This document shows, one piece after another, positions 1 through 64,000 of a stretch of 64,000 nucleotides of DNA (its first letter is position 1; each line of letters begins with the position of its first letter). The notes under the pieces are model-generated. The model was not told the DNA's origin. It made no database searches and saw nothing but the letters and a program-made list of their open reading frames with translations. Source of the stretch: a virus; IMG/VR virus record IMGVR_UViG_3300033145_002663, positions 1 to 64,000 of that record. The stretch is one strand, 5' to 3'. Made by a program: the position numbers and the translations under genes.

Positions 1-393
1 AGGGATAGATATGTAACTATACAGTTGGGAGGTGCTAATGATTTTCCAGCGTGGGCAAAAGTGGATCTTAGGGGCAAGCTCTCTTTTAGGGAAACTGCCT
101 GGGTTATGTCTAAAGCTTCTGTCGCTGTTACTGTTGATAGTTTTATTTCTCATCTTGCTGGTGCTCTGGGCGTTTCACAGGTGTGTTTGTTTGGCTCTGG
201 CAACAGCAATGTGGTTCGGCCAAATCAGGTCAAGGGAGAATTAGTCTGTATGATCCCGGATTATATTAGACATTGTAAAGGTTTGGGCCCGTGCTCTGCA
301 GCAGTCCGGGATTGCCCGGCAACGTGTACGGGCAGGCATGATCCAAAAGATATTTTAAAAGCAATCGAGAAAATCGAAAGGAGAGTTGAGTGA
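1..393 (+). CDS. Glycosyltransferase family 9 (heptosyltransferase-like), C-terminal part, cut by window edge
   Basis: The reading frame is open to base 1, so only the C-terminal ~130 residues are present. They show the GT9 nucleotide-sugar-binding half: LGGAND, then TVDSFISHLAGALGV and VCLFGSGN, the Rossmann-like segment seen in ADP-heptose:LPS heptosyltransferases. A Cys-rich tail follows (CKGLGPCSAAVRDCPATC). It probably transfers a sugar to a cell-surface or virion glycan. The stop overlaps the GTG start of the next gene, so it belongs to the decoration cassette. The family call is good; acceptor and sugar are unknown. Confidence 0.75.
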   Translation, partial: RDRYVTIQLGGANDFPAWAKVDLRGKLSFRETAWVMSKASVAVTVDSFISHLAGALGVSQVCLFGSGNSNVVRPNQVKGELVCMIPDYIRHCKGLGPCSAAVRDCPATCTGRHDPKDILKAIEKIERRVE

Positions 394-1094
394 AGCCACT
401 GGTTATTGCAAGCAATATGTTTAACGAGATCGATCAGGTCGAGGATTGGTATGCCAATATGTGCCAAATTGCGGATGCGGGCATTCTGATTGTTGATACG
501 GGTTCGACGGATGGAACAAGGGAGTTCTTTGAATCCAAGGACAACGTAGTGTTTATCACGGACGATATCATCCTCCGTGAAGGCTACGGTCCTGCCAGGA
601 ATCATCTAAGGGAAATGTCAAGGAAGCACTTTCCGGAATCACATTGGATGATCTACCTGGATGCTGATGAGCGCATCATGCCCGAAGACTTCCACACCTT
701 GCGATTCTTAAAAGAGTATCTGGAAGACGAGTATGATGTGATTGCCCTGCCACGGTTGAACCGGTTGAATAAAGACACCCTGGACACCAAGGTTGATATT
801 CACATCCAAGCGGATTACCAGGCGCGAATGACCCGATTGTCTTCCGTGTTGCAATATGTTCGTAAATTGCACGAGCAGATCGTGGGGCAAAACAAAATAT
901 TTGCCGATCTGGAGAATCCTAAGATTCATCACTTTCATAGATCCACGGATCAGGGGAAGAGGGATTACATCGGGAAGGTGTGTGCAAAATTACACAGCGA
1001 AGATGCGGAGTGGGGCGAAACATATGGAAAGCATCATAAGGAAGATTTTTATTATAAACAGTATCTAGAGGTGGGGCTTCATGGAGAAAAATAA
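390..1094 (+). CDS. Glycosyltransferase family 2 (GT-A fold)
   Basis: A 234-residue protein starting at GTG 390, eight bases after a GAAAGGAG ribosome site and overlapping the previous stop. It has the GT2 layout: an N-terminal NMFNEID segment, IVDTGSTDGT (nucleotide-binding loop) near residue 38, and the metal-binding DxD motif in YLDADERI near residue 90. It should transfer an activated sugar to a glycan or protein. The C-terminus is short and ends within 15 bases of the start of an AT-rich homing endonuclease gene. Loss of a C-terminal segment through that insertion is possible but not shown. Confidence 0.85.
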   Translation: MKPLVIASNMFNEIDQVEDWYANMCQIADAGILIVDTGSTDGTREFFESKDNVVFITDDIILREGYGPARNHLREMSRKHFPESHWMIYLDADERIMPEDFHTLRFLKEYLEDEYDVIALPRLNRLNKDTLDTKVDIHIQADYQARMTRLSSVLQYVRKLHEQIVGQNKIFADLENPKIHHFHRSTDQGKRDYIGKVCAKLHSEDAEWGETYGKHHKEDFYYKQYLEVGLHGEK

Positions 1095-1989
1095 TTTTTA
1101 TGTTTATGCATGGCTTGATCCAAGAAAACCTGGGAAATATGTTTATGATAATTATTCTTTTAATTATGAGCCCTATTATATTGGAAAGGGTAAGAAATAT
1201 AGAAAGAGTACTTTGTGTAATAGAAATAATTTTACAATCAACAAGTTAAATAAAATAGAAAGAAATGGTTTTAAAAATAAAGTTTATATTGTTGAAAAAA
1301 AATTAATAGAGAAAAAGGCCTTTGATTTGGAATGCGAGTTGATTGCGCTTGTTGGAAGGTTTGATTTGGGGAACGGTCCATTAACAAATATGTCAGATGG
1401 AGGAGATGGGAATTCTGGTCATATACATACAGAAGAAACTTTAAATAAAATGAGGGGAAGACCGTCTTGGAATAAAGGCATTCCTTTGAGCGATGAATTA
1501 AAAAAACACTTATCTAAAATAAATACAGGGAAAACTCTTTCTGAGGAAACTAAAAAGAAAATACAAAAAGCTATGGAGGGGCGAATAGTTTCCGATGAGA
1601 CCCGTAAAAAGTTGAGGGTGGCAAGCACTGGCAGAAAACATTCTGAAGAAACAAAAAAGATGTATTCTAAAACAAGACGCGGAAAACCTAACGGAAGATT
1701 GGGGTGCAAACATACAGAAGCGACAAAGAAAAAAATGAGTGACGCTGTTAAAAATAGAGAAAAAAGAATTTATTCTGAAGAAGCAAAAAGGAATATGTCT
1801 CTTTCCAAAATGGGAAGCAAGAATCCTATGTATGGTAAACAAGTATCTGAAGAAACAAGACTAAAAACTTCTGAGTCTTTGAAGGGCAGAAGAAGGTCTC
1901 TTGAAACGAGAAGAAGAATGTCTGAAAGTAAAATGGGTGACAAAAATCCCATGTATAAAGGGGGCCGGTATGCTCAACATGCTCAATAA
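1081..1989 (+). CDS. GIY-YIG homing endonuclease with NUMOD3 repeats
   Basis: A 302-residue protein with a degenerate GIY-YIG nuclease signature at the N-terminus (VYAWLDPR, then YYIGKGKKYR around residues 33-42). About seven tandem NUMOD3-type DNA-binding repeats of the pattern SEETKKK(I/M)S...GRKHSEET follow, ending in MGDKNPMYKGG. It is much more AT-rich than both neighbours. It overlaps the preceding glycosyltransferase gene by 14 bases, and its last 20 bases contain the start of the next radical SAM gene. This is the footprint of a free-standing mobile endonuclease gene lodged inside an operon. Its role is self-propagation by cutting endonuclease-free relatives, not decoration. Confidence 0.9.
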   Translation: MEKNNFYVYAWLDPRKPGKYVYDNYSFNYEPYYIGKGKKYRKSTLCNRNNFTINKLNKIERNGFKNKVYIVEKKLIEKKAFDLECELIALVGRFDLGNGPLTNMSDGGDGNSGHIHTEETLNKMRGRPSWNKGIPLSDELKKHLSKINTGKTLSEETKKKIQKAMEGRIVSDETRKKLRVASTGRKHSEETKKMYSKTRRGKPNGRLGCKHTEATKKKMSDAVKNREKRIYSEEAKRNMSLSKMGSKNPMYGKQVSEETRLKTSESLKGRRRSLETRRRMSESKMGDKNPMYKGGRYAQHAQ

Positions 1990-2911
1990 GTTCACGTCAA
2001 CTGGTAAAAAAATCATCCACCATCCAGAAGTTATTAAGAGAATACAGCAGCATGGAATGGGCACACCAATCTCAGCTCAGATCGGAATAACGTCGCGTTG
2101 TAATTTAAAGTGCAGCTTCTGCTCAAACGCAAAAAGAAAAAAGCATGAAGACTTAGATCCCAAAGATATCATGGAGATTCTAAACGAGCTGAAGCATTTA
2201 GGATTAAAAACGGTAGAATGGAGCGGCGGCGGGGATCCGACCATGTATAAGGATATTAATTACGTCATGGAATCCGCTCATGCGATTGGCCTGCAGCAGG
2301 GTATGATTACTAACGGAGTATTTTTAAAGAAAAAAGTTGTCGCGAAGAATCTTAACCGGTTGGCATGGTTAAGGATATCTATGAACTGTCTTGATTACGT
2401 CTCCGATGTTGATGTTCCGGAAATTAAAGGTGTGCTCGGGTTTAGTTATGTCATGAATGAAAAGACCGATGTTCTTGTTCTTAGCAGGTTGCAGCACATG
2501 GTTGATAAATACAATCCGAAATATGTTCGGATAGTTCCCAACTGCCTTGCGACCAAAGAGCGACAGGAAATTAATAACAAAATATACGGTGATAAAATTG
2601 CAAAGTGGGGAGCGCCTTATTTTTATCAGGAAAAAATCTTTGACCGGCCCGATCATTGTTACTGGTGTTATTTCAAACCCTTTATACTGCACGACGGTTT
2701 TGTTTACCCGTGCAGCTCGGTTGTCTTGCATAGCGGAGCTGAGGGTAGATTCAATGATCAGTTTCGTTGGGTGAGGATGGAGGATCTTTGTGATGTTTAC
2801 GAGAAAGAAATGAGCCCGTTTCCGACCGACAATTGTGACCACTGCGTATTCAAAGATCAGAACGATTTAGTTGGGATGATTTTAAATCCTCAGATGGAGA
2901 ATTTTATATGA
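1970..2911 (+). CDS. Radical SAM protein with SPASM-like Cys-rich C-terminus
   Basis: Start chosen at ATG 1970 (a second ATG lies at 1979), behind AAGGGGG, although the frame is open further upstream inside the endonuclease gene. The protein has the [4Fe-4S]-binding CX3CX2C motif (SRCNLKCSFC, about residue 46) and the GGGDP SAM-binding loop. The C-terminal half carries extra cysteines (CYWCYFKP, YPCSS, NCDHC), suggesting auxiliary iron-sulphur clusters as in SPASM enzymes. The substrate is unknown. It is paralogous to the next gene, with which it overlaps by ATGA. Context suggests sugar or peptide modification for the glycan cassette. Confidence 0.85.
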   Translation: MLNMLNKFTSTGKKIIHHPEVIKRIQQHGMGTPISAQIGITSRCNLKCSFCSNAKRKKHEDLDPKDIMEILNELKHLGLKTVEWSGGGDPTMYKDINYVMESAHAIGLQQGMITNGVFLKKKVVAKNLNRLAWLRISMNCLDYVSDVDVPEIKGVLGFSYVMNEKTDVLVLSRLQHMVDKYNPKYVRIVPNCLATKERQEINNKIYGDKIAKWGAPYFYQEKIFDRPDHCYWCYFKPFILHDGFVYPCSSVVLHSGAEGRFNDQFRWVRMEDLCDVYEKEMSPFPTDNCDHCVFKDQNDLVGMILNPQMENFI

Positions 2912-3861
2912 AAAGACCATTTTCGCATACGTCAAACACTGTAAAGCTTTATAAGCACCTTGACCGTTTACAGAAATTACAGTCAGGTATTGTGTCTCCT
3001 ATTTTGATACACATGTCGCCAACCAACAAATGTCAAATGCATTGTTTTCATTGCTGCTTTAAAAATCGTAAAGACAAGACATTGGATATGCCTTTCGGAT
3101 CACTCAAAGAAGGTATGAGTCAATTTCACGAATTAGGCGCAAGGGCTGTCGAGCTGACCGGTGGTGGTGAACCGTCATTGTATTCTCATATAAACGAAAC
3201 AATCGAATTTTTAAAATTGGATTTAGGCATGCATATGGGGATAAACACCAATGCCCTGGAGTCGCAGCGCGTGAAGCATTGGGAGTACTTTGACTGGATC
3301 CGGGTTTCATTCAATACTTTGGATTTTTATGACACTATTAATATTGGGCCTATCCGTCAGTCAGGGGCGTATATTTCGGGTTGTTATATTTGGAATGATC
3401 TTACAACCATCGAAGTGTTTGAAAAGATTGTCAGGTTTGCAGACGAGCATAAGATTGTCTGTAGAATTGCTCCGGACTGTATCAGGCCATTGGAAGAAAT
3501 TGATGAACTGGTTGAAAAGGTCAGGGGTATTGTAGAGAGGTACGAGAGCGATTACATATTCCTTTCGGACTTTAATATTGACACCTATCGTCATAACACC
3601 AAGTGCTACCTGCACTTGATTAAGCCGTTTTTTTATACGGACGGGTACATTTATCCTTGCCCGAGCACGGAGTTGGTCCAGGAGCATAATTTTCAGGTAA
3701 ATCCGGATTATCGAGTATGTCGATATGATGAGGTTCTAAAATTTTACACAACGAACGCGTTGGATATACCGGAAAGAACCTGCTCATATTGCAAGTATGC
3801 CAAACAGCAAATTGTGCTTGAAGAAGTTTTAACCAAAACCACTTTTAATGAGTTTGCCTAA
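2908..3861 (+). CDS. Radical SAM protein, paralogue of the upstream one
   Basis: A 317-residue radical SAM protein with CX3CX2C (NKCQMHCFHC, near residue 45), a GGGEPSLY loop and a C-terminal cysteine set (KCYLHLIKPFFYTDG, YPCPS, CSYCKY). These match, position for position, those of the preceding protein. The pair thus looks like a tandem duplication that diverged, perhaps to act in sequence or as a heterodimer. It starts by ATGA overlap at 2908 and ends in TAATG with the next gene, so translation is coupled. Confidence 0.85.
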   Translation: MKRPFSHTSNTVKLYKHLDRLQKLQSGIVSPILIHMSPTNKCQMHCFHCCFKNRKDKTLDMPFGSLKEGMSQFHELGARAVELTGGGEPSLYSHINETIEFLKLDLGMHMGINTNALESQRVKHWEYFDWIRVSFNTLDFYDTINIGPIRQSGAYISGCYIWNDLTTIEVFEKIVRFADEHKIVCRIAPDCIRPLEEIDELVEKVRGIVERYESDYIFLSDFNIDTYRHNTKCYLHLIKPFFYTDGYIYPCPSTELVQEHNFQVNPDYRVCRYDEVLKFYTTNALDIPERTCSYCKYAKQQIVLEEVLTKTTFNEFA

Positions 3862-5126
3862 TGAAAAAAATTGAAAAAATAGTTTTAATTATTCCTCCGA
3901 GTCCCTGGTTAATATCAGACCGGGACATCCCGATGCTTGGCATTTTGTACGTCGCGGCACATATCAAACGTATATGTGAAGTTACGGTGTGTGACTTGTC
4001 GAGCATTCCCGAAGATCAGTGGTTTATTCCGGTGGGAGACCTGTACGGCATTACCGGTGTTAGCCCGCAATTTATATACATGAAGAAAATTATCGAAATT
4101 TTAAAACAAAGAGAACCCCACAAGCCTGTCATTGTGGGGGGTGTGCATGCAACGGTGTTGCCGGGTCATGTTTTAGAGGACACACTGGCCGATGCCTGTG
4201 TTTTGGGTCAGGGTGAGGACGTGCTGGCAAATATCATATTGGGGAATAGTTTAGAAATTTCAGGAGTGCAAACCAGAAGCAAGGGCGGGCATATCCAGAG
4301 AAATGGCGTGCCGTTTGTTTTCCCGGACAGGAGCGCCATAGATTACTACAGCTATCTCGTCCCGAGGACTTTTGGATATATGGCCGATGTAAAAAGAGAG
4401 GCGTCTATTATTACCGGGAGAGGATGCCCTTACTCGTGCGCTTTTTGTGCCAGTAAAAAAATGCACGGAACCAAGGTTCGGTTTAATCCCGCGCAGGCGG
4501 TCGTGAGCGAGTTCTTGTACTTAAGAGATGAATTCGGCGTTGAGATGGTTAACGTGCTTGATGATACCTTCATCCTCAATAAGAAAAGAGTGTATGAGAT
4601 TTGCCAGGGGTTAAAAGATCAGGGGATTAAATGGTTTTGCCTAACCCGGGCGGATTGTGTTGATAAGGAACTTCTTGTTGAAATGAAAAAAGCCGGGTGC
4701 TTGTCACTGGCCATAGGATTTGAAACCGGGTCCGATCGCTTGCTTCAATTGTTGAACAAAAAGATCACCATTGCTCAATGTAGAGAATGCGTGAAGATGG
4801 TGAGCAAAATCGGTTTTATGATAAACGGTCAGCTAATGACCGGTCTGCCCACGGAAACCATGAAAGACGTGGAACTTACCAGAAAATTTATTGAAGATAA
4901 TCCGGAGGTGGACACTTTTGGTTTGCATATGTTTCAGCCTTACCCAGGGTCCGACATATGGGAACATCCTGAAAAATACGATATTAAAATTGATAAGACC
5001 ACTGATTTTAGTGATTATCATACCATTGGAAAGCATGATGGTAAGTACCATAAAGATCAATTGCTCGATGAGAGATATCGATATTTAAAGACCGTTATTG
5101 GCAACAGGAGCCGCGAGCTTAGATGA
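3861..5126 (+). CDS. B12-binding radical SAM protein
   Basis: A 421-residue enzyme. Residues 1-150 resemble a cobalamin-binding Rossmann domain (PMLGILYVAAH, GGVHATVLPGHVLED, GQGEDVL), as in class B radical SAM enzymes. The radical SAM core follows with GRGCPYSCAFC (CX3CX2C, about residue 188) and the downstream GFETGS. Family members commonly methylate unactivated carbons or rearrange substrates. Its place among glycosyltransferases and methyltransferases suggests modification of a sugar or lipid-linked glycan. The substrate cannot be read from sequence. Confidence 0.87.
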   Translation: MKKIEKIVLIIPPSPWLISDRDIPMLGILYVAAHIKRICEVTVCDLSSIPEDQWFIPVGDLYGITGVSPQFIYMKKIIEILKQREPHKPVIVGGVHATVLPGHVLEDTLADACVLGQGEDVLANIILGNSLEISGVQTRSKGGHIQRNGVPFVFPDRSAIDYYSYLVPRTFGYMADVKREASIITGRGCPYSCAFCASKKMHGTKVRFNPAQAVVSEFLYLRDEFGVEMVNVLDDTFILNKKRVYEICQGLKDQGIKWFCLTRADCVDKELLVEMKKAGCLSLAIGFETGSDRLLQLLNKKITIAQCRECVKMVSKIGFMINGQLMTGLPTETMKDVELTRKFIEDNPEVDTFGLHMFQPYPGSDIWEHPEKYDIKIDKTTDFSDYHTIGKHDGKYHKDQLLDERYRYLKTVIGNRSRELR

Positions 5127-5857
5127 TAGATTATTGCACCATTCTTGTTCATGAAGGAGAGCGCGAGTTGCTGGCTATGCAGCTGCGGAGCCTGCGTCAT
5201 TATTCCGGTGACGAATTTAATTTTAAGGTCAGCGTGCGGCCGGAAGATACGGACTCGATAGAGTTTTGCAAACAGTTAGGCTTAGAGGTTTTATTGCACC
5301 CAACCTACACTCAAATGTTAGCACACCCCGGTTTGAGGCAGGCCGGGTTTGATTGCGCGAACCGTATGCATGAATTGATGAAATCCTGCACGTCGGACTG
5401 GGTTATTTTAACTCACTCCGACATTATATATACCGGAAAGATAGACATGGCTTTAATGACTGACGAATACGGCTTACTGGGGGTCTGGGCCCACGGATGT
5501 ACGGTTATAAACCGGAAAGTCTATAATGGTTGCCATTACCTCTTGTGGCCGATGGGGGGAATTCTTGCCAGACTGGTTTGCAGGCCATCAAAAGAATGGG
5601 ACGGTACGGTTAAACTTGTTGGCAACCATGAGCAGGAGGAAGAATTTTTAAGTGTTTCCGGGGTAGATGTTGGCGAGTTACTAAAGCTGGAAATGCAGGG
5701 CTATGGCTTCAAGTTTGATCCATCAGGGTTTTCAGGACGCTATCGTCACTTGGGAGGCGCATCTTTTCACGGCCTTACTCCTAAAGAAACAGACATTATA
5801 GAGGATATCATTGCCCGAAAAGCAGTTTTTATTGAAGAGTTCAAGGAGTTCAAATGA
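5123..5857 (+). CDS. Putative GT-A-like glycosyltransferase
   Basis: A 244-residue protein starting in an ATGA overlap. It carries a VILTHSDIIYTG segment (about residue 95) that resembles a DxD-type nucleotide-sugar site, and a later DVGELLKLEMQGYGF segment. Both occur in the same order in the product of 6534-7394 (IIFCHSDIIFRN and DIGELLEVMMIAYGW), so the two are paralogues. The N-terminus (DYCTILVHEGERELLAMQLRSL) resembles the first strand and helix of GT-A enzymes. Function is inferred from these traits and from neighbours. Confidence 0.55.
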   Translation: MIDYCTILVHEGERELLAMQLRSLRHYSGDEFNFKVSVRPEDTDSIEFCKQLGLEVLLHPTYTQMLAHPGLRQAGFDCANRMHELMKSCTSDWVILTHSDIIYTGKIDMALMTDEYGLLGVWAHGCTVINRKVYNGCHYLLWPMGGILARLVCRPSKEWDGTVKLVGNHEQEEEFLSVSGVDVGELLKLEMQGYGFKFDPSGFSGRYRHLGGASFHGLTPKETDIIEDIIARKAVFIEEFKEFK

Positions 5858-6522
5858 CCATTTATGTGTTTGGGGACAGCCATTCCAGTATGTTTAATGT
5901 AGATCACAGGCAACAAGAATCGAAGTTCAAAGTATCTCCGGAGGCCGTTGAGCATGAGGGTTTCGAAGGGTTTTTGGATGTTTCCTCCGGCGTCCCATTA
6001 GCTTATTCCCTTGCAAAGCATCATGAAGTTATCATGAAGGAATTGGAATCCATACCGTTTAAAGACGGCGATGAGATGTGGTTTATATTTGGCGAGATAG
6101 ATGTCAGGTTTCATATTTTTTACTGGCACCAGGAGCTGGAGATCTCGCTGGATGAATCCATCGATAATGTTGTTGTCAGGTATATTTCGTATGTAAAGAG
6201 ATTAAGAGAGATGGGGTATAATATCCACATCGTGAGCGTGGTTCCGCCACAACCGAATCCGTCTGCATTTCATAATGATCCGACCCTTGAGGTTCTCAAT
6301 CCGATTAGAGGTGATGGCATTACCGTTGCGGACAGAGTGTATATGACAGAGAGGTTAAACTCCGAACTCAGCAAGGCGTGCGCTGAAAATAACATACCGT
6401 TCAGGGATGTTCATCAATTTATAGTGGATCCGATTACCAGGTGCAACATTCCGGAAATGACCAGGGATAATATGCACTATTATTACATAGGTGATCTTAT
6501 TATTGAAAAATTCGGTTTATAG
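5854..6522 (+). CDS. SGNH/GDSL-like hydrolase or esterase
   Basis: A 222-residue protein that opens with IYVFGDSHSSMF, a GDSH block I as in SGNH hydrolases and O-acetyl esterases. Its C-terminus has a conserved-looking DNMHYYYIGD, placing Asp and His of a block V-like D-x-x-H near the end. A middle segment GEIDVRFHI may be the block with Gly. It could add or remove acyl groups on the glycan. It overlaps the upstream gene by ATGA. The assignment rests on the two end motifs. Confidence 0.65.
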   Translation: MTIYVFGDSHSSMFNVDHRQQESKFKVSPEAVEHEGFEGFLDVSSGVPLAYSLAKHHEVIMKELESIPFKDGDEMWFIFGEIDVRFHIFYWHQELEISLDESIDNVVVRYISYVKRLREMGYNIHIVSVVPPQPNPSAFHNDPTLEVLNPIRGDGITVADRVYMTERLNSELSKACAENNIPFRDVHQFIVDPITRCNIPEMTRDNMHYYYIGDLIIEKFGL

Positions 6523-6533
6523 AGGAGACTTTT

Positions 6534-7394
6534 ATGATAGATCTTTGCGTTTTTTTTGCAGGCCAGAACCTCGATGCGTACGCGCCGTTGTTCCTGGAAA
6601 CATTGTATCAAAACTGCGACACGTCGAATCTCTGTGTTCATGTGGTGGAGAAGGGCGGCATCTATTATAACGGACCGGAGCGCGATCCGGGCGATCCGTG
6701 GTACACGTCGCTTCCGATTCAGTATTATGTTCCGGGTGTTGGCGATAATGTTCATGAGTATTTACTCCAAAAGCAAAATGAGGTGAATACACCGTTTACA
6801 ATTTACGAAAAGCACGACCCCAGCGAATTTTTTACAAAAACAAGACCGGGTGAACCGTTTTGGCATTTCGGGGATGATCATGGCAATACCTTAAACTGGG
6901 CAATCGAGAATTGCGGTACAAACAAGTGGATCATATTTTGTCACTCGGACATAATTTTTAGAAACGATGTGATCACCCGGTTCCAGGAGGAGATGTTTGA
7001 CTGGGTTGGTATGTTTGGCATTTACAATCATTGCTATGCTGTAAACCGGGAAGCATTTTCTAGAGTCGGCATAAAATTTAACTGTGTTACCAATTTCAGG
7101 GTGGTCCCGGTTAAGCACATCGGTTTTGATTATCAGTTAAAACACGCAGGTGATCCGAAATGCCCTGCGGATGCAAAGGTAGTTTACGGTTTTGATATTG
7201 GCGAATTGCTGGAAGTTATGATGATCGCTTATGGCTGGCATTGTGATGTATCAAACGTGCATCCTTTTTGTTCGAGCCTTGACCATATGGCGTCGGGTCA
7301 CGGGTATGTAAATGAAGTGACAAGAACACATCAGGAAAAACGGAGGCAGGCATGGATGAAGGAGTACGACATACAGAAAGTTACGATGAAATAA
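6534..7394 (+). CDS. Putative GT-A-like glycosyltransferase, paralogue of 5123-5857
   Basis: A 286-residue protein with a good ribosome site (AGAGGAG) before ATG 6534. An N-terminal LYQNCDTSNLCVHVVEKGG strand-helix pattern is followed by WIIFCHSDIIFRND near residue 130 and YGFDIGELLEVMMIAYGW near 220. These are shared with the upstream paralogue. The HSDII core may serve as the metal/nucleotide-sugar site. It is likely one of several transferases building a short glycan. Confidence 0.55.
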   Translation: MIDLCVFFAGQNLDAYAPLFLETLYQNCDTSNLCVHVVEKGGIYYNGPERDPGDPWYTSLPIQYYVPGVGDNVHEYLLQKQNEVNTPFTIYEKHDPSEFFTKTRPGEPFWHFGDDHGNTLNWAIENCGTNKWIIFCHSDIIFRNDVITRFQEEMFDWVGMFGIYNHCYAVNREAFSRVGIKFNCVTNFRVVPVKHIGFDYQLKHAGDPKCPADAKVVYGFDIGELLEVMMIAYGWHCDVSNVHPFCSSLDHMASGHGYVNEVTRTHQEKRRQAWMKEYDIQKVTMK

Positions 7395-7410
7395 AGGGGT
7401 TTATTAAACT

Positions 7411-7938
7411 ATGAAACTTCATATCGGTACGGGTACCACATATTTACCGGGCTGGATCAATGTCGATGTTTTTTCTTTTGTAAACGCGGATGTTTATTCA
7501 AACGCGATGAACCTGCCATACGAGAGAGAATCGTTCGATTTGATTTATTCCAGCCATGTTCTTGAACATTTTAATCGGCATATGATCCTGGCAGTGCTTG
7601 GCCACTGGCGAAGCCTGTTAAGACCGGAAGGAATTTTAAGGTTGTCGGTCCCTGATTTTAAAGCGATCTGTGAATATTACAGTAAAACAAAATCTTTAAA
7701 GCCGGTGACAGGATTGCTTTATGGCGGCCAGAGGCATCTTTTAGATGTTCATCGCATTTGTTTTGACAAGGAAACTTTGCTTTCCTGTTTAAGTTCTGTT
7801 GGATTTCAAATCGTTAGGGAATGGGACTGGAGAGAAACGGAACATGCAAAATTTGATGATTACAGTCAGGCGTATCTTCCGCATCTTAAAAAAGACACGG
7901 GTCTTTTGATGTCTTTGAATTTGGAGGCTGTTAAATGA
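7411..7938 (+). CDS. Class I SAM-dependent methyltransferase
   Basis: A 175-residue protein of the Methyltransf_11/predicted SAM-methyltransferase type often seen in polysaccharide loci. Motif I is short (LHIGTGTTYLPGWINVDV), then FDLIYSSHVLEHF (motif II region, about residue 48) and LLRPEGILRLSVPDF (motif III). It likely methylates a sugar of the glycan built by the neighbours. It ends in ATGA overlap with the next gene. Confidence 0.85.
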   Translation: MKLHIGTGTTYLPGWINVDVFSFVNADVYSNAMNLPYERESFDLIYSSHVLEHFNRHMILAVLGHWRSLLRPEGILRLSVPDFKAICEYYSKTKSLKPVTGLLYGGQRHLLDVHRICFDKETLLSCLSSVGFQIVREWDWRETEHAKFDDYSQAYLPHLKKDTGLLMSLNLEAVK

Positions 7939-9155
7939 TTTCTTTTTATCACGTAGCACCCGGGAACGAGTATTATACAATCATGTATCGAAAACCATTG
8001 TGCAAGTTTTGTCAAAAGAATGGAATTCCGTTCGAGGAGGTTAAAGATTTTTTAGCGGTAAAAAATTCTACGCTCGTAATACTGGGGGATCATTTAGCTC
8101 CCGAGATGATTACCAGGATTAAAAATAACGGCAATGTTCTGGTAGTGTTTGATATCAATGATAACTCGGTTCTCACCGGAACATACGGCGATTCTGATGA
8201 AGTGGCTTTGATAGATTTAATCTTTAAGATATCCGGTGTCCAGAAAACACAGGAGTCTTATGAAGTTTGCATTGATAATGATTTGAACTATACGCGCGAA
8301 AAGAAGAAGTTCCAGGGCGGTAACTGGGGAAAATATTTTGATATGGTTGCTGCGAATAAAATTAAAAGCCTGCCGTATCCGTCCTGGGATAAGAAAAACG
8401 CAGCGAATACTCCGTGGGCAGAGCGTCACAAATTAGTCCTGGTCCGTGGTGGGCATCATTATTGCCGGGTTCATTTGTTTTTGCATCTTCTGTCTTTAGG
8501 ATTGCTGGATGGAAATTCCATGTTTCCGGCGAGTGAGTATGCCTTTCAATTTTGCGAAGATTGCAGGAGACTTTTTGATCGTGACGGAAAGATCACGTTT
8601 GAGCACTTAAAGGATCATCCGGACATGCAGTGCCGTTTAAAGAACTGGCCGTACAATTTCAATGAAAATGGAGGTCTTTGGAATAACAGTTGTATTCCCA
8701 GGTATTTTGATTTGGCAGAATTGTTTCTTAAAAAGCATGGCGGTTTTGACCTGAGTGCCGTTGAAAGTGCGTTTCAGGGAAAATTTGCCGGTCCCGGATG
8801 GAAGAATGAAATTTTAAACAGGTATTTATTCTATGCGGATTTTAAATGGATCTTTTCGATATACGCGCCCCCAAGATTCTGGGAGGCGGCGGAAGCATGT
8901 ACGATCAGCCTGGTTCCGGAAAGAATGAACGACCAGGAGTTTTTTCCGCCGATGCGAGACGGAGATCATTATATTACGTATAAGGAAGATTTTTCTGACC
9001 TGAGAGAATCTTTCGAAATCGGCCAGGAACAGTTTGAGCATATCACTAATAACTGTTTGGAGTTGTATGATAAATGGATACTTGGAAATGATGATTATCG
9101 GGTGTCTCCAAATTTACTGTCATACATTATTCAAGAGATTAAGAGTGTCGAATGA
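7935..9155 (+). CDS. Putative glycosyltransferase-like protein of the decoration cassette
   Basis: A 406-residue protein I do not recognise with certainty. The C-terminal part, with ISLVPERMNDQEFFPPMRDGDHYITY followed by DLRESF, resembles the sugar-nucleotide half of GT-B or exostosin-like transferases. There a gradual DHYI-Y---FSDL block follows a Pro-rich loop. The N-terminal part has a Rossmann-like LVVFDIND. It overlaps both neighbours by four bases, so it is co-translated with the methyltransferase and the pyruvyl transferase. Confidence 0.4.
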   Translation: MISFYHVAPGNEYYTIMYRKPLCKFCQKNGIPFEEVKDFLAVKNSTLVILGDHLAPEMITRIKNNGNVLVVFDINDNSVLTGTYGDSDEVALIDLIFKISGVQKTQESYEVCIDNDLNYTREKKKFQGGNWGKYFDMVAANKIKSLPYPSWDKKNAANTPWAERHKLVLVRGGHHYCRVHLFLHLLSLGLLDGNSMFPASEYAFQFCEDCRRLFDRDGKITFEHLKDHPDMQCRLKNWPYNFNENGGLWNNSCIPRYFDLAELFLKKHGGFDLSAVESAFQGKFAGPGWKNEILNRYLFYADFKWIFSIYAPPRFWEAAEACTISLVPERMNDQEFFPPMRDGDHYITYKEDFSDLRESFEIGQEQFEHITNNCLELYDKWILGNDDYRVSPNLLSYIIQEIKSVE

Positions 9156-9931
9156 GAATTATTAATGTTTTTGATAAAGACGAACCTCGCGCGGGTGATA
9201 TTTACTCCGGACCCTATCAGTATTTCGACTGGCCCTTAGAGATTGAACCTATGACTTCGAGGGTTCTTGAAGATATACCGTTCGAGGATGAAAATGTCTT
9301 CTTTATTTTTGGCGGCGGCGGGATGCTGCATATTCCATTCCCAGAATATGATCAGGGTCGGTTCTTACTGCTTGAACGGTTTTGCGAGGTGGCGGATCGT
9401 ACGGCCTTATGGGGTATCGGTCATAATGTTCATGGTGCTGAAAAGATTGAATATCCGGAATACATAAAAAAATTTATTGCCGTAGGAGTAAGAGATTGGA
9501 ACCAGGGAATTAGATGGGTTCCATGCGCAAGTTGTATGCATGAGGTATTCCATAAGACTTATGAAGTTAAAGATGAGATCAGAGCTTACCGGAGAGAAGA
9601 TCCGTGGCCTTTCCCGTTTGATCATTACCCGATGCTTCAGGATGCTAACGGATATCCCCTGGAGAGTATCGTAGAATTTCTTGGCGGTGCCGAGACTGTC
9701 ATTACCAATTCATACCATGGAGCTTACTGGTCGATGCTGCTGGGCCGTAAAGTAACAATTCACAAACCTTTTGCTTCTAAATTTTTCGGGCTCACCGATC
9801 GCTATGAGTTTGATGGTGAGAACATTGTTATACCGGTACATGAGAATTTTTATGAGCAGTGCGTAACCGCGAACGAAGCGTTTCACTCTAACGTTGTGGA
9901 TCAATTGAGGATGCGTTTTGGACTTTTATGA
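9152..9931 (+). CDS. Polysaccharide pyruvyl transferase family protein
   Basis: A 259-residue protein with the family pattern: FIFGGGGMLHIPF near residue 50, ALWGIGHNVHG near 85, AVGVRDWN near 110 and the C-terminal ITNSYHGAYWSMLLGRKV near 190. Members transfer pyruvate from PEP to sugars, giving acidic ketals on surface polysaccharides. At 259 residues it is shorter than the usual 330-400. The conserved Cys-rich insertion CASCMHEVF sits in the middle. In context it would put a charged group on the phage- or lysogen-encoded glycan. Confidence 0.8.
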   Translation: MRIINVFDKDEPRAGDIYSGPYQYFDWPLEIEPMTSRVLEDIPFEDENVFFIFGGGGMLHIPFPEYDQGRFLLLERFCEVADRTALWGIGHNVHGAEKIEYPEYIKKFIAVGVRDWNQGIRWVPCASCMHEVFHKTYEVKDEIRAYRREDPWPFPFDHYPMLQDANGYPLESIVEFLGGAETVITNSYHGAYWSMLLGRKVTIHKPFASKFFGLTDRYEFDGENIVIPVHENFYEQCVTANEAFHSNVVDQLRMRFGLL

Positions 9932-10538
9932 TCAAGATTATTATGAGCGAGGTTTAGAAACCGGTAAGAGCTGCTATCAGAATTACCGTTGGATACCTGA
10001 GCTCACGATTCCTATGGCCATGGCCATAATCGACTATCTTGACATTAAGCCTAACCAAAAAATTTTGGATTACGGCTGCGCAAAGGGCTTTCTGGTAAAG
10101 GCGTTTCGTTGGCTGCGGCGTGAGGCCTGGGGCGTGGACGTTAGTGAATACGCATTGTCCAACTGTGATTCTGAAGTTCAAGAATATTGCCTGTCTCCAG
10201 TGGATTATGACTACTTCGGTCCTGACCCGGTAGACGTTGTGATTGCCAAGGATGTTTTTGAACATATCTCGTTGACGGTTTTGTCTGATATCGTCAGCGA
10301 GAGGGATTGTCTGATTTTTGCGGTAATTCCCCTGGGGGATAACGGAACATACAGGGCGCCGGCCAACAACATGGACCCGACGCATATTACCTGCATGGAC
10401 GAGGACGAGTGGAAAGCGTTTTTTAATCATCATAACCTGATCGTAGAACAATTCACATTTAAGGTGGATGGAATTAAAGATAGTTATTACGATCAATACC
10501 CAACCGCTCATGGTTTTTTTACTTTGAGGAGGAGATGA
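9918..10538 (+). CDS. Class I SAM-dependent methyltransferase
   Basis: A 206-residue protein starting at TTG 9918 inside the end of the pyruvyl transferase gene, eight bases after TGAGG. The N-terminal YYERGLETG motif, KILDYGCAKGFLVKAFR (motif I, about residue 50), WGVDVSEYA (motif post I) and VIAKDVFEH fit Methyltransf_23-type enzymes. They methylate sugars or small molecules. It closes the decoration cassette; the tail module begins directly after it. Confidence 0.83.
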   Translation: MDFYDQDYYERGLETGKSCYQNYRWIPELTIPMAMAIIDYLDIKPNQKILDYGCAKGFLVKAFRWLRREAWGVDVSEYALSNCDSEVQEYCLSPVDYDYFGPDPVDVVIAKDVFEHISLTVLSDIVSERDCLIFAVIPLGDNGTYRAPANNMDPTHITCMDEDEWKAFFNHHNLIVEQFTFKVDGIKDSYYDQYPTAHGFFTLRRR

Positions 10539-10539
10539 A

Positions 10540-10962
10540 ATGTTAACATTATTTATTTTGAAATCGGGCAGCCCGGATGCTGATCCGAAAAAGACTTTGG
10601 ATTCATTTAACGGTGTGAAGAATTTAGTGGGCCAGGCCACTCTTTTGAATTCATTATCAGAGATTAATGCTGCTGAGAAACCAAGAGACTGGTATTTCGT
10701 TATTTATGACGATGAAATCGTTGGGGACGGCTTGATGCGAGTCCCCTTGGAAAAGGATGGTCAGGTGAGGACATATTGCCCTCTTAAGGTCCACCTAAGA
10801 AATACACAGGCTGATGTGCTTATCTTGTTTAAGAAGAAGGACGGCGCTGTTAGCCAGTCTCCCAGGGTATTCAGGAAGCACGTGAAGCTGTCGGACACGC
10901 TGCTGCCTGCGGATAAAACGGTTAGGTTTGACAAGGTTCTGGATGGGTGGATTAAGGGATAA
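10540..10962 (+). CDS. Unknown protein at the cassette/tail junction
   Basis: A 140-residue protein with a strong ribosome site (AGGAGGAG) before ATG 10540. It contains PRDWYFVIYDDEIVGDGL, which faintly resembles the acceptor part of small GT-A proteins. The rest is charged and without recognised motif. It could be the last member of the decoration cassette or the first of the tail module, since it touches the gp10-like gene (TAATG at 10960-10964). Confidence 0.6.
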   Translation: MLTLFILKSGSPDADPKKTLDSFNGVKNLVGQATLLNSLSEINAAEKPRDWYFVIYDDEIVGDGLMRVPLEKDGQVRTYCPLKVHLRNTQADVLILFKKKDGAVSQSPRVFRKHVKLSDTLLPADKTVRFDKVLDGWIKG

Positions 10963-11507
10963 TGATTCAACTCGAGTTCAACAAAACAGATTATCGGCGA
11001 TATATGGGGGCTTTGGATAGGATAGAGTTGTGGTATAAACGGAAGTCGAGGATACTGGATTTTCGAAATGCGGCGAGTTTTCATTGGTTACTGCTCGACA
11101 ATTTGTTTAAGTCAGGCTCGAAATATGGTTATGCCCCGTATCGTCATCGATATGCCGCGTGGAAGAAAACAGGTTTTATGGGCAACTTCTGGCGCTTAGA
11201 CGGAGATCTTGTAAAAAACATTGTTAAGCGTAGCGTAAAAGACGGATGGGTGGTCGGCATCAATGACGTGATGGATCAGGGCGGCAAGTCGTGGTTTGGC
11301 AGGACGGCTACTCATCCCGGACGATTAGGTAAGCCAAAAAGCATTGGGATGTACGCGACGGTCATGGAGTTTGGCGGTGATTTTGGACAGGGCGGAAAGC
11401 ATCCTCCCCGGCCACTGTTTAATCCGACTCGAGAGGAATATGCCAAAGGCGAATGGCCGAAAGAGGGTGCGAAAACATTACAGACTATTAAAGGGGCGTG
11501 GAGGTAA
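10962..11507 (+). CDS. Tail completion protein, HK97 gp10/virion morphogenesis type
   Basis: A 181-residue protein with the trait of gp10-like/phage virion morphogenesis proteins: a basic N-terminus, central GDLVKNIVKRSVKDG, and the C-terminal YATVMEFGG followed by HPPRPLFNPT. Such proteins sit at the head-tail interface and act before tail joining. Its place upstream of terminator-like and major tail genes agrees. I cannot tell which of the related families it belongs to. Confidence 0.7.
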   Translation: MIQLEFNKTDYRRYMGALDRIELWYKRKSRILDFRNAASFHWLLLDNLFKSGSKYGYAPYRHRYAAWKKTGFMGNFWRLDGDLVKNIVKRSVKDGWVVGINDVMDQGGKSWFGRTATHPGRLGKPKSIGMYATVMEFGGDFGQGGKHPPRPLFNPTREEYAKGEWPKEGAKTLQTIKGAWR

Positions 11508-11510
11508 TTA

Positions 11511-11792
11511 ATGAACTATCCTGATACACAAGAGAGATTGAGAGAGGCTATAGAAATTATAGAAAAGTCTCTTACGACTGCTGTTGGAACCGCTGATTAT
11601 GCTCGACAGGCCAAAGATTGGATTAGAAAATTAACTCGATACTGTTTACATGTTTCTGCTGGAGGTACATTTCGATATTATGGGGAAGGTCCCGGAGCCA
11701 CAAGAAGGTGTATTTTTTGTGGTATGGAAGAAGTTTGTTTTAATCCTGATCCTTCTATTCCTCATTATATTCAATGGCGGCTACCGACATGA
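11511..11792 (+). CDS. Unknown small zinc-ribbon-like protein
   Basis: A 93-residue protein with a helical N-terminus (TQERLREAIEIIEKSL) and a C-terminal RRCIFCGMEEVCF, a partial zinc-knuckle. It is more AT-rich than its tail-gene neighbours and may be a late insertion (moron-like). The stop overlaps the ATG of the next gene (ATGA at 11789). Function unknown. Confidence 0.6.
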   Translation: MNYPDTQERLREAIEIIEKSLTTAVGTADYARQAKDWIRKLTRYCLHVSAGGTFRYYGEGPGATRRCIFCGMEEVCFNPDPSIPHYIQWRLPT

Positions 11793-12022
11793 AAGTCCTT
11801 AACGTACAACCCAAAGACGTCCATGTTATTCTGGAATTACCACACACCGAGCTTATATATATACTCGAGTACTTAAGTGTGTGCGTGGCGAATCCGGATC
11901 GATCGTCATTTAAAGAATTTTCGAAGGCCCGGGACTTCGTGGAACAAGATTTCTTTCAAGGTCTTGACAGGTTATCCGAGGATATAAAAAATGAGTTTGG
12001 ACCCGACAGCACGCAGGGCTAA
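11789..12022 (+). CDS. Unknown small protein in tail completion region
   Basis: The start is set at ATG 11789 by ATGA overlap; an in-frame ATG lies at 11774. The 77-residue product has HTELIYILEYLSVCVANPDR and a charged helical C-terminus. It overlaps the next gene by 32 bases. Position suggests a tail-completion accessory. No family recognised. Confidence 0.6.
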   Translation: MKVLNVQPKDVHVILELPHTELIYILEYLSVCVANPDRSSFKEFSKARDFVEQDFFQGLDRLSEDIKNEFGPDSTQG

Positions 12023-12458
12023 TTTTAAAGATTCGATTAAACGGTTTTTCTGCTCCGGATACACCGGAGAACTTACGTTTGATAAATCTTTGAGCAGCCC
12101 GGATTTATTGAACGACAAGTCCGTAGACCGGTGGGTGAATATCGATCTGGGAGAAATCGACAGGGGATATATGTCCACCGTCCCCTTAGAGGTGTACTGC
12201 GCGTCGCGCAAGGACCCTGAAGGATTTAAGCTGGCTCAGTTAACGGACACCATGGTCGATCTGCTGAGCGATACGACAATGACCGATGGCATGAAGCGCA
12301 TCCCGTTTTACCGAAGTGTTCCGTCCGGGCCCGATGACTGGGTGTTGCTCGGATCATTCGTTGTTCAGGACATTATTGAATCCAAGGAGCTGCGCGCTCC
12401 AGACAATACGAAATATATTATTCTGTTCGTAACCCTAAAAACGGCGTCAAAGATATGA
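11991..12458 (+). CDS. Putative tail terminator/tail-completion protein
   Basis: A 155-residue protein between the gp10-like and major tail genes, where siphoviruses carry the tail terminator. It has an alpha/beta pattern with VNIDLGEIDRGYMSTVPLEVYC and FVVQDIIESKEL then a final strand YIILFVTL, compatible with the short minor tail U-like fold. No exact motif; the call rests on order and size. Confidence 0.5.
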   Translation: MSLDPTARRANFKDSIKRFFCSGYTGELTFDKSLSSPDLLNDKSVDRWVNIDLGEIDRGYMSTVPLEVYCASRKDPEGFKLAQLTDTMVDLLSDTTMTDGMKRIPFYRSVPSGPDDWVLLGSFVVQDIIESKELRAPDNTKYIILFVTLKTASKI

Positions 12459-12733
12459 ATGATAAAAAGAAAATGTTTTATAACTGCTCAATTTGTGGTA
12501 AGCGAACACTAGAGCGCCAGGAAAATGGGCTGTGGCGATTTATCTTCGGGAGGGACTCGACTCACGGGTTTGCTCCGGTGGATATGATCGTTTACGGGTC
12601 CATTAAAATGAGATGTTTACGGCGCCGGTGCAGAAAAGAAAATCCGGACCACTGGAATATCTTTAACATATTTCCGAACCAAGAATTTCCCTCAATCGGC
12701 TCAACGCCGAATCAATCAACCATATCCGGTTGA
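12455..12733 (+). CDS. Small zinc-finger protein, faintly Com-like
   Basis: A 92-residue protein with CSICGK at residue 10 and DMIVYGSIKMRCLRRRC near 45, giving four cysteines in the spacing of a zinc ribbon. The second half resembles the mRNA-binding Mu Com pattern (small strand, then RC..C). It sits directly before the major tail gene. Whether it binds RNA or is structural is unknown. Confidence 0.5.
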   Translation: MNDKKKMFYNCSICGKRTLERQENGLWRFIFGRDSTHGFAPVDMIVYGSIKMRCLRRRCRKENPDHWNIFNIFPNQEFPSIGSTPNQSTISG

Positions 12734-12785
12734 AAATCTCCGCAAAAATTTAAAAAAAATAAACCTCGAAAGGAGGTGAAGTGTA

Positions 12786-13376
12786 ATGGCACGCAAGGGA
12801 CCTGTTTGTACAGATACTACCACCATAGCTTTGGGTTTGGCTCAACTTCGAGTGCTGAATTCAGCGGATAACATTGGAAAAATCAATGGTCAGGGTGCGT
12901 CAAGCGATTCTATCGGATCTTTGGCAAACACAAAGTTTATTGGTGGCGCGGATTATTTCGACCTTGAGGGAGGTTTTCCGTTAATCAAGGAGTTCACCAC
13001 TGCGATTCGTGAGTCAGCATCCATGGAGTGCGCTTGGAGAGAACTCACACCGTTTAACGTAGCAATGTCTTACGGCATTGATCCGACTTCCGGATATGCT
13101 GATGCTCATTCCGGAGAAGTCGCTCTGGGCGGAAGAACAGCCCCGGCATACGTTCGGATGGAAGCTTTGTATACCTACCCGGATGGTACCAATACGATGA
13201 ATATTATTTTCCCGCGAGCCCAGGTTAAATCTGCACTTGAGATTGATCTTCAAAGTGAGGATGCGGCTGCGGTTCCGGTTACGTTCGAGTCCATGAACGC
13301 ATCGTCCGATGTTAGCGGCGGTGACGCGGTTTGGGACGATATGCCGCTTGGGAGAATTTATTGGGAAGATGTTTAA
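12786..13376 (+). CDS. Major tail protein (tail tube)
   Basis: A 196-residue protein with a very strong ribosome site (GAAAGGAGGTGA) and its own 50-base leader, as expected for an abundant virion protein. It is rich in Gly, Ser and acidic residues, with predicted beta strands such as QVKSALEIDLQSEDAAAVPVTFE. It lies just before the chaperone pair and tape measure, which is the canonical place of the tube protein. Family motif is not distinctive. Confidence 0.75.
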   Translation: MARKGPVCTDTTTIALGLAQLRVLNSADNIGKINGQGASSDSIGSLANTKFIGGADYFDLEGGFPLIKEFTTAIRESASMECAWRELTPFNVAMSYGIDPTSGYADAHSGEVALGGRTAPAYVRMEALYTYPDGTNTMNIIFPRAQVKSALEIDLQSEDAAAVPVTFESMNASSDVSGGDAVWDDMPLGRIYWEDV

Positions 13377-13407
13377 TCTTTAACCAACCTTAAAAGGAGT
13401 GTGAAAC

Positions 13408-13911
13408 ATGGCGGAGAATCAAGATAGACTCAATCCGCAGATTACGGAGTTTGATATTGGAAATCGTAGTCTGCGGAGCATTACCCTTTATCCCATGTCC
13501 CTGAAGGATGAAAAATTGTTTGGGGATGTTATTCAGAATGCACTGCAAAAATATTTCGAACAGAAGGTGAGCGAGAAAGAAGAGGAGCTTATCGGGTTCA
13601 TTGATTTTTTGTTAAAGCTGATCGAAAAAAACCTGATCAAGATTTTGGGTTTTATTACGGATGAAGAAAAACCTAAAAAGATTTTTGAAGAAATGACAAA
13701 CTATCAGCTTAGCGAGCTGGTTAAATCAATTTACGAAAAGAACTTTGAAGAACCGTCAAAAAACGTGGAGAGCCTTCTCGGGACGATCAAGAGTATGTTT
13801 CTTTCGGGGAGGCTGTTACCACCGTCCTTGAGCGATACGGACAGTACGATCTCAGTCACTTCTATGCCAGAAGTTTCAGAGACGGAGGACTCACCCGAGG
13901 ACAGTTCTTAG
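13408..13911 (+). CDS. Tail assembly chaperone (gpG-like, unshifted product)
   Basis: A 167-residue acidic, helical protein between the major tail and tape measure genes, the usual place of the chaperone that coats the tape measure protein. AAAGGAG precedes ATG 13408. Its 3-prime end overlaps, in the -1 frame, a second open frame running to 14165. An AAAAAAC heptamer in the right phase lies at 13758-13764. This is the lambda G/GT arrangement. Confidence 0.8.
   Translation: MAENQDRLNPQITEFDIGNRSLRSITLYPMSLKDEKLFGDVIQNALQKYFEQKVSEKEEELIGFIDFLLKLIEKNLIKILGFITDEEKPKKIFEEMTNYQLSELVKSIYEKNFEEPSKNVESLLGTIKSMFLSGRLLPPSLSDTDSTISVTSMPEVSETEDSPEDSS
13758..13764 (+). promoter_or_regulatory. Programmed -1 ribosomal frameshift slippery site A AAA AAC
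   Basis: Zero-frame codons are TCA AAA AAC, so the heptamer A AAA AAC is in the X XXY YYZ phase. The last -1-frame stop upstream is at 13746-13748, ten bases before it. The downstream -1 frame codes a plausible 133-residue extension. No strong pseudoknot was worked out. Confidence 0.8.
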
Positions 13912-14165
13912 CGCTGTATGAGCATACTCAAAAACGCGAAGAGGTTCGAATGCGGTTCATGATGCACATGCATGGATTTTCATTGAATGAGGATGCAGAG
14001 ATTGAATCGGATCAACCGAAAAAGCAATCCGGCGGGTTCATGTTCCAGGATCCATCGATGTATGAAGACATGACCCAGGAAGAAAAGGAGGCGGAAACCA
14101 AACGAATGATGGGCATGCACAAACAGTGGGCCACCGGTAAGTCGGTGCGTCTGGGAGTGAGCTAA
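13764..14165 (+). CDS. Tail assembly chaperone, -1 frameshift extension (GT-like product)
   Basis: The -1 frame is closed by stops up to 13748 and then open to 14165. It reads through FGEAVTTVLERYGQYD, LTRGQFLALYEHTQKR and a Met-rich tail. Slippage at 13758-13764 would give a fused 252-residue protein sharing the first ~119 residues with the short form. No good independent start with a ribosome site is seen (ATG 13950 is internal). The extension would bind the tube protein, as the T domain does in lambda. Confidence 0.8.
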   Translation, partial: RGEPSRDDQEYVSFGEAVTTVLERYGQYDLSHFYARSFRDGGLTRGQFLALYEHTQKREEVRMRFMMHMHGFSLNEDAEIESDQPKKQSGGFMFQDPSMYEDMTQEEKEAETKRMMGMHKQWATGKSVRLGVS

Positions 14166-14166
14166 A

Positions 14167-17100
14167 ATGGCTGATAAGACTTTAACGCTGGGGACTGTTT
14201 TTACATCTGATATCTCGCAGGTTATTAGTGCGATCAAACGATTAAGAACTGAGATGCAGGGTCTGAACAGTCGTATGCAGGGTCTTAGTTCTAAAGCTAC
14301 CAGTGCGTCTAAAGCCACTAAGTCCATGTCCACCAGCATGACCAAAGCAACAAAGGATACCAAAAAATTAGGTGAGACCCAACAATGGACCGGTAAGCAG
14401 ATCGGCAAGGTATCCGGTGCGTGGGAGCGTATGAAAGCGGCCATGAAAGTTACCGCGTCATACGGCCTTGCATCCAAGGCCATCTTTGGTATTTACACGG
14501 CCCTGACCGCCGGCACCCAGGAAATCATAAATTTTGATCAGGCATTAAAGAACTTGCAAGCAATTTCCGGTGCGACTGAAGCCCAGGTTTCCGTGATGGG
14601 TGATACCATTAAACAGGTTGCCAAGAGAACAAAGTTTTCTACGGTTGAGGTAGCCGAGGGCATGGTTCTGCTTACCCAGGCCGGTTTCTCCGCTTCCGAA
14701 TCCATGGCCGCGATTCAAGCGGTTGCAAACCTGGCTACCGGCACCTTGACCAGCCTGAAAGTTACGTCGGACCTTTTAACCACAACAATTCGCGCGTTTT
14801 CCCTTGAAGCTACGGAGGCCTCCCGTGTTGCCGATGTGATGGCCAACGCGATCAATAAGTCCAAGCTCACCATTGATAAATTGCGTATCTCTTTCAACTT
14901 TGTTGGTTCAGTCGCGGCTCAGACCGGTTTGTCCTTAGAACAGACCGCCGCGTCCATGATGGTTCTGGCGAACAGCGGTTTGCGGGCCAGCACGATCGGT
15001 ACCGGTCTCAGGCAGGTTCTTGCCCGGCTAATGGCGCCTACCGGTAAATTAAGAGAAGCGTTTGAATCCCATAACATCGAACTGGAAAAAGTGAATCCGC
15101 GCATCGTCGGGTTTCAAACCGCGATTAATAACCTTCTCCCAGTCATGTGGGACAGCAAGAAGGGCGCGGTTGATATGACCAAGGCGTTTGAGTTGTTCGG
15201 ACTGCGGGGATCTCAGGCCGCGGCAATCCTGGTAAAATCATTTGCCGGTACCGAGTATGCGAATATGCTCAGCAAGGTCTACGATGTTGGCGCTGCAGAG
15301 GCCATGGCCGGTATTCAGGCAGAGGGTCTTGGTGTTAAATTAAAGAACCTGGCGGATAGATTTAAGCTGGTTGCGATCGCGGCCGGTGAAGCAGGGGTTT
15401 CCAGCGCGATTGCGCTGCTGGTGGATACTTTAAAGGGTCTTTCCTATGTAATGGAGGCTGTCGCAAAGAACGTTATTGGTACCACACTGATCGGGTGGGG
15501 GGCCTGGTCATTGGTGATTCTGGGGACCGCAAAAGCACTAAAGGTTTTATACAGCTTGATGAAAAGCATGGCAGTTTGGACTGGGTTGAAGGCTGCAATT
15601 AGCGGTTTAGTTTTTCAGTTTACCACATGGAACTCGGTGCTTCTTCTTTCTGGAGCAAGCTTGACAAAATTAAGGGCTGCAGGGATAGCACTTTCATCAA
15701 TGTTTGCGGCTTTGTCGCCGTTAACAAAGTTTGTCTTGATTCTTGGTGCCATGGCCACTGCTTTTGGAGTTGTTGTTAATTGGTCAAAAAAGCATCGGGA
15801 AGAGCTTGAGAAAACTGTCGAGGTTCATAAAGCCGGGATAGGATCACTTCAGCAGCACTCTAAGGCCCTGGAGGATTTGAACGAAAAGCTTGAAGACGGT
15901 GAAGACGTTACCGAGCAGTACAAAGCTACGGTGAAGCGATTACAAAAAGAACACGAGGATCTGGCCAGGTATGTAAATTTTAATACCGCGAGCCATGAAG
16001 AATTAAATCGAGCAATCCAGAAGCTTTCGTTTGATAAATTTCGAAACAGCCTGCCGGATTTAATTAGCCTGATTGCCCTGCAGACAAAGCGGGTTAAAGA
16101 GTTAACTGCCGGTTTTGACGCGTTGAAGGTCAGCACGGACGCTGCCGCCGATGTGTGGATCGACAATGAATTTGCCGGGAAAGCTTCTGTTGAGCAATGG
16201 AAAACAGGGCGCATTGCTATAAATAGTCTTGAAAATGCTAATCAGGACTTAACTTCTCAGTTAGTTCTTTTCGTTAAACAGGAAAAAATCACGATCGATG
16301 AGGCAAAAGAATTAATCACAAAATACTTTGAGACCGAGGGTGCCACGGACAAACTGGCCGATGCCATCAAACGGCTTGAAGATGCAATGGCCGCATTGAA
16401 CAAAGAAACATCGATGGTTAGTGGTGGAGCGTTGCGGAGTATTACTGATGAATACGAAGCCTATTACAAAACCTTAAATGACCTTGAAAAAGCCCGCATG
16501 GTTGTGGCTACCGACACCATGCTTAAAACTCAGAAAAATAGAGCGAGCACGCTTAAGAAAAGACTGCGGGACGAACCGGACGCGGAGCGTTTAATCGGAG
16601 TTGCAAAGGGTGACGAGGCCGCTAAAACCTTATTGAAACAGATTGATAATAATAAAAAAGAAGAATTGAGTTTTCAGGCTTTAATAAATTTCAAGAAAAA
16701 CGCGCTTCGTGAATATGCAGGTGATGTTGACTCACGTTATAGTGAGGATCTTAAAAAGATCGATGAATATTATGAGGAAGAAATTGACAAGGTAAAGGCA
16801 AAGGCGCTTACAAAGGTCAGCGTTGAAAAACTTTCTCAAATAGACAGGGATAATATTAGCAAACAGGCAATTGCTAAAGAAACGGAGTTGAGAAAGAAGC
16901 GCGATTCAAAATTTCAAGAGATGGCCATGAGGCATGCAGGGTTTATGGCGGCGATTGAAGGATCTGTCTCTAAAGTCAAAGAAAAAAAACAAAAGGGAAA
17001 GTCCGCAGCTGAATTAAAGTTAGAGTCCGACAAACAATACTACACGGCTATGGAGAGGGCCAGCGGGGATGCGTTTGAAAAGTTGCGGATGCAGCAGGAC

Positions 17101-18507
17101 AAACAATTGTTGGCGGATCAGAAATGGCTGGCCGCCCGGTTGAAAGATCGCACGAAGTTTAATGAATCCGTGGCTCAGGTGATGGAGAAATACGGCAATC
17201 TTCGAACCGCTCATGAGAATGAAGTGGCGGCTAAATCATTGAAGATTGTAAAGGATCAGGCGGATCAGGCGGCAAAGATTGAAGAGGATAAGGCCAAGAC
17301 TATCCTGGAGGCTAAAAAGAAGATCGCTGTTGGGGATAAGGACGAAACCGCCCGGCTTGCCCAGGAGGAGCGGGATCTTGAGTTAGGATTTATGGAGGAT
17401 CGTTTAAATCGGCACAGGACTCATTATGAGAATTTAAAGATACTTCACGGAGAATATCATTCGAAGGTTAAGGCGGTCTATCAAAAATTGATCGAGGAAG
17501 AAAATAAGGTTGAAGAAAAACGAACGTCCAACGCCGAGTCTAATCATCAGGATCGAATCAATGCGCTGAAACGATATTTCAATGAAGGATTATCCGCCAC
17601 ACAGCTGTACTCGGATAAGTGGCTTGCAATTATGAAGTTCATGCACGAAGAACATATGATCGAAACCCATGATTTTTTGAATCGTATGAAATCCTATTAT
17701 GTTTACTGGATGGACGAACATGAGAAACAGTGGAAGCGCGGAGAGGTTGCGGTTGAAGATTATGTTGCCAGTATTCAGGAGGCCTTTGATCATGCGGCGA
17801 TAACTCTGGAAGAATATAATGAGAGGATGGTTGCTTCAAACGGCACCATGATTGAAGCATTGATGTGGGGTCTCGATCGGGCAAAAGAAAAGATTCAGTC
17901 GTGGCAAGAATTATTCATGAATATTGGGGAAACGTTTGTCGATACGTTCAGCAGCGATGTGACGGGCGCTATATGGGATGTGATTGAGGGAACTAAATCC
18001 GCGGAGCAGGCGTTTCAGGACTGGGCTCGCAGTACTCTTCGCTGGATCGGTGAGATGATCACTAAGCTGTTGATTCAGAAAGCTATTATGATGGCGATGG
18101 GTATGGCCATGGGTGGTAGCTCCCCAACACCGGATACAGGAGGGATGGGGCCTGTAGATTATTCAATGCCTAGAGGTGTAGCTCATGAAGGTGGAATCGT
18201 CGGTGTTACCCCATTTCCCACCAGGATTGTTAATCCTAACATCTTCGCAAATGCCAAAAAAGCTCACGGAGGTCTTGCTCCTGACGAACGCCCTGTCATT
18301 ACAAAAAAGAATGAGGGAATTTTTACACCGGATCAAATGGCAGCATTGGGGCCGGGCGGTACCCGGGTGGAGCTGACCAATATCAATGTCGTGGATGAAC
18401 GGGTATTGCCCAGACTTCTTGCTTCTCCGATGGGGAAGAGCGCAATGTTTAATTTTATGGGTCAGAACGCACCCATGATTAAAAGAATTGTTGGGGGTGG
18501 CCGATAA
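14167..18507 (+). CDS. Tail tape measure protein (TP901 core type)
   Basis: A 1446-residue protein. Residues ~115-330 match the TP901 tape-measure core: FDQALKNLQAISGA, TEVAEGMVLLTQAGF, LEQTAASMMVLANSG and GTGLRQVLARL. Hydrophobic, potentially membrane-inserting segments lie near residues 430-540. Long charged coiled-coil regions run from ~550 to 1250, and a Gly/Met-rich tail follows. Length predicts a tail around 200 nm by the usual 1.5 Angstrom per residue rule. It directly follows the chaperone pair and overlaps the next gene's ATG. Confidence 0.95.
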   Translation: MADKTLTLGTVFTSDISQVISAIKRLRTEMQGLNSRMQGLSSKATSASKATKSMSTSMTKATKDTKKLGETQQWTGKQIGKVSGAWERMKAAMKVTASYGLASKAIFGIYTALTAGTQEIINFDQALKNLQAISGATEAQVSVMGDTIKQVAKRTKFSTVEVAEGMVLLTQAGFSASESMAAIQAVANLATGTLTSLKVTSDLLTTTIRAFSLEATEASRVADVMANAINKSKLTIDKLRISFNFVGSVAAQTGLSLEQTAASMMVLANSGLRASTIGTGLRQVLARLMAPTGKLREAFESHNIELEKVNPRIVGFQTAINNLLPVMWDSKKGAVDMTKAFELFGLRGSQAAAILVKSFAGTEYANMLSKVYDVGAAEAMAGIQAEGLGVKLKNLADRFKLVAIAAGEAGVSSAIALLVDTLKGLSYVMEAVAKNVIGTTLIGWGAWSLVILGTAKALKVLYSLMKSMAVWTGLKAAISGLVFQFTTWNSVLLLSGASLTKLRAAGIALSSMFAALSPLTKFVLILGAMATAFGVVVNWSKKHREELEKTVEVHKAGIGSLQQHSKALEDLNEKLEDGEDVTEQYKATVKRLQKEHEDLARYVNFNTASHEELNRAIQKLSFDKFRNSLPDLISLIALQTKRVKELTAGFDALKVSTDAAADVWIDNEFAGKASVEQWKTGRIAINSLENANQDLTSQLVLFVKQEKITIDEAKELITKYFETEGATDKLADAIKRLEDAMAALNKETSMVSGGALRSITDEYEAYYKTLNDLEKARMVVATDTMLKTQKNRASTLKKRLRDEPDAERLIGVAKGDEAAKTLLKQIDNNKKEELSFQALINFKKNALREYAGDVDSRYSEDLKKIDEYYEEEIDKVKAKALTKVSVEKLSQIDRDNISKQAIAKETELRKKRDSKFQEMAMRHAGFMAAIEGSVSKVKEKKQKGKSAAELKLESDKQYYTAMERASGDAFEKLRMQQDKQLLADQKWLAARLKDRTKFNESVAQVMEKYGNLRTAHENEVAAKSLKIVKDQADQAAKIEEDKAKTILEAKKKIAVGDKDETARLAQEERDLELGFMEDRLNRHRTHYENLKILHGEYHSKVKAVYQKLIEEENKVEEKRTSNAESNHQDRINALKRYFNEGLSATQLYSDKWLAIMKFMHEEHMIETHDFLNRMKSYYVYWMDEHEKQWKRGEVAVEDYVASIQEAFDHAAITLEEYNERMVASNGTMIEALMWGLDRAKEKIQSWQELFMNIGETFVDTFSSDVTGAIWDVIEGTKSAEQAFQDWARSTLRWIGEMITKLLIQKAIMMAMGMAMGGSSPTPDTGGMGPVDYSMPRGVAHEGGIVGVTPFPTRIVNPNIFANAKKAHGGLAPDERPVITKKNEGIFTPDQMAALGPGGTRVELTNINVVDERVLPRLLASPMGKSAMFNFMGQNAPMIKRIVGGGR

Positions 18508-19109
18508 TGTATACCATTGCCCCGGCAGAAACGTTGTGCTCATTTGCTCCGCACTGGGCTGAAGACGTTAAGTTGCAGCGGCGATACATTACGACAATTA
18601 CAGAAACCGAAGAAGGGAATGAACAGCGAAGCGGTATTCGCCCAACGGTTGAACATGGACTATCTTTTACGGTTCAGACTAAGAACCAGGCCCAGACGAG
18701 TTATCTGAGAAGGCGTTTGAACAAATATGTAAATCAAGTATGGCATGTACCTATATGGCCATACGAAATGCAATTAACCAGCGAGGCTTCAGCAGGTTCC
18801 AGTGTTTTAAATGTAGACGAAGCAACCTACCGGGAATTGGATCAAATCGGGCCGAGCGGTGAGGTTGTTGAGGTTGTTTTGCATAAAGATTATAACACTT
18901 TCGAGTCCGGGGAAATATTAAGCTTTGATTCGACAACCATTACATTGGATAAGAATTTAGACTCGACATGGGCTCAGGGATCAAAGGTGTATCCATTGTT
19001 TAAAGCAACGTTGGGTATGGCGGTTGACCTGGAAGCGCCGACACAGGAGCATTCGGTAGTGGGGTTGAGTTTTAACGAATCTTTCAGATCAATATCCGGT
19101 GAGGCATGA
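18507..19109 (+). CDS. Distal tail/minor tail protein
   Basis: A 200-residue protein with YLRRRLNKYVNQVWHVPIWPYE in its first half, a pattern of RxxL...W.VPIWP found in distal tail proteins upstream of DUF2163 genes. A beta-rich segment follows (SSVLNVDEATYREL, TTITLDKNLDSTWAQGSKV). The next protein repeats the same architecture. It is likely a ring component under the tape measure. Confidence 0.6.
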   Translation: MYTIAPAETLCSFAPHWAEDVKLQRRYITTITETEEGNEQRSGIRPTVEHGLSFTVQTKNQAQTSYLRRRLNKYVNQVWHVPIWPYEMQLTSEASAGSSVLNVDEATYRELDQIGPSGEVVEVVLHKDYNTFESGEILSFDSTTITLDKNLDSTWAQGSKVYPLFKATLGMAVDLEAPTQEHSVVGLSFNESFRSISGEA

Positions 19110-19720
19110 GTTTTTCTACATTTAAAGACAAGTATGTTTTTCATTTATTTCCGTATTGGACTGAGAATCCGAAAGATTCGTTCGCTCATGGCTTTGAGGA
19201 ATTTGAAGGGTTCGGTTATACGGCAGGTGAAGAGGTTGAAACATACCCGCGCTATCGAACAAACTTGCAATATATTTTTAGAACCAGAGCTAAGATCAGC
19301 GAAGTAAACGATCTGTTTGACAATCGGCTGGGAATGTTGGGGGCTTTATGGTTTCCGTCTTTTCAAAAGGACATTGTTTTAACGTCTGATATTGGATCGG
19401 CGGATCTTAATATCAGCATTGAAGACATCGAGTACAGCACTTTTTATCCTGCGACTCCCGGGACCGGGCGTTATATATTTATTTATGTTAATTCAAATAA
19501 GTGGTTTGCCAGAAAAATAATAGGAGCTCCGTCCTCCACTCTCTTGACCATGGAGTCTTCCCTGGGAGAAGCCGTAACAATGGCAAGGGTTAAGATGGTT
19601 TCAATTTTATATTTAGGCCGATTTGATATCGATGAGATTGAATGGGAGTATGTCACTCCGGATATTGCAACAACAGATTTATATTTTATTGAACTTCCTA
19701 ACGAGTACGCGGACTTATGA
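19106..19720 (+). CDS. Minor tail protein, similar in layout to the preceding one
   Basis: A 204-residue protein beginning in an ATGA overlap. It has a conserved-looking TNLQYIFRTRAKISEVNDLFD helix, then LGALWFPSFQKDI in the place where the upstream protein has HVPIWPYE, then the beta strands. The two look like distant paralogues, probably both baseplate ring proteins. Confidence 0.6.
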   Translation: MSFSTFKDKYVFHLFPYWTENPKDSFAHGFEEFEGFGYTAGEEVETYPRYRTNLQYIFRTRAKISEVNDLFDNRLGMLGALWFPSFQKDIVLTSDIGSADLNISIEDIEYSTFYPATPGTGRYIFIYVNSNKWFARKIIGAPSSTLLTMESSLGEAVTMARVKMVSILYLGRFDIDEIEWEYVTPDIATTDLYFIELPNEYADL

Positions 19721-20556
19721 AATCTTCACCATCAGCAACTTTTACAAATAATGAAGAAGGTACGGAACGCCGACCTGCAGAGTTATTCCATATCTGGAGG
19801 GGTTCCACCCACTGGAGATATACCAGCGGACTTAATCCAATTGTTTACAATGGAAACACTTATGTTCCGGGTCCGATTATGAGACAAACAATTCAGCATG
19901 ATAGTGATATTGCGGCGGATACCGTAACAATAACTTGTGCTCGAACCATGCCGCCATTTTCAGAGTATGGAGCTAATATGGCGATAGATAGTGTTTGGAT
20001 TACGATCTATAATGTGTTTTGGGATCAAAGTCCGATTGAAGCTTCACCTATTTTTTCGGGTTTAGTGGAAAAAATATCAGCCCAGGGCCCTGCTTATAGT
20101 ATCCCCTGCGTGTCTTTAGAATATGTCCTTCATAGATCCGTTCCAAGATATAGATATCAACCGGGTTGCAATCATACAATCTACAGTGCCAGGTGCGGGG
20201 TAACTGAAGCAACCTATCAAATAACAGCCACGGTAGACAGTATCAGTGCCAGTGGGTTTGTTTTAACATTATCCGGGGCAACCTTTGAGAGCAATGCGGC
20301 GCCTTATTATCTTCTTGGTAATTTATATTTCGGGGATCACAAACGTATGATCGTGGATCATTCGGGGTTAACGGTAACCATGAGATATGCTTTGGTTACT
20401 TTAGAGGCAGGAAGTTCAGTTATAGTTTCGGCAGGATGTGATAAATTAAAAGAAACCTGTCGGGATAAATTCGATAACATGGTTCATTATTTCGGGTTTC
20501 CCTATATTTCTTTTGAGAATCCAGTTCTAAGAACTTTTTCAAAACCGGTGTACTAA
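19717..20556 (+). CDS. Tail protein with DUF2163/BR0599-like region
   Basis: A 279-residue protein. The C-terminal part has GCNHTIYSARCGV, SAGCDKLKETCRDKF and VHYFGFPYISFENP, the Cys-rich signature of phage BR0599/DUF2163 proteins that sit between distal tail genes and the NlpC/P60 peptidase. In related phages they are hub components (gene transfer agents have the same order). It overlaps both neighbours by a few bases. Confidence 0.8.
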   Translation: MKSSPSATFTNNEEGTERRPAELFHIWRGSTHWRYTSGLNPIVYNGNTYVPGPIMRQTIQHDSDIAADTVTITCARTMPPFSEYGANMAIDSVWITIYNVFWDQSPIEASPIFSGLVEKISAQGPAYSIPCVSLEYVLHRSVPRYRYQPGCNHTIYSARCGVTEATYQITATVDSISASGFVLTLSGATFESNAAPYYLLGNLYFGDHKRMIVDHSGLTVTMRYALVTLEAGSSVIVSAGCDKLKETCRDKFDNMVHYFGFPYISFENPVLRTFSKPVY

Positions 20557-21026
20557 TGGAATGGTATTTTACAGAAACAGAACGGCAGTTACAATTGAAA
20601 GCAATTATTGATTCATGGATTAACACCCCGTTCCGGCATCGATGTGCTGTAAAGGGTAAGCAGGGCGGTGTGGATTGCATCCATTTTTGTGCGGAAGTGT
20701 ATAAGGAATTAGGGGTGATAGATAGTTATAATATTCCTGAGTACGCTCCGGATTGGCATCTTCATCGTACAGGCGAAAAATTATTGCTTGGCATTTTTAA
20801 TTTTGCAGACTCACATCCAACGGGCACTTTAAAAAGTGTTGGGTACGCAAATCCAAAAAATGGGGATGTAATTATGTTTCAGTATGGCAGGGCTTCAGCT
20901 CATACGGCCATATATTATGAGAATCGAGTGTATCAGGTATTGACCGGTATGCGAGTAGAACCCCGACCATGGAATGATGCAACCACTAACTTTAGAAAAC
21001 AATATGGATTGAGGGTATATGAGTAG
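20556..21026 (+). CDS. NlpC/P60-type tail peptidase
   Basis: A 156-residue protein with the Cys of the NlpC/P60 triad in GGVDCIHFCAEV (about residue 38) and the His in RASAHTAIYYE (near 125). Length fits a single catalytic domain. It probably cuts peptidoglycan peptides during DNA injection or acts in tail maturation. It lies between the DUF2163 and tail-tip genes, as in GTA-like and many siphovirus tails. Confidence 0.85.
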   Translation: MEWYFTETERQLQLKAIIDSWINTPFRHRCAVKGKQGGVDCIHFCAEVYKELGVIDSYNIPEYAPDWHLHRTGEKLLLGIFNFADSHPTGTLKSVGYANPKNGDVIMFQYGRASAHTAIYYENRVYQVLTGMRVEPRPWNDATTNFRKQYGLRVYE

Positions 21027-22368
21027 CTGGACTAATTTTTTTATTGCTGGATTTGCCGGTATAATAGGATTTATTGCTTCCGGTTTTAATCCCTATGTCG
21101 GAATGTTGACATTTTCTCTGGTCGCAGGAGTTGCGTCTTATATTAATCCTGTGACCCCTGATGTAGATTCTCCCGGGCAACCACAAATAGGTCAGCTTCA
21201 TATTGCAACGGCTTCGGAAGGAACGATCATTCCCGATGTTCTCGGCACGATTAAAACCACCGGTAATATTTTCTATTTTTTTGGAGATCGTAATGAAGAA
21301 GTTATGACAGAGGTTGAGGGAGGGAAAGGTGGTGCATCAGGCGAGGAATTTCTTTCCGGTTATAAATATTTTTGCTCCTGGCTTGTGGGTATTTGCTTAG
21401 GACCGGTGGATACTCTTTATGCCGTATATGCGGGGGATACTTTAGTTTGGGCGGGGGAGCTTGATTGTCCGGCCTCCGGTGGAGAAGAAACCATTACATT
21501 AGGCAATTTAGAGCCGGAACTTACCGGGAAAGAAGTTACTCATCATCATGATGTAACACATGTGTGCGAGCATTCCGGGAGCACAATAAAAGTTGTTACT
21601 CAACCCCCAGATCCCTGGCTGGATGCAACAGGAGAGTCAGCCCTCACTCCCTATGGTGTGGAATATATTAGTGGGACAATTTCTGCGGATTGGTACGATG
21701 CCACCAATGAATTTTTATATACCAAAACCGCTGTTATTCTTAACAGGACGTTTTCTCTCCTTGCACCATGCGCATCGATGGCCGACGCTCTAATGGGGAT
21801 AAATAATTTAACAGTTAATTCAGACCCTTTCAGCGATTCAGCTTATCAATATAAAAATGCCCAGTTACATTTAGTATTTCGATACGAGTACGATGAATCA
21901 GAAACTGCGACTTCAATGGGGTCGATGACATTTTATTTTGGTACGGATGATCAGGTAGCGAATAGTACTGTCGGGGGCTCCTTGGCGGACGGTACGCTTA
22001 ATCCCGCATACCGTGGATTATGCTATGCGTTTTTTAATGATAATTATATTGGCAGAAACAACGGTGCGCCCACTATGCGGTTTGTTGTTGGAAAACGTCC
22101 GAAGTATGCGTTCAGTGCTTTAGAATCTATTAATGCTTACGATTATAACATTGCACATGCGATTTATCATATTTTAGTAAATGACATGCATTTAGGTTTG
22201 GGTACCGATTTAATTGGTAATGCCACTTTTGCCCAGGTAGCCGCGACCTTAAGTGGTGAGGGCAGGGGAATCAGTGCGTTAATTGGTACACAGCAATCTG
22301 CCAGCACATATATTGAGGCTTTTTTACTTCATGGAGGAGGGATGCTTACGAGCAGCTCAGACGAATGA
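21019..22368 (+). CDS. Tail tip/hub protein, N-terminal part of a split gene
   Basis: A 449-residue protein with an N-terminal hydrophobic stretch (residues 5-45), then features of GTA/lambda-J-like tip proteins (IGQLHIATASEGTIIPDVLGT, RTFSLLAPCASMADALMG, NIAHAIYHILVNDMHLG). It stops after LLHGGGMLTSSSDE. In related tip proteins this point is followed by a DG.(F/L)KL(I/L)R-D strand. That strand is found here at the start of the RCC1 gene (22627), and the C-terminal hub domain is in 23905-25299. So the ancestral gene appears to be broken. Confidence 0.75.
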   Translation: MSSWTNFFIAGFAGIIGFIASGFNPYVGMLTFSLVAGVASYINPVTPDVDSPGQPQIGQLHIATASEGTIIPDVLGTIKTTGNIFYFFGDRNEEVMTEVEGGKGGASGEEFLSGYKYFCSWLVGICLGPVDTLYAVYAGDTLVWAGELDCPASGGEETITLGNLEPELTGKEVTHHHDVTHVCEHSGSTIKVVTQPPDPWLDATGESALTPYGVEYISGTISADWYDATNEFLYTKTAVILNRTFSLLAPCASMADALMGINNLTVNSDPFSDSAYQYKNAQLHLVFRYEYDESETATSMGSMTFYFGTDDQVANSTVGGSLADGTLNPAYRGLCYAFFNDNYIGRNNGAPTMRFVVGKRPKYAFSALESINAYDYNIAHAIYHILVNDMHLGLGTDLIGNATFAQVAATLSGEGRGISALIGTQQSASTYIEAFLLHGGGMLTSSSDE

Positions 22369-22664
22369 TAGCCTATAAATGTAAATGCGGTGCGACTTCT
22401 TTTAATGGAGTTGAGTGCCCGGTGTGCAGCTCAAAAGACTTGATTATTATTAAGGAGACTAACGGTGTTCGAATATTAAAGAAATGGGAAGATGGAACGG
22501 TGGTAGTTTTATTTCCATTTCCTGTTGCAAATCACCTGCATGACCCGGGTTTTTGGAATTTGCTTATCAGTGAAAGAATTTATACTGAAGGTCATGTATT
22601 AATGAACTACTTGGACGAATTGGAAAATGAGTCACTCATTCAAACTAAAATTATTAAGAGATGA
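22365..22664 (+). CDS. Small zinc-ribbon protein interrupting the tail-tip gene
   Basis: A 99-residue protein starting in ATGA overlap. Two CxC/CxxC knuckles (YKCKCGATSFNG, VECPVCSSKD) form a zinc ribbon, followed by an alpha/beta domain (VANHLHDPGFWNLLISERIY). No family recognised. It lies between two parts of what seems to have been one tail-tip reading frame and overlaps the RCC1 gene by 38 bases. A short GACGAAT repeat lies near both ends. Confidence 0.65.
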   Translation: MIAYKCKCGATSFNGVECPVCSSKDLIIIKETNGVRILKKWEDGTVVVLFPFPVANHLHDPGFWNLLISERIYTEGHVLMNYLDELENESLIQTKIIKR

Positions 22665-23901
22665 TATTGCTTTAGCTTCCATACCGGATTTACCAAGCAA
22701 TGCTTTATTGTCTCCACCCGTAGTAACTCGAAAGTCATTAATTGGTTGTGTTAATGATGTACGAGTTAATTATGTTTTGAGAGTTGGATTGCCTGATATA
22801 TCCATTTCTTACCTTTCGTGCGATTATAGTGTTGCACAGGTAGTTTTGTCTAATGGCACTATTTACACTTGGGGGGATGGATGGTGTGGCCAATTAGGGA
22901 ATAATACGGATGATGAGGTTTTAAGTTCTGCCCCTGTAATCCCGTATGGCGATCATAATTTTATTTATGGTGGAATTTATCCTGAGCATGCTTGGGGTAT
23001 AGATGATCAAGGACAATTATGGTGTTGGGGAGAAGGGGATAATGGGGAATATGGCGATGGAAGTCACGGTAGTGTAGAATACCCTATAGAAGGAGGAATT
23101 GGTTATTTTTTCTCAAAAGTTCGTATGGGTGGTCGGCATACTATGGGTTTAGAATCTGGTACTGGAAAGTTGTATGGTTGGGGATATCAAACAGGTGGGG
23201 ATCCCGCACAAGGGGAATGTGGTTTAGGTCCGGCATATACTCCTATTGAGGGATTAATTGTCCTGCTTCCAGTACAGGAATATTTAGGCAAAACAGATTG
23301 GGTAGACGTTTGGTGTGGTTGGAACTTTTCAATTGCGATTGATTCTTCGGGAAGATTATGGGGGACAGGCAATAATGGATGTAGTTGTATTGGTCAACCG
23401 GGCGAAAGTGGTGGTCATCAAATTCAATTCACACAAATAGGCACTGATACAGACTGGGCAAAGGTAAGAGTTGGGGATTGTCATTGTTTAGCTCAGAAAA
23501 ATAATGGAGACGTTTATTATTGGGGTACAAATACTTCTGGGCAGTTTGGCGATGGTACTGCGAAGTATACCGGTGAAACGTATACCCCAGTAAAGATGGA
23601 GATCCCCGATGTCCAAGATTTTATGTGTGGAGCGTTCTTTTCTGCCATCCTGAAATCCGATGGGACTTTATGGATGGCTGGAGAAAACTCAGCAGGGCAA
23701 TTAGGACTTGGATATAGGCCAACTGATGTCTTAATATATACTCAAATAACGAATTGCCCAGCATTTTCAAAGATAGCAGAGCAGGGAGAAGCCCACATGC
23801 TGGCAGTTACTGAAGATAACCAAGTTTATGAATGGGGTTATACAATGGACGGGTATTATACGGTACCTACATTAGTAAACTTTGATTTTACAGGAAGTTA
23901 A
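22627..23901 (+). CDS. RCC1-like beta-propeller fused to a tail-tip segment
   Basis: A 424-residue protein. Residues 1-53 (SFKLKLLRDDIALASIPDLPS.. to VNDVRVNYV) match the small protein at 25296-25463 and fit the strand missing from the split tail-tip protein. Residues ~60-420 form six or seven RCC1-type blades with repeated WGDGWCGQLG, WGEGDNGEYGDG, WGTNTSGQFGDG and MAGENSAGQLGLG. RCC1 propellers bind proteins or glycans. On a tail tip it could act in receptor contact. Neighbour order supports a virion role. Confidence 0.8.
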   Translation: MSHSFKLKLLRDDIALASIPDLPSNALLSPPVVTRKSLIGCVNDVRVNYVLRVGLPDISISYLSCDYSVAQVVLSNGTIYTWGDGWCGQLGNNTDDEVLSSAPVIPYGDHNFIYGGIYPEHAWGIDDQGQLWCWGEGDNGEYGDGSHGSVEYPIEGGIGYFFSKVRMGGRHTMGLESGTGKLYGWGYQTGGDPAQGECGLGPAYTPIEGLIVLLPVQEYLGKTDWVDVWCGWNFSIAIDSSGRLWGTGNNGCSCIGQPGESGGHQIQFTQIGTDTDWAKVRVGDCHCLAQKNNGDVYYWGTNTSGQFGDGTAKYTGETYTPVKMEIPDVQDFMCGAFFSAILKSDGTLWMAGENSAGQLGLGYRPTDVLIYTQITNCPAFSKIAEQGEAHMLAVTEDNQVYEWGYTMDGYYTVPTLVNFDFTGS

Positions 23902-23904
23902 AAA

Positions 23905-25299
23905 ATGGCAATTGGAGTAAATGTAAAAGAATCTGTTGTAATGTCTGAAGACCTGGGCAGTAAACAGGTGGTCGGAACTATTCATAAATCCGCACGGTTT
24001 ATGCTGTTCACAACCACACCGAATGCTCAGTGGGCGGCGGACAGAATTATACAGGAGAATGCTTATCCTTTTGCGGATGTTGTAATTGAAACAAACCGTA
24101 AATTATTTCGATATATGCCGGGGGATGTTTTTAGGCTCACCTATGCTCGTTATAGCGAGAATTTGATCTTGCGGGTTTTAAATATACAGGAAGAGGATTT
24201 ATTGTCCGGAAAAATTATTGTTTCCTGCATCGAGGATCCTCGATATGCAGGTCAGTTAATTCCAGCGGATACCATGGACATTCCCGTTGGAGAGGGTGAT
24301 GAAGGACCCACTCAATTCCCGTTAGAACCGCTCGACAATTTTACAATCAAGGAAGCTCCCTACGTGCTTGTCGGAGATGAAATTAAAATCATTACCCTGG
24401 TGGGCAGAGAAAAAGGGTACGAGGTTGGGTATGCTTTGTACATGTCCATTGACGATGGGGCTTCATTCGCCAAGATTCAGGATGCAACTTCTTTTGCGGT
24501 TCATGGTACATTGGCATCTGCTTACACGGACCAGACCAATATTATTGATGACGATGTAGGCTTTGATGTCATTATTGAGACAGATGCGGATGCAATTCAG
24601 AGTGTTACCAGGGATCAGTTATTTACGGCAACAAATTTGGCGGTTATACATAATGAAATCGTTACCTTCCAGACCATTACGCCTTATGGCTCTGATAACA
24701 AATATAAGATTGAAGGCATTTATAGAATGAGATGGGGGACAGATCAGGTTCATCATTCAGTCGGAGAAGATTTTTATTTTATTGGTGGCGGAAGGTATGA
24801 AATTTTAACGAATGTCGAATTTGTTTTAGGCGCTCAGATTTATTTTAAGGTCGTTCCTTACTCAGGATATACAATAAGTGCTATAGAGTATGCCATGCCA
24901 AAATACATTGAGTTGGCAGGGACTGCCAGGGAACCTTATGATCCGTGCAATTTAATAGCGAATGGCGTTGCCTTAGATCCTACGTACTCTACCAATATAG
25001 ATCTTGCCTGGAATCCAAGGGTTAGGGGCGATGGCGCAGGTCTTGAAAATCCGGATTATTATACAGATGCTGAAAATACATGGGAAGGTTTGTTTGAAGT
25101 GCAAGTGTGGGTGTCTTCCTCGCTGGTTCGTACAATAACAGGGATCGATAATGATCATTATGTATATACCGAAGCTATGAATTTAATAGACAACGGCAGT
25201 TTAGCCGGCTCGATTGAGTTCTGGCTGCGTAATTATATCGATGTTAGTGGTCAGACATATTATTCGGCATGGGTTAAAAGAACGGTAACTAAGATATGA
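23905..25299 (+). CDS. Tail tip/hub protein, C-terminal part of a split gene
   Basis: A 464-residue protein beginning shortly before SKQVVGTIHKSARFMLFTTT, then WAADRIIQENAYPFADVVIETNRKLFRYMPGDVFRLTY. In intact GTA-like/tip proteins this block lies mid-protein (repeated strand then NR-LF---PGD). The start ATG 23905 is only four bases after the RCC1 stop, with a weak ribosome site, so expression may depend on coupling. The C-terminus is beta-rich with FN3-like strands (IEFWLRNYIDVSGQTYYSAWV). Confidence 0.75.
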   Translation: MAIGVNVKESVVMSEDLGSKQVVGTIHKSARFMLFTTTPNAQWAADRIIQENAYPFADVVIETNRKLFRYMPGDVFRLTYARYSENLILRVLNIQEEDLLSGKIIVSCIEDPRYAGQLIPADTMDIPVGEGDEGPTQFPLEPLDNFTIKEAPYVLVGDEIKIITLVGREKGYEVGYALYMSIDDGASFAKIQDATSFAVHGTLASAYTDQTNIIDDDVGFDVIIETDADAIQSVTRDQLFTATNLAVIHNEIVTFQTITPYGSDNKYKIEGIYRMRWGTDQVHHSVGEDFYFIGGGRYEILTNVEFVLGAQIYFKVVPYSGYTISAIEYAMPKYIELAGTAREPYDPCNLIANGVALDPTYSTNIDLAWNPRVRGDGAGLENPDYYTDAENTWEGLFEVQVWVSSSLVRTITGIDNDHYVYTEAMNLIDNGSLAGSIEFWLRNYIDVSGQTYYSAWVKRTVTKI

Positions 25300-25463
25300 G
25301 CACAACATTCAAATTAAAATTATTAAGAGAGGATGTACCCCTTGATTCTATCCCGGAATTGCCGAGTGAGGTTTTGTTGTCAGCACCCGTAATAACTCGT
25401 AAGAACCCTCAGGCATTGATTAATGATGTCCGTGTAAACTTTGTGAAAAGAATTGGGGAATAA
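25296..25463 (+). CDS. Small protein, duplicate of the tail-tip middle segment
   Basis: A 55-residue protein starting in ATGA overlap with the hub gene. It reads FKLKLLREDVPLDSIPELPS then VLLSAPVITRK and INDVRVNFVKRIGE. About 60 percent of its positions match the first 53 residues of the RCC1 protein, and the DNA is also visibly similar. It ends where the RCC1 domain begins in the other copy. It could complement the split hub as a separate strand or be a leftover of duplication. Confidence 0.75.
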   Translation: MSTTFKLKLLREDVPLDSIPELPSEVLLSAPVITRKNPQALINDVRVNFVKRIGE

Positions 25464-25465
25464 AA

Positions 25466-25657
25466 ATGAAACGACAATTACCGGATAAAATATATTTAAT
25501 CCTGGAAGAAACTTTTGACAAAATTATTGAGGAATTAGGTGAGAATGAAATTCATGGTCATAAATTTCATATGGTCGAGAGAGAATTCAGGTTTATGATA
25601 CGGAATAAACGGCATGAAGCGAGGAAATCATGGCAACAACAACTAAATATGGTTTAG
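25466..25657 (+). CDS. Unknown small basic/acidic helical protein
   Basis: A 63-residue protein directly after the 25463 stop, with helical LPDKIYLILEETFDKIIEELGE and a basic C-terminus (FMIRNKRHEARKSW). It overlaps the next gene by 28 bases. Position in the tail-fibre region suggests an assembly accessory. No motif. Confidence 0.5.
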   Translation: MKRQLPDKIYLILEETFDKIIEELGENEIHGHKFHMVEREFRFMIRNKRHEARKSWQQQLNMV

Positions 25658-26091
25658 TTACAGTCGAGTATGGTGTTACCGGGTGGAACGGAATTTTAAA
25701 AACTTCCACTCAACAGATAGATTATTTTCTCCATACATACGCACGATTTCGGGTAGCCTCTGGGGAATCCATTGCTCCATACAGACCCGTATGCCTGCAG
25801 AACGGACAGTGGAAGTTGGCCATGGATGACGGTTCCGGGCGTCTCCCGAATGTTGGTCTCTCCATTGAATCCACCACAAAGGGGAGCGGGGAGTACCTGC
25901 GGGCTCAGCGCTGCGGGCCGGTAACGAACAACTCCGGGGAAGCGGCCTGGTCCTGGGACCCGGTAAGCGGGGAAGTCTGGACGAATGAATCGGGAGAATT
26001 GGTTCAGGGTGTGTCCGGTGAGAGCTGGCGGAACCGCCAGGCACGTGTAGGGTGCGTATCTGATGAAACAACTATTTTTATTCAATTATAA
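25630..26091 (+). CDS. Small tail fibre/decoration-like protein
   Basis: A 153-residue protein with GAGGAAATC before ATG 25630. It contains RVASGESIAPYRPVCLQNGQ, GLSIESTTKGSGEYLRAQRCGPV and ESGELVQGVSGE, the pattern of short beta-rich fibre or capsid decoration proteins (DUF2190-like layout of repeated entry and exit strands). GC is higher than in the preceding tail-tip genes. It ends the tail module. Receptor binding is possible but unproven. Confidence 0.5.
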   Translation: MATTTKYGLVTVEYGVTGWNGILKTSTQQIDYFLHTYARFRVASGESIAPYRPVCLQNGQWKLAMDDGSGRLPNVGLSIESTTKGSGEYLRAQRCGPVTNNSGEAAWSWDPVSGEVWTNESGELVQGVSGESWRNRQARVGCVSDETTIFIQL

Positions 26092-26211
26092 CGGACGGAC
26101 CGCCGATAAGCCGGCAGCAAATCGACGGCCCTGACCTAATAACCTGTATCGAGGCTATCCGGCTGATGCCCTATATCAGAGGATAACCCCATAAGGCAAG
26201 GGGGATTAACG

Positions 26212-26538
26212 ATGAGCGATCCGAATTTGATGAGTTATGCTGGACTTGTAGCTGTAGGGACTGGGATTGGTATCAGCGGCAGGATTGTGTTTGATTGGTT
26301 AAAGAATCGAAATGGTAACCAATCAAAAGAGACTGATATTCATAGCGCTTTAAGTTCGTCAGAATGCTTTAAATGGAAAACCGGTGTTGAGACGTCTTTA
26401 GCAACGCAGGGGAATACTTTAATAAATCATGAAAAACGCCTTGATAAAGGCAGTCAGGATTTCGAAGGAATAAAAAAGAGCATAGCCGGCATTGATATAA
26501 GCATGGCTGTATTTGCGGAAAAATTAGAAAAGGAGTAA
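26212..26538 (+). CDS. Small membrane protein with coiled coil, lysis region
   Basis: A 108-residue protein with one hydrophobic N-terminal segment (YAGLVAVGTGIGISGRIVF, residues 8-27) and a hydrophilic helical remainder (TLINHEKRLDKGSQDFEGIKKSIAG). This fits an inner-membrane spanin-like or holin-accessory protein. AAGGGGG precedes it, and the next gene is a 3TM holin. The 120-base gap before it (26092-26211) holds no gene. Confidence 0.5.
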   Translation: MSDPNLMSYAGLVAVGTGIGISGRIVFDWLKNRNGNQSKETDIHSALSSSECFKWKTGVETSLATQGNTLINHEKRLDKGSQDFEGIKKSIAGIDISMAVFAEKLEKE

Positions 26539-26544
26539 TTAATC

Positions 26545-27057
26545 ATGGAATTTGATTGGAAATCAGTGGTTAAGGCCGTGGCGCCGACCATTGCGACAGC
26601 TCTTGGAGGGCCTTTAACAGGCCTAGGCGTGAAGGCAATCAGTGAGGCTATCCTGGGGAACGGTGATGGTACCGAGGAGGATATTTCTCTGGCTCTGCAG
26701 GGTGCCACTCCTGAGATTCTGGCAACTTTGAAAAAGGCTGACCAGGATTTCAAAGTCCAGATGAAAAAATTGGATATCGATTTAACCAAGCTGGACTATG
26801 ACGATGCCGACTCGGCACGAAAGCGCCAGATGGAAGTTAAGGACACCACGCCCGATGTGCTTGCATATCTGTTACTTGCTTCATTTGTGGGGGCATTAAT
26901 GACATTGTTCTGGTGTGTGATTCCGCCGGGGAATGAGAAGTTGATTTACACCATGCTCGGGTCCCTGGGTACGCTCACGATCGGCGCAATGGCCTATTTC
27001 CATGGTTCAAGCAGAGGGTCCGCGAAGAAGGATCATATAATTCAGAATCAGAAATAG
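26545..27057 (+). CDS. Phage holin, 3TM family
   Basis: A 170-residue protein matching the Holin_3TMs pattern: N-terminal APTIATALGGPLTGLGVKAI, a charged helix ending in DADSARKRQMEVKD, then two membrane segments (VLAYLLLASFVGALMTLFWCV and MLGSLGTLTIGAMAYFHGSS) and a GSAKKD tail. Such holins open the inner membrane at lysis. No endolysin gene is obvious next to it. The NlpC/P60 protein at 20556 is a tail gene, so lysis partners may lie outside the window. Confidence 0.8.
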   Translation: MEFDWKSVVKAVAPTIATALGGPLTGLGVKAISEAILGNGDGTEEDISLALQGATPEILATLKKADQDFKVQMKKLDIDLTKLDYDDADSARKRQMEVKDTTPDVLAYLLLASFVGALMTLFWCVIPPGNEKLIYTMLGSLGTLTIGAMAYFHGSSRGSAKKDHIIQNQK

Positions 27058-27473
27058 GACATGCCTCCTCCACCCCTTCCGGTAATAACAGGAGGGGTTT
27101 GGAGTTCCTTAATAACAAACCCAAATCTCTCCATTATTTGCCCAAATTTATTATTTGCATATTTTATCATTTGGTGAAAATTAAGCTCGCCCGGAAATAT
27201 AAACATTGAATTTGAACCAGGCCTTTTATCGATAGAATAATCATGAAAAGCAAGGATAGTAAACCCATCAAAATGATGCAACAATGCCGCCCCTTCTGTT
27301 GAGCCGAATTGTGGAGTTAACTTGCCATCCATGCTTGAAATCCAATTAGAAAATCTATTATATATTTTGGCCCCATTTTTTTTAAAGACATAATGACCAG
27401 GCCTTCCAATGCAACCAAAATAATAGCCTTCTGATTGTTTTAATTTTTCAAGTTCGTTTTTATCCATTTTCAT
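27048..27473 (-). CDS. Unknown protein convergent with the holin
   Basis: A protein of about 141 residues if started at ATG 27473. The frame is open to 27590, but that part contains integrase arm-like repeats and is doubtful. It has YFGCIGRPGHYVFKKNGAKIY, LLHHFDGFTILAFHDYSID and a Gly-rich tail. A hairpin (ACCCCT..AGGGGT, 27069-27096) near its end may serve as a terminator. No family known to me. Confidence 0.5.
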   Translation of the reverse strand: MKMDKNELEKLKQSEGYYFGCIGRPGHYVFKKNGAKIYNRFSNWISSMDGKLTPQFGSTEGAALLHHFDGFTILAFHDYSIDKRPGSNSMFIFPGELNFHQMIKYANNKFGQIMERFGFVIKELQTPPVITGRGGGGMSYF

Positions 27474-27547
27474 TGCAACCTTTTTGAAAAAAATGATATG
27501 GTTTTTTAAATAATGAATAGTAAATAATGGTGGGGGTGCTGGTGGTC

Positions 27548-27722
27548 TTGTCAACGTTTCGTCAATGTTTTTCGGCATATTTTTATTCATAACTTACTGA
27601 AATGATAACAACAAGTGGCGGAAGTGCATGGGAATCGAACCCAAACACAGGGTAGGTTACTTGTTGAAATCGTTGGATTTTTTGGTGGCTGATTCTGGGT
27701 TCGTCAATGTTTCGTCAACGTT
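27548..27722. other. attP region: tRNA-Sec-type core flanked by integrase arm-like repeats
   Basis: On the minus strand, 27644-27616 reads as the 3-prime end of a tRNA: T loop TTCGATT, T-stem strand CCCAT, acceptor strand GCACTTCC, discriminator G and CCA. Seventeen bases follow the T loop instead of sixteen, meaning an 8-bp acceptor stem as in tRNA-Sec (E. coli selC ends the same way). The 5-prime part of a tRNA is absent. Paired repeats GTCAACGTTTCGTCAATGTT (27550-27569) and GTCAATGTTTCGTCAACGTT (27703-27722) sit symmetrically about 60 bases either side. The integrase gene follows at 28945. Confidence 0.8.
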
Positions 27723-27833
27723 GGGGTTGAATCCCTTGTAATATGTTCCGCAGATGCAGTAGTAAAAGGATCTGTGATAGTCGTAATATCCATCCAATGA
27801 TCTTCCACACTTTAAACATTTAGGGTCTCTCAT
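27657..27833 (-). CDS. Small zinc-ribbon protein overlapping attP arm site
   Basis: A 58-residue protein starting in ATGA overlap with the upstream gene stop. It has PKCLKCGRSLDGYYDY and FYYCICGTYYKG, a four-cysteine ribbon. The right arm-type repeat pair lies within its coding sequence (giving NVDETLTNP). Function unknown. Confidence 0.6.
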   Translation of the reverse strand: MRDPKCLKCGRSLDGYYDYHRSFYYCICGTYYKGFNPNVDETLTNPESATKKSNDFNK

Positions 27834-28267
27834 TTTTGTATCCCTCTAATAAAATCCCACACCTTCTCGCCAAAACAAACATCCATAGCGGTTTCAAATA
27901 TGTAATGGTCATAATCTTCATCAGCATAACCGTTTTTCGCAAGATCATTTATGTAATCCTGGCAGATTTTTTGTAGAGGCTTGGTGTCCGGTGAGTCAAT
28001 TAATTCGGGGATTTGAGGTTTCTGTTCGGTAAAGCTTAAACCAATATGAGTGTCAATATCGCTTGAAATTATCTTTGCTTGAAGGAAAGTCCCCATATCG
28101 AATTGTGGGTTTTTAAGTACGGAGGTCTTATATTCTTCCAGTAATTTTATTTCTTCCTTACCTAAATAAAGAATATTCGGCTTAAGTCCTGTTTTGCACT
28201 CATATTGCGCCATTTCGTTCTTTATTTTTATAACAATATTTTCACCACCTGGGAAGGCCTGGCTCAT
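27830..28267 (-). CDS. Unknown protein of the lysogeny region
   Basis: A 145-residue protein with a strong ribosome site (GGAGGAGATAG). Helical, mildly acidic, with CKTGLKPNILYLGKEEIKLLEEY near residue 24 and DEDYDHYIFETAMDVCFGEKVW at the C-terminus. The NILYLG segment is often seen in phage proteins of unknown role. It overlaps the small RHH-like gene upstream by 26 bases. Confidence 0.55.
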   Translation of the reverse strand: MSQAFPGGENIVIKIKNEMAQYECKTGLKPNILYLGKEEIKLLEEYKTSVLKNPQFDMGTFLQAKIISSDIDTHIGLSFTEQKPQIPELIDSPDTKPLQKICQDYINDLAKNGYADEDYDHYIFETAMDVCFGEKVWDFIRGIQK

Positions 28268-28403
28268 CTATCTCCTCCTCGTATTTCTTCACCCCTGCCT
28301 TTAAGAACCAAATGATTACCGCCTGCCTCGATATGCATTCTTGCAGGGCTATCTTTTTTAATTTTTCATTTAAATAGTCCGGCAAGTTTAGGTTGATTCT
28401 CAT
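28242..28403 (-). CDS. Small ribbon-helix-helix-like protein
   Basis: A 53-residue protein started at ATG 28403 behind AAGGAGTAGGAG. MRINLNLPDYLNEKLKKIAL followed by SRQAVIIWFLKAGVKKY fits a ribbon-helix-helix DNA-binding fold: a basic beta strand, then two helices. It is probably a small regulator of the integration region or of its own operon. Confidence 0.6.
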   Translation of the reverse strand: MRINLNLPDYLNEKLKKIALQECISRQAVIIWFLKAGVKKYEEEIDEPGLPRW

Positions 28404-28413
28404 TTTTGTACTC

Positions 28414-28941
28414 CTACTCCTTCGGCAATAAGAACCACCATCCGGTTTTGTCTCGGAGCCTGACACGGATATTCTTTTTCTTCCTATTAATGTTTAAATC
28501 CTGGCTGTAAATATTATCGGTAAGTTTGCTAATTTTATTGCAATAATCTGTTATTGTTTCTGACGCTTTGATATCTGGAAACATAGTGGCGACTGCTGTG
28601 ATATTGTCCGGTAATAACTTAGAAAAGATCTCTTTTTCGTAATTGGGATATTGTTCTGCAAGGTATTGTTTAAAAACAACTGTTAATTCTTCCCGTTTCT
28701 TTCGGTAAACTTCTTTGTCTTGTTCTTTTTCTTTTATCGATTCAATGTCTTCAATTTGAGAAATATAAACATTCCAACAATCTACAATCGTAGCTATAAA
28801 AACAATTATAAAAACAATCGAAGATAGGATTGTAAAGACCGGAATAACGCTATCGCTGCCTTCCCAATCCTTTACATAAGTATAACTACTTAATATATAA
28901 ACAATAGTCCCTAAGCAAAATGTTCCTAACAATTTAATCAT
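28414..28941 (-). CDS. Membrane protein with two N-terminal TM segments
   Basis: A 175-residue protein with hydrophobic segments at residues 3-18 and 33-55 (IPVFTILSSIVFIIVFIATIV), then a long charged cytoplasmic domain rich in Lys/Glu and ending in WWFLLPKE. It lies next to the integrase, where superinfection-exclusion genes are common, but there is no motif to say so. Confidence 0.55.
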   Translation of the reverse strand: MIKLLGTFCLGTIVYILSSYTYVKDWEGSDSVIPVFTILSSIVFIIVFIATIVDCWNVYISQIEDIESIKEKEQDKEVYRKKREELTVVFKQYLAEQYPNYEKEIFSKLLPDNITAVATMFPDIKASETITDYCNKISKLTDNIYSQDLNINRKKKNIRVRLRDKTGWWFLLPKE

Positions 28942-28944
28942 TTT

Positions 28945-30252
28945 TTATCCTCCATTCCCCGGAAACTTAATCACGTTATTAAAATCCTCAACACAAACCT
29001 TCCTTGCTTCCCTCTGTCGCTTGATCGCGGCTTCCTGCACCTGGCGTTTCTTATCCATGGTGATCTCAGCGTACTGCTCCACGGACTTCCGTGTGGCATG
29101 ATCTGTTAGGATCTGCAGGTCGTCGATCGATCCTCCCTCCTCAATAAAATTCGTACATGCCGTATGTTTTAATCCCTGGTACGTCCAGATACGCCTCACC
29201 CCCGCGTCGTCGCAGGCCTGGTACCACAAATTCCTGAGCGCCTCGAGGGTGTACCTCCGTCCTTTCTTCCGGGCCCGTGGATTTGCAAACAGGAACGGGC
29301 TGTCCGGATCCTGATTTAAAAGCTGCTCGGCAGTTGCTTTGAACCGATCATCGCATGCCACGTAATGAATCTTGGGTTTCTGCCAGTTGGTCTTAACCGA
29401 ATTAACAAGCTGCCTGGCAGATATGGCCCGGTGAACCTTAAAACACTCCGTGAACGGATCGTAATCGATCTTATGCAGGGCGCAGGCCTCACCGAGTCTC
29501 CGGTAGTGCAAATACACCCAGTGAAATATCGGGCGCGTAGTTCCAGGCAGCTTGTTATACACGGCGTCCCATTCTTCCCGTGTGAGCCACTGAATTTCAG
29601 GCTTTTGGAGGTTGTAGTCCTCAAGTGTAGGGAAGGGCGGAACCACCGAGATACGCTTGGATCTGCGGGCGTAGAGCATCATTTTCTTTAAGGTGCTCAT
29701 AATGTTCAGAGCGGTCTTATCAATATTGCCCTCCGGGTTCTTTCGTCTAAGCCGATCAAGGATGTAATTTAAAAACGACATCAGAATATCATGCTCGATC
29801 TCATGCAGCCGAACCGGGTGCTTGGAGAAGAAAGGTTCGATCCAGGTGCGGGCATATGATTGATACGCTTTTATCGTGGCCGGCTTACGGCGTTTGGCCA
29901 CGACGTCATTGATAAACGTATGGTAATACTCGATGGTGTCCGTCCAGCCGTCCTGTGTGAACTCCTCGATCCTGAAGACGCACTCGCCCTTCTTCGCTTG
30001 CTCAGCGCGTCCCTGCATGAGAGAGCGGAGTTTTCTGGCCAGCTCGTACCCTTTGCACTTATCCTTGTCCGGTACCGGGCGCCCATTATTAAGAACAATC
30101 GTGCCGCTGCGCATCTTAAACGCGGTGCAGGGCATGTGGCCACCCTTGTATTTTGTGATCCAGCGGTTCTTATTTTTCTTCGTGGACTTTTCATCATACC
30201 AAATCACGGCCCACCGGTTCCGGTCAGCCTGATATTGAATTGAGCCTTTCAT
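28945..30252 (-). CDS. int: Tyrosine site-specific integrase
   Basis: A 435-residue protein from ATG 30252 (AGGGAGG eight bases upstream). It has an N-terminal arm-binding region (SIQYQADRNRWAVIWYDE), a core-binding helix bundle (residues ~120-210) and a catalytic domain with YRRLGEACALHKIDYD (Arg I), the box II-like TYQGLKHTACTNF, LTDHATRKSVEQYAEI (His and the Tyr nucleophile). Box II reads Q-G-L-K rather than the usual HxxR. With attP 1.3 kb away it should insert the phage at a selC-type tRNA gene. Confidence 0.9.
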   Translation of the reverse strand: MKGSIQYQADRNRWAVIWYDEKSTKKNKNRWITKYKGGHMPCTAFKMRSGTIVLNNGRPVPDKDKCKGYELARKLRSLMQGRAEQAKKGECVFRIEEFTQDGWTDTIEYYHTFINDVVAKRRKPATIKAYQSYARTWIEPFFSKHPVRLHEIEHDILMSFLNYILDRLRRKNPEGNIDKTALNIMSTLKKMMLYARRSKRISVVPPFPTLEDYNLQKPEIQWLTREEWDAVYNKLPGTTRPIFHWVYLHYRRLGEACALHKIDYDPFTECFKVHRAISARQLVNSVKTNWQKPKIHYVACDDRFKATAEQLLNQDPDSPFLFANPRARKKGRRYTLEALRNLWYQACDDAGVRRIWTYQGLKHTACTNFIEEGGSIDDLQILTDHATRKSVEQYAEITMDKKRQVQEAAIKRQREARKVCVEDFNNVIKFPGNGG

Positions 30253-30299
30253 AACATAATCCTCCCTGAAGGGAAGATTATCATATATTTGATTCTTAA

Positions 30300-30890
30300 T
30301 CAATATTTCGTCAACGTTAAATTTAAATATTTTTTTCTGGCGTTATATTCCATCCTATTTATACAAAACCCATCTGTGTTTGCATAATCCACATCAAAGG
30401 AAATCTTGGCGGTACTGGATACAGGCAGTCTTGTTAAAATCTTTTTAAATTCTAATACGGTTAAATTTTTCTTTCCCAATGAGTTCCTTCCGTTTAATAC
30501 GAAGTTTATGTAGTTTTTATTATTGTCAATTAGTTCAATTATGCCTATATTATCTTCATTAAAGAAAATTTCTGTATCATCAGGCATTTGGTTTAAAATT
30601 GCTTTAAGATTCATTACTGTTAAAACGCGGTTAATTTCTTTTACAAATCCTTTTTTAGAGCGAATATAATTAAGCAATTCATCAGAAAGCTTAAACCATT
30701 CACCACGAATTTTTAAATGATGAAACTGTTGATGTAATTTCATTTCATCATTTTTATTACCATTAATTGTTTTGAGTAATTTTAATTTAGAAGGAGTCCC
30801 TATTTGCAATTCAGCCAATCTTTTTTTTGGACTTTGTGATGTTCCGATTTTAATATCACCATTTTGACCATTTTGAATAAAATAAATCAT
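30300..30890 (-). CDS. T5orf172/Mug113-type GIY-YIG domain protein
   Basis: A 196-residue protein started at ATG 30890. Residues 1-75 fit the GIY-YIG variant called T5orf172/Mug113: MIYFIQNG, VKIGTS-like IKIGTSQSP, KRLAELQIGTPSKLKLL and GEWFKLSDELLNYI. The C-terminal ~110 residues are unassigned. It is AT-rich. These proteins are common in phages and may act on DNA, with no defined role. A third integrase arm-like repeat lies in its last codons. Confidence 0.75.
   Translation of the reverse strand: MIYFIQNGQNGDIKIGTSQSPKKRLAELQIGTPSKLKLLKTINGNKNDEMKLHQQFHHLKIRGEWFKLSDELLNYIRSKKGFVKEINRVLTVMNLKAILNQMPDDTEIFFNEDNIGIIELIDNNKNYINFVLNGRNSLGKKNLTVLEFKKILTRLPVSSTAKISFDVDYANTDGFCINRMEYNARKKYLNLTLTKY
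30306..30318. other. Third arm-type repeat TTTCGTCAACGTT
   Basis: This repeats the unit that flanks the tRNA-like core at 27548-27722 and lies about 54 bases upstream of the integrase start. It may be a distant integrase site or an autoregulatory operator. Confidence 0.5.
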
Positions 30891-30891
30891 G

Positions 30892-31383
30892 TTACATCCC
30901 CGGCAACTTCTGCTGCGAGTTTTTAATTGACTCATATTTAGTGGCCACCAATATCCCCACCCGGTCCCGCCAGCGGGGATCGTCCTCATTTAAATTAACC
31001 TCACTGTGAAAATCCTCGATCGAATGCGGGCGCAGTTTGTACGGACTCTTGGATTCGATCTCTATGTGCGTATGCCTGAGCTCGTGCCGGATAATCCGAA
31101 CACGATCCAAATCCTCGATGTTGTTCCACATCACCTTGTCCAGGTACATGATATAATCGTAGCCGGTGTCGGACCCGGATTCGTCAATAGTCAGGTGCCG
31201 GGTGAGATCATTGGTTTTTGTAATTCTGCCCAGGGTAATTGTGTCTCCGGTTTTACGTTCTTTGAGATCCATGAGTATCAGGATCTTGCAATCACCGAGC
31301 TCTTTAAAATGGCTTCCAATTAGCAAGCGCATGAGATCATACGCGTGCTCCGGGGCGTCTTCGAATCTGATGTCTACATCCAT
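30892..31383 (-). CDS. Putative phage metallopeptidase-like protein
   Basis: A 163-residue protein started at ATG 31383 (AAAGGAGG). It contains VRIIRHELRHTHIEIE, an HExxH-type zinc site (H-E-L-R-H), preceded by YDYIMYLDKVMW and followed by a conserved acidic DFHSEVN. This is the pattern of the putative phage metallopeptidase domain family. Substrate unknown. It sits in the accessory part of the lysogeny region. Confidence 0.65.
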   Translation of the reverse strand: MDVDIRFEDAPEHAYDLMRLLIGSHFKELGDCKILILMDLKERKTGDTITLGRITKTNDLTRHLTIDESGSDTGYDYIMYLDKVMWNNIEDLDRVRIIRHELRHTHIEIESKSPYKLRPHSIEDFHSEVNLNEDDPRWRDRVGILVATKYESIKNSQQKLPGM

Positions 31384-31384
31384 G

Positions 31385-31540
31385 TTAATCCTCCTTTCTT
31401 TCTCGTTCAATACCAGCGATGACCGCTTCATATGACCGATTATAAATTTCGGTAAATTCCGGTGACGGCCAGTTTAAATATTTTCTGATGGCCTCTGCCA
31501 CTGGCTCCATTATTTTATAAATATTGTAAGTGTCTTCCAT
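31385..31540 (-). CDS. Unknown small protein
   Basis: A 51-residue protein whose ATG (31540) overlaps the patatin stop as TAATG, implying translational coupling. It has EPVAEAIRKYLNWPSPEFTEIYNRSYEAV and a charged tail. No motif seen. Being coupled to a lipase, it could be its partner or inhibitor, which is inference. Confidence 0.5.
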   Translation of the reverse strand: MEDTYNIYKIMEPVAEAIRKYLNWPSPEFTEIYNRSYEAVIAGIERERKED

Positions 31541-32268
31541 TATTTAACCTCCAAAAACTCCTTCGCAGCCTCACGGCCATTATTATAAAGCGATTCCTTC
31601 TGATCATCGGTCAGGTCAAAGTCCGTGGCCATAATATCCATGACCGGGATATAAATTATCTTTCTCACGGTTTTCGGCAGGTGCTCTTTGTGAATACGCT
31701 GGGCATCCACATAGTTGAAGTGGGCCAGGAACAGGTCTTTTATGGTGGGGTTGTCCGTATTTTTCAGATAGCACTTGGGGCGTTCATCCATATACATGAA
31801 CAGTCCAAATGTTGGGATGTCCGTGGTTTTATTGAGACCGTCTGTATTATTATTTAGACCGCCGATATAGGGGAAATTACTGCATATGGTGCCGTCGGTA
31901 GGAAGTTTACAACTTCTTTCTAAAGCATTATACATAGGAAAATCACTTTGGTAGTCCTGTATTTCGCTTTTGTATATTGATAAATCGCTTATAAAAACTT
32001 GGAAATCTTTTGGCCATGTCCATCCCAATCCTTCTTGAAGAAGAACAAGCTCAACAAATCTGTATGGCGTTATTGGCCTTTTATTTAATAATTTAGGATT
32101 ATATTTATTAAATATTCCCGTCTTAACCAACGCCCCAACAACAGCGCCGGCAGAAACGCCGGCGAAGTTTTTAATCTCATATTGTTTTTGAATTTCCTCA
32201 ATTGCTCCCGCGAAAGCGTACAGCCCGCGAGCCCCGCATCCATCAGCTACGATGTTGCATTGCTTCAT
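31540..32268 (-). CDS. Patatin-like phospholipase
   Basis: A 242-residue protein with all patatin marks: the oxyanion-hole DGCGARG at residues 9-15, the nucleophile Ser39 in GVSAG, and Asp125 in DGTICSNFP. The Ser/Asp dyad hydrolyses acyl lipids. There is no signal peptide, so it acts inside the cell. In prophage accessory regions such lipases appear as effectors of defence systems (for example CBASS CapV) or as exclusion factors. No cyclase partner is seen nearby. Confidence 0.85.
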   Translation of the reverse strand: MKQCNIVADGCGARGLYAFAGAIEEIQKQYEIKNFAGVSAGAVVGALVKTGIFNKYNPKLLNKRPITPYRFVELVLLQEGLGWTWPKDFQVFISDLSIYKSEIQDYQSDFPMYNALERSCKLPTDGTICSNFPYIGGLNNNTDGLNKTTDIPTFGLFMYMDERPKCYLKNTDNPTIKDLFLAHFNYVDAQRIHKEHLPKTVRKIIYIPVMDIMATDFDLTDDQKESLYNNGREAAKEFLEVK

Positions 32269-32281
32269 GAAGTCTCTCCTA

Positions 32282-32584
32282 TTATTTTTCTGAGGGCCAA
32301 GTTATTTTAGTGAAGACAGCAACTCCATTTTTCAATTTACATTCGCCCGACCAAGACTTCATGACAATTTCCGCTGGGATACCTCTATTTTGCTCATAAG
32401 CACTTAAGCAATTGTGTAGTTCTTCAGCCAGCATCAGACCGGCATCAAGAAGAATTTTTGCAAACTGCTCTTCTTCCGAGGTTAATTCTTTACGCTTTTC
32501 AAATTCTTCTTTGATACCTTCAAAAGATAAACTCGCATCCTGAACCCCGATACCACTTATTTCTATTCTTTTTTCTTCGCTCAT
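32282..32584 (-). CDS. Unknown protein
   Basis: A 100-residue acidic, helical protein (KEEFEKRKELTSEEEQFAKILLDAGLMLAEEL) with a short C-terminal beta part ending GVAVFTKITWPSEK. It has a ribosome site of AAGGAGG. It lies between the patatin and a 219-residue unknown gene. No family recognised. Confidence 0.5.
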   Translation of the reverse strand: MSEEKRIEISGIGVQDASLSFEGIKEEFEKRKELTSEEEQFAKILLDAGLMLAEELHNCLSAYEQNRGIPAEIVMKSWSGECKLKNGVAVFTKITWPSEK

Positions 32585-32601
32585 GCTACCTCCTTATGAG
32601 T

Positions 32602-33261
32602 TTATTCAAGACTTTCAGCGTGCCTAACAATATATTCTTCAAGGCCGGAAATATTATAACGTTCCGACAATACTCTGATAAGATCATTCTCATGGATTTT
32701 GTTACCATCACTATCTTTAACAAACATACTGCTATGTTTTAGGCATTTGGATTTTGGATCGATGAAGAAGGATTTATTTTTTGCCTTGATTGCTTTCTTG
32801 AGAGGTTTTTCAAGACGCTCCTTCTGTTTTTTGATTGATCTAAAACCGTCATTTGAAAATGCAAGGGCTATTTCAGAATTGTCCATGTCTTCCAATTTTT
32901 TAGTGATTGATGTAATGTTGTCACCTATAATGACTGCAAGGGGAATCTGTTTCTCTCCGGTTACAACTGCTAACTGATCTTGCCTGGAGATATGCTCAAG
33001 TTTTTTAAGTAAGGGTTTATTAGTAAAGAATTTTATAAAAGCTTTTTCATGGAGCAATCCACTGCCAATGCTTTGCAGCCACCTGCGCCATTTCAGTTGT
33101 GGCTCCCTTCCCATCTGAATTAATCTGACAGTAATTTTAGCTGCACGACAAATTGTCCTTTCAGTTAATCCAAGACATTTTGCAAGCTCGGCTTCCAATT
33201 GCTCTGCGTTCATTCCATCAATGTCGCTATCAGGATTGATTGGTTGTACTTGTGTTTCCAT
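32602..33261 (-). CDS. Unknown protein
   Basis: A 219-residue protein with NAEQLEAELAKCLGLTERTICRAAKITVRLIQMG (helix-turn-helix-like) near residue 20, and a basic middle (KKQKERLEKPLKKAIKAKNKS). It may bind DNA. The start overlaps the 3-prime end of the zinc-finger gene by 32 bases; AAGGAGG precedes it. Confidence 0.5.
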   Translation of the reverse strand: METQVQPINPDSDIDGMNAEQLEAELAKCLGLTERTICRAAKITVRLIQMGREPQLKWRRWLQSIGSGLLHEKAFIKFFTNKPLLKKLEHISRQDQLAVVTGEKQIPLAVIIGDNITSITKKLEDMDNSEIALAFSNDGFRSIKKQKERLEKPLKKAIKAKNKSFFIDPKSKCLKHSSMFVKDSDGNKIHENDLIRVLSERYNISGLEEYIVRHAESLE

Positions 33262-34114
33262 TTAATTCCTCCTTACATAAAATATAATACATTAAAATTT
33301 CATCTTCTTTAATTTTTCTTAAATAATTTTTCTTGTATGTAGATTCCTTAGAAATACCCCCCTTCCAATTTCCTGAACCTCCATTGGCCTGATATCTCCC
33401 ATTGCATTTTGCAGAACAACAAAAGTTTTTATTTCTTTTCTCTTGGCATGGTGTAATATATTTTGTTTTTCCACAAACAACGCATGGCACTTCCTTTCCT
33501 GTTTGCATTTTTTCGCCCTGTCGCTTTGATGAACAAATTTTGCATGTACCTCCACGCCTTATAACAGAGAGATATGCATCCCATTTTTCCCCACATTTGC
33601 ATATTACTAGGATTTTAGTTTCGTAGTTTACATATGGCCCAATAAACTTATGTCCCATTTTTTCGATTTCATTTTTTACATTTTCCTCACTTAACATATG
33701 GGTGTAGCAATTTTTTCCTTTACGCCATTCGTAATGACATTTTTGAGAACAAAAGTTGTTTCTTCTGATTCCGATTTCACACTTATGTTTTTCGAATAAC
33801 TTTTTGCAATTTTTACATTCCACTTTGATCTTTGTTTTGCGAAATTCACCGTTGCATTTTTGAGAACAGAATATTTTTTGGTTTTTATGAATGTTTTTTG
33901 CATATTTTACTTTTGGCCTCAGAAAAAAGCGTTGACAATTTTCGCATCTTAATTTTACTTTATTTCTTTCTAAAGATTTTTTATTCATAATTCGTTTGCA
34001 TTTCAAACATTCATGCTTACGAATCCACCTCAAACTCTTCCCCGTTCCCTCATAATCATGCCCCCGCTTGCAGAGAGTCCCGAGATAATATTTTGATTCG
34101 TCGAAGGGGTTCAT
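33230..34114 (-). CDS. Multi-zinc-finger protein, probably mobile endonuclease-like
   Basis: A 294-residue, AT-rich, Lys-rich protein started at ATG 34114 behind GGGAGAGG. Residues 9-40 hold a phage-type LCKRGHDYEGTGKSLR motif plus ECLKCKR. Then come four or more repeats of the type C.NC...F.....FCSQKC (LRCENCQRFF, VECKNCKKLF, VPCVVCGKTK with FCCSAKC). Zinc-ribbon strings like this accompany HNH/homing nucleases in phages. An HNH core is not clear (NWKGGISKEST is a possible remnant of NUMOD-type DNA binding). Confidence 0.6.
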   Translation of the reverse strand: MNPFDESKYYLGTLCKRGHDYEGTGKSLRWIRKHECLKCKRIMNKKSLERNKVKLRCENCQRFFLRPKVKYAKNIHKNQKIFCSQKCNGEFRKTKIKVECKNCKKLFEKHKCEIGIRRNNFCSQKCHYEWRKGKNCYTHMLSEENVKNEIEKMGHKFIGPYVNYETKILVICKCGEKWDAYLSVIRRGGTCKICSSKRQGEKMQTGKEVPCVVCGKTKYITPCQEKRNKNFCCSAKCNGRYQANGGSGNWKGGISKESTYKKNYLRKIKEDEILMYYILCKEELNGNTSTTNQS

Positions 34115-34491
34115 TCCTCTCCCAACAATACCTTGCTTATATATAAACATTCGAGTTTTGTTTTAAGATCAGCGAAATTTTCATCATCGGAACACACCCG
34201 TATTAACTGCTTAATAATATTACGGGTTACTGTACCCGTGATGTAATCCAAATAGCGCCCATTGTGGAATAAATAATAGCCGTTACCACGCTTTTTAAAC
34301 TTATATACTTCCTTGTTCAAAAATTGATCGAGAAAATTATGAAACGTATCTTCATCATCATCATTAACTTTAAATATGTATCCTGGTTTCATTTTAACCT
34401 TTTTTGATGTTATCATTCCTTTTTGAGCCAAAGCGAATGGCATTGCTATTTTTATGATTTTCGATCCATGTGGTCTATGTCCTCCAACCAT
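34111..34491 (-). CDS. Unknown protein, paralogue of 51960-52376
   Basis: A 126-residue protein with ribosome site AAGGAG. It has KPGYIFKVNDDDEDTFHNF, VYKFKKRGNGYYLFHNGRY and VTRNIIKQLIRVCSDDE, then LECLYISKVLLGEE. The same three blocks in the same order make up the product of 51960-52376, so the phage has two copies of this protein. It may be a small regulator or structural protein. It is transcribed from a promoter at about 34700. Confidence 0.6.
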   Translation of the reverse strand: MVGGHRPHGSKIIKIAMPFALAQKGMITSKKVKMKPGYIFKVNDDDEDTFHNFLDQFLNKEVYKFKKRGNGYYLFHNGRYLDYITGTVTRNIIKQLIRVCSDDENFADLKTKLECLYISKVLLGEE

Positions 34492-34502
34492 TACGACGCT
34501 CC

Positions 34503-34574
34503 TTATTTGATCGATACAAAAATATGAGGATGATTGAGTCTTTGTAAATCGATAATGCAGTTTTTTTTAATCAT
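34503..34574 (-). CDS. Possible 23-residue leader peptide
   Basis: A short frame between the leader hairpin and 34491, with AAAGGA upstream (an alternative in-frame ATG at 34589). Its stop codon overlaps the AAGGAG site of the next gene. It could couple translation or be chance. Confidence 0.25.
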   Translation of the reverse strand: MIKKNCIIDLQRLNHPHIFVSIK

Positions 34575-34595
34575 TGACGTTCCTTTCATGATTGT

Positions 34596-34647
34596 GTTCG
34601 CCCCTGCCATATGGCAGAAAGAACACCGCGCAAAAGCAGGGGCGAAC
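34596..34647 (-). promoter_or_regulatory. Stem-loop in 5-prime leader (12-bp perfect stem)
   Basis: GTTCGCCCCTGC at 34596-34607 pairs perfectly with GCAGGGGCGAAC at 34636-34647 around a 28-base loop that contains CCATATGG. It lies in the untranslated leader between promoter 34707-34679 and the gene at 34491. No T-run follows on the transcribed strand, so it is not an ordinary terminator. An operator or RNA structure is possible. Confidence 0.6.
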
Positions 34648-34678
34648 GGTTGGAGGATTGTTGCGCGATGTTCAATTT

Positions 34679-34707
34679 TAAATAGTTTAATAATGAATTT
34701 TAGTCAA
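34679..34707 (-). promoter_or_regulatory. Promoter with the shared TTTTTTACTTGACT element
   Basis: Minus-strand -35 TTGACT (34707-34702) and -10 TATTTA (34684-34679) with a 17-base spacer, reading toward 34491. The -35 region is part of a sequence that recurs near 35557, 35885 and 61895. Confidence 0.55.
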
Positions 34708-34722
34708 GTAAAAAATGAAGAT

Positions 34723-35106
34723 TTATGGAAGTTTTTTTAGAAGAATTATAAAATGATCGTAAAGCGGTGCGACATAGAACATTGTTTTCATTGAAGTCGC
34801 GCAGATAGTGGTTCGGGTGGTTCGGGCAGTATTAACCGGGCAGCCGGCACAATCATCGTTGCGGCGTTGATAACACCCCTTACGGTTTGACCATAACACA
34901 TTGCCCCCGGTGTCCTGAAGAATGATAACGTCTCTCTTTAAATTAAAAAGAATGTCAAGAGGATATATAATATTATTACAGGTAATATATTTTGGAATTT
35001 TAAGTTCATACAAAAATGATAGAGCAGTATGTTTAATAAATAGCTGGTCTTGAGTTTGAACAGCTTCCCGGAAGATTTGATACCGGCAATTTATTGTAGA
35101 TATCAT
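34723..35106 (-). CDS. Unknown protein downstream of the repressor
   Basis: A 127-residue protein with GGAGATGG before ATG 35106. A middle segment, RDVIILQDTGGNVLWSNRKGC followed by NDDCAGCPV, resembles a PAS-like strand pair with a cysteine cluster that might bind a metal or sense redox. Being behind the repressor in the same direction, it may modulate the switch. Low-certainty reading. Confidence 0.45.
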   Translation of the reverse strand: MISTINCRYQIFREAVQTQDQLFIKHTALSFLYELKIPKYITCNNIIYPLDILFNLKRDVIILQDTGGNVLWSNRKGCYQRRNDDCAGCPVNTARTTRTTICATSMKTMFYVAPLYDHFIILLKKLP

Positions 35107-35154
35107 AAACCATCTCCTGAATTTTTAAGAAAAAGAAAAATATTACAGGAGAAT

Positions 35155-35526
35155 TTACGCTATGTCGACTTTCTTTATATACTGTTCCATCTTTTTAAAT
35201 GTAAATTTAATCAGCTCGGGATCTTTAATTTTAGCTGCCAGATTTATAGATTCCAGATAGTGTCCTAATTTTGGAAAATATTCAAGCGCCTCTTTGCTGA
35301 CGAGAAAACCGTCGGTGTTATCGTCGTTATGATCCAAATCAATCCCCAGTTCAGCGCTGATATCTTTTAATTCCTGTAATGTCGGTTTTTGAATCCCCGC
35401 CTCGATTTTGCGCATCTTTACGTGCGGTGCGTTCAGTTTCGGGAAAAGTTTTTCCCCAAGCATTTTCTGTGTCCAACCTTTCCGGCTCCTGTGCAGCGCG
35501 ATGAGCTCTCCCTGTTTTAATTTCAT
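35155..35526 (-). CDS. XRE-family phage repressor
   Basis: A 123-residue protein started at ATG 35526 with a GGGGGG ribosome site. Residues 1-60 form an XRE helix-turn-helix (GELIALHRSRKGWTQKMLGEKL, PHVKMRKIEAGIQKPTLQELKDIS). The C-terminal part is short, with no peptidase domain, so induction would not be by LexA-type self-cleavage. It is divergent from a Cro-like gene across an operator-rich 95-base region, the usual lysogeny switch. Confidence 0.8.
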   Translation of the reverse strand: MKLKQGELIALHRSRKGWTQKMLGEKLFPKLNAPHVKMRKIEAGIQKPTLQELKDISAELGIDLDHNDDNTDGFLVSKEALEYFPKLGHYLESINLAAKIKDPELIKFTFKKMEQYIKKVDIA

Positions 35527-35547
35527 GTTACCCCCCACTTTTTGTTT

Positions 35548-35608
35548 AAAAATTACTTGACTAAAGTTCAAAATTAAACTAAAAAAGTTTAAAAATAAAC
35601 TTTTACGG
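35548..35608. promoter_or_regulatory. Immunity operator/divergent promoter region
   Basis: The gap between the repressor and Cro-like gene holds AAAAGTTTA-AAAA-TAAACTTTT, a perfect 9-base inverted repeat around 35583-35604, and an imperfect AGTTCAAAATTAAACT just upstream. A plus-strand promoter is seen as TTGACT (35557) with a weak -10 17 bases on. Minus-strand TTGAAC and TAAACA fit a repressor promoter. The sequence ACTTGACTAAAGT here is shared with three other promoter-like sites. Confidence 0.6.
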
Positions 35609-35620
35609 AGACTGAATTAA

Positions 35621-35875
35621 ATGACAATCGATGATTATTTGAAATCAACAAAGTTAAAAGCCCTTGAATTTGCTAAAAGAATCAACCGCCACCCATCCTA
35701 CGTCTCTAAACTAAAAAAGAAAAAAATTGTTCCTTCGCTTCTGGAAGCTTTAGTTATTTTTAAAGTGTCCGACGGCCATATCAATATCGAAGATATGGTC
35801 CATACAAAACATCTAAAAGCTCACGGCTTACTCAAAAGCGACAGTTCCGCTGTTATTAAATTAATACAGAATTGA
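35621..35875 (+). CDS. Cro-like small helix-turn-helix protein
   Basis: An 84-residue protein with TIDDYLKSTKLKALEFAKRINRHPSYVSKLKKKKIVPS, a clear helix-turn-helix (residues 12-40). It is the first gene of the rightward early operon and divergent from the repressor, so a Cro-like or early activator role is likely. TACGGAG precedes it. Confidence 0.7.
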   Translation: MTIDDYLKSTKLKALEFAKRINRHPSYVSKLKKKKIVPSLLEALVIFKVSDGHINIEDMVHTKHLKAHGLLKSDSSAVIKLIQN

Positions 35876-35886
35876 ATATAAGTCAA
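35858..35886 (-). promoter_or_regulatory. Possible leftward promoter antisense to the Cro-like gene
   Basis: Minus-strand TTGACT at 35886-35881 with TAATTT 17 bases downstream. The surrounding ATAAGTCAAGTAAAAAA is nearly identical to the promoter sequence at 61887-61903. It would run antisense over the Cro-like gene into the repressor, a position like lambda PRE. The -10 is weak. Confidence 0.35.
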
Positions 35887-35914
35887 GTAAAAAAGTGAAC
35901 AATAGGGTTGTTTT

Positions 35915-37324
35915 ATGACGAAGCTTTGGAAGCATCAGGAAGAAGCGGTGAACCTCGCCTTGCCACATCCAAGTTATATGTTCGCGCATGACATGGGAGT
36001 GGGAAAGTCACTCGAAACGATTGAATACGCCAATCGCATCGAGGCTAAATTAATTTTAATCCTGTGTCCAAAATCCGTGATGGACGTATGGCCGAATCAA
36101 TTCTGGCAGCACTCTAAGATTATTAAGTGGGATTGCTTAATCCTAAATAAAGGGTCTGTCAAGAAAAAAGCTCAAACTTTAACCAATGCTCTGAATCTAC
36201 AAAAGCTCACCAAAAAACATCTGGCCGTAATTGTCAATTATGAATCGGCCTGGCGATCGGGACTCGGACCGGATTATAACAAAAAAAACCGTATCATAAA
36301 TAAAGGTGTGATTTTATCCACGCTCTGGGATCTGGTTGTGGCTGACGAATCCCACAGATTAAAATCCCCATCTTCAAAAGCTTCCTGGTTCGCCTACCAA
36401 ATCACCAAGAATAAAAAAGCAAAGCGTCGGTTATGCCTGACGGGTACGCCTCTCCCGCATGGGCCATTGGATATATACGGCCAATATCGGTTCATGGACT
36501 TTTCCATATTCAACCGGAACTTCACTCAGTTTAGAAATCGCTACGCCATCATTCGGGACATGGGCGACTTTAAAAAGGTGGTCGGGTATCAGCGCGAAGA
36601 AGAAATGAACGCGTTAATTTACAGCCGGGCGCATCGGGTAATGAAACGGGACGTGCTGGATCTGCCACCGGTCATGCACGAGCAACGCACCTGTCAATTA
36701 TCTTCAAAAGCTCAGAAAATATACAACGAGCTTGAAACCGAGTTTGTGGCGTGGATAGAAGAGCAGGGCGATAAGGTTACGGTAACCAATGTTCTTACCA
36801 AGCTGCTTCGATTAGGCCAGATCACCGGCGGGTTCCTACAGATGGATTCCGGTGAGTCGGAAATCGTATGCAACAATAAAATATCGCTGCTTGAAGATAT
36901 CTTTGAAGACCTCCCACCGAACGAACCGGTTGTTGTATTTGCCCGGTTCACCAATGAAATTCAGCGCGTAAAACAACTGGCCGAAAAAATGAAGCGATCG
37001 GCAGCGGAACTATCCGGCCAAATGAACCAGCTCAAAGAATGGCAGAAGGGCGGGTTTAATATTCTTGCAACTCAGATTCGTGCAGGGGGTGTGGGCATTG
37101 ATCTAACCCGCGCGCATTATTGTGTGTATTTTTCCACGGGTTACAGCCTCGGGGATTACGAGCAATCACTGGCCAGGCAGGATCGACCGGGGCAGATCGA
37201 GAATGTCATGTACTATCACCTGCTGGCTGAAAAAACCGTGGACATAGACGTGTATAACAGCCTGTCAAAGAAGAAGGAAATTGTAGAGTATGTGCTCAAA
37301 CAACGGAGGAAAGGAGGTGTGTGA
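35915..37324 (+). CDS. SNF2-type superfamily 2 helicase
   Basis: A 469-residue helicase. Motif I is AHDMGVGKSLETI (residue 30), Walker B is VVADESHRL (DESH), motif III CLTGTPLPHGP, motif V RAGGVGIDLTRA and motif VI QSLARQDRPGQ, all typical of SNF2-like phage helicases. It remodels or unwinds DNA in replication/recombination. It is the second gene of the early operon and ends in contact with the next gene. Confidence 0.92.
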   Translation: MTKLWKHQEEAVNLALPHPSYMFAHDMGVGKSLETIEYANRIEAKLILILCPKSVMDVWPNQFWQHSKIIKWDCLILNKGSVKKKAQTLTNALNLQKLTKKHLAVIVNYESAWRSGLGPDYNKKNRIINKGVILSTLWDLVVADESHRLKSPSSKASWFAYQITKNKKAKRRLCLTGTPLPHGPLDIYGQYRFMDFSIFNRNFTQFRNRYAIIRDMGDFKKVVGYQREEEMNALIYSRAHRVMKRDVLDLPPVMHEQRTCQLSSKAQKIYNELETEFVAWIEEQGDKVTVTNVLTKLLRLGQITGGFLQMDSGESEIVCNNKISLLEDIFEDLPPNEPVVVFARFTNEIQRVKQLAEKMKRSAAELSGQMNQLKEWQKGGFNILATQIRAGGVGIDLTRAHYCVYFSTGYSLGDYEQSLARQDRPGQIENVMYYHLLAEKTVDIDVYNSLSKKKEIVEYVLKQRRKGGV

Positions 37325-37750
37325 ATGACAGATCAAAACGGTATGGGCGTTGACCTGGAAATGCTAACCGAATTCGCAAAGCTGGACTTGCAGCTGAAAG
37401 AATTCGAGATGAAAGTTAAATCCATAAAAAACGTCAAGTCAAAACTGGAAGCACCATTGCTGGAGCAGATGGCTAACTCGGGGGTGAATTCAATGAACCT
37501 GGAAGGGCTGGGAACCCTATACATCCGGTGCACAGTCTGGCCGAAGTTTAAAGACGGCAAGACCCGGGCTGATGTGGTGGCCGCTATGAAAGAAGACGGT
37601 ATCAGCGAGGACTTTCTAAAAGAGGATTACAACGCCAATTCTTTCGCGGCATATGTCCGTGAGATTGAGAACACCGGCGAAGAATTCCCGGAGCATCTGG
37701 CAACGGTGGTGGAAGCATCAGAGAAGTTCAATCTTATCCGATTGAAATAA
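37325..37750 (+). CDS. Unknown early protein
   Basis: A 141-residue protein with a strong ribosome site (AAAGGAGGTGTG). It has a helical N-terminal half (LDLQLKEFEMKVKSIKNVKSKLEAPLLEQMANSGV) and a C-terminal part with TRADVVAAMKEDGISEDFLKEDYNANSFAAYVRE. The pattern fits small phage coiled-coil proteins linked with recombination genes. No firm family. Confidence 0.55.
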   Translation: MTDQNGMGVDLEMLTEFAKLDLQLKEFEMKVKSIKNVKSKLEAPLLEQMANSGVNSMNLEGLGTLYIRCTVWPKFKDGKTRADVVAAMKEDGISEDFLKEDYNANSFAAYVREIENTGEEFPEHLATVVEASEKFNLIRLK

Positions 37751-37769
37751 CAAGGAGGAAAAGAAAAAA

Positions 37770-38528
37770 ATGACGAAGAAAAAAAACGGTAAAGAACTTG
37801 TAGTTGTGGCGCCGACGGACTACGCGGCGGTGAAAATGGAGGTGGATATAACCGAGGTTATCCGCACCAATCTCGGAAACGTGAAAATCAGCCCGCTGGA
37901 TCTGGATCAGATTAAAATACCGGCCGCTGGTGGAAGAGTATGGTCATATGAAACCCTCGACGGCGAGGTGGATTCTAAAATCATCGAAGGCATCATTGTT
38001 TATACCACAACAACCCGGGTGTATTGGAAGGACTCATACGAGGAATCCGGCGGCGGGTCCCCGCCCGATTGCGTATCTATCGACATGATTCATGGACGTG
38101 GAGAACCCGGCGGTATGTGTCCTCAATGTCCGCTGTCGGAATTTAAAAGTGCACCTGTACGCAAAGGGCAGGAAAAAAGCAGGGGTCAGGCCTGCCAGGA
38201 ACGACGGTTTATGTTTCTTGTTTTACCGAACGCGGCCCTGCCGTATGTAATTAACTTACCGCCAACAAGTCTGAATCCGAGTAAACGGTTCCTGCTTCGG
38301 CTGGCATCGAACGGTATAAACTTCTATGAGAGAATCACTCGCGTCGAGCTGGAACCGGACAAAAGTGCTGACGGACATAAGTTTTCCAAGGCCAAGTTCT
38401 CGGTTGCCGGTCCGGTACCGAACCCTGATTTCTGGAAAGAATATTCCTTGAAGATTGCTCCGATGCTGCAGGCGACCGCTGAGGAAATCGCGACTGAGAT
38501 GGAGCAGGATCATCCGGAAACAGAATAA
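37770..38528 (+). CDS. Conserved phage replication-region protein, Cys-rich centre
   Basis: A 252-residue protein with SPPDCVSIDMIHGRGEPGGMCPQCPLSEF, then GQACQERRFMFLVLPN and LPPTSLNPSKRFLLRLASNG. The pattern (PPDC..G..GGxCxxCP..G..C..RR) is common in a phage protein next to primases and helicases and may bind ssDNA, which is not proven. It has a zinc-like C4 site and an acidic C-terminus, as many ssDNA-binding proteins do. Confidence 0.55.
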   Translation: MTKKKNGKELVVVAPTDYAAVKMEVDITEVIRTNLGNVKISPLDLDQIKIPAAGGRVWSYETLDGEVDSKIIEGIIVYTTTTRVYWKDSYEESGGGSPPDCVSIDMIHGRGEPGGMCPQCPLSEFKSAPVRKGQEKSRGQACQERRFMFLVLPNAALPYVINLPPTSLNPSKRFLLRLASNGINFYERITRVELEPDKSADGHKFSKAKFSVAGPVPNPDFWKEYSLKIAPMLQATAEEIATEMEQDHPETE

Positions 38529-38545
38529 TAAATCGGGGTTTGTCA

Positions 38546-40234
38546 ATGGATCTGCGCGATTTCTTCGAATTGCTCTATGGTGACAAGCCCGACAACTCGC
38601 ACCTGTTGATCTGGACACCGGGGAAAACTAAGGGTGGGCATTCTTTCTGGACACCGGATACCAATGGCGCGGTGGATCACATCCTGAAGGACCCGAAGAA
38701 GGACCAGTATTTTCAGGTGGGGTTGTCGGGTAAAAAATACAAAAAGAACCAAAGGTGTCACCTCGACGAAAGCGAGGGTCGCCCGGTGGTAGCACTGCCG
38801 GCGGCCTTCGCTGACATTGATTTTGGTACCGAAGGCCATAAGAGCAAGAAAAATCCTCCAACGCGAGATGATGCGCTGCGGCTGATCCATGGCCACGGCT
38901 TTGACCCAACCGTGATCGTTCATTCCGGTCACGGCCTGCAGGCGTACTGGGTGTTCAAAGAAATCTGGAAACTGGAAACACCGGATGAACGTAAAAAAGC
39001 CATGGTGTTTTTACGTCGCGTAGTAGCATTTTTTAAAGACAAGGCCTCTGAAAAAAAATGGTATGTTGACAGCGTTCAGGATCTGGCTCGCATTCTTCGA
39101 CCACCGGAGAGTTACAACTGCAAGACTGACCCCAAATTAGTTGAAATCATTGAGTACAATGAGGATCGCAGATACAACCCCGAAGACCTCGAAGAATTCC
39201 TACCTGAAGATCCCGGCCATCAATCCTATGTGGAATCCAAACAGATTCATAGTACAGGTAAAAAATTATTCATAACCGAAGGACGCCAACCTCCATCCGG
39301 TAAGTTCGCGCAGCTCTGGGCGATCTTTCCGAAGTTTCAGGCCACGTGGGAAAATCAAAGAACCGGGGATTTAAATGATACCAGCCCTTCCGGATACGAT
39401 ATGGCGCTGGCATTATTTGCGGCGCAGGCAAACTGGAAACCGCAGGAAATTGTGGACCTGATCATTGCTCACCGGGAACATCATGGGCACGATTTAAAAT
39501 TAAAGAATATTCAATATTACGCCCGCACCGTGATTAATGCACGGGATCTCGCAATCTCGGAATCGTTCGAGACTCAGCAGGACATTCAGAATCTTCAGTT
39601 ATCGGAAGAATTGAACCCGACAGAAGAAGATTCTCCGGAGGAACGGTTAAGGAAAGATGTCAGTCTTCGCATGGGTGTTAAGATTTTAAAGATTGAAAAA
39701 TACTTAAGTGAGGATCCCGATTATATTATTCATATTGAATATAACGCCAAGATCGAAGAAATCACGTTAAAAATTACTCACTTTACATCGCAGAATCAAT
39801 TCCGCAACAAGATAGCGGCGATTACCGGCAAGGTAATTACCAGGTTTAAACCCAGGGAGTGGGACAGCCATATTCAGCAGTTATTAAATCTGGCGGAACA
39901 AAACATCAAGGAAGTGGGCGAGGAGGCGAGTGATAAGGGTATCACGCGATACTGGCTGGAAGATTATTTAAAGGGCTGTCATAAGTTAAAGCTGGAAGAT
40001 GCCGTCGATAACAAAAAACCGTTTATCAAAGACGGTACCTGGTTTTTCTTTTTGGAAAACTTTTATATGTGGGCCAAGATGAAGCGAGGCGCAACCCTGT
40101 CCCGCAGAGAACTTGGAACCCTGGTCAGCAGGCTGGGGTGCTTAAATAAAACGTTTAATATTCTGTCCGACAACAACAAACGAACCTCTCGTTCGGCGTA
40201 TCGAGTGCCGAAAAAGGTGGAACCGCAAACATGA
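38546..40234 (+). CDS. RepB-type primase (AEP-like) protein
   Basis: A 562-residue protein. The start is set at ATG 38546 behind CGGGGT. Residues ~85-205 match the archaeo-eukaryotic primase/RepB domain: AAFADIDFGTEG (metal-binding D.D), PTVIVHSGHGLQAYWVF (HSGHGLH-like) and DLARILRPPESYNCK. A PriCT-like helical region follows. The C-terminus has winged-helix-like segments (TRYWLEDYLKGCHKLK). It primes phage DNA synthesis. It ends in ATGA overlap with the helicase. Confidence 0.85.
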   Translation: MDLRDFFELLYGDKPDNSHLLIWTPGKTKGGHSFWTPDTNGAVDHILKDPKKDQYFQVGLSGKKYKKNQRCHLDESEGRPVVALPAAFADIDFGTEGHKSKKNPPTRDDALRLIHGHGFDPTVIVHSGHGLQAYWVFKEIWKLETPDERKKAMVFLRRVVAFFKDKASEKKWYVDSVQDLARILRPPESYNCKTDPKLVEIIEYNEDRRYNPEDLEEFLPEDPGHQSYVESKQIHSTGKKLFITEGRQPPSGKFAQLWAIFPKFQATWENQRTGDLNDTSPSGYDMALALFAAQANWKPQEIVDLIIAHREHHGHDLKLKNIQYYARTVINARDLAISESFETQQDIQNLQLSEELNPTEEDSPEERLRKDVSLRMGVKILKIEKYLSEDPDYIIHIEYNAKIEEITLKITHFTSQNQFRNKIAAITGKVITRFKPREWDSHIQQLLNLAEQNIKEVGEEASDKGITRYWLEDYLKGCHKLKLEDAVDNKKPFIKDGTWFFFLENFYMWAKMKRGATLSRRELGTLVSRLGCLNKTFNILSDNNKRTSRSAYRVPKKVEPQT

Positions 40235-41895
40235 AAGAATATCGCATTTATGGGCCGCCGGGAACTGGGAAGACCCGAGTGCTTGCACGACGGCACATTC
40301 CCCGGGCGGTGGAAAAATACGGGCCTGACAAGGTGATGGTTACATCATTCACCCGGGCGGCGGCAAGGGAAATCGCCGGGCGGGATATCAAGGTCAATGA
40401 GCACAATGTCGGCACGTTGCATAGCATCTGCTTCCACGCGTTCGGGCAGCCTGATCTGGCCGTCAAGCATTTAAAAGAATGGAATGAGGCATATCCGAAG
40501 TGGCAGATGTCCAAAGGCAGCCAGGATCATGACGAAAGCTTTGAACCTCAAATGGACGGTGATAAACTTATATCCGAGATTCAAGTGCTGAAAGCAAGGC
40601 TGGTGCCGTCAAACATTTGGAGAATGCACCTTCAAAGTTTCAAGAAAGCATGGGACGGATTCAAGAAAGAAATGAACGTGCTGGACTTTGACGACCTGAT
40701 TGAAAGCGCGCTGGAAGAATTTCCGGTGGCGCCAAACAATCCCGCCGTTATGTTCCTGGACGAAGCCCAGGATTTCACCCCCATACAATTTAAGCTGATC
40801 CGGTTATGGGGCATGTCAATGGAATGGTTCGTGATGTGTGCGGACGACGATCAAACTTTATATGAATGGCTCGGTGCAGATCCCAAAGCCCTTATTTATC
40901 CACCGGTGCCTAAAGAATTCAAAACAGTTCTCAATCAATCGTGGCGGGTACCGGCCACGGTTTTGGAAATAGCGAACCGTGTAATCAAAGAGGTTTCGAT
41001 CAGGGAACCTAAAGAATATCGACCGCGCATGGACGATGAGCTTGAATCGGTGCAGGGTGAAGTGATTTTTCATGATGATCATTATAAAAGCCCGGACGAA
41101 GTTTTAGAGATGGCCATAAAATATATCAAACAGCCGTCAACAAGACCGGGCAGAAAAAATAAGGATGTCATGTTTTTAGCATCATGTTCTTACATGCTGG
41201 AACCGTTAAAGAGACTGCTCAGAGACAGGGGCATTCCTTTTCACAATCCGTACCGGCGGCAGCGGTATGACTGGAACCCGTTTTACAGATCGAAAGGTGT
41301 GTCCTCGGGTGAGCTGCTGTCCAGTTTTCTTTCTCAGTCGGAGTCTGACGAAACCTACTGGAGCGTGGCCCAGTTTTTAAAGTGGGCTCAGTTTATCAAA
41401 GTGGGTAAGACCGGGTTAATAAAAAAACAGGGCAAGGAAGCGATCAAGGTTTTAAATCAGGCCGTCGAGGACTGCGCCATGGGTATTCACACCACCCGGG
41501 AGGTGCTCCACAATGTGCTGTCTCCGGACGCTCTGCACGCTGCCTTAAATCGGGATATTCGATGGCTGCAGGACAATATCTTAAAATCCCGTTTAAACGG
41601 CCTCGCGTACCCGTTAACGGTGTTGAAGAATCAGGGGTGCGATGCCCTGCGAGAGGAGCCGAGCGTGGTTTTAGGTACAGTTCACTCGGTAAAAGGAGGT
41701 GAGGGATCGTGTGTCGTGCTCTTCCCGGACCTGTCAAGAGCTGCATACTCCGAGATGGATATTCAGGAGAATGAAGACGCCATACGCCGAATGTTCTATG
41801 TAGCCATGACCCGTGCGTATGAAACATTAATATTATGCTCGCCGGTCCCGGCGCCGCGAGGTATGCCGGCGATGTATTTTGAGTGGCCGGAGTAA
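40231..41895 (+). CDS. UvrD/Rep-like superfamily 1 helicase
   Basis: A 554-residue helicase. Walker A GPPGTGKT at residue 7, motif Ia TSFTRAAAREI, GTLHS, DFDDLIESAL, Walker B VMFLDEAQDFTP (DEAQ), motif III ADDDQTLYEW, motif V TVHSVKGGEGSCVVL and motif VI MFYVAMTRA. It translocates on ssDNA in replication or repair. It follows the primase in the same operon. Confidence 0.93.
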   Translation: MKEYRIYGPPGTGKTRVLARRHIPRAVEKYGPDKVMVTSFTRAAAREIAGRDIKVNEHNVGTLHSICFHAFGQPDLAVKHLKEWNEAYPKWQMSKGSQDHDESFEPQMDGDKLISEIQVLKARLVPSNIWRMHLQSFKKAWDGFKKEMNVLDFDDLIESALEEFPVAPNNPAVMFLDEAQDFTPIQFKLIRLWGMSMEWFVMCADDDQTLYEWLGADPKALIYPPVPKEFKTVLNQSWRVPATVLEIANRVIKEVSIREPKEYRPRMDDELESVQGEVIFHDDHYKSPDEVLEMAIKYIKQPSTRPGRKNKDVMFLASCSYMLEPLKRLLRDRGIPFHNPYRRQRYDWNPFYRSKGVSSGELLSSFLSQSESDETYWSVAQFLKWAQFIKVGKTGLIKKQGKEAIKVLNQAVEDCAMGIHTTREVLHNVLSPDALHAALNRDIRWLQDNILKSRLNGLAYPLTVLKNQGCDALREEPSVVLGTVHSVKGGEGSCVVLFPDLSRAAYSEMDIQENEDAIRRMFYVAMTRAYETLILCSPVPAPRGMPAMYFEWPE

Positions 41896-41908
41896 GGAAG
41901 GAGAAACC

Positions 41909-42067
41909 ATGAATAAAATAGAGTTAGTTCAAAAGATAGGCAATGAGATTTGTGAGGGATGCGGGCCGCATGCTGATTGCGGCATTGAGCCTTCGGATTG
42001 CGATCGCATAACCAATGCAGTCAATTTGCTTGATGAATTTTTAGAGGAAAAAGATGCCAAAATGTAA
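41909..42067 (+). CDS. Unknown small Cys-rich protein
   Basis: A 52-residue protein with AAGGAGGAG... before ATG 41909. EGCGPHADCGIEPSDCDR near the middle may bind zinc. It overlaps the next gene by 14 bases. No family. Confidence 0.55.
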   Translation: MNKIELVQKIGNEICEGCGPHADCGIEPSDCDRITNAVNLLDEFLEEKDAKM

Positions 42068-42236
42068 AGGCTGCGGCCAGGAAATTAAATGGATAGAGAT
42101 GGCAACAGGAAAGAAAATGCCACTGGATGCAAAACCAATACAAATGATTCAGGTAAAAGAAGGAATCGGCGAAGTGATCCCGGTTTACATGCCCCACTGG
42201 GCAACTTGTCCGAATGCCCCGGATTTTAAAAAATGA
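42054..42236 (+). CDS. Small zinc-ribbon protein
   Basis: A 60-residue protein with PKCKGCGQEIKWIEMATGKKMPLDA and a C-terminal HWATCPNA. This C..C...PxD...H..C pattern is a widespread small phage zinc ribbon of unknown function. ATGA-type overlap with the following gene. Confidence 0.65.
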   Translation: MPKCKGCGQEIKWIEMATGKKMPLDAKPIQMIQVKEGIGEVIPVYMPHWATCPNAPDFKK

Positions 42237-42484
42237 AAAAAGTTAAAGGCATCTCTCTTTCAGTCAAAGGAACCGAGGTATCGTACAACAAAGGGTATCT
42301 TGTCAGGGACTCTCCTTTTGTTAAGATCAAACAGTTCGTGGATGGTTCAAGCATATCCGAGGATGAAGTCAGGAAAATTATCAAAGGAATTCCGCACCCG
42401 GACAGGCACGAAACCTATATCGGTGCGAAAGAACTCGCATTATTAAAACAGGCATGGAGGAAATTGGATGGTAACCGTTCATAA
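42233..42484 (+). CDS. Unknown small protein
   Basis: An 83-residue protein with beta-like KGISLSVKGTEVSYNKGYLV and helical SEDEVRKIIKGI and YIGAKELALLKQAWRKL. It overlaps both neighbours. No recognised motif. Confidence 0.5.
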   Translation: MKKVKGISLSVKGTEVSYNKGYLVRDSPFVKIKQFVDGSSISEDEVRKIIKGIPHPDRHETYIGAKELALLKQAWRKLDGNRS

Positions 42485-42701
42485 AGCATCGCCAATTGGT
42501 AAAGAGATTATTCCAGATGGACATCTTTCAATCAGCATTCCGCTGAAAGATTCCATTACATTGGAAGACTGCGAAGCTACCATGGAGGAAGACGCATCTA
42601 AGATAGCAAAGGTTTTAACAGAGCATCTTCCACAAGGGGTAAGGCATAAACTCTTAATCAAAATGCTTCAAGCCACCTTGAATCTTTATATTGGAAAATA
42701 A
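42468..42701 (+). CDS. Unknown small protein
   Basis: A 77-residue protein with SIPLKDSITLEDCEATMEEDASKIAKVLTEHLPQGVRHKLLIKMLQ. Mixed beta then helical. ATGGAGG lies ahead of its start within the previous gene. No family seen. Confidence 0.5.
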   Translation: MVTVHKASPIGKEIIPDGHLSISIPLKDSITLEDCEATMEEDASKIAKVLTEHLPQGVRHKLLIKMLQATLNLYIGK

Positions 42702-42714
42702 TGGAGGAAATTAG

Positions 42715-43306
42715 ATGGGTAAAATTTTTTGGTTTGATACTGAAACAACCGGCTTGGATGACAAAATTCATGGCATTACTGAGCTGGCCATATTGATTGA
42801 GGATGATGGCAAAATAATTGATGAGATTCATTATGCGGTTCGTTCGTCCGGATGACAAGTGCATTGTCAACCCGGATGCGTTGGAAATTCAGGGTAGGAC
42901 GTGGGAAGATATAATTATGGGCATGCCTGAGCGACTGGTACTCGATGATCTTAAGAACAGATTAAAAAAGCATGTTGATCCCTACAATCCCAAAGATAAG
43001 TTCGTGCAGGCCGGATACCGCGTGGGATTCGATGATGGTTTTCTTAGGGAATTTTTTATCCGGAACAATGACAAGTATTATGGGAGCTGGTTTTTTAATG
43101 CCAGGATCGATGTGTTGTCATTAGCGGCGATGTGTCATGCCAGAAATTCATTCCCGGTGGACAATTTCAAGCTCGCCACGATGTGTAAACATTTTTATAT
43201 TCCGCTTGATGCTCATAAAGCCATGGATGATATCAAAGCAACGCAGGATCTGTATTATAGACTACATTCAATTATGGGGTGGACGAATGGCAAACAGGGT
43301 CAGTGA
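42715..43306 (+). CDS. DnaQ-like 3-5 exonuclease, reading frame broken by a +1 shift
   Basis: The first frame (42715-42855, 46 codons, ribosome site ATGGAGG) carries exonuclease motif I, WFDTETTGLDD, and stops at a TGA. The second frame (from about 42833 to 43306) continues with FVRPDDKCIVNP, motif II (YRVGFDDGFLREFF) and motif III (AHKAMDDIKATQDLY). A single extra base around 42830-42845 joins them into HYRFVRPDD. It is a real frameshift mutation, a programmed +1 shift or a sequencing slip. An intact product would be a proofreading or end-processing nuclease. Confidence 0.75.
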
Positions 43307-43664
43307 AGACTCAATCGTAAAGGCCAGTCAGCGGTGGTTGAAGTCACTCCCGGGGTGCAAGGTCCGCAAGCGCCGGGGAGGGATGTCCAACCGTGGCGAG
43401 CCGGATCTGTACGGATGTATTCACGGGATTCATTTTGAGATCGAGGTGAAGGCGCCGGGAAATACACCAACAAAGCACCAGGTGGCGCGGCTGGAAGAAT
43501 GGGAAGTGACCGGCGCGATAACCGGAGTATCGTACTGTCTGGATGATACAAAAACGATCATACTTACCGGCCTGTTGAATATCGCGTCTAAAATTAAACC
43601 TGTAATCAAACAGTTTTTATCAGGGAGGAGCGGAGAATGCCTGAAACATGTGAGACCAAATTAA
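43287..43664 (+). CDS. VRR-NUC domain nuclease
   Basis: A 125-residue protein started at ATG 43287. GEPDLYGCIHGIHFEIEVKA (catalytic D..E.K triad), then TPTKHQVARLEEWEVTGAITGV fits the VRR-NUC PD-(D/E)XK nuclease family. Such small nucleases act as structure-specific endonucleases in phage replication or repair. It overlaps the exonuclease gene. Confidence 0.85.
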   Translation: MANRVSEDSIVKASQRWLKSLPGCKVRKRRGGMSNRGEPDLYGCIHGIHFEIEVKAPGNTPTKHQVARLEEWEVTGAITGVSYCLDDTKTIILTGLLNIASKIKPVIKQFLSGRSGECLKHVRPN

Positions 43665-44005
43665 AAATCTATCTGATTGTCGGTATGGGGCATGTTATTG
43701 GAGAGCTGGTTCATGACTGGAAAGAAAAAATCGTGCTGCAAAATGCCGGTGTGGTTAAAGGCGACGGCAAACATATTGCCGTAACGCCTCCGATCCTTCA
43801 TTGGTTTGCTCATCAGATGGATAAGATTCAAAGATTCGAGATCCCGAAACGTTTAATCATCAACGATGATGATGCCAGTCCTGATTTATACGCAGTGTAC
43901 GATATGTATGTCAAGAAACTCACCGAGAAGACTACCGGCATTAAGGTGGCCAATGAGCAGGACATGCAGCGAGTGATTAATATCGCTCAGAAAAAGCTGC
44001 ATTAA
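43637..44005 (+). CDS. Unknown protein of early operon end
   Basis: A 122-residue protein with beta-like KLKIYLIVGMGHVIGELVHDWKEKIVLQNAGVV (an Sm/LSM-like beginning is imaginable) and a helical C-terminus. AGGGAGGAGCGG precedes the ATG. No firm family. Confidence 0.5.
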   Translation: MPETCETKLKIYLIVGMGHVIGELVHDWKEKIVLQNAGVVKGDGKHIAVTPPILHWFAHQMDKIQRFEIPKRLIINDDDASPDLYAVYDMYVKKLTEKTTGIKVANEQDMQRVINIAQKKLH

Positions 44006-44217
44006 TGGCAACGATAATTTTTGAAAACTGGCCCAACACATGCTGGATGGATAAAGAGTGGGTCAAAGATAGGCTTGAAACGGAACAAAAGAAAAAGATT
44101 ATACAGATAGAATCTCTTTTTTCTAAGGCAAGCATGAAAAGAAAAGCTCAAATCATGGGAATTTCTGTTGGATATTATTATCAATTAAGAAGCAAGTATA
44201 AAATTACCACCCCATAG
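44005..44217 (+). CDS. Small helix-turn-helix-like protein
   Basis: A 70-residue protein with SLFSKASMKRKAQIMGISVGYYYQLRSKY near the C-terminus, consistent with a helix-turn-helix. It is the last plus-strand gene and overlaps the convergent recombinase gene by 14 bases. It starts in TAATG contact with the previous gene. Confidence 0.5.
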   Translation: MATIIFENWPNTCWMDKEWVKDRLETEQKKKIIQIESLFSKASMKRKAQIMGISVGYYYQLRSKYKITTP

Positions 44218-45082
44218 CCGCATCCACCCGGCGCTGAAGCATGTTCGGTGTCGGGTGAATGTAGTTATCCTCGATTGTTTTCGGTGTGTCCCCCAGCAGG
44301 AACGCAATGTCCATGATACTCATACCGCCTTCATAGTGCAGCCATGTGGCCACGTAATGCCTAAAGGTGTGGGGGCCCCGACCATCGGCACCGTTCTTTA
44401 GTCCCAGGTCAATCAGCATGTCATTAATAATCTTCTGGACCTGCTTGGTGGAGGGGAATATTCTATCCTGCCATCCCATATCCAGCATTGCGCGTTCCTT
44501 ATATATTAATAATATGCGCGCGGTGTCTTTTGAGAAGAACGCCGGCCGGGGTTCGGTCTTGGAGTCAGACAGAAATACGGTTCTGTTCTCAAGATCCACG
44601 TCCCTGGACATGATGCGGCTGACCTCCCGGACCCTGGCACCGGTATCGATCAGCAGGCACACGATCGCCTGGTTCCGGACAGAGTTTCTTGAATCCGGGA
44701 ACGAGTATTCTCTGCACATCTCGACCTCAATTTCAGTGAACCAGCGGCTCACAGCCTTGAGCTGGGCTTCCTTGCGCTCGGATGCAGGAATGCGGTAGGT
44801 GTATTCTATGGGGGTGCCGTTCCATTTGAAGAACATTTTAGCAATGGTGAGGTATTGCTGGATGGTGGGTCCACCGCAGTTCAAACTTTCAAGATAGGCC
44901 GCATACCCTGGCATGTATTCCTGGAAGTTATTTAAGTCTACGTTATCCATTCCTAACCAATTGCAATACCCTTGAAGCCTTTGCAGACCATTTCTGTATA
45001 GATTGATTGTGTTCGGCCTCAATGAAGATATTGAGGATAAATATTGAGCTATAACCATGTTTATATCTGCTTTGTGTGCCAT
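44204..45082 (-). CDS. Second tyrosine recombinase (XerC/D-like)
   Basis: A 292-residue recombinase with an N-terminal SAM-like core-binding domain (LRPNTINLYRNGLQRL) and catalytic residues: Arg in LIDTGARVREVSRI (about 155), HxxR in GPHTFRHYVATW, and Tyr in TIEDNYIHP. The LGH-box His is replaced (LLGDTP). It is distinct from the integrase at 28945 and lies at the meeting point of two convergent transcription units. It could resolve multimers or invert or mobilise this region. Confidence 0.88.
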   Translation of the reverse strand: MAHKADINMVIAQYLSSISSLRPNTINLYRNGLQRLQGYCNWLGMDNVDLNNFQEYMPGYAAYLESLNCGGPTIQQYLTIAKMFFKWNGTPIEYTYRIPASERKEAQLKAVSRWFTEIEVEMCREYSFPDSRNSVRNQAIVCLLIDTGARVREVSRIMSRDVDLENRTVFLSDSKTEPRPAFFSKDTARILLIYKERAMLDMGWQDRIFPSTKQVQKIINDMLIDLGLKNGADGRGPHTFRHYVATWLHYEGGMSIMDIAFLLGDTPKTIEDNYIHPTPNMLQRRVDAAMGW

Positions 45083-45375
45083 TAATCCTCATCTCCCTCG
45101 TAGAGTTTGACCCATTCTTCAAATAACATAACTTGCCATTTAATCGATGGTATTCGTTTTTGCAGCAACGCTTGAAATTCATAAGCCTCAAAGGTGGTGC
45201 AAAACATTCCATATGGTACATGTTTTTTGGGGTCATCAATAACGATATCGTAACTTCCAATATATTTAAGTAATTGATCAAGATCCTCAAGTACTGCTCC
45301 ATAATACCCACATGCGCCGCATGCACCTTCGAGCATTGCCTTTTGTTGACACCGTGGACATTTATAGTGATTCAT
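45082..45375 (-). CDS. Zinc-ribbon protein
   Basis: A 97-residue protein with YKCPRCQQKAMLEGACGACGYYG at the N-terminus, a four-Cys zinc ribbon, and an alpha/beta remainder. Its stop overlaps the recombinase ATG as TAATG, so the two are coupled. It may help the recombinase or bind nucleic acid. Confidence 0.55.
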   Translation of the reverse strand: MNHYKCPRCQQKAMLEGACGACGYYGAVLEDLDQLLKYIGSYDIVIDDPKKHVPYGMFCTTFEAYEFQALLQKRIPSIKWQVMLFEEWVKLYEGDED

Positions 45376-45441
45376 TTTACAATCCTCGCTTTAATAGTTA
45401 CAAGCATTCATCCGCAATTTTACGGTATTCATTAAGTTCTT

Positions 45442-45873
45442 TTATTTTGCAAACATAAATCTATGTGGAATCCTCGCTTTCTGCACCTTCCTCGGGGCCA
45501 TACCCTTGAACACTCCACTTGGATCAATGCCTAATGCCTGCGTGAAATTCGCCAGCTTCAATGCACACATCGGACATACGCTTGTGTCCGGGCCGTACTC
45601 ATCGGCGTTCGGGTCAATGTCGCTGCAGAAATAACAGTCGCCGGCGGCTTCGTCGTAAATGTCCTGGATCTTGTCAAAGATCTTCAACTCACCGGGATCC
45701 TCCTCGGTGTCCACCAGGCCCAGACCAACACGAACTTCGGTCATCACATACGTTAACAGGAATGTCATAGCCCTGTTGGCGATTTCAGGATCCAGGCTGT
45801 TGATGGCGTCAATGCCGTCGTCGTACCAGGTGTCTTTATCTTTTAGAATCTTTGTGAAATCAATGATTTTCAC
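45442..45873 (-). CDS. Unknown protein with zinc-binding centre
   Basis: A 143-residue protein with helical N-terminal half and GDCYFCSDIDPNA followed by SVCPMCALKLANFTQ, two CxxC pairs that fit a zinc finger. The C-terminus is basic. It overlaps the upstream gene by 14 bases. No family known to me. Confidence 0.55.
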   Translation of the reverse strand: MKIIDFTKILKDKDTWYDDGIDAINSLDPEIANRAMTFLLTYVMTEVRVGLGLVDTEEDPGELKIFDKIQDIYDEAAGDCYFCSDIDPNADEYGPDTSVCPMCALKLANFTQALGIDPSGVFKGMAPRKVQKARIPHRFMFAK

Positions 45874-46510
45874 TCCATACCTCCTTTACATGTTTGATGC
45901 TCGGATAAAGTTTATGCGATGCTATCATATTGGCAATTTCAGGTTTGAATTTTGGTGGACAGTCCTCTTTACTCCACTTGTAAAACAAATCAAACTCGTC
46001 ATTGAACTCTTTTATCTGACGATCCTTTTCCGCTATTTCTTTCTTGAATAATTCGTGCAGTTTTTTAATTTCCGGTACTACCTGCCTGACAATCATATCT
46101 GAAAGATTAAGTTTTTTTGCTTCGTATTCATGACGGGAGGGCAGGGGCCACGAATAGGACAAGCAGTTTTTAAATGTAGTATTATTTAAAGTAATTTGTG
46201 AGTTGTCGTTGAACGTATATCTCTGCTTTAAAATATCCGCGATTTTATCAAATGCGTATTTACGATCTTGTTCGCTTAGGTCATAGTTAAATATACGGTT
46301 CCCATATTTCATAGTACCGTAACACCTGAAATTAATACCCTCACCAGTCATTTTAAAATCTTCGGATCTCACAATATTAACTAGTTCAAACTGATAAGGA
46401 TCATCGCATATTACAACTGTATTAACATTCCCACCACGATGAAGACCTAACTGCTTGTTCAATAAAAGTTTAATATGGTGTATGTTTCTCAGTACATTTT
46501 CAGCTAACAT
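45860..46510 (-). CDS. Unknown protein
   Basis: A 216-residue protein with beta-rich N-terminal half (VNTVVICDDPYQFELVNIVRSEDF, GINFRCYGTMKYGNRIFNYD) and a helical coiled-coil C-terminus (LHELFKKEIAEKDRQIKEFNDEF). No recognised domain. Confidence 0.5.
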   Translation of the reverse strand: MLAENVLRNIHHIKLLLNKQLGLHRGGNVNTVVICDDPYQFELVNIVRSEDFKMTGEGINFRCYGTMKYGNRIFNYDLSEQDRKYAFDKIADILKQRYTFNDNSQITLNNTTFKNCLSYSWPLPSRHEYEAKKLNLSDMIVRQVVPEIKKLHELFKKEIAEKDRQIKEFNDEFDLFYKWSKEDCPPKFKPEIANMIASHKLYPSIKHVKEVWSENH

Positions 46511-46553
46511 ATTCCCTCTATTTACACGGGTACCACCCGTATCGGTACCGCAT

Positions 46554-46733
46554 TCACCTTTTCATTTCAAACGTGTTCATCATCAGCGCGTCCGGGTTCC
46601 CACCTCTACCGTATACGCACTCCCACTTATCCCTTTCAAAATCCGCCGGGCCTTTTGTTGGATGGCACCATTTGGTTTGAGCGCAACCATAAATACATAG
46701 AGCCATGATTAAAACTGCGATAACTGTTTTCAT
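46554..46733 (-). CDS. Small lipoprotein
   Basis: A 59-residue protein started at ATG 46733 (AAAAAGGAGG upstream). KTVIAVLIMALCIYGCAQ is a lipoprotein signal peptide with a lipobox ending at Cys18. The mature part (TKWCHPTKGPADFERDKWECVYGRG) resembles small host/phage outer-membrane lipoproteins with a PADFERDKxEC motif. It would be a surface or periplasmic moron, possibly for superinfection exclusion. Confidence 0.7.
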   Translation of the reverse strand: MKTVIAVLIMALCIYGCAQTKWCHPTKGPADFERDKWECVYGRGGNPDALMMNTFEMKR

Positions 46734-46767
46734 AATTTTATCCTCCTTTTTAATTTTAGAGGATAGA

Positions 46768-46796
46768 ATTATACCTTCTTTTTGATTATTAATCAA
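46768..46796 (-). promoter_or_regulatory. Strong sigma-70-like promoter
   Basis: Minus strand: -35 TTGATT (46796-46791), 17-base spacer, perfect -10 TATAAT (46773-46768), about 35 bases ahead of the lipoprotein start. It separates the lipoprotein from the larger early operon and fits independent expression of a moron gene. Confidence 0.75.
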
Positions 46797-46798
46797 GA

Positions 46799-47392
46799 TT
46801 AAAAAGCATAGCGCCCGGAGGGTTTACGGACCTTCCACATCCAGCTGGAATCATAAGCGGAGTTTCGACCGAGCTTTAACAGTCCGGCTTTGTTTTTAAT
46901 GACCAGCCCCTCAATTTCATTATCCTCGATAACGTCAAAGAACACCTTGCGAAAGTTGTCCGGGAACTCCTCGGGGATCCCCAGGGGATCACTGTTCACT
47001 TTGAACAGGTTCTCGATGATGGTTCTTCGGTACCAACGCGGTTTCCCAACCAGAAGTTTTCCCTGCCACACAAACACGTCGTAGATCATAACCTTATGTT
47101 TTATGCCCGGCACCTTATTATGGCGGAGGCCTCCGTCAAATAAACAGTACCCGTTAAGCTGAAGACGGCTTAACGCTTCCATCAGCTCATCGTTCGGGGT
47201 GTAGTTTAATTTTTCCTCGTGCCGGTTCCAGAACTCAAAATTGCCGTTGCAGTGCAGCTCTAAACGCTGCTCATTATATTTTCGTTCGGCAACGAAAGAG
47301 TTGTGATCAGAAAGCCTTTGAAACAGGGGTTGCTCTATGCTGAGCAGGCGGGGTTTCTCCGGGTAGAAATATTTAAAAGCGGTGAGTTTCAT
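46799..47392 (-). CDS. ATP-dependent DNA ligase-like nucleotidyltransferase
   Basis: A 197-residue protein from ATG 47392 (GGAGGTTACTGC). It holds ligase motifs: VAERKYNEQRLEL (motif I, KYNExR in place of KxDGxR), GYCLFDGGL (III), EIEGLVIKN (IV) and WMWKVRKPS (V). It covers only the adenylation domain and has no clear OB domain, so it is a minimal ligase or capping-type enzyme. It would seal nicks in phage DNA. Confidence 0.75.
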   Translation of the reverse strand: MKLTAFKYFYPEKPRLLSIEQPLFQRLSDHNSFVAERKYNEQRLELHCNGNFEFWNRHEEKLNYTPNDELMEALSRLQLNGYCLFDGGLRHNKVPGIKHKVMIYDVFVWQGKLLVGKPRWYRRTIIENLFKVNSDPLGIPEEFPDNFRKVFFDVIEDNEIEGLVIKNKAGLLKLGRNSAYDSSWMWKVRKPSGRYAF

Positions 47393-47730
47393 GCAGTAAC
47401 CTCCTTCTTGAAATTCCGAGTACAATAATAAATTCCATTTTGGTACCTCATGGGCTTGCCGCAATATGGGCATAGTTTTTGCTTACATTGTTCACAAATT
47501 GTTTCATCTTCGCTTCCTTTCAATAAACTTTGCCAAAGATTTACCATATATTCTACAAGCTCTTTCAGTTCGGTTTGCGTTAATGACTGAACACTGCAGA
47601 ACTCTCCGTCATACCCGTAATCAATAACTCCAACCTCAACACCATCTTCGGATAACCCTAAAATTCCAGAAGGAGCATCTATTTTTTTGCCAGTAGAGAA
47701 AACAAACGTATTGTTATGAACAAGCTTCAT
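47389..47730 (-). CDS. Unknown protein with zinc ribbon
   Basis: A 113-residue protein with ICEQCKQKLCPYCGKPMRYQNGIYYC at residues ~78-105, a zinc ribbon, preceded by beta-like FVFSTGKKIDAPSGILGL. It starts at ATG 47730 and overlaps the ligase gene. Unknown role. Confidence 0.55.
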   Translation of the reverse strand: MKLVHNNTFVFSTGKKIDAPSGILGLSEDGVEVGVIDYGYDGEFCSVQSLTQTELKELVEYMVNLWQSLLKGSEDETICEQCKQKLCPYCGKPMRYQNGIYYCTRNFKKEVTA

Positions 47731-47956
47731 GCCTGATTGCCTCCTCGATTTCGTCTTTGTATAATAATTCAAAAGAACTCCACAGCAAGTACGGAACCTG
47801 CTCGTACGTTCTTTCATTCACCACGTCTATAATTTCCCAGCTGAGCGATTCACCCGGACAGTGGAAGCTTGCCGGTTCGCCCTTGTGGGCATGAATAAAC
47901 AGGGTGTAGGATTTTCCATTGACTGATATCGTTAATTTTAATTTTAGGGGGGTCAT
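47714..47956 (-). CDS. Unknown small protein
   Basis: An 80-residue protein with beta-like KLKLTISVNGKSYTLFIHAHKGE and helical ELLYKDEIEEAIRHEACS. It overlaps both neighbours and is in the minus-strand operon. No family recognised. Confidence 0.5.
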   Translation of the reverse strand: MTPLKLKLTISVNGKSYTLFIHAHKGEPASFHCPGESLSWEIIDVVNERTYEQVPYLLWSSFELLYKDEIEEAIRHEACS

Positions 47957-48192
47957 TTCAATTTCTCACCTCTCTTAATCAACTCGGGCCGCCACAATGA
48001 TTTTGTTTCTTCACTGCAATGAGCCATGGCATCCTCCCATGTCGGCCATCGCCCATGTTTATTATAAAAACTATACTGGTAGCACAGGCTATTTCTATCA
48101 TGCGGGGCATCGATAGGATGATCAACCGCACATTCCTGACATACCCCCGGCCTGGGTGGCAACATAGTAAGTGGGCTTAAGTGTGATTTCAT
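47953..48192 (-). CDS. Unknown small Cys/His protein
   Basis: A 79-residue protein started at ATG 48192 (GGAGGGATA). It has GVCQECAVDHPIDAPHDRNSLCYQY, a C..C..H....C arrangement that could hold zinc, then a WPTWEDAMAHC helix. This pattern is frequent in small phage proteins of unknown role. Confidence 0.55.
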   Translation of the reverse strand: MKSHLSPLTMLPPRPGVCQECAVDHPIDAPHDRNSLCYQYSFYNKHGRWPTWEDAMAHCSEETKSLWRPELIKRGEKLK

Positions 48193-48383
48193 TATCCCTC
48201 CAACTTTTTTAAGAACCACGACGCCTTAACATCCAGCGTAAACTCCTCGTTATAATAATAAAACTGCGAATCATCCCAATCAATCAGCACGGACTTGGGG
48301 ATGAACACCATGCGCTTTTTGTACCGGACGCGGATAGCCTTTCCGGAGAAAGACTCCCGCATCCATTTAACTTGGATTTTCAT
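48192..48383 (-). CDS. Unknown small protein
   Basis: A 63-residue basic/aromatic protein (AIRVRYKKRMVFIPKSVLIDWDDSQFYYY). Its stop overlaps the next ATG. No motif. Confidence 0.45.
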   Translation of the reverse strand: MKIQVKWMRESFSGKAIRVRYKKRMVFIPKSVLIDWDDSQFYYYNEEFTLDVKASWFLKKLEG

Positions 48384-48628
48384 TTAGCCAAATTCACTCT
48401 CTGCCCCTTGTTATTTCTTGCCACAAGGTCGGCTGCCGGTGGAAAATCTATGCTTTTATCGTCCACGTTGATTGTTCCGTAGCTGGCTACGTCAAAACGA
48501 TTGTATGATACCACCTCGGTAACCCGGGACGGCGACTGAAGCTCAACGGCCAGCTTTTCAAATGCCACCCGAAGATTACAGAGAACAATTGTTATTATGA
48601 TCAGGGCTATGAGTATTAAAACTCTCAT
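48380..48628 (-). CDS. Small membrane-anchored protein
   Basis: An 82-residue protein with an N-terminal hydrophobic anchor (VLILIALIIITIVLC) and a hydrophilic periplasmic part (EKLAVELQSPSRVTEVVSY). It may be a spanin-like or exclusion protein. ATGA overlaps with its neighbours. Confidence 0.5.
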   Translation of the reverse strand: MRVLILIALIIITIVLCNLRVAFEKLAVELQSPSRVTEVVSYNRFDVASYGTINVDDKSIDFPPAADLVARNNKGQRVNLAK

Positions 48629-49065
48629 TGCTTCAACGCCTCCTTTCTTGCGAGATAATCCGCCCGCTCATTAAGCTTATTGCCAGCATGACCGGGCACC
48701 CAGTGAATACTAAACTGATATTTGGCGTACAGCTTTAGCAGTTTCAACCACAGATCTTTGTTCTTAACTGCCTGGCCGCTGGCTGTTCTCCATCCGTTCG
48801 CCTGCCACCTGGCCAGCCAGCCTTTGGTGAAAGCGTGTTGAACGTACTTGCTGTCGGTGTATATGCTAACACCAAAAACCGGGAAACTGATGGCCTGCAG
48901 GCCGGCAATCACGCCCATCAGCTCCATACGGTTGTTCGTTGTTCTGGACTCACCGCCCTTAACCTCTCGATCCCTGCCGCCGTAACTTAAGATCGCGGCG
49001 TATCCTCCCCTGCCTCCCGGGTTGCGGAGGCAGGAACCGTCGGTGTAGATTGTGACATTTTTCAT
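48625..49065 (-). CDS. rnhA: Ribonuclease HI
   Basis: A 146-residue protein matching RNase HI closely: TIYTDGSCLRNPG (first Asp), TTNNRMELMGVI (Glu), VSIYTDSKYV (Asp), HWVPGHAGNKLNERADYLA (His/Asp). The start is set at ATG 49065 behind AAAGGA, although the frame opens at 49131. It degrades RNA in RNA/DNA hybrids and thereby removes primers in phage replication. Confidence 0.93.
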   Translation of the reverse strand: MKNVTIYTDGSCLRNPGGRGGYAAILSYGGRDREVKGGESRTTNNRMELMGVIAGLQAISFPVFGVSIYTDSKYVQHAFTKGWLARWQANGWRTASGQAVKNKDLWLKLLKLYAKYQFSIHWVPGHAGNKLNERADYLARKEALKQ

Positions 49066-49180
49066 GGTTTCCTTTCTTCGAGCAAGTCGAATAACCTTAA
49101 TTTCCGCCATTCTCAAGCGAGCCTTTTTCATTTCTAATCCTTAATCTGTACTCCCATGATGCAAAATAAATCCATGCTCG

Positions 49181-49804
49181 TTACCCCCTTAGGCTCGGTG
49201 TGTACGGCCGGCAGAACGTGCGCAGCGCGGCCAGGTTATCTTCGTCCACGGCCCGATACAATTTGCGATCAAACTCGTTACACACCTTCAGGTTGGTGGT
49301 GGTGTCAAAGAATACGGTGAACCGATCGCCCATGCATTCCATGAGCTCCGCCTGCAGATCATCGTCCTCAAATACTTCTGCTTTGAGCTTGACTGAAAAC
49401 TTCTGGTCGATCAGGTCCGGGTACTTATCTCCCAGAATTTCCTCGATCTCACAACCATCCTCGGCATTGACAGAAAAGCGGTTGCTGCTGACAAATTTCA
49501 CTTGACTATCATTCATGCCTGGGATACTGTAACTATGCCGGAAGTTGCTGTTATAACCATCCTTGTCTTGGCGGACGCGGGTAAATTCTATAATGGTGCC
49601 TCCGGCATCTTTCTTTTCGGCGGTAGCTTCTTTTAATGCCTTATCCGCCGCCAGGTAGCGATCCACCTCCTCCCTGATATGATCCGGCGCGTCGATCACC
49701 GGGATCTTGAACTTGGACGACTTCTTCTTCTTGGTCGTTGCCGTCTGTTTCAGCATGTCTCCAAATCCTACTGCGGGTTTAATCTTCCTTGCTGCTTGTG
49801 CCAT
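49181..49804 (-). CDS. Unknown phage protein
   Basis: A 207-residue protein beginning MAQAARKIKPAVGFGDML, with a Lys-rich linker and a DQAELMECMGDRFTVFF-type middle. RVRQDKDGYNSNFRHSYSIPG and DAEDGCEIEEILGDKY are seen. I recognise the general look of a replication-region phage protein but no domain. Ribosome site AAAGGAGG. Confidence 0.5.
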   Translation of the reverse strand: MAQAARKIKPAVGFGDMLKQTATTKKKKSSKFKIPVIDAPDHIREEVDRYLAADKALKEATAEKKDAGGTIIEFTRVRQDKDGYNSNFRHSYSIPGMNDSQVKFVSSNRFSVNAEDGCEIEEILGDKYPDLIDQKFSVKLKAEVFEDDDLQAELMECMGDRFTVFFDTTTNLKVCNEFDRKLYRAVDEDNLAALRTFCRPYTPSLRG

Positions 49805-49968
49805 GCGGTTTCCTCCTTTGGTTAATAAATCTATTCAGTGCTTCTAAAACACTGGGTTCCAAATAAACTTTGTCGGTCGGATTGAGATGATCATTTGCCA
49901 AAAGCCAGACGCCAAATCCATCGAACTTTGCGTAAACGCCATCACCGAGATACTCATAAATATGTCAT
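49779..49968 (-). pseudogene. Small conserved phage protein with a frameshift near its start
   Basis: ATG 49968 follows GGGAGG but its frame stops after MTYL. One base less in the TTT at 49957-49959 would give M-T-Y-Y-E-YLGDGVYAKFDGFGVWLLANDH and KVYLEPSVLEALNRFINQ. YLGDGVYA...DG..VWL...DH...LEP.VL is a common small phage protein. Otherwise it may start at ATT 49960, eight bases after GGAGG. It ends inside the next gene. Confidence 0.55.
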
Positions 49969-50057
49969 ACCTCCCTGTTAAAGACTCGAAAGTCCTTTAC
50001 CAAAAAACTCCCACAATTGCCTTCTTCCACGCCATGTAATCCGTTTTTTCTCGGTCA

Positions 50058-51698
50058 TTAACCCAAGGTCAACGAGCAACATAAATGCCGTATATCCGGT
50101 GCTAAATTCACCTCATGAGTCAATTTGATTTGTGTTGACCTATCCGCAAATACAGGTTGATTTAAGTTCTGGCTGTATGATTCCCAGCCCTCGAAGCTGT
50201 CAACGATATTCTGTTCTTCATTATTCATGTTCTGATATGATTTATTGCCGTAATCATGGGGCAACCAGTTCTTACCCAGACATGCCGCCATGTTAAACCG
50301 TCTGAGGATATCCTCATCCCTGAAAGTTAAATGAATCGTGCCCTTTTTATAGCAGTTCATTTTAAAGTAGGTACTATGAATACCTCTTGACTCGCCTCTA
50401 TCGAAAGCACGCGTTATTGCGCTTGTTATTGTTTGATAATGAGCGCATCCGTCAAAGTAATTCATAACGATATCAATGTCTCTTAGTTCTCTTGCGGCAT
50501 CGTAGTGCAATTTCCATCGTCCATCAAACCAATCATTAAACGGGCCGCTTCCATATCCGCCATACATTGGAATGATAACCTTCTTACCCACTTTAAAAGC
50601 GTTATTGGTTTTCCAACCACTAAAATAATGAATGTTATCTTCATACAGACCACCGCTATAGCAATTCTTGATAGTAAACTTATCAAAAATTTCCAGCACG
50701 GCCCTGGTGAGTGCGTCCGTATATCCACCGATTAAATTAAGAACAAACTGCCTGATATTATGCTCGGTGAAATCCATATCACATCGCTCATTCAGCGCGT
50801 GCTCGAACTCCGACTGTCGCTTGGCGGTCATGCGGCTGTTGACTTCTTTCAGGTCAAGCGTTTTTCGCCAGAACGTTTTTCGAACGGCGATCACCAGGAC
50901 ATTGACCTCGTTCTGCATTTGTGTGGTAAGATCTTCGTCCCTGCAATACTTATCCGGTTCCTTGTTTAATCCAATAAAGACACCGACCTTTTTGTAATTC
51001 TTATAATAATCCGTGATGGTTTGAATGCCAATATTTACGATCTGATTGTACTCAGCCACCAGCTCCTGGATGGTTCGACGGTTGGACACTTCGTGGTTGG
51101 TTTCAATTCCAGGCTTTAATTCACCGGCGGTATCACTGACATCTTTGAAAAGATCTTCCTCAACATTACGCGTGACAATGATATTCACCAGGGCAACTTC
51201 GACCTTGGTTTTTCGTTCCGCGAACTCAAAACCGTTTTGGATATATTCAATCTCGGCGTTGAGTTCGTCCAGCTTCTTAACCAGCTCCTTGCGGGTGTTG
51301 CTGTACGGATTGCACAAAGTTTCGGCATTGAGCAGGAATATGATCTGCCCTCTGTACATAATATCGATTGCTTTGAGCAGATGCTTATCCCCCTCATCAA
51401 ACGGCGGGTTCGCAATAATTAAATCGAACTTATCCGGTCCGGCGTAAGTGAGAAAGTTACTATCAATGACTTTAATACCCTTGCCTCTGAGTGTTGCCTG
51501 AAATTCCTCATCAATCTCTATGGCCGATATGTTGCTGAAATTTCGACTATGGCTATATCGGCTACGCTCCTTGAGAAATTCGATAATACCCCCCCTACCC
51601 GCCGAAGGATCCAATACGTTGACAAATGAACCTTTCTGAACCTTGTCAAGCATCTTTCTTATCAGACGCTTCGGGGTAGGATAATCATTTTTTAACAT
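50058..51698 (-). CDS. DNA N6-adenine methyltransferase-like protein with DUF4942
   Basis: A 546-residue protein. Residues 1-190 are a class I methyltransferase: VLDPSAGRGGIIEFL (motif I, near 30) and FDLIIANPPFDEG (motif IV, NPPF, near 93). It is of the N6-adenine type. Residues ~250-530 fit DUF4942 (IKNCYSGGLYEDNIHYFSGW, RDIDIVMNYFDG). Such proteins modify phage or host DNA, probably to evade restriction. No target-recognition domain is seen. Confidence 0.87.
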   Translation of the reverse strand: MLKNDYPTPKRLIRKMLDKVQKGSFVNVLDPSAGRGGIIEFLKERSRYSHSRNFSNISAIEIDEEFQATLRGKGIKVIDSNFLTYAGPDKFDLIIANPPFDEGDKHLLKAIDIMYRGQIIFLLNAETLCNPYSNTRKELVKKLDELNAEIEYIQNGFEFAERKTKVEVALVNIIVTRNVEEDLFKDVSDTAGELKPGIETNHEVSNRRTIQELVAEYNQIVNIGIQTITDYYKNYKKVGVFIGLNKEPDKYCRDEDLTTQMQNEVNVLVIAVRKTFWRKTLDLKEVNSRMTAKRQSEFEHALNERCDMDFTEHNIRQFVLNLIGGYTDALTRAVLEIFDKFTIKNCYSGGLYEDNIHYFSGWKTNNAFKVGKKVIIPMYGGYGSGPFNDWFDGRWKLHYDAARELRDIDIVMNYFDGCAHYQTITSAITRAFDRGESRGIHSTYFKMNCYKKGTIHLTFRDEDILRRFNMAACLGKNWLPHDYGNKSYQNMNNEEQNIVDSFEGWESYSQNLNQPVFADRSTQIKLTHEVNLAPDIRHLCCSLTLG

Positions 51699-51708
51699 TT
51701 ATCCCTCC

Positions 51709-51963
51709 TTAAATCATCGGTTGATTCCGTTCGGACAGCGGACGACCCACCTCTGGAACTTCCTCAAAATATAATTTCATATCCTTATCCAAATCCATTC
51801 CGTGAGGCGGTTCTCCATCATCATCGATCAAATAAACATCTGTCCATTGATCCCCTTTATAGTCGTGGCGACATCGATCAACCTCTTCGTAAATCTTACC
51901 TGACGTAAAGACTATCCTGTTATCTTGAATCATCCTAAAGTCTTTCTTGCACAGCCATTTCAT
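51709..51963 (-). CDS. Unknown small protein, paralogue of 53066-53260
   Basis: An 84-residue protein beginning MKWLCKKDFRMIQDNRIVFTSGKIYEEV with DVYLIDDDGEPPHGMDL. The product of 53066-53260 repeats this layout (MKWLCKKDFKMNHDNRVVFT, HGMDL). The SH3-like strands suggest a small binding domain. Two copies lie 1 kb apart. Confidence 0.6.
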   Translation of the reverse strand: MKWLCKKDFRMIQDNRIVFTSGKIYEEVDRCRHDYKGDQWTDVYLIDDDGEPPHGMDLDKDMKLYFEEVPEVGRPLSERNQPMI

Positions 51964-52376
51964 CCTTCCTCCCCCAACAATGTTTTAGCTACATAGAGCC
52001 GTTCCAGTTTCTCGGCAATACCGGACAAATCCTCGTCGTCGGAGCATACCCGCTTTAATTCTTTGATAAGGTTACGGGTCACTGCACCGCGCATCACGTG
52101 CAACTCTTGATAAACCCTGCCAACTTCCCGACGTAAGTACTCATGTTGACTAGCGTTAAGCTGTTTTAAATCATTATTTAAATCTTTATACTGTAAATAA
52201 TATCGATGCATGGGAACTTGATGAATATGTTTTCCATCCTGACCACGTCGTCTAAAGCGGTATGTTTTACTTAAAAATTTCTTGGCAAGGGATCGAAATA
52301 AATCTCCCTCCTTAGTGTTTGGGACTTTAAAAATATATCCCGGATTGTCCTTCATATATTTTTCAAGTTTCTTCAA
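51960..52376 (-). CDS. Unknown protein, paralogue of 34111-34491
   Basis: A 138-residue protein with DNPGYIFKVPNTKEGDLF, YRFRRRGQDG and AVTRNLIKELKRVCSDDEDLSG, LERLYVAKTLLGEE. The order matches the smaller protein in the lysogeny region. Its middle has an extra ~30 residues (LNNDLKQLNASQHEYLRRE). Function unknown. Confidence 0.6.
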   Translation of the reverse strand: MKKLEKYMKDNPGYIFKVPNTKEGDLFRSLAKKFLSKTYRFRRRGQDGKHIHQVPMHRYYLQYKDLNNDLKQLNASQHEYLRREVGRVYQELHVMRGAVTRNLIKELKRVCSDDEDLSGIAEKLERLYVAKTLLGEEG

Positions 52377-52385
52377 AGCTCCTCC

Positions 52386-53066
52386 TTACGCCGGCAACGG
52401 CGCACGATCGTCCGGGTTCGCCTGCGTTCCCAGCATAATATCGTCGCTGATCTTGCCTAATATTTCCTCGATGTACTCATCCTCATCCGGGTGCGCGGCC
52501 TTCATGAAGTTTAAAGCGATGTCCTTTTCTCCCTCGGCCAGTTGCAGGTAGCGGGCGTATTGCTTTTTGTACCGATTGATTTTCTCAACCTCATCAAATG
52601 CCAAACCTACAGCAACACTAACTTTATCAATAACACTTTTACGCTCTTTGATGATGCCATCATATTCTTTCTTCGCCAAATTATAACGAGTTTCAATTTC
52701 TTTAGCAGCCTTCTCTTGAGCCTTATGCTTTTCTCGATGCTCTGACGAGAAAGCCTTTTGCGGCTTAAAAGAAACAGATTCTTCATTCAATACATAACCA
52801 TCTGTTGACCAATCTCGTCGCATACGTGTCATGCCATTAAGAAGATTAACAATTTCTTGAGCATCTTCTTTGCGCTCAAGCAATACATCATCAATATTGA
52901 AAAGGTTTAAATCTTCCTGCGGCTTGTTTACTTCCGGTTTGACTGGCGACGACTCCGGCAGTAGCGGTATGCCTTCAAAGCAACACTCCAGGTCGATTAA
53001 ACGCTCAATTCCATCCTGATTTAAATCTCTAAGCTCTTCGTTGGTGTAGTCTGTGAGTCTTTTCAT
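52386..53066 (-). CDS. Unknown coiled-coil protein
   Basis: A 226-residue, charged, helical protein. A basic/acidic coiled coil lies around residues 100-175 (EHREKHKAQEKAAKEIETRYNLAKKEYDG). The C-terminus has HPDEDEYIEEILGKISDDIML. It lies between two paralogous small genes. No recognised domain. Confidence 0.5.
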   Translation of the reverse strand: MKRLTDYTNEELRDLNQDGIERLIDLECCFEGIPLLPESSPVKPEVNKPQEDLNLFNIDDVLLERKEDAQEIVNLLNGMTRMRRDWSTDGYVLNEESVSFKPQKAFSSEHREKHKAQEKAAKEIETRYNLAKKEYDGIIKERKSVIDKVSVAVGLAFDEVEKINRYKKQYARYLQLAEGEKDIALNFMKAAHPDEDEYIEEILGKISDDIMLGTQANPDDRAPLPA

Positions 53067-53260
53067 TATTCCTCCTTAAAATAATTTAACATGTCTTCTA
53101 TTAAATCCATTCCATGACGTTCACCCTCATCATCAATCAGAAAAATATCAACCCATTTGTCATGCTTAATACGAGAAACTTCCTCGTAAGTTTTACCTGC
53201 TGTAAATACCACCCGATTATCATGATTCATTTTAAAGTCTTTTTTACATAACCATTTCAT
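53066..53260 (-). CDS. Unknown small protein, paralogue of 51709-51963
   Basis: A 64-residue protein with MKWLCKKDFKMNHDNRVVFTAGKTYEEV and VDIFLIDDEGERHGMDL. It matches the N-terminal ~60 residues of the upstream-listed copy at 51709. It lacks that copy's C-terminal extension. Confidence 0.6.
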   Translation of the reverse strand: MKWLCKKDFKMNHDNRVVFTAGKTYEEVSRIKHDKWVDIFLIDDEGERHGMDLIEDMLNYFKEE

Positions 53261-53261
53261 C

Positions 53262-54398
53262 TTAATTCACCCCCATATGCACCAGCTCGCCCCAGGGCGG
53301 ATCACTGCCCCGGCCGCTTGGGGTTTTCACCCACAGCACGGGATAATCCGGCGGGCTTGCCGGGTAATCGCTGCTTTCCAGGTCTGTCAGATAAATCGCA
53401 AATCCCGGAGTGCCGTCATAGTTTCTTTCGATCCACTCAAATGCCGGTGAAAACCGGGTACCGCCGCCCCCGCTAAATTCAAGGGACAATATCGGCAGGT
53501 CCTCACGGGTGTAAATCGCGGGTGTTCCCTGCACCTTAGTATCAACATAAACCACGGTCAGCTCGGTGGGATACGTTTCAAGGATACCGTTAAACTCCCC
53601 GAGAAACTGCTGCCGGTCCTTTAATGTGGAACCTGAAGCGTCCATGATCAGGACACCGGGATTAAGCTCCCTGCAAAACATGCTCGGCAGATAAATACCC
53701 ATGTGAATAAAGCGGCGGTTCGGCGGGATCCACTGATAGTCGTTCCGGGTTATCTTCTCGATGAACCTCATGAGCACGACTCGCCAGTCCACCTTGGGCT
53801 TTAAGATGTTATCCACCATCTCTTTAATACCACCCAGCATCTTACCCTCGGCACTCGCCTGGTTCTTGGCCTGTCTTACGGTCAGCTCCCAGTCGACCTC
53901 GTGCTCTCGTTTCTGGGATTCGGTGGCGGGCTGGTTTTCGTCTTCCGGGTTCGGCATGTCTCGAACTTCGCCAAAGCCGCCACCTTCAGGCGGATCGGGA
54001 ATTAATGAATAGATCTCCTCTGCACACATCCCGTAAAACGCCGGGTCGTCCAAGCCGCCTTCCGGCAACCTAAATCCGGCATCCGTTACCAGCGGATTAA
54101 TCGCATAATCGGCAGCCCTGTTAAATTTCTCATGTTTCCGATCACCCCTTCTGGTATGATGCATGCAAGCACAGTGCATGCATTCGTGACAGACAACACC
54201 CCGGATCTTACCGATGGTAAGCGAGTGCACGAACTCAGGGTTGTATCCAAGGTGTATGCCGTCGGTCCACATCGTTTTACAGCCGTAGTCTTCCTTTAAA
54301 ATGAGCTTTAGGGACAGCGTACCGAAGAACGGTGCTTCAGCTATCAGCCCGGATCGTGCCCGCACCATCTGGAAGCGGGCCTCTTTGTCTTTGATCAT
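53262..54398 (-). CDS. VWA-like metallopeptidase (DUF2201-type), MoxR partner
   Basis: A 378-residue protein from ATG 54398 behind GGAGGTG. Residues 64-82 carry a zinc site of HExxH type (VVCHECMHCACMHH, H71/E72/H75). Residues 251-258 have a VWA/MIDAS DASGS. This fusion of a putative metallopeptidase domain with a VWA-like domain is known to occur with MoxR AAA+ ATPases, and one is encoded at 56455. It could cut or remodel a protein tagged or chosen by the system. The Asp/Ser MIDAS residues are intact. Confidence 0.85.
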   Translation of the reverse strand: MIKDKEARFQMVRARSGLIAEAPFFGTLSLKLILKEDYGCKTMWTDGIHLGYNPEFVHSLTIGKIRGVVCHECMHCACMHHTRRGDRKHEKFNRAADYAINPLVTDAGFRLPEGGLDDPAFYGMCAEEIYSLIPDPPEGGGFGEVRDMPNPEDENQPATESQKREHEVDWELTVRQAKNQASAEGKMLGGIKEMVDNILKPKVDWRVVLMRFIEKITRNDYQWIPPNRRFIHMGIYLPSMFCRELNPGVLIMDASGSTLKDRQQFLGEFNGILETYPTELTVVYVDTKVQGTPAIYTREDLPILSLEFSGGGGTRFSPAFEWIERNYDGTPGFAIYLTDLESSDYPASPPDYPVLWVKTPSGRGSDPPWGELVHMGVN

Positions 54399-54409
54399 TT
54401 TTCACCTCC

Positions 54410-54898
54410 TCACTCCCACATATGCCGGAAATCGTTGTTTGGCATGATCCAGAAATACTGATTCAAAATAATTCGGCATAGTTTGTGGAGATCGTCGAAA
54501 TATAACTTATCTTTATCAAAATAGGGTTCCCATGAACCCGACTCAATCACTTTGTGCATATCGTCACACTCATATGGGTAGTTTGGATCAAAACCGTACC
54601 TTAGAAAATGATCAACCTCCGCTTCGCATCCGTATTGAGTCAGAGTATTATCCAATCTTTGAAAGCATGTTTCGCAATACGGGGTTCCATCACCATCTGT
54701 ACCCCAACCACCATCAACATCATACTCGCCATCCGGATCTGATCTTCGGAGATCCTCCACTTTTTTATGTGCGCAATCATAACAAAAACTTAATCCTTCA
54801 TCGTATCCGCTGATCCAGTGTTCATTTTCTTCCGTGACGAGCATGGCGCCGGCCAGAAAAACTTCTTCCAGTCTCATGCGTTCAGTTTTTGTTAACAT
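54410..54898 (-). CDS. Unknown Cys-rich protein
   Basis: A 162-residue acidic protein with FCYDCAHKKVEDL and PYCETCFQRLDNTL, two CxxC pairs compatible with zinc. It is aromatic-rich toward the C-terminus (IILNQYFWIMPNNDFRHM). It lies between the VWA metallopeptidase and the 54906 gene, in the same direction. No family known. Confidence 0.5.
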   Translation of the reverse strand: MLTKTERMRLEEVFLAGAMLVTEENEHWISGYDEGLSFCYDCAHKKVEDLRRSDPDGEYDVDGGWGTDGDGTPYCETCFQRLDNTLTQYGCEAEVDHFLRYGFDPNYPYECDDMHKVIESGSWEPYFDKDKLYFDDLHKLCRIILNQYFWIMPNNDFRHMWE

Positions 54899-54905
54899 AC
54901 CTTTG

Positions 54906-55754
54906 TTAACATACCACCCCCGCGTACGGCGCCATCTTCTTCATGATCTCAGCTGTGGCGTCCTTTAAAGTGTTTCGAACTTCCTCGTTCCCCCTGATCT
55001 CCTTGCCGGAAAACCGGCACAGTTTTTGCTCGATCTCTTTGGCCATTTCGTCCAGCTTGGGATCGTTGCCGATGTTCAGCTTGGGCAGCACCGGGAGCAG
55101 GTCTTTAATATTCTGCACGATGGAGTTGTGCGGTTTCTTGGACTCCGCCAAACGGTCCGCCATTTTCTTGATCGGATCGTACAGCTTTTTCCATACACCG
55201 GCCATTGCCCCGGCAAACCGGGCAGTGATCTGTTTTTCCAGGTTGTCGTTCAGATAGTCCAGTTCGTCCTGGGACAGCTTCACGCGCCAGTCCCCCACCG
55301 AAGGGATAGGAACAATGTTCAGTTTAGTTCCGAACAGGTCACGAATTTTCGAGACAGCCGGGTAATCCCCAGCCTTCCACATCGTTCCGAGTAATTCTTT
55401 CTCGGCATGAACATAACCGGAATAGTTAATACAGAACTGATCATAGCGATCCTCGAACGTTGAGATTCGCTGGCGCTGACCGTCCATGTATTCCTGGTGC
55501 AGCTCGATGGCCAGAATGCGGTTAACAGGATCCCACGGCAGGGTCATGAGTTTATGAAAGTTCTTAATATCGGCGGCCGCGGACTCGTACCCGCTGGTAC
55601 AATCCTTGGCCATCGTATATTTCGTGAATGATCCTGCCTTTCTCCTGCATCCCTCATTAATCTTGTTTGTTACTTCCTTGTCCACCCGGTTCGTGCGGTA
55701 CATGTTCACCTCACATGACACCAGGACGGCTCTTGAGCTTAGGTCTAACAACAT
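54906..55754 (-). CDS. Unknown protein, possibly DUF3150-like
   Basis: A 282-residue protein from ATG 55754 (AAAGGAG). It is mainly helical, with the opening SSRAVLVSCEVNMYRTNRVDKEV then MAKDCTSGYE and a repeated helical C-terminal part. It recalls the DUF3150-type proteins that lie with MoxR and VWA genes in phages and plasmids. I am not certain of the family. It would be the third component of the MoxR-VWA set. Confidence 0.5.
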   Translation of the reverse strand: MLLDLSSRAVLVSCEVNMYRTNRVDKEVTNKINEGCRRKAGSFTKYTMAKDCTSGYESAAADIKNFHKLMTLPWDPVNRILAIELHQEYMDGQRQRISTFEDRYDQFCINYSGYVHAEKELLGTMWKAGDYPAVSKIRDLFGTKLNIVPIPSVGDWRVKLSQDELDYLNDNLEKQITARFAGAMAGVWKKLYDPIKKMADRLAESKKPHNSIVQNIKDLLPVLPKLNIGNDPKLDEMAKEIEQKLCRFSGKEIRGNEEVRNTLKDATAEIMKKMAPYAGVVC

Positions 55755-56088
55755 TGGTTTTCTCCTTTCCAAAAACTTTTAAGATGCGAATACATTCGGG
55801 ATGATTTTTATATCCCAAAGCATTTGACACTTCGCGCCAGGTTTTCCCACCACCTCGCATACGTTTAATAATTTTCACCTGCTTCATGCGCTGTTCAATG
55901 GTAAACCGAGGCTGTCTGCCAGGTTTTCGGTTTAAATTTTTAATAATTTCTTGTCTTTTTTTACGCAATTGACATAATTGCATCCGAACGGATCGTTTTT
56001 GTTTAAATAATTCGATTTCCTTTTGATTGATTTTATCATCAATCTCGACCAAACGAGCTATTTCTTCATCAATGAGTTTTGTTGGCAT
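55711..56088 (-). CDS. Helix-turn-helix-like basic protein
   Basis: A 125-residue basic protein with an N-terminal coiled coil (IDDKINQKEIELFKQKRSVRMQ), RKPGRQPRFTIEQRMKQ and GGGKTWREVSNALGYKNHPECIRIL, which reads as a helix-turn-helix of Sigma-70 region 4 or homeodomain type. It may regulate the operon. It starts in TAATG overlap. Confidence 0.55.
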   Translation of the reverse strand: MPTKLIDEEIARLVEIDDKINQKEIELFKQKRSVRMQLCQLRKKRQEIIKNLNRKPGRQPRFTIEQRMKQVKIIKRMRGGGKTWREVSNALGYKNHPECIRILKVFGKEKTNVVRPKLKSRPGVM

Positions 56089-56246
56089 TAATCGCCTCCG
56101 TCGAAATCTAATGAATCTGCATCAGAACCGACGACTTCAAATTGATCGCTACCACACTTGGGGCACCTTGCTCCGTGTTCGGCCCAATCAATGTCGTTAT
56201 CGTATGGGCTTGCTGTTTTCCATTGATCATAATTTGTAAACGGCAT
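56088..56246 (-). CDS. Small acidic zinc-finger-like protein
   Basis: A 52-residue acidic protein with ARCPKCGSDQFEVVGSDAD and ribosome site GGAGG. One CxxC pair only. Stop and next start overlap as TAATG. Function unknown. Confidence 0.55.
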   Translation of the reverse strand: MPFTNYDQWKTASPYDNDIDWAEHGARCPKCGSDQFEVVGSDADSLDFDGGD

Positions 56247-56441
56247 CTATTCCTCCTTAAACACGCAATTTTGACAACGCGTCTTATCTCTACAAAATTT
56301 ACATACTTTATTGCTGTCTATGGCCTCGCAAGTATGATCGATAATCACTCCTATCGCTTTTGTCATAGGCACATCCAAAGCCCATGCAATACGCCTCAAT
56401 GCGCAACTACGCTGATAGTTTAATTCTGGCGTATATGCCAT
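56247..56441 (-). CDS. Small Cys-rich protein
   Basis: A 64-residue protein with a helical NYQRSCALRRIAWALDVPMTKAIGVIIDH and a C-terminal KVCKFCRDKTRCQNC, four cysteines fit for a zinc knuckle. This helical plus CxxC....CxxC pattern is often found in replication-region phage proteins. Confidence 0.55.
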   Translation of the reverse strand: MAYTPELNYQRSCALRRIAWALDVPMTKAIGVIIDHTCEAIDSNKVCKFCRDKTRCQNCVFKEE

Positions 56442-56454
56442 CTTGCCTCACCCC

Positions 56455-57519
56455 CTACTGCAAATACTGCCCGTGCTCCGGGAACCACTGCGTGGTGTAC
56501 GCTTTGTGCTTCATGAGCATGGGGTCTTTGCGGACGATGTCTTTCATTAATTTCATGGACCACTCTTTTTCCACCCGCATAGAATATGTTACGATGTTCT
56601 TAAAGTTGTCCTGATCGGCCATGGATGCCAGCGCGCAGGTCAGCGAGTACATTATGTCAGGCTTACCTGTGGGAACACCGGCGGTCTTGGGATGCGCCAG
56701 GATATTGTCCATGTCCGGCAGCTCGTTATAAACTTTCTCGAATGTCATGAACTCACCGGTGGGCCCCTTGCCGACCGTGCCGCTTAACAGCTCGAACTTT
56801 AAATCCTGCGGCGGGTGCTGCTTTAAAATGTCGGATGTAAATTCCCATGTCCTAGGCGAGGCGAACGCTTTTTCGTTTTTCTTTTCCGGGTTCTGAGAAT
56901 CGTTCATCGGGTCAAAGTCCAACAGCAGCTGCGGAAAATTATGAATGAACGCAATCACCATTGGATAAATATCAGCGCGGTACGCCCATGTAATCCAATC
57001 TTCCTGGCTTACATCGTAGTTAATATGAATGAGCCGGTTCGCCATGGGGGTGCTCATCCGGTGGGTGAACGCTCTGTCAATTTCCCGGTTGCCGGCGGCT
57101 ACGATCCACCAGCCAGGCGGCAGCTCGTACTCCCCGATTTTTCGATCAAGGAATAACTGAAGCAGGGCGTTCTGTGTGAGCGGCGGTGCTGAGGGCAGCT
57201 CATCAAAAAAGATGATGCCCTTGCCTTCCGTCGGCAGGAATGCCGGCGGACACCAGTGCGCTTTCTGGTCGCCGTTGATTGATGGCAACCCACGAATATC
57301 AACAGGATCGAGCAGCAATGCCCGAATATCCCTGAAGCCGTACAGTGCCTTTGCCTTTTGTTTGATTAATTTGCAATCACCGCCCTCGGTGGCGTTAAGC
57401 CAGTCCACCAGTTGTTGGATGATACATGACTTTCCAACTCCCGGCGGGCCCCATAAAATGCAGGGCAGGTCGGCGTTTTTAAGAATCTTTAATGATTCAA
57501 ATACTTGGGTTGGCCTCAT
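56455..57519 (-). CDS. MoxR-type AAA+ ATPase
   Basis: A 354-residue ATPase from ATG 57519 (AAAGGAGGAAAG). Walker A is GPPGVGKS (residues 24-31), Walker B IIFFDE (102-107), sensor-1-like IVAAGNRE and the arginine-finger region STPMANRL. This layout belongs to the MoxR/CbbQ clade, which acts as a chaperone with VWA proteins. A VWA metallopeptidase lies three kb downstream and a PRTRC conjugation cassette directly upstream. It would unfold or load a protein substrate. Confidence 0.9.
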   Translation of the reverse strand: MRPTQVFESLKILKNADLPCILWGPPGVGKSCIIQQLVDWLNATEGGDCKLIKQKAKALYGFRDIRALLLDPVDIRGLPSINGDQKAHWCPPAFLPTEGKGIIFFDELPSAPPLTQNALLQLFLDRKIGEYELPPGWWIVAAGNREIDRAFTHRMSTPMANRLIHINYDVSQEDWITWAYRADIYPMVIAFIHNFPQLLLDFDPMNDSQNPEKKNEKAFASPRTWEFTSDILKQHPPQDLKFELLSGTVGKGPTGEFMTFEKVYNELPDMDNILAHPKTAGVPTGKPDIMYSLTCALASMADQDNFKNIVTYSMRVEKEWSMKLMKDIVRKDPMLMKHKAYTTQWFPEHGQYLQ

Positions 57520-57667
57520 TGCTTTCCTCCTTTCTGTTACATCCAAATTTCTCCTGCAGGGAGTACAGACATTTGTTGCACTTTGAGCACCTTTCCCGCC
57601 TGCAATTTAACTGCTCATCAGTTTCAAGCTCTCCCTTGCACCTTTTACACTTATAAATATAAACCAA
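57497..57667 (-). CDS. Small zinc-ribbon protein (TTG start)
   Basis: A 56-residue protein from TTG 57667, six bases after GGAGGTG. CKRCKGE, then CRRERCSKCNKCLYSL and a later GC give many cysteines, as in a zinc ribbon. It lies between the ThiF gene and the MoxR gene and overlaps the latter. No function known, but it belongs to the same operon. Confidence 0.55.
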   Translation of the reverse strand: MVYIYKCKRCKGELETDEQLNCRRERCSKCNKCLYSLQEKFGCNRKEESNEANPSI

Positions 57668-57680
57668 TAGTTTCACCTCC

Positions 57681-58445
57681 TTAAATTGGTATTGGATTAA
57701 CCTTCATGGTCTCTAAATTTACAAAGACACCATGATATTCGATTCGGGTTTCTCGAATTAGTTTCCAGAGTATGTCCATGCCGAGCATAGCCAGCGTGGA
57801 ATTGATAAACAGATCCTGCCTGCCTAAAGCCTCGGCAAGGCTGCATGACGGCCCCTGATCTTCCTCGGTTGCCCGTTCAAACTCGTCATAGAACAATTCC
57901 AGCACGTGAGGGAGCTTTTGGGATTGACCATCGGGTTGCTTTATTTCGTCCCATGAGCCAAGCACGGCCTGACCGGTCTTCTGGGTGTTGCCAAAATCCA
58001 TCCAGTACATTCCTTCGTTATACTCCTGCCCCCCTCGAACATCCTCGTCCCAAAGTTCCGCCAATGCGATGCGTGCTTCAACAGTATCGACACAGGATAT
58101 AATTATATTGGTGGGATCAATAACTTCGACGGTATCCCTGCAGTACGGGATGGCATTAGCTTCCCATGCCAGTCCGAAGAACCGGTTTACCCTTGTAATC
58201 AGAGCGACGGCTTTGTTCTGCTCGATTTCGGCGGGTGAGAACAATTGTCGCCCGAAGTTGGACTCGCTCACGATGTCCGGATCGTATGCCTGAACATAGA
58301 ACCCAGGGTGCCCCAGGCCCTGCAGGGCGAAGTCCATGCGGGCCAGGCAGGTTAGCACCTGCGATCCGGTACCGCCGCACCCTACCAGCGCGACGGTGAT
58401 CGGGTGTGTGGGGTCTAATAAGTATTTGTCAGCGTAGTGAGTCAT
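57681..58445 (-). CDS. PRTRC system ThiF-family E1-like enzyme
   Basis: A 254-residue E1-like protein. GCGGTG at residues 22-27 binds ATP. DPDIVSESNFGRQ at 55-67 carries the Arg and Asn of the adenylation site. Cys201 in PSCSLAEALGRQ is the likely thioester-forming cysteine. These match the PRTRC ThiF family. It would adenylate the C-terminal Gly of a Ubl (protein C, 61231) and pass it on. ATGA overlaps with the E2-like gene, so the two are coupled. Confidence 0.88.
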   Translation of the reverse strand: MTHYADKYLLDPTHPITVALVGCGGTGSQVLTCLARMDFALQGLGHPGFYVQAYDPDIVSESNFGRQLFSPAEIEQNKAVALITRVNRFFGLAWEANAIPYCRDTVEVIDPTNIIISCVDTVEARIALAELWDEDVRGGQEYNEGMYWMDFGNTQKTGQAVLGSWDEIKQPDGQSQKLPHVLELFYDEFERATEEDQGPSCSLAEALGRQDLFINSTLAMLGMDILWKLIRETRIEYHGVFVNLETMKVNPIPI

Positions 58446-59125
58446 AATAAATCCCCCAGTACCTTTGCTTTTTTCTTGGAAACCATATGTTTTTTCATGG
58501 TTGTTTTAAGGGGGAACCGGCCTCCTTTAGTTATAAGTTTCGTCCAAATAGCATTCAGGTTCTTTCTTCCCTTGCAGGGATTGGCTACAAAATGAGAAAA
58601 TTTGGAGTTGAAGAAAGCCGATTCCCAGCCACGGATAATCTGATCAATGGTTTTTCCTTGTATTCTTTTAGCACTCCCCATACACATATTCCCGTCCTCG
58701 TACCTGTTGTGAAACGGGGCATAGTACAGCTCGGTTTCGAGGGTAGGGCGGTCTTTGCCGACGTAGGCAAACACGGACAGGGTGCTTCCCGTAACCATAA
58801 AGATCAAACCGGGGCACCATGCCAGGCCGTCAGGAATGTTCAAGGCGTCCGAAAAATATAGCTGGCGAATCATCGGCGGGTAATACCAGAGGGTTTTATG
58901 AACATCATGTGTTAATAAATTTACAGGGAACAACCCGGATTTATCCGGCTGATTTTTTTGCTGAAACAGGGTGATCAAACCTTTCAGGTTTTTCCATGTC
59001 AGAGGCTTCCCGCCCAGCAGGGTGCCGTCCCGTGTAATATCATGCAGTTCCGCATAGTAATCTGTATTGGTGTCCGCCTGATATATCATCAGGGATTTTC
59101 TTAGGTGAAAGTTAGAGTAATCCAT
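58442..59125 (-). CDS. PRTRC system protein B (E2-like)
   Basis: A 227-residue protein from ATG 59125 (GGAGGCTTG; the TTG at 59128 is less likely). It has the PRTRC B layout: a beta-rich N-terminal part (MIYQADTNTDYYAELHD), WYYPPMIRQLYF, a FAYVGKDRPTLETELYYAPFHN centre and GNMCMGSAKRI, in which Cys148 could be the E2-type acceptor. PRTRC B is thought to be E2-like in function. TGATG overlap with the upstream gene and ATGA with ThiF. Confidence 0.85.
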   Translation of the reverse strand: MDYSNFHLRKSLMIYQADTNTDYYAELHDITRDGTLLGGKPLTWKNLKGLITLFQQKNQPDKSGLFPVNLLTHDVHKTLWYYPPMIRQLYFSDALNIPDGLAWCPGLIFMVTGSTLSVFAYVGKDRPTLETELYYAPFHNRYEDGNMCMGSAKRIQGKTIDQIIRGWESAFFNSKFSHFVANPCKGRKNLNAIWTKLITKGGRFPLKTTMKKHMVSKKKAKVLGDLL

Positions 59126-60045
59126 CAAGCCTCCATTAATTTTTGAGAAACACCTGTCCCCATTTCAAAAAATTTCATAAGGTTATAAGGCCATTGAGGA
59201 ACTTTCAGCCTGTTAATTTCCAGGCAATCCTTGCCGGTTAAGTAAAAGTTGTGCACAAACGGAATCATGCCGACACTATTGCAATATTCTTCAGAATCTC
59301 TTAAAACTTCCTCGCCCATATAATCATCCAATGACCATACGAATCGCATATAATTATATGGGTTCGCCCCATCAATGCCTCGTTCAAATTCATAGTCGAG
59401 AAAATCATTATAGTCCAAACCGCTTCTGATTAATTCATACCCCTTAAAGCACCAGCTAAAAATCTCTACTTCAAGATCGTTTTCAGGGTTGAATTGAGCG
59501 AGCATTTGCGCAAAATCATCTATGGAAAAATTCAGCCGATTAATACAATTTTCATAGAAACCGGGTTCACCTTTCATGTATTTATGAATCATGTCTGAAT
59601 AATACGAAATTAAACCTTCATCCGGATCGTCCTCATATTTTTCTTCCCCGATGCGCTCATCAAAATAATCAAGCATACGCTCATCCATATCCATGTGCGG
59701 CATATTGCAATGCTTGTTTAACAAGCTCATCATGGATAGAATTAAATTATAAATCTTACGATTTTGATTCTTTAGTTTTGGCAGGTATTCCAGGGAGAGC
59801 ATATAAATATCATACTCACAGACATTAGAGTATTTATGGTAAACTCGAATCAAATAGTTTGGTGACTCGATTATTTCCCATTGAAAATCATTCGGGATGA
59901 GTCCGTGCAGTTTTTCAAGGATCGTGCCCAGCACTTTCCAGGTTGGTGTGTTTTTATCTAAGTCCGGTATGGAAATTTCATAGTTTTTTAAGATGTTTCG
60001 TATTTCCCTTATGGCTTGAAGTTGTTTTCTTTCTGAATCAAACAT
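59125..60045 (-). CDS. PRTRC operon protein, possibly protein F
   Basis: A ~306-residue acidic, helical protein. The frame is open to 60348. A possible TTG start (60057) lies nine bases after GGAGGTG, and ATG 60045 is next. FDSERKQLQAIREIRNIL opens it, then long helices with LDYFDERIGEEKYEDDPDEGL and GMIPFVHNFYLTGKDCLEINR. Its place ahead of B and ThiF is where PRTRC loci carry protein F, but I cannot confirm the family from sequence alone. Confidence 0.55.
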   Translation of the reverse strand: MFDSERKQLQAIREIRNILKNYEISIPDLDKNTPTWKVLGTILEKLHGLIPNDFQWEIIESPNYLIRVYHKYSNVCEYDIYMLSLEYLPKLKNQNRKIYNLILSMMSLLNKHCNMPHMDMDERMLDYFDERIGEEKYEDDPDEGLISYYSDMIHKYMKGEPGFYENCINRLNFSIDDFAQMLAQFNPENDLEVEIFSWCFKGYELIRSGLDYNDFLDYEFERGIDGANPYNYMRFVWSLDDYMGEEVLRDSEEYCNSVGMIPFVHNFYLTGKDCLEINRLKVPQWPYNLMKFFEMGTGVSQKLMEA

Positions 60046-60083
60046 TCCGTAGTGCAATTTCGCACACACCTCCAGCTCGTGCT

Positions 60084-60260
60084 TTACGGCAGGCACACCA
60101 TGCAGGGCGGGGCAGGTAATCGCTCGGGCCGCTCTATGCCGGTCCGGTATGCCCTGTCGGAGTCCACCAGCAGGCGCCCGACACCGTTGTGCAGCATTTT
60201 GAGCTGTTTCTCCTTTTTTTTCCTGCATTTTTTCACCTTCAAATATTCTTCGAGTGTCAT
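60084..60260 (-). CDS. Unknown small basic protein in the PRTRC operon
   Basis: A 58-residue basic protein whose ATG (60260) overlaps the previous stop as ATGA. TLEEYLKVKKCRKKKEKQL then RLLVDSDRAYRTGIE and CMVCLP at the end. The coupling makes it likely real. No family. Confidence 0.55.
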   Translation of the reverse strand: MTLEEYLKVKKCRKKKEKQLKMLHNGVGRLLVDSDRAYRTGIERPERLPAPPCMVCLP

Positions 60261-60553
60261 TGTCTGCTACTCCAATCGGCATACTCATCAACGTCATCGT
60301 TCTGTTTGGTTTTAAAGCAGTACTCCGATAAAAAATGGAGGCCTTCACCCACCGGGCGACCGCACCCGCAGGAGCAGAGCTTTATTTTCTTGGGATCCTT
60401 TTTTTCGTCCTTGTGCGCTCTGTAATAATCCCTGCATCTTTTACGGTGCATATCTTTGTTGCACTCCGGACAATATTTTCGACGGGCAGCAAAGTGGTTT
60501 GCCACCTTAAATATCTTGCCGCACTTGGGGTTTTGGCATATTACGGTGAGCAT
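60257..60553 (-). CDS. Zinc-finger protein in the PRTRC operon
   Basis: A 98-residue protein from ATG 60553 (AGGAGTT). It has VICQNPKCGKIFKV, KYCPECNKDMHRKRCRDYYRAHKDEKKD and KLCSCGCGRPV, i.e. a zinc ribbon of the C...C..C..C type common in phage HNH or ZnF proteins. No nuclease core. Role unknown. Confidence 0.55.
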   Translation of the reverse strand: MLTVICQNPKCGKIFKVANHFAARRKYCPECNKDMHRKRCRDYYRAHKDEKKDPKKIKLCSCGCGRPVGEGLHFLSEYCFKTKQNDDVDEYADWSSRQ

Positions 60554-60732
60554 GATAACTCCTGGCACTCATATTTCTTGAGCATTTTTATGGCGTTCCG
60601 GTAATTTTTAAACCTTAAGAAGTGACGCAGTTTTTTTAGCTGAGCCTGGGGAAAGCCAAAATAGCAATACTGACGCGATTCCCAGGCCACCTCCAGCTCG
60701 CCGTATGAGTTGTAATTAATGATTTCTATCAT
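60541..60732 (-). CDS. Unknown small protein
   Basis: A 63-residue protein with GELEVAWESRQYCYFGFPQAQLKKLRHFLRFKNYRNAIKMLKKY. The aromatic beta part followed by a basic helix resembles a KTSC-like small domain in outline only. It overlaps both neighbours. Confidence 0.5.
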   Translation of the reverse strand: MIEIINYNSYGELEVAWESRQYCYFGFPQAQLKKLRHFLRFKNYRNAIKMLKKYECQELSCSP

Positions 60733-60874
60733 CTTTCACCACCTCATGAATTTTCCATGCGATATCCATGAATTCAGCAAGGCGTTCACCCTGCTGATCC
60801 ATGGATAAAAATTTAAAGGGCGGTATGTCTTTGATTTGATTATAGAGCTTTTGCTCCATCTCTTGCCGGGTCAT
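60716..60874 (-). CDS. Unknown small protein
   Basis: A 52-residue protein with AAAGGAG directly before ATG 60874. It reads as one amphipathic helical protein (TRQEMEQKLYNQIKDI, GERLAEFMDIAWKIHEVV). Start and stop overlap its neighbours by 34 and 16 bases. Confidence 0.55.
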   Translation of the reverse strand: MTRQEMEQKLYNQIKDIPPFKFLSMDQQGERLAEFMDIAWKIHEVVKDDRNH

Positions 60875-61046
60875 TCTCCTTTATTACCTCCTTAATAATA
60901 TTAGCTAATGCTACTATAGCAGCACCCTGATTCCCAAAGTATTCAGCTACAGTTTTTCCATTGAAGGGTTGACCATCAAAGTGCTTTGCATCATTTGATG
61001 TATTAGTAATTATTAAATCTAAAACCCTAATCTTCCTCTCGTTCAT
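60840..61046 (-). CDS. Unknown small protein
   Basis: A 68-residue protein with GGAGGTGTGACTGA before ATG 61046. KIRVLDLIITNTSNDAKHF and a C-terminal helix AAIVALANIIKEVIKEND. It might be a small enzyme subunit or binding protein. No family. Confidence 0.5.
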   Translation of the reverse strand: MNERKIRVLDLIITNTSNDAKHFDGQPFNGKTVAEYFGNQGAAIVALANIIKEVIKENDPARDGAKAL

Positions 61047-61228
61047 TCAGTCACACCTCCTCCATACCAGGCATGGACCGTGCCGGTTTCTTCGTCCACC
61101 AGAAGATCCAATGCCACGAAATTAAAGTGGCGAAACATTGCCAGTGCTTCGCCACTTAAACCTAATTTTTCGCCCATATCTTCCATGTACTCCCGATCCA
61201 GTTCAGCTTGAACGGATACTTTTCTCAT
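61043..61228 (-). CDS. Unknown small acidic protein
   Basis: A 61-residue protein with AAAGGATAGGT before ATG 61228. VQAELDREYMEDMGEKLGLSGEALAMF then VALDLLVDEETGTVHAWYGGG. It directly follows the PRTRC C gene. The terminal GGGVTE is unlike a Ubl tail. Not assigned. Confidence 0.5.
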   Translation of the reverse strand: MRKVSVQAELDREYMEDMGEKLGLSGEALAMFRHFNFVALDLLVDEETGTVHAWYGGGVTE

Positions 61229-61230
61229 AC

Positions 61231-61440
61231 CTATCCTTTCATCCCCACGGATGTGGAAAACTTGTACTCGGCTACACCGTCCTTGATTTCCGGGCCGGTA
61301 ACCGTGGCAGTGGTTAGTTCGGGGTAGGTGTTGCTGTAAAACTGCAACACGTCGTGCGGGGACATCTCAGGGGCGGGATCGGTGAGCGGTTCGCCCTTAT
61401 GAAGAAACACCCGTTTTATATTCGTTACGTCTAATGCCAT
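61231..61440 (-). CDS. PRTRC system protein C (ubiquitin-like modifier)
   Basis: A 69-residue protein from ATG 61440, nine bases after AAAGGGGG. It has the beta-grasp-like PRTRC C pattern: TNIKRVFLHKGEPLTDPAPEMSP, HDVLQFYSNTYPELTTATVTGPE and KDGVAEYKFSTSVGMKG. The C-terminal Gly is what an E1 would adenylate. Together with the ThiF and B genes it makes a minimal conjugation set. A covalent target is not known. Confidence 0.85.
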   Translation of the reverse strand: MALDVTNIKRVFLHKGEPLTDPAPEMSPHDVLQFYSNTYPELTTATVTGPEIKDGVAEYKFSTSVGMKG

Positions 61441-61455
61441 TTGAGCCACCCCCTT

Positions 61456-61833
61456 TTATGTAAACAAACCTGGTTGTTGACTGACAGCACCAGGTGTCTT
61501 AACCGGCGCGGCCTTCTTTTTCACGGTCTTGTCGGTCTTTTTCACCACGGCTCGCTTTTGTTTCTCGACCAGATCGTTATACTCGTCTATGGAACTCATT
61601 AAACCATGGGTCGATCGGCCGGCTCTTGTCAGTTCATTAATGAACCCCTCGTCCAGTTCTTTGGGAGTTCCGGATATAACCAGCGGTTTAACCTCAATCT
61701 TATCCGCTTTCTCATCCGTCTGTTTGGGCAGCACGCTCACGGCGATTTTCCCATGAACAGGCTTGCTGATAACCATTGTTATTGTTAACTTACCCGATTC
61801 TATGACCGGGTAAATTCGTTCAAAAAACTCCAT
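61456..61833 (-). CDS. PRTRC system protein E
   Basis: A 125-residue protein with a strong ribosome site (AAAGGAGG). Its N-terminal part fits PRTRC E: GKLTITMVISKPVHGKIAVSVLPK, LVISGTPKELDEGFINEL. The C-terminus is Lys-rich and disordered (VVKKTDKTVKKKAAPVK), ending in QQPGLFT. Known E proteins have unknown function. It is the first gene after the promoter at 61895, directly before C. Confidence 0.8.
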   Translation of the reverse strand: MEFFERIYPVIESGKLTITMVISKPVHGKIAVSVLPKQTDEKADKIEVKPLVISGTPKELDEGFINELTRAGRSTHGLMSSIDEYNDLVEKQKRAVVKKTDKTVKKKAAPVKTPGAVSQQPGLFT

Positions 61834-61862
61834 GCGTTTCCTCCTTTTGGGCTAATAAAATA

Positions 61863-61928
61863 CCTCTTTTATACTCCAAAGTGAACATAAGTCAAGTAAA
61901 AAATGACTTTCAAGGAATATAAAAGAGG
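61863..61928. repeat. 15-bp inverted repeat around the PRTRC promoter
   Basis: CCTCTTTTATACTCC (61863-61877) and GGAATATAAAAGAGG (61914-61928) are inverted copies with one mismatch. The inner end of the left arm covers the -10 and the right arm lies upstream of the -35. This arrangement suits a pair of operator half-sites or a structured terminator of the clamp gene. Confidence 0.6.
61868..61895 (-). promoter_or_regulatory. Promoter for the PRTRC operon
   Basis: Minus-strand -35 TTGACT (61895-61890), 16-base spacer, -10 TATAAA (61873-61868), then a short leader and AAAGGAGG before ATG 61833. The -35 lies in ATAAGTCAAGTAAAAAA, which recurs at the immunity region (35879-35894). Confidence 0.75.
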
Positions 61929-61941
61929 GGTTCGCTGATAT

Positions 61942-63246
61942 CTAACTGTTTATTCCCATGATAGCGGCTTTTAAATTTCCGCCTTCGAAAAACACGGGTT
62001 TCATCGAATCATCGGACAGCTTCAGGGTAACTTTTTTACCCACGTGCTTCAGGGCGTCCGCGACATAGCCCGTATTCAACCGGACGGTCATTTCGGGATC
62101 AACCTTGCCTTTGAGAAACGGTACGTCAAACCTGCGGTATTCTCCCTTGTCGTCATTGGCAGCCTCGACGTTCATCACGCCGTTGAGTGTGAAATCCGCG
62201 ACCTCGGAGATCAGCCCGACCTGTTTTACGACGTCTTTGAACACGTCGTTGTCAATCTCGATGCTGTGAACGGTTTTCGTACCGTTCATAAATCCCATGT
62301 AATCCGGGAAATTAACGTCTTCATCCTTGGTCAACACGGTCAGCTTGCCGTAGGTAAATTGAGCCCGGCTTCCGTTCTTGTCGATCTTCATGGTAACATC
62401 TTTGTCCTTGGCAACTTTCGCCAAAGTTCCCAGAGCACCCGCCGGCAGCGTGATGTTTTGCTTCAGGTTGATCTGATGCTTCAGCATGTGCAAACGGTTA
62501 CCGTTGGTGGACACCAGATTTTTCTCCTTGGCATCGAACATAACAACCGTTTGATGCGGCGAAGCGTCATCTTTGTAATTGCAGGCATCCGTCAAGCTTC
62601 TCAGGTCATCACCCTTTATGGTGGCAACCTGAGTCCCGGTAAATTCTCGAGCATCAGGGAACTCTTTGATGTCGGTCAGCGGGATGCGCTGAAAATGCTC
62701 CCCGATTGCCAGGGCCGTTGCGTTGACACCCTCGGTCAAAAAGTCCGATTTTTGCTCGAACTCCTCAACATGAAGATCAATAACATCCCCGGAATTCTCG
62801 GAATTCACGATCTTAAGCAGGTGGTCCGGGTCTACCAGGAACCGTTCGTCAACCTCGGTCTCGGGCGGCGGCAGTTTCTCCTCGGTCTGGGCGGCGGCTT
62901 CGCTGGCATTAAATATCGATTCAACCATATCAGCTTTCTTGGCCTTCTCGCCGAGATCGATGCCGGCGTACTCGCACAGATCGACAAGCTGCCCGACCTT
63001 CAATGATTTCAGGTCTGTGGTAAGGTCTTCGTCCGGATGCACCACGGCGGGTTTTTCGCCAACGATTTTCTGCTTGTAATCAGTCAGCGAAATCGCTACC
63101 TCACCCCTGGTCTGCATATCCGTTGCGATGATCTTCTGGCTGGGGCCATCAATCAAAACTTTTCCCAGCTCCGGATAGGACTTACCATTTTTAAACCCTT
63201 TGACCATTTTCAGGCCCTCTACAAGGTCTTTCTTTGCTACTTTCAT
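61942..63246 (-). CDS. DNA polymerase sliding-clamp (DnaN)-like protein with SAP/HeH-like insertion
   Basis: A 434-residue protein from ATG 63246 (AAAGGAGGTG). N-terminal KKDLVEGLKMVKGF and TDMQTRGEVAISL match clamp domain I, and the C-terminal MTVRLNTGYVADALKHVG... VTLKLSDDSMKPVFFEGG and AAIMGI match domain III of DnaN. Residues ~79-112 (LKSLKVGQLVDLCEYAGIDLGEKAKKADMVESI) form a SAP/HeH/LEM-like helix-loop-helix inserted in domain I, followed by a Pro/Glu linker. It is likely a phage clamp with a DNA- or partner-binding extra module. It is placed before the PRTRC genes. Confidence 0.75.
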   Translation of the reverse strand: MKVAKKDLVEGLKMVKGFKNGKSYPELGKVLIDGPSQKIIATDMQTRGEVAISLTDYKQKIVGEKPAVVHPDEDLTTDLKSLKVGQLVDLCEYAGIDLGEKAKKADMVESIFNASEAAAQTEEKLPPPETEVDERFLVDPDHLLKIVNSENSGDVIDLHVEEFEQKSDFLTEGVNATALAIGEHFQRIPLTDIKEFPDAREFTGTQVATIKGDDLRSLTDACNYKDDASPHQTVVMFDAKEKNLVSTNGNRLHMLKHQINLKQNITLPAGALGTLAKVAKDKDVTMKIDKNGSRAQFTYGKLTVLTKDEDVNFPDYMGFMNGTKTVHSIEIDNDVFKDVVKQVGLISEVADFTLNGVMNVEAANDDKGEYRRFDVPFLKGKVDPEMTVRLNTGYVADALKHVGKKVTLKLSDDSMKPVFFEGGNLKAAIMGINS

Positions 63247-63344
63247 ATGCACCTCCTTTGAAATAAATTTACCGAACCATACAGCCCGGCCGGATCTTAT
63301 GAATCCGTGAGAACCGTCGAATTTTTTCAACAGCTCTCATGGAG

Positions 63345-63698
63345 TCACACTCGGGTTAAATCTTTATACTTCGTTTTTAATCGAGCTATCGTTCCTCGAT
63401 CTGCCATACTGTAAAACGCCCTATCGCCGACGATCAGGTGTTCGTGTATTGTGACACCAACCGATTGCAGGGCGATCATCAGTTGAAAGGTGATAGAAAG
63501 ATCTTCAGGCGACGGATCGGAACTTCCTGAAGGATGGTTGTGGCAAAAAATTACCGCTGCGGCTTGTTCCTGGGCAGTCAAAGGTTTCATAATATTATAT
63601 AACTCCTCAGAGTTATTTACCTTTTGCCCTTTAATATTTTCCTTAACCATTGTTGCAAATTTACCGGATATCAAATCCTGATAGAACTTACAATTCAT
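63345..63698 (-). CDS. RadC/JAMM-domain protein with internal deletion
   Basis: A 117-residue protein from ATG 63698 (AAAGGAGGTGG). The RadC-type MKPLTAQEQ (residues 37-45) runs directly into AAAVIFCHNHPSG (46-58) with DPSPED and GVTIHEHLIVG following. In full-length RadC/JAMM domains about 40-45 residues lie between these, including the strand with the catalytic Glu. His53/His55 and Asp66 remain. It is the first minus-strand gene and could be an inactive relative of the JAMM isopeptidase expected in a Ubl system. Confidence 0.8.
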   Translation of the reverse strand: MNCKFYQDLISGKFATMVKENIKGQKVNNSEELYNIMKPLTAQEQAAAVIFCHNHPSGSSDPSPEDLSITFQLMIALQSVGVTIHEHLIVGDRAFYSMADRGTIARLKTKYKDLTRV

Positions 63699-63754
63699 GC
63701 TACCACCTCCTTTTTCGCTTGACATTATCAATCAAAAATATTAGATTTTTCTCT

Positions 63755-63970
63755 ATGGAAAAAAAACATGGCGGGGCGAGGGCAGGGGCAGGACGACCCA
63801 GGGGTTCAAAATCTCCAAAGACGAAATTCAAGCCGAAACATCTTCAGAGAACAGAGGTATTTTTGGGCATTCTACGGGTAACAAAGGTGGAAATGAACCA
63901 GCTGAAAAGCCGGATCAGGAAGTCCGGCTTATCGGCCAGTGAGTGGGCGAGGCGAAGATTGTTGGGTTAG
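63755..63970 (+). CDS. Small basic DNA-binding-like protein
   Basis: A 71-residue protein started at ATG 63755. KHGGARAGAGRPRGSKSPKTKFKPK is the GARxGAGRP opening found on many small phage DNA-binding or terminase-like proteins. The rest (VTKVEMNQLKSRIRKSGLSASEWARRRLL) looks like a ribbon-helix-helix. TTGACA at 63719 and TAGATT 17 bases on form a possible promoter that would give a near-leaderless message. It is divergent from the RadC-like gene. Confidence 0.6.
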   Translation: MEKKHGGARAGAGRPRGSKSPKTKFKPKHLQRTEVFLGILRVTKVEMNQLKSRIRKSGLSASEWARRRLLG

Positions 63971-64000
63971 CATTATTTTCGAACCATTCCGAAAAATTTA

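Follow-up and report, generated by a model that had tools for sequence, protein, structure and literature searches.

Phage hubs form a structurally conserved tail core. The lambda hub comprises up to three polypeptides, gpL, gpI and gpJ (PMC10721106, PMC13243795). Like the hub described here, those of lambda (gpL, gpI and gpJ; PMC10721106, PMC11101478) and RcGTA (gp13 and gp15; PMC7296036) are made of several polypeptides and carry inserted decoration domains; in both, the divisions lie upstream, between HDI, plug and HDII, whereas the present locus has two breaks within the Phage-tail_3 core, which split it into N-terminal (N), middle (M) and C-terminal (C) parts. JBD30 gp53 (Pseudomonas phage; PDB 8rk3; PMC11445458) and its intact Yuavirus homologues share the predicted fold and the N-M-C order, with sequence kinship to gp53 running through Yuavirus PAC9, but are single chains that carry no cargo between M and C and have no extra M copies. 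We place the locus within the established siphophage hub type (JBD30 gp53, lambda gpJ) as a variant form, not as a separate kind of system.

A β-propeller takes part in host recognition in the phi11 RBP, and modular phage RBPs, phi11 included, share with this locus a conserved anchor and a swapped binding domain (PMC4901313). Here, in contrast, a segment from inside the hub core takes the part of the anchor, in place of a fibre, and one operon holds several versions of it; the phi11 propeller also belongs to a family other than the RCC1-type propeller and resides in another protein. A literature search, covering few subscription papers, returned no report of such a split or of a free-standing, multi-copy hub plug.

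Hub genes of the window

The window, the whole 64,000-base stretch analysed here, covers positions 1-64000 of a virus contig that is 92,469 bases long; functions outside the hub are assigned by eye unless a specific search is named. From 5′ to 3′, a tape measure gene, two minor tail genes, a DUF2163-type hub gene and an NlpC/P60 gene precede N, a zinc-ribbon ORF, M1-RCC1 and C (Table 1), following the order expected of siphophages (tape measure, distal/minor tail, DUF2163, NlpC/P60, hub). The N, M and C genes are tightly packed, some of them overlapping, and each possesses its own start codon and an intact frame. M1 and the RCC1 propeller form a single gene (22627-23901). The three hub ORFs, the zinc-ribbon ORF and the sequence strings quoted from them in a preliminary description of this DNA were all recovered at their positions. 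The zinc-ribbon ORF has no match in Pfam or PHROG.

Table 1. Features of the hub region in the window
Feature	Coordinates	Strand	Evidence
DUF2163-type hub/attachment protein, upstream neighbour (GTA gp13 / lambda gpL counterpart)	19717..20556	+	Pfam PF09931 E 1.5e-16, PF09356 E 5.7e-14; phrog_778
NlpC/P60 peptidase, upstream neighbour	20556..21026	+	Pfam PF00877 E 1.8e-6
N, N-terminal part of tail-tip hub	21019..22368	+	phrog_1101 E 1.2e-38, last match to column 295; N profile
Zinc-ribbon ORF, 99 aa, between N and M1; possible companion gene (putative role)	22365..22664	+	Sequence; relatives have companions at similar positions
M1, hub middle segment (plug)	22627..22776	+	M profile E 3e-23; fills phrog_1101 gap; aligned to intact hubs
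RCC1-type β-propeller cargo fused to M1	22777..23901	+	Pfam RCC1-like; AF2; Foldseek
C, C-terminal part of tail-tip hub	23905..25299	+	phrog_1101 from column 355, E 2.4e-44; Pfam Rcc01698_C E 8.4e-10
M2, second, cargo-free middle segment, 55 codons, start overlaps C stop	25296..25463	+	M profile E 4e-23
Small helical ORF, 63 aa, after M2; possible companion gene (putative role)	25466..25657	+	BLAST E 4e-8, 2e-9 to ORFs following M genes in L021

Ahead of the tail genes, ~10 kb on the same strand (390-10538) encode, by eye, glycosyltransferases, radical-SAM enzymes, methyltransferases and a polysaccharide pyruvyl transferase, which, on these by-eye assignments, are unusual cargo for a tail operon. 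An ORF inside that cluster (1081-1989) resembles, by eye, a GIY-YIG-type endonuclease with repeated NUMOD-like motifs.

The middle segment in intact and split hubs

Relatives were collected by scans with DUF2163, C and N alignments, yielding several dozen contigs (L numbers) that were annotated with N, M and C profiles. A search with the C part alone found only L002 among viral contigs and none in genomes, and one with the N part alone found no close relatives; a DUF2163 alignment scanned against genomes returned no more than two contigs, both from MAGs and one of them allelic to L018. The M alignment is too variable to serve as a search query.

Both N and C are homologous to phrog_1101, an intact tail protein of 1405 columns, and C also matches Rcc01698_C, its match to Phage-tail_3 (PF13550) falling below the Pfam cut-off. 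The two phrog_1101 matches leave a gap of ~60 columns, with N stopping at column 295 and C beginning at column 355. The preliminary description had located the strand expected after N at the start of the RCC1 gene (SFKLKLLRDDI..NDVRVNYV), and this is the stretch that fills the gap. The segment, M, measures ~50 residues. In the intact hubs of Yuavirus PAC9 and Xanthomonas phage Elanor, the M profile match falls exactly between N and C; the PAC9 counterpart reads GMLYTRPDNGQ for the end of N, FVVKLIREDY..NEIVVTYRPQG for M and STEDDSVTVQDL for the start of C, with the same neighbours on either side. M is naturally fused to N (~25 contigs), to C (L065) and to both (L035, L046, L066 and Yuavirus), and also occurs free-standing, with or without cargo, where N, M and C are separate genes. 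In L065, N is separate and MSIKFKLELLRSGD..NEVKIQYAQ is followed by ~45 aa and then C. At the sequence level, nothing supports a place for M between N and C more strongly than these natural fusions to N, to C and to both.

AF2 modelling of the naturally fused L035 hub as a single chain (36 aligned rows) places the N/M break in a hairpin turn between strands 143-147 and 153-157, with moderate confidence (mean pLDDT 65, pTM 0.45) and a weakly predicted last M strand. Foldseek top matches of this model are the hub proteins of JBD30, Chi, T5, DT57C and lambda, with JBD30 gp53 (PDB 8rk3) first (E 9e-25). M by itself is predicted to be disordered. The Phage-tail_3 core corresponds to lambda J 330-498 (Pfam), and the breaks cut into it. 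Pfam Phage-tail_3, combined with an alignment by eye and a weak profile match, places the display slot near lambda J 403-412, a different loop from that holding the OB insertion of gpJ (483-569); lambda gpJ failed to map onto the N-M profile (E 0.17) and matched the C profile weakly (E 0.01).

The relatives follow four plans. In the first, the hub is one gene, which lacks an insert in Yuavirus, Elanor and L078; in L035, L046 and L066, M and C are separated by an insert of ~230 to 490 aa. The second, an N-M-cargo gene followed by a C gene, is represented by ~25 non-redundant contigs with cargo of 64 to 553 aa. The third expands the second to two or three M-bearing genes: L043 has three N-M-cargo genes and L074 two, and L018 and L073 each encode a bare N2-M followed by N2-M-cargo. 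The fourth, with N, M and C separate, comprises the window, L002, L010, L013, L019, L021, L032 and L065. The N part of the intact Elanor hub (L007 3633-6404) contains an inserted von Willebrand A domain, which marks another decoration site. In L010 (3045-4082), and also in L011, a 345-aa gene lies between NlpC/P60 and N.

In a C tree of 39 rows, from which L013 was left out (cut before C) and in which L034 represents L010, the fourth plan forms one clade of seven rows (bootstrap 100, SH-aLRT 98). Since it is a single clade, the second hub break would most simply have happened once and been kept thereafter. The core domain is found on three genes, not on one polypeptide, in the window and throughout this clade. 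All its members are metagenomic contigs, and among the matches listed for 206 and 219 phage records no cultured phage with M split from C was noticed. The L021 and L010 arrangements are partly repeated in second samples (L020, L011), as is that of L018 in a MAG (L028).

The preliminary description took the hub gene to be broken by two insertions, and a hub in pieces with two unrelated ORF contents between them is indeed what would remain if zinc-ribbon and RCC1 insertions had broken the gene in a decaying prophage and left pseudogene fragments. That origin is very improbable and close to refuted: the plan is inherited across the clade at 35-61% identity, every piece retains its start codon and frame, and N, M and C look constrained between relatives, with 0.25-0.31 nonsynonymous against 0.76-0.84 synonymous differences per site. 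The zinc-ribbon ORF, counted as one of the insertions, stands where relatives have small companion genes. Comparison lends good support to the other part of the earlier interpretation, a hub that would be modular and split and would display a β-propeller. It had also raised relatives with separate N and C genes and no intervening strand; N and C are separate in several relatives, yet M is present wherever the locus is seen far enough, between them, beside them or, in L019, upstream of N. L019 may be misassembled at a Ser-rich repeat.

A split confined to the genes, with frameshifting, ribosomal bypassing, splicing or an intein-like event rejoining the pieces into one chain, might be suspected from L002, L010, L013 and L021, where the N stop and M start lie a few bases apart. 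We reject it as exceedingly unlikely: the pieces all have start codons of their own, N and M1 are separated by an entire ORF in the window, M2 lies after C, and two or three M genes occur in series.

M copies, cargo and companion genes

Searching the contig with the M segment revealed M2 (61% identical, E 1.5e-18), which the preliminary description had overlooked along with the small helical ORF behind it. The M2 start overlaps the C stop codon (ATATGA), the gene ends just past the NDVRVNF strand, and nothing else is encoded; over 109 bp, M1 and M2 are 76% identical. This plan recurs in the nearest relative, L002, which has N, M plus 105 aa, C, and M plus 390 aa. Two or three M genes are present in all six fully visible loci with separate N, M and C, and several M genes thus occur in 6/6 such loci versus 4/25 loci with fused N-M and separate C (Fisher p 3e-4, kinship not corrected). 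Bare M genes occur in the window, L013, L021 and L032, and L002 and L010 have cargo-bearing M genes only. Among the loci seen, no genome has more than three M-bearing genes, a number that equals that of the hub subunits and may be a coincidence. In L018 (10239-11605) and L073 (9821-11716), the break lies elsewhere, inside N, and an N2-M module is duplicated into one bare and one cargo-bearing copy, paralleling the M2/M1 pair of the window.

The cargo of M1 is certainly an RCC1 propeller, with RCC1 repeats (Pfam E 1.5e-49 and 2.4e-49) and a propeller fold matching UVR8, HERC2 and RCC1 (Foldseek E ~1e-20). It belongs to the RCC1-like family by fold alone, and a role as nucleotide exchange factor is not expected in a phage tail. 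AF2 of M1-RCC1, from a thin alignment, gives a good propeller for residues 160-418 and M without a fold. RCC1 propellers are also the cargo in L016, L021 (twice) and L043; a few other cargoes match BNR, Sortilin/Vps10, Kelch or SprB, and many have no Pfam match. Short-repeat cargo, (R)ITQEVVEVLR-like with Ser-/Thr-rich linkers, is present in L032 (3327-4007), L041 (1007-1198), L065 (4937-5536), where two jelly-roll-like genes follow it, and L073 (10757-11716); such cargo may provide docking tails for separate adhesins.

Cargo differs between otherwise close relatives. L042 and L049 are 97% identical over the last 140 residues of N-M and 96% over C, and their cargoes (382 and 464 aa) have no similarity; L041, with 64 aa of cargo, is a third swap case. 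At the DNA level, the 93% identity ends 10 nt past the last M codon and returns at the C start codon; the exchange of cargo is confined precisely to the stretch from M's end to C's start. Across L050-L053, whose flanks are nearly identical, 57 of the 82 variable columns fall in the cargo, with 21, 20 and 13 changes at codon positions 1, 2 and 3. The L050 and L053 cargoes differ at pN 0.061 and pS 0.050, as against pN 0.013-0.024 and pS 0.28-0.30 for N-M and C of L042 and L049, and paralogues within L043 and within L074 retain 58-77% identity in N-M versus 26-30% in the cargo. By these comparisons, cargo evidently evolves faster than its flanks. A swapped, fast-changing slot is the behaviour expected of a receptor-binding slot, making the cargo a putative binding domain. 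The nearly identical L050-L053 differ almost only in a domain that is LamG-like by eye (L053 8350-8890).

The bias toward codon positions 1 and 2 would fit either diversifying selection or recombination. Concentration of variable sites in the cargo and at these positions could also point to a diversity-generating retroelement, an explanation with hardly any likelihood: the variable bases are not of one kind, and neither a reverse transcriptase, by simple motif scan over all loci, nor a template copy, by self-repeat searches on three loci, was found in the stretches retrieved.

Small ORFs accompany the cargo. In L019, L033, L036, L037, L039 and L044, mutually BLAST-related ORFs, each combining a helical part with a zinc ribbon, lie near cargo genes, and the cargoes of these six loci end in Y-x-W-x-C (H-W-G-C in L044). 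The zinc-ribbon ORF of the window, for which no relatives were detected, occupies the place of such small companion genes; the 63-aa ORF after M2 is related to the ORFs behind the first two M genes of L021. We suggest that these small ORFs may be chaperone-like, on the model of tail-fibre assembly proteins.

Proposed assembly of the tip and its significance

We consider it probable that the hub is tripartite, with N, M and C as three polypeptides and M as an exchangeable plug displaying a probable receptor-binding domain. A hub of the JBD30 gp53, lambda gpJ and GTA gp15 kind would thus be made in three chains that assemble into a threefold hub. As in intact hubs, the first M strand would form a hairpin with the last N strand and, past a linker, the last M strand would lead into C; M, whose size is insufficient for an independent domain, would fold only inside the hub, between N and C. 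The loop past the last M strand would serve as the display slot, from which the M1 propeller would project at the tip and most likely bind the host surface. M2 would be an empty plug competing with M1 for the same sites, so that tips could mix propeller-bearing and empty positions.

In another arrangement, N, C and the bare M2 make the working hub, and M1-RCC1 is not a tip component, its M being merely a recombination anchor or the protein acting elsewhere, for instance secreted or host-directed. M2 alone could complete a hub, the M1/M2 similarity speaks for it, and L065 keeps a separate M-cargo gene despite having M fused to C. This arrangement is nevertheless unlikely, as ~25 relatives carry cargo covalently fused to N-M with no bare M seen, L002 and L010 have only cargo-bearing M genes, and L035, L046 and L066 hold cargo inside a single hub chain. 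The bare M2 could also be a leftover of cargo loss. At L065 7650-9326, M is joined directly to C by the ~45-aa linker, with another M-cargo gene present too, which complicates the tripartite picture; M-cargo may not just fill an empty slot.

More tentatively, the tripartite hub may extend to a heteromeric, multi-cargo tip, in which a free plug of ~50 residues in two or three versions per genome would let one virion present different or no display domains in the same slot of its threefold hub, cargo cassettes being shuffled together with small companion proteins. The layout itself leads one to expect mixed tips in a single phage. With several unrelated domain types found fused to it, the ~50-residue M represents a natural split-protein anchor. 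Annotation pipelines overlook these pieces: neither N nor the zinc-ribbon ORF matches any Pfam family, and M2, at 55 aa, is shorter than a usual ORF cut-off. With the core cut at two loops, the middle piece would become an interchangeable connector, and since cargo and gene end together, the cargo can be exchanged while the hub core stays intact, which would give these phages a natural route to changing the display domain while leaving the rest of the tail as it is.
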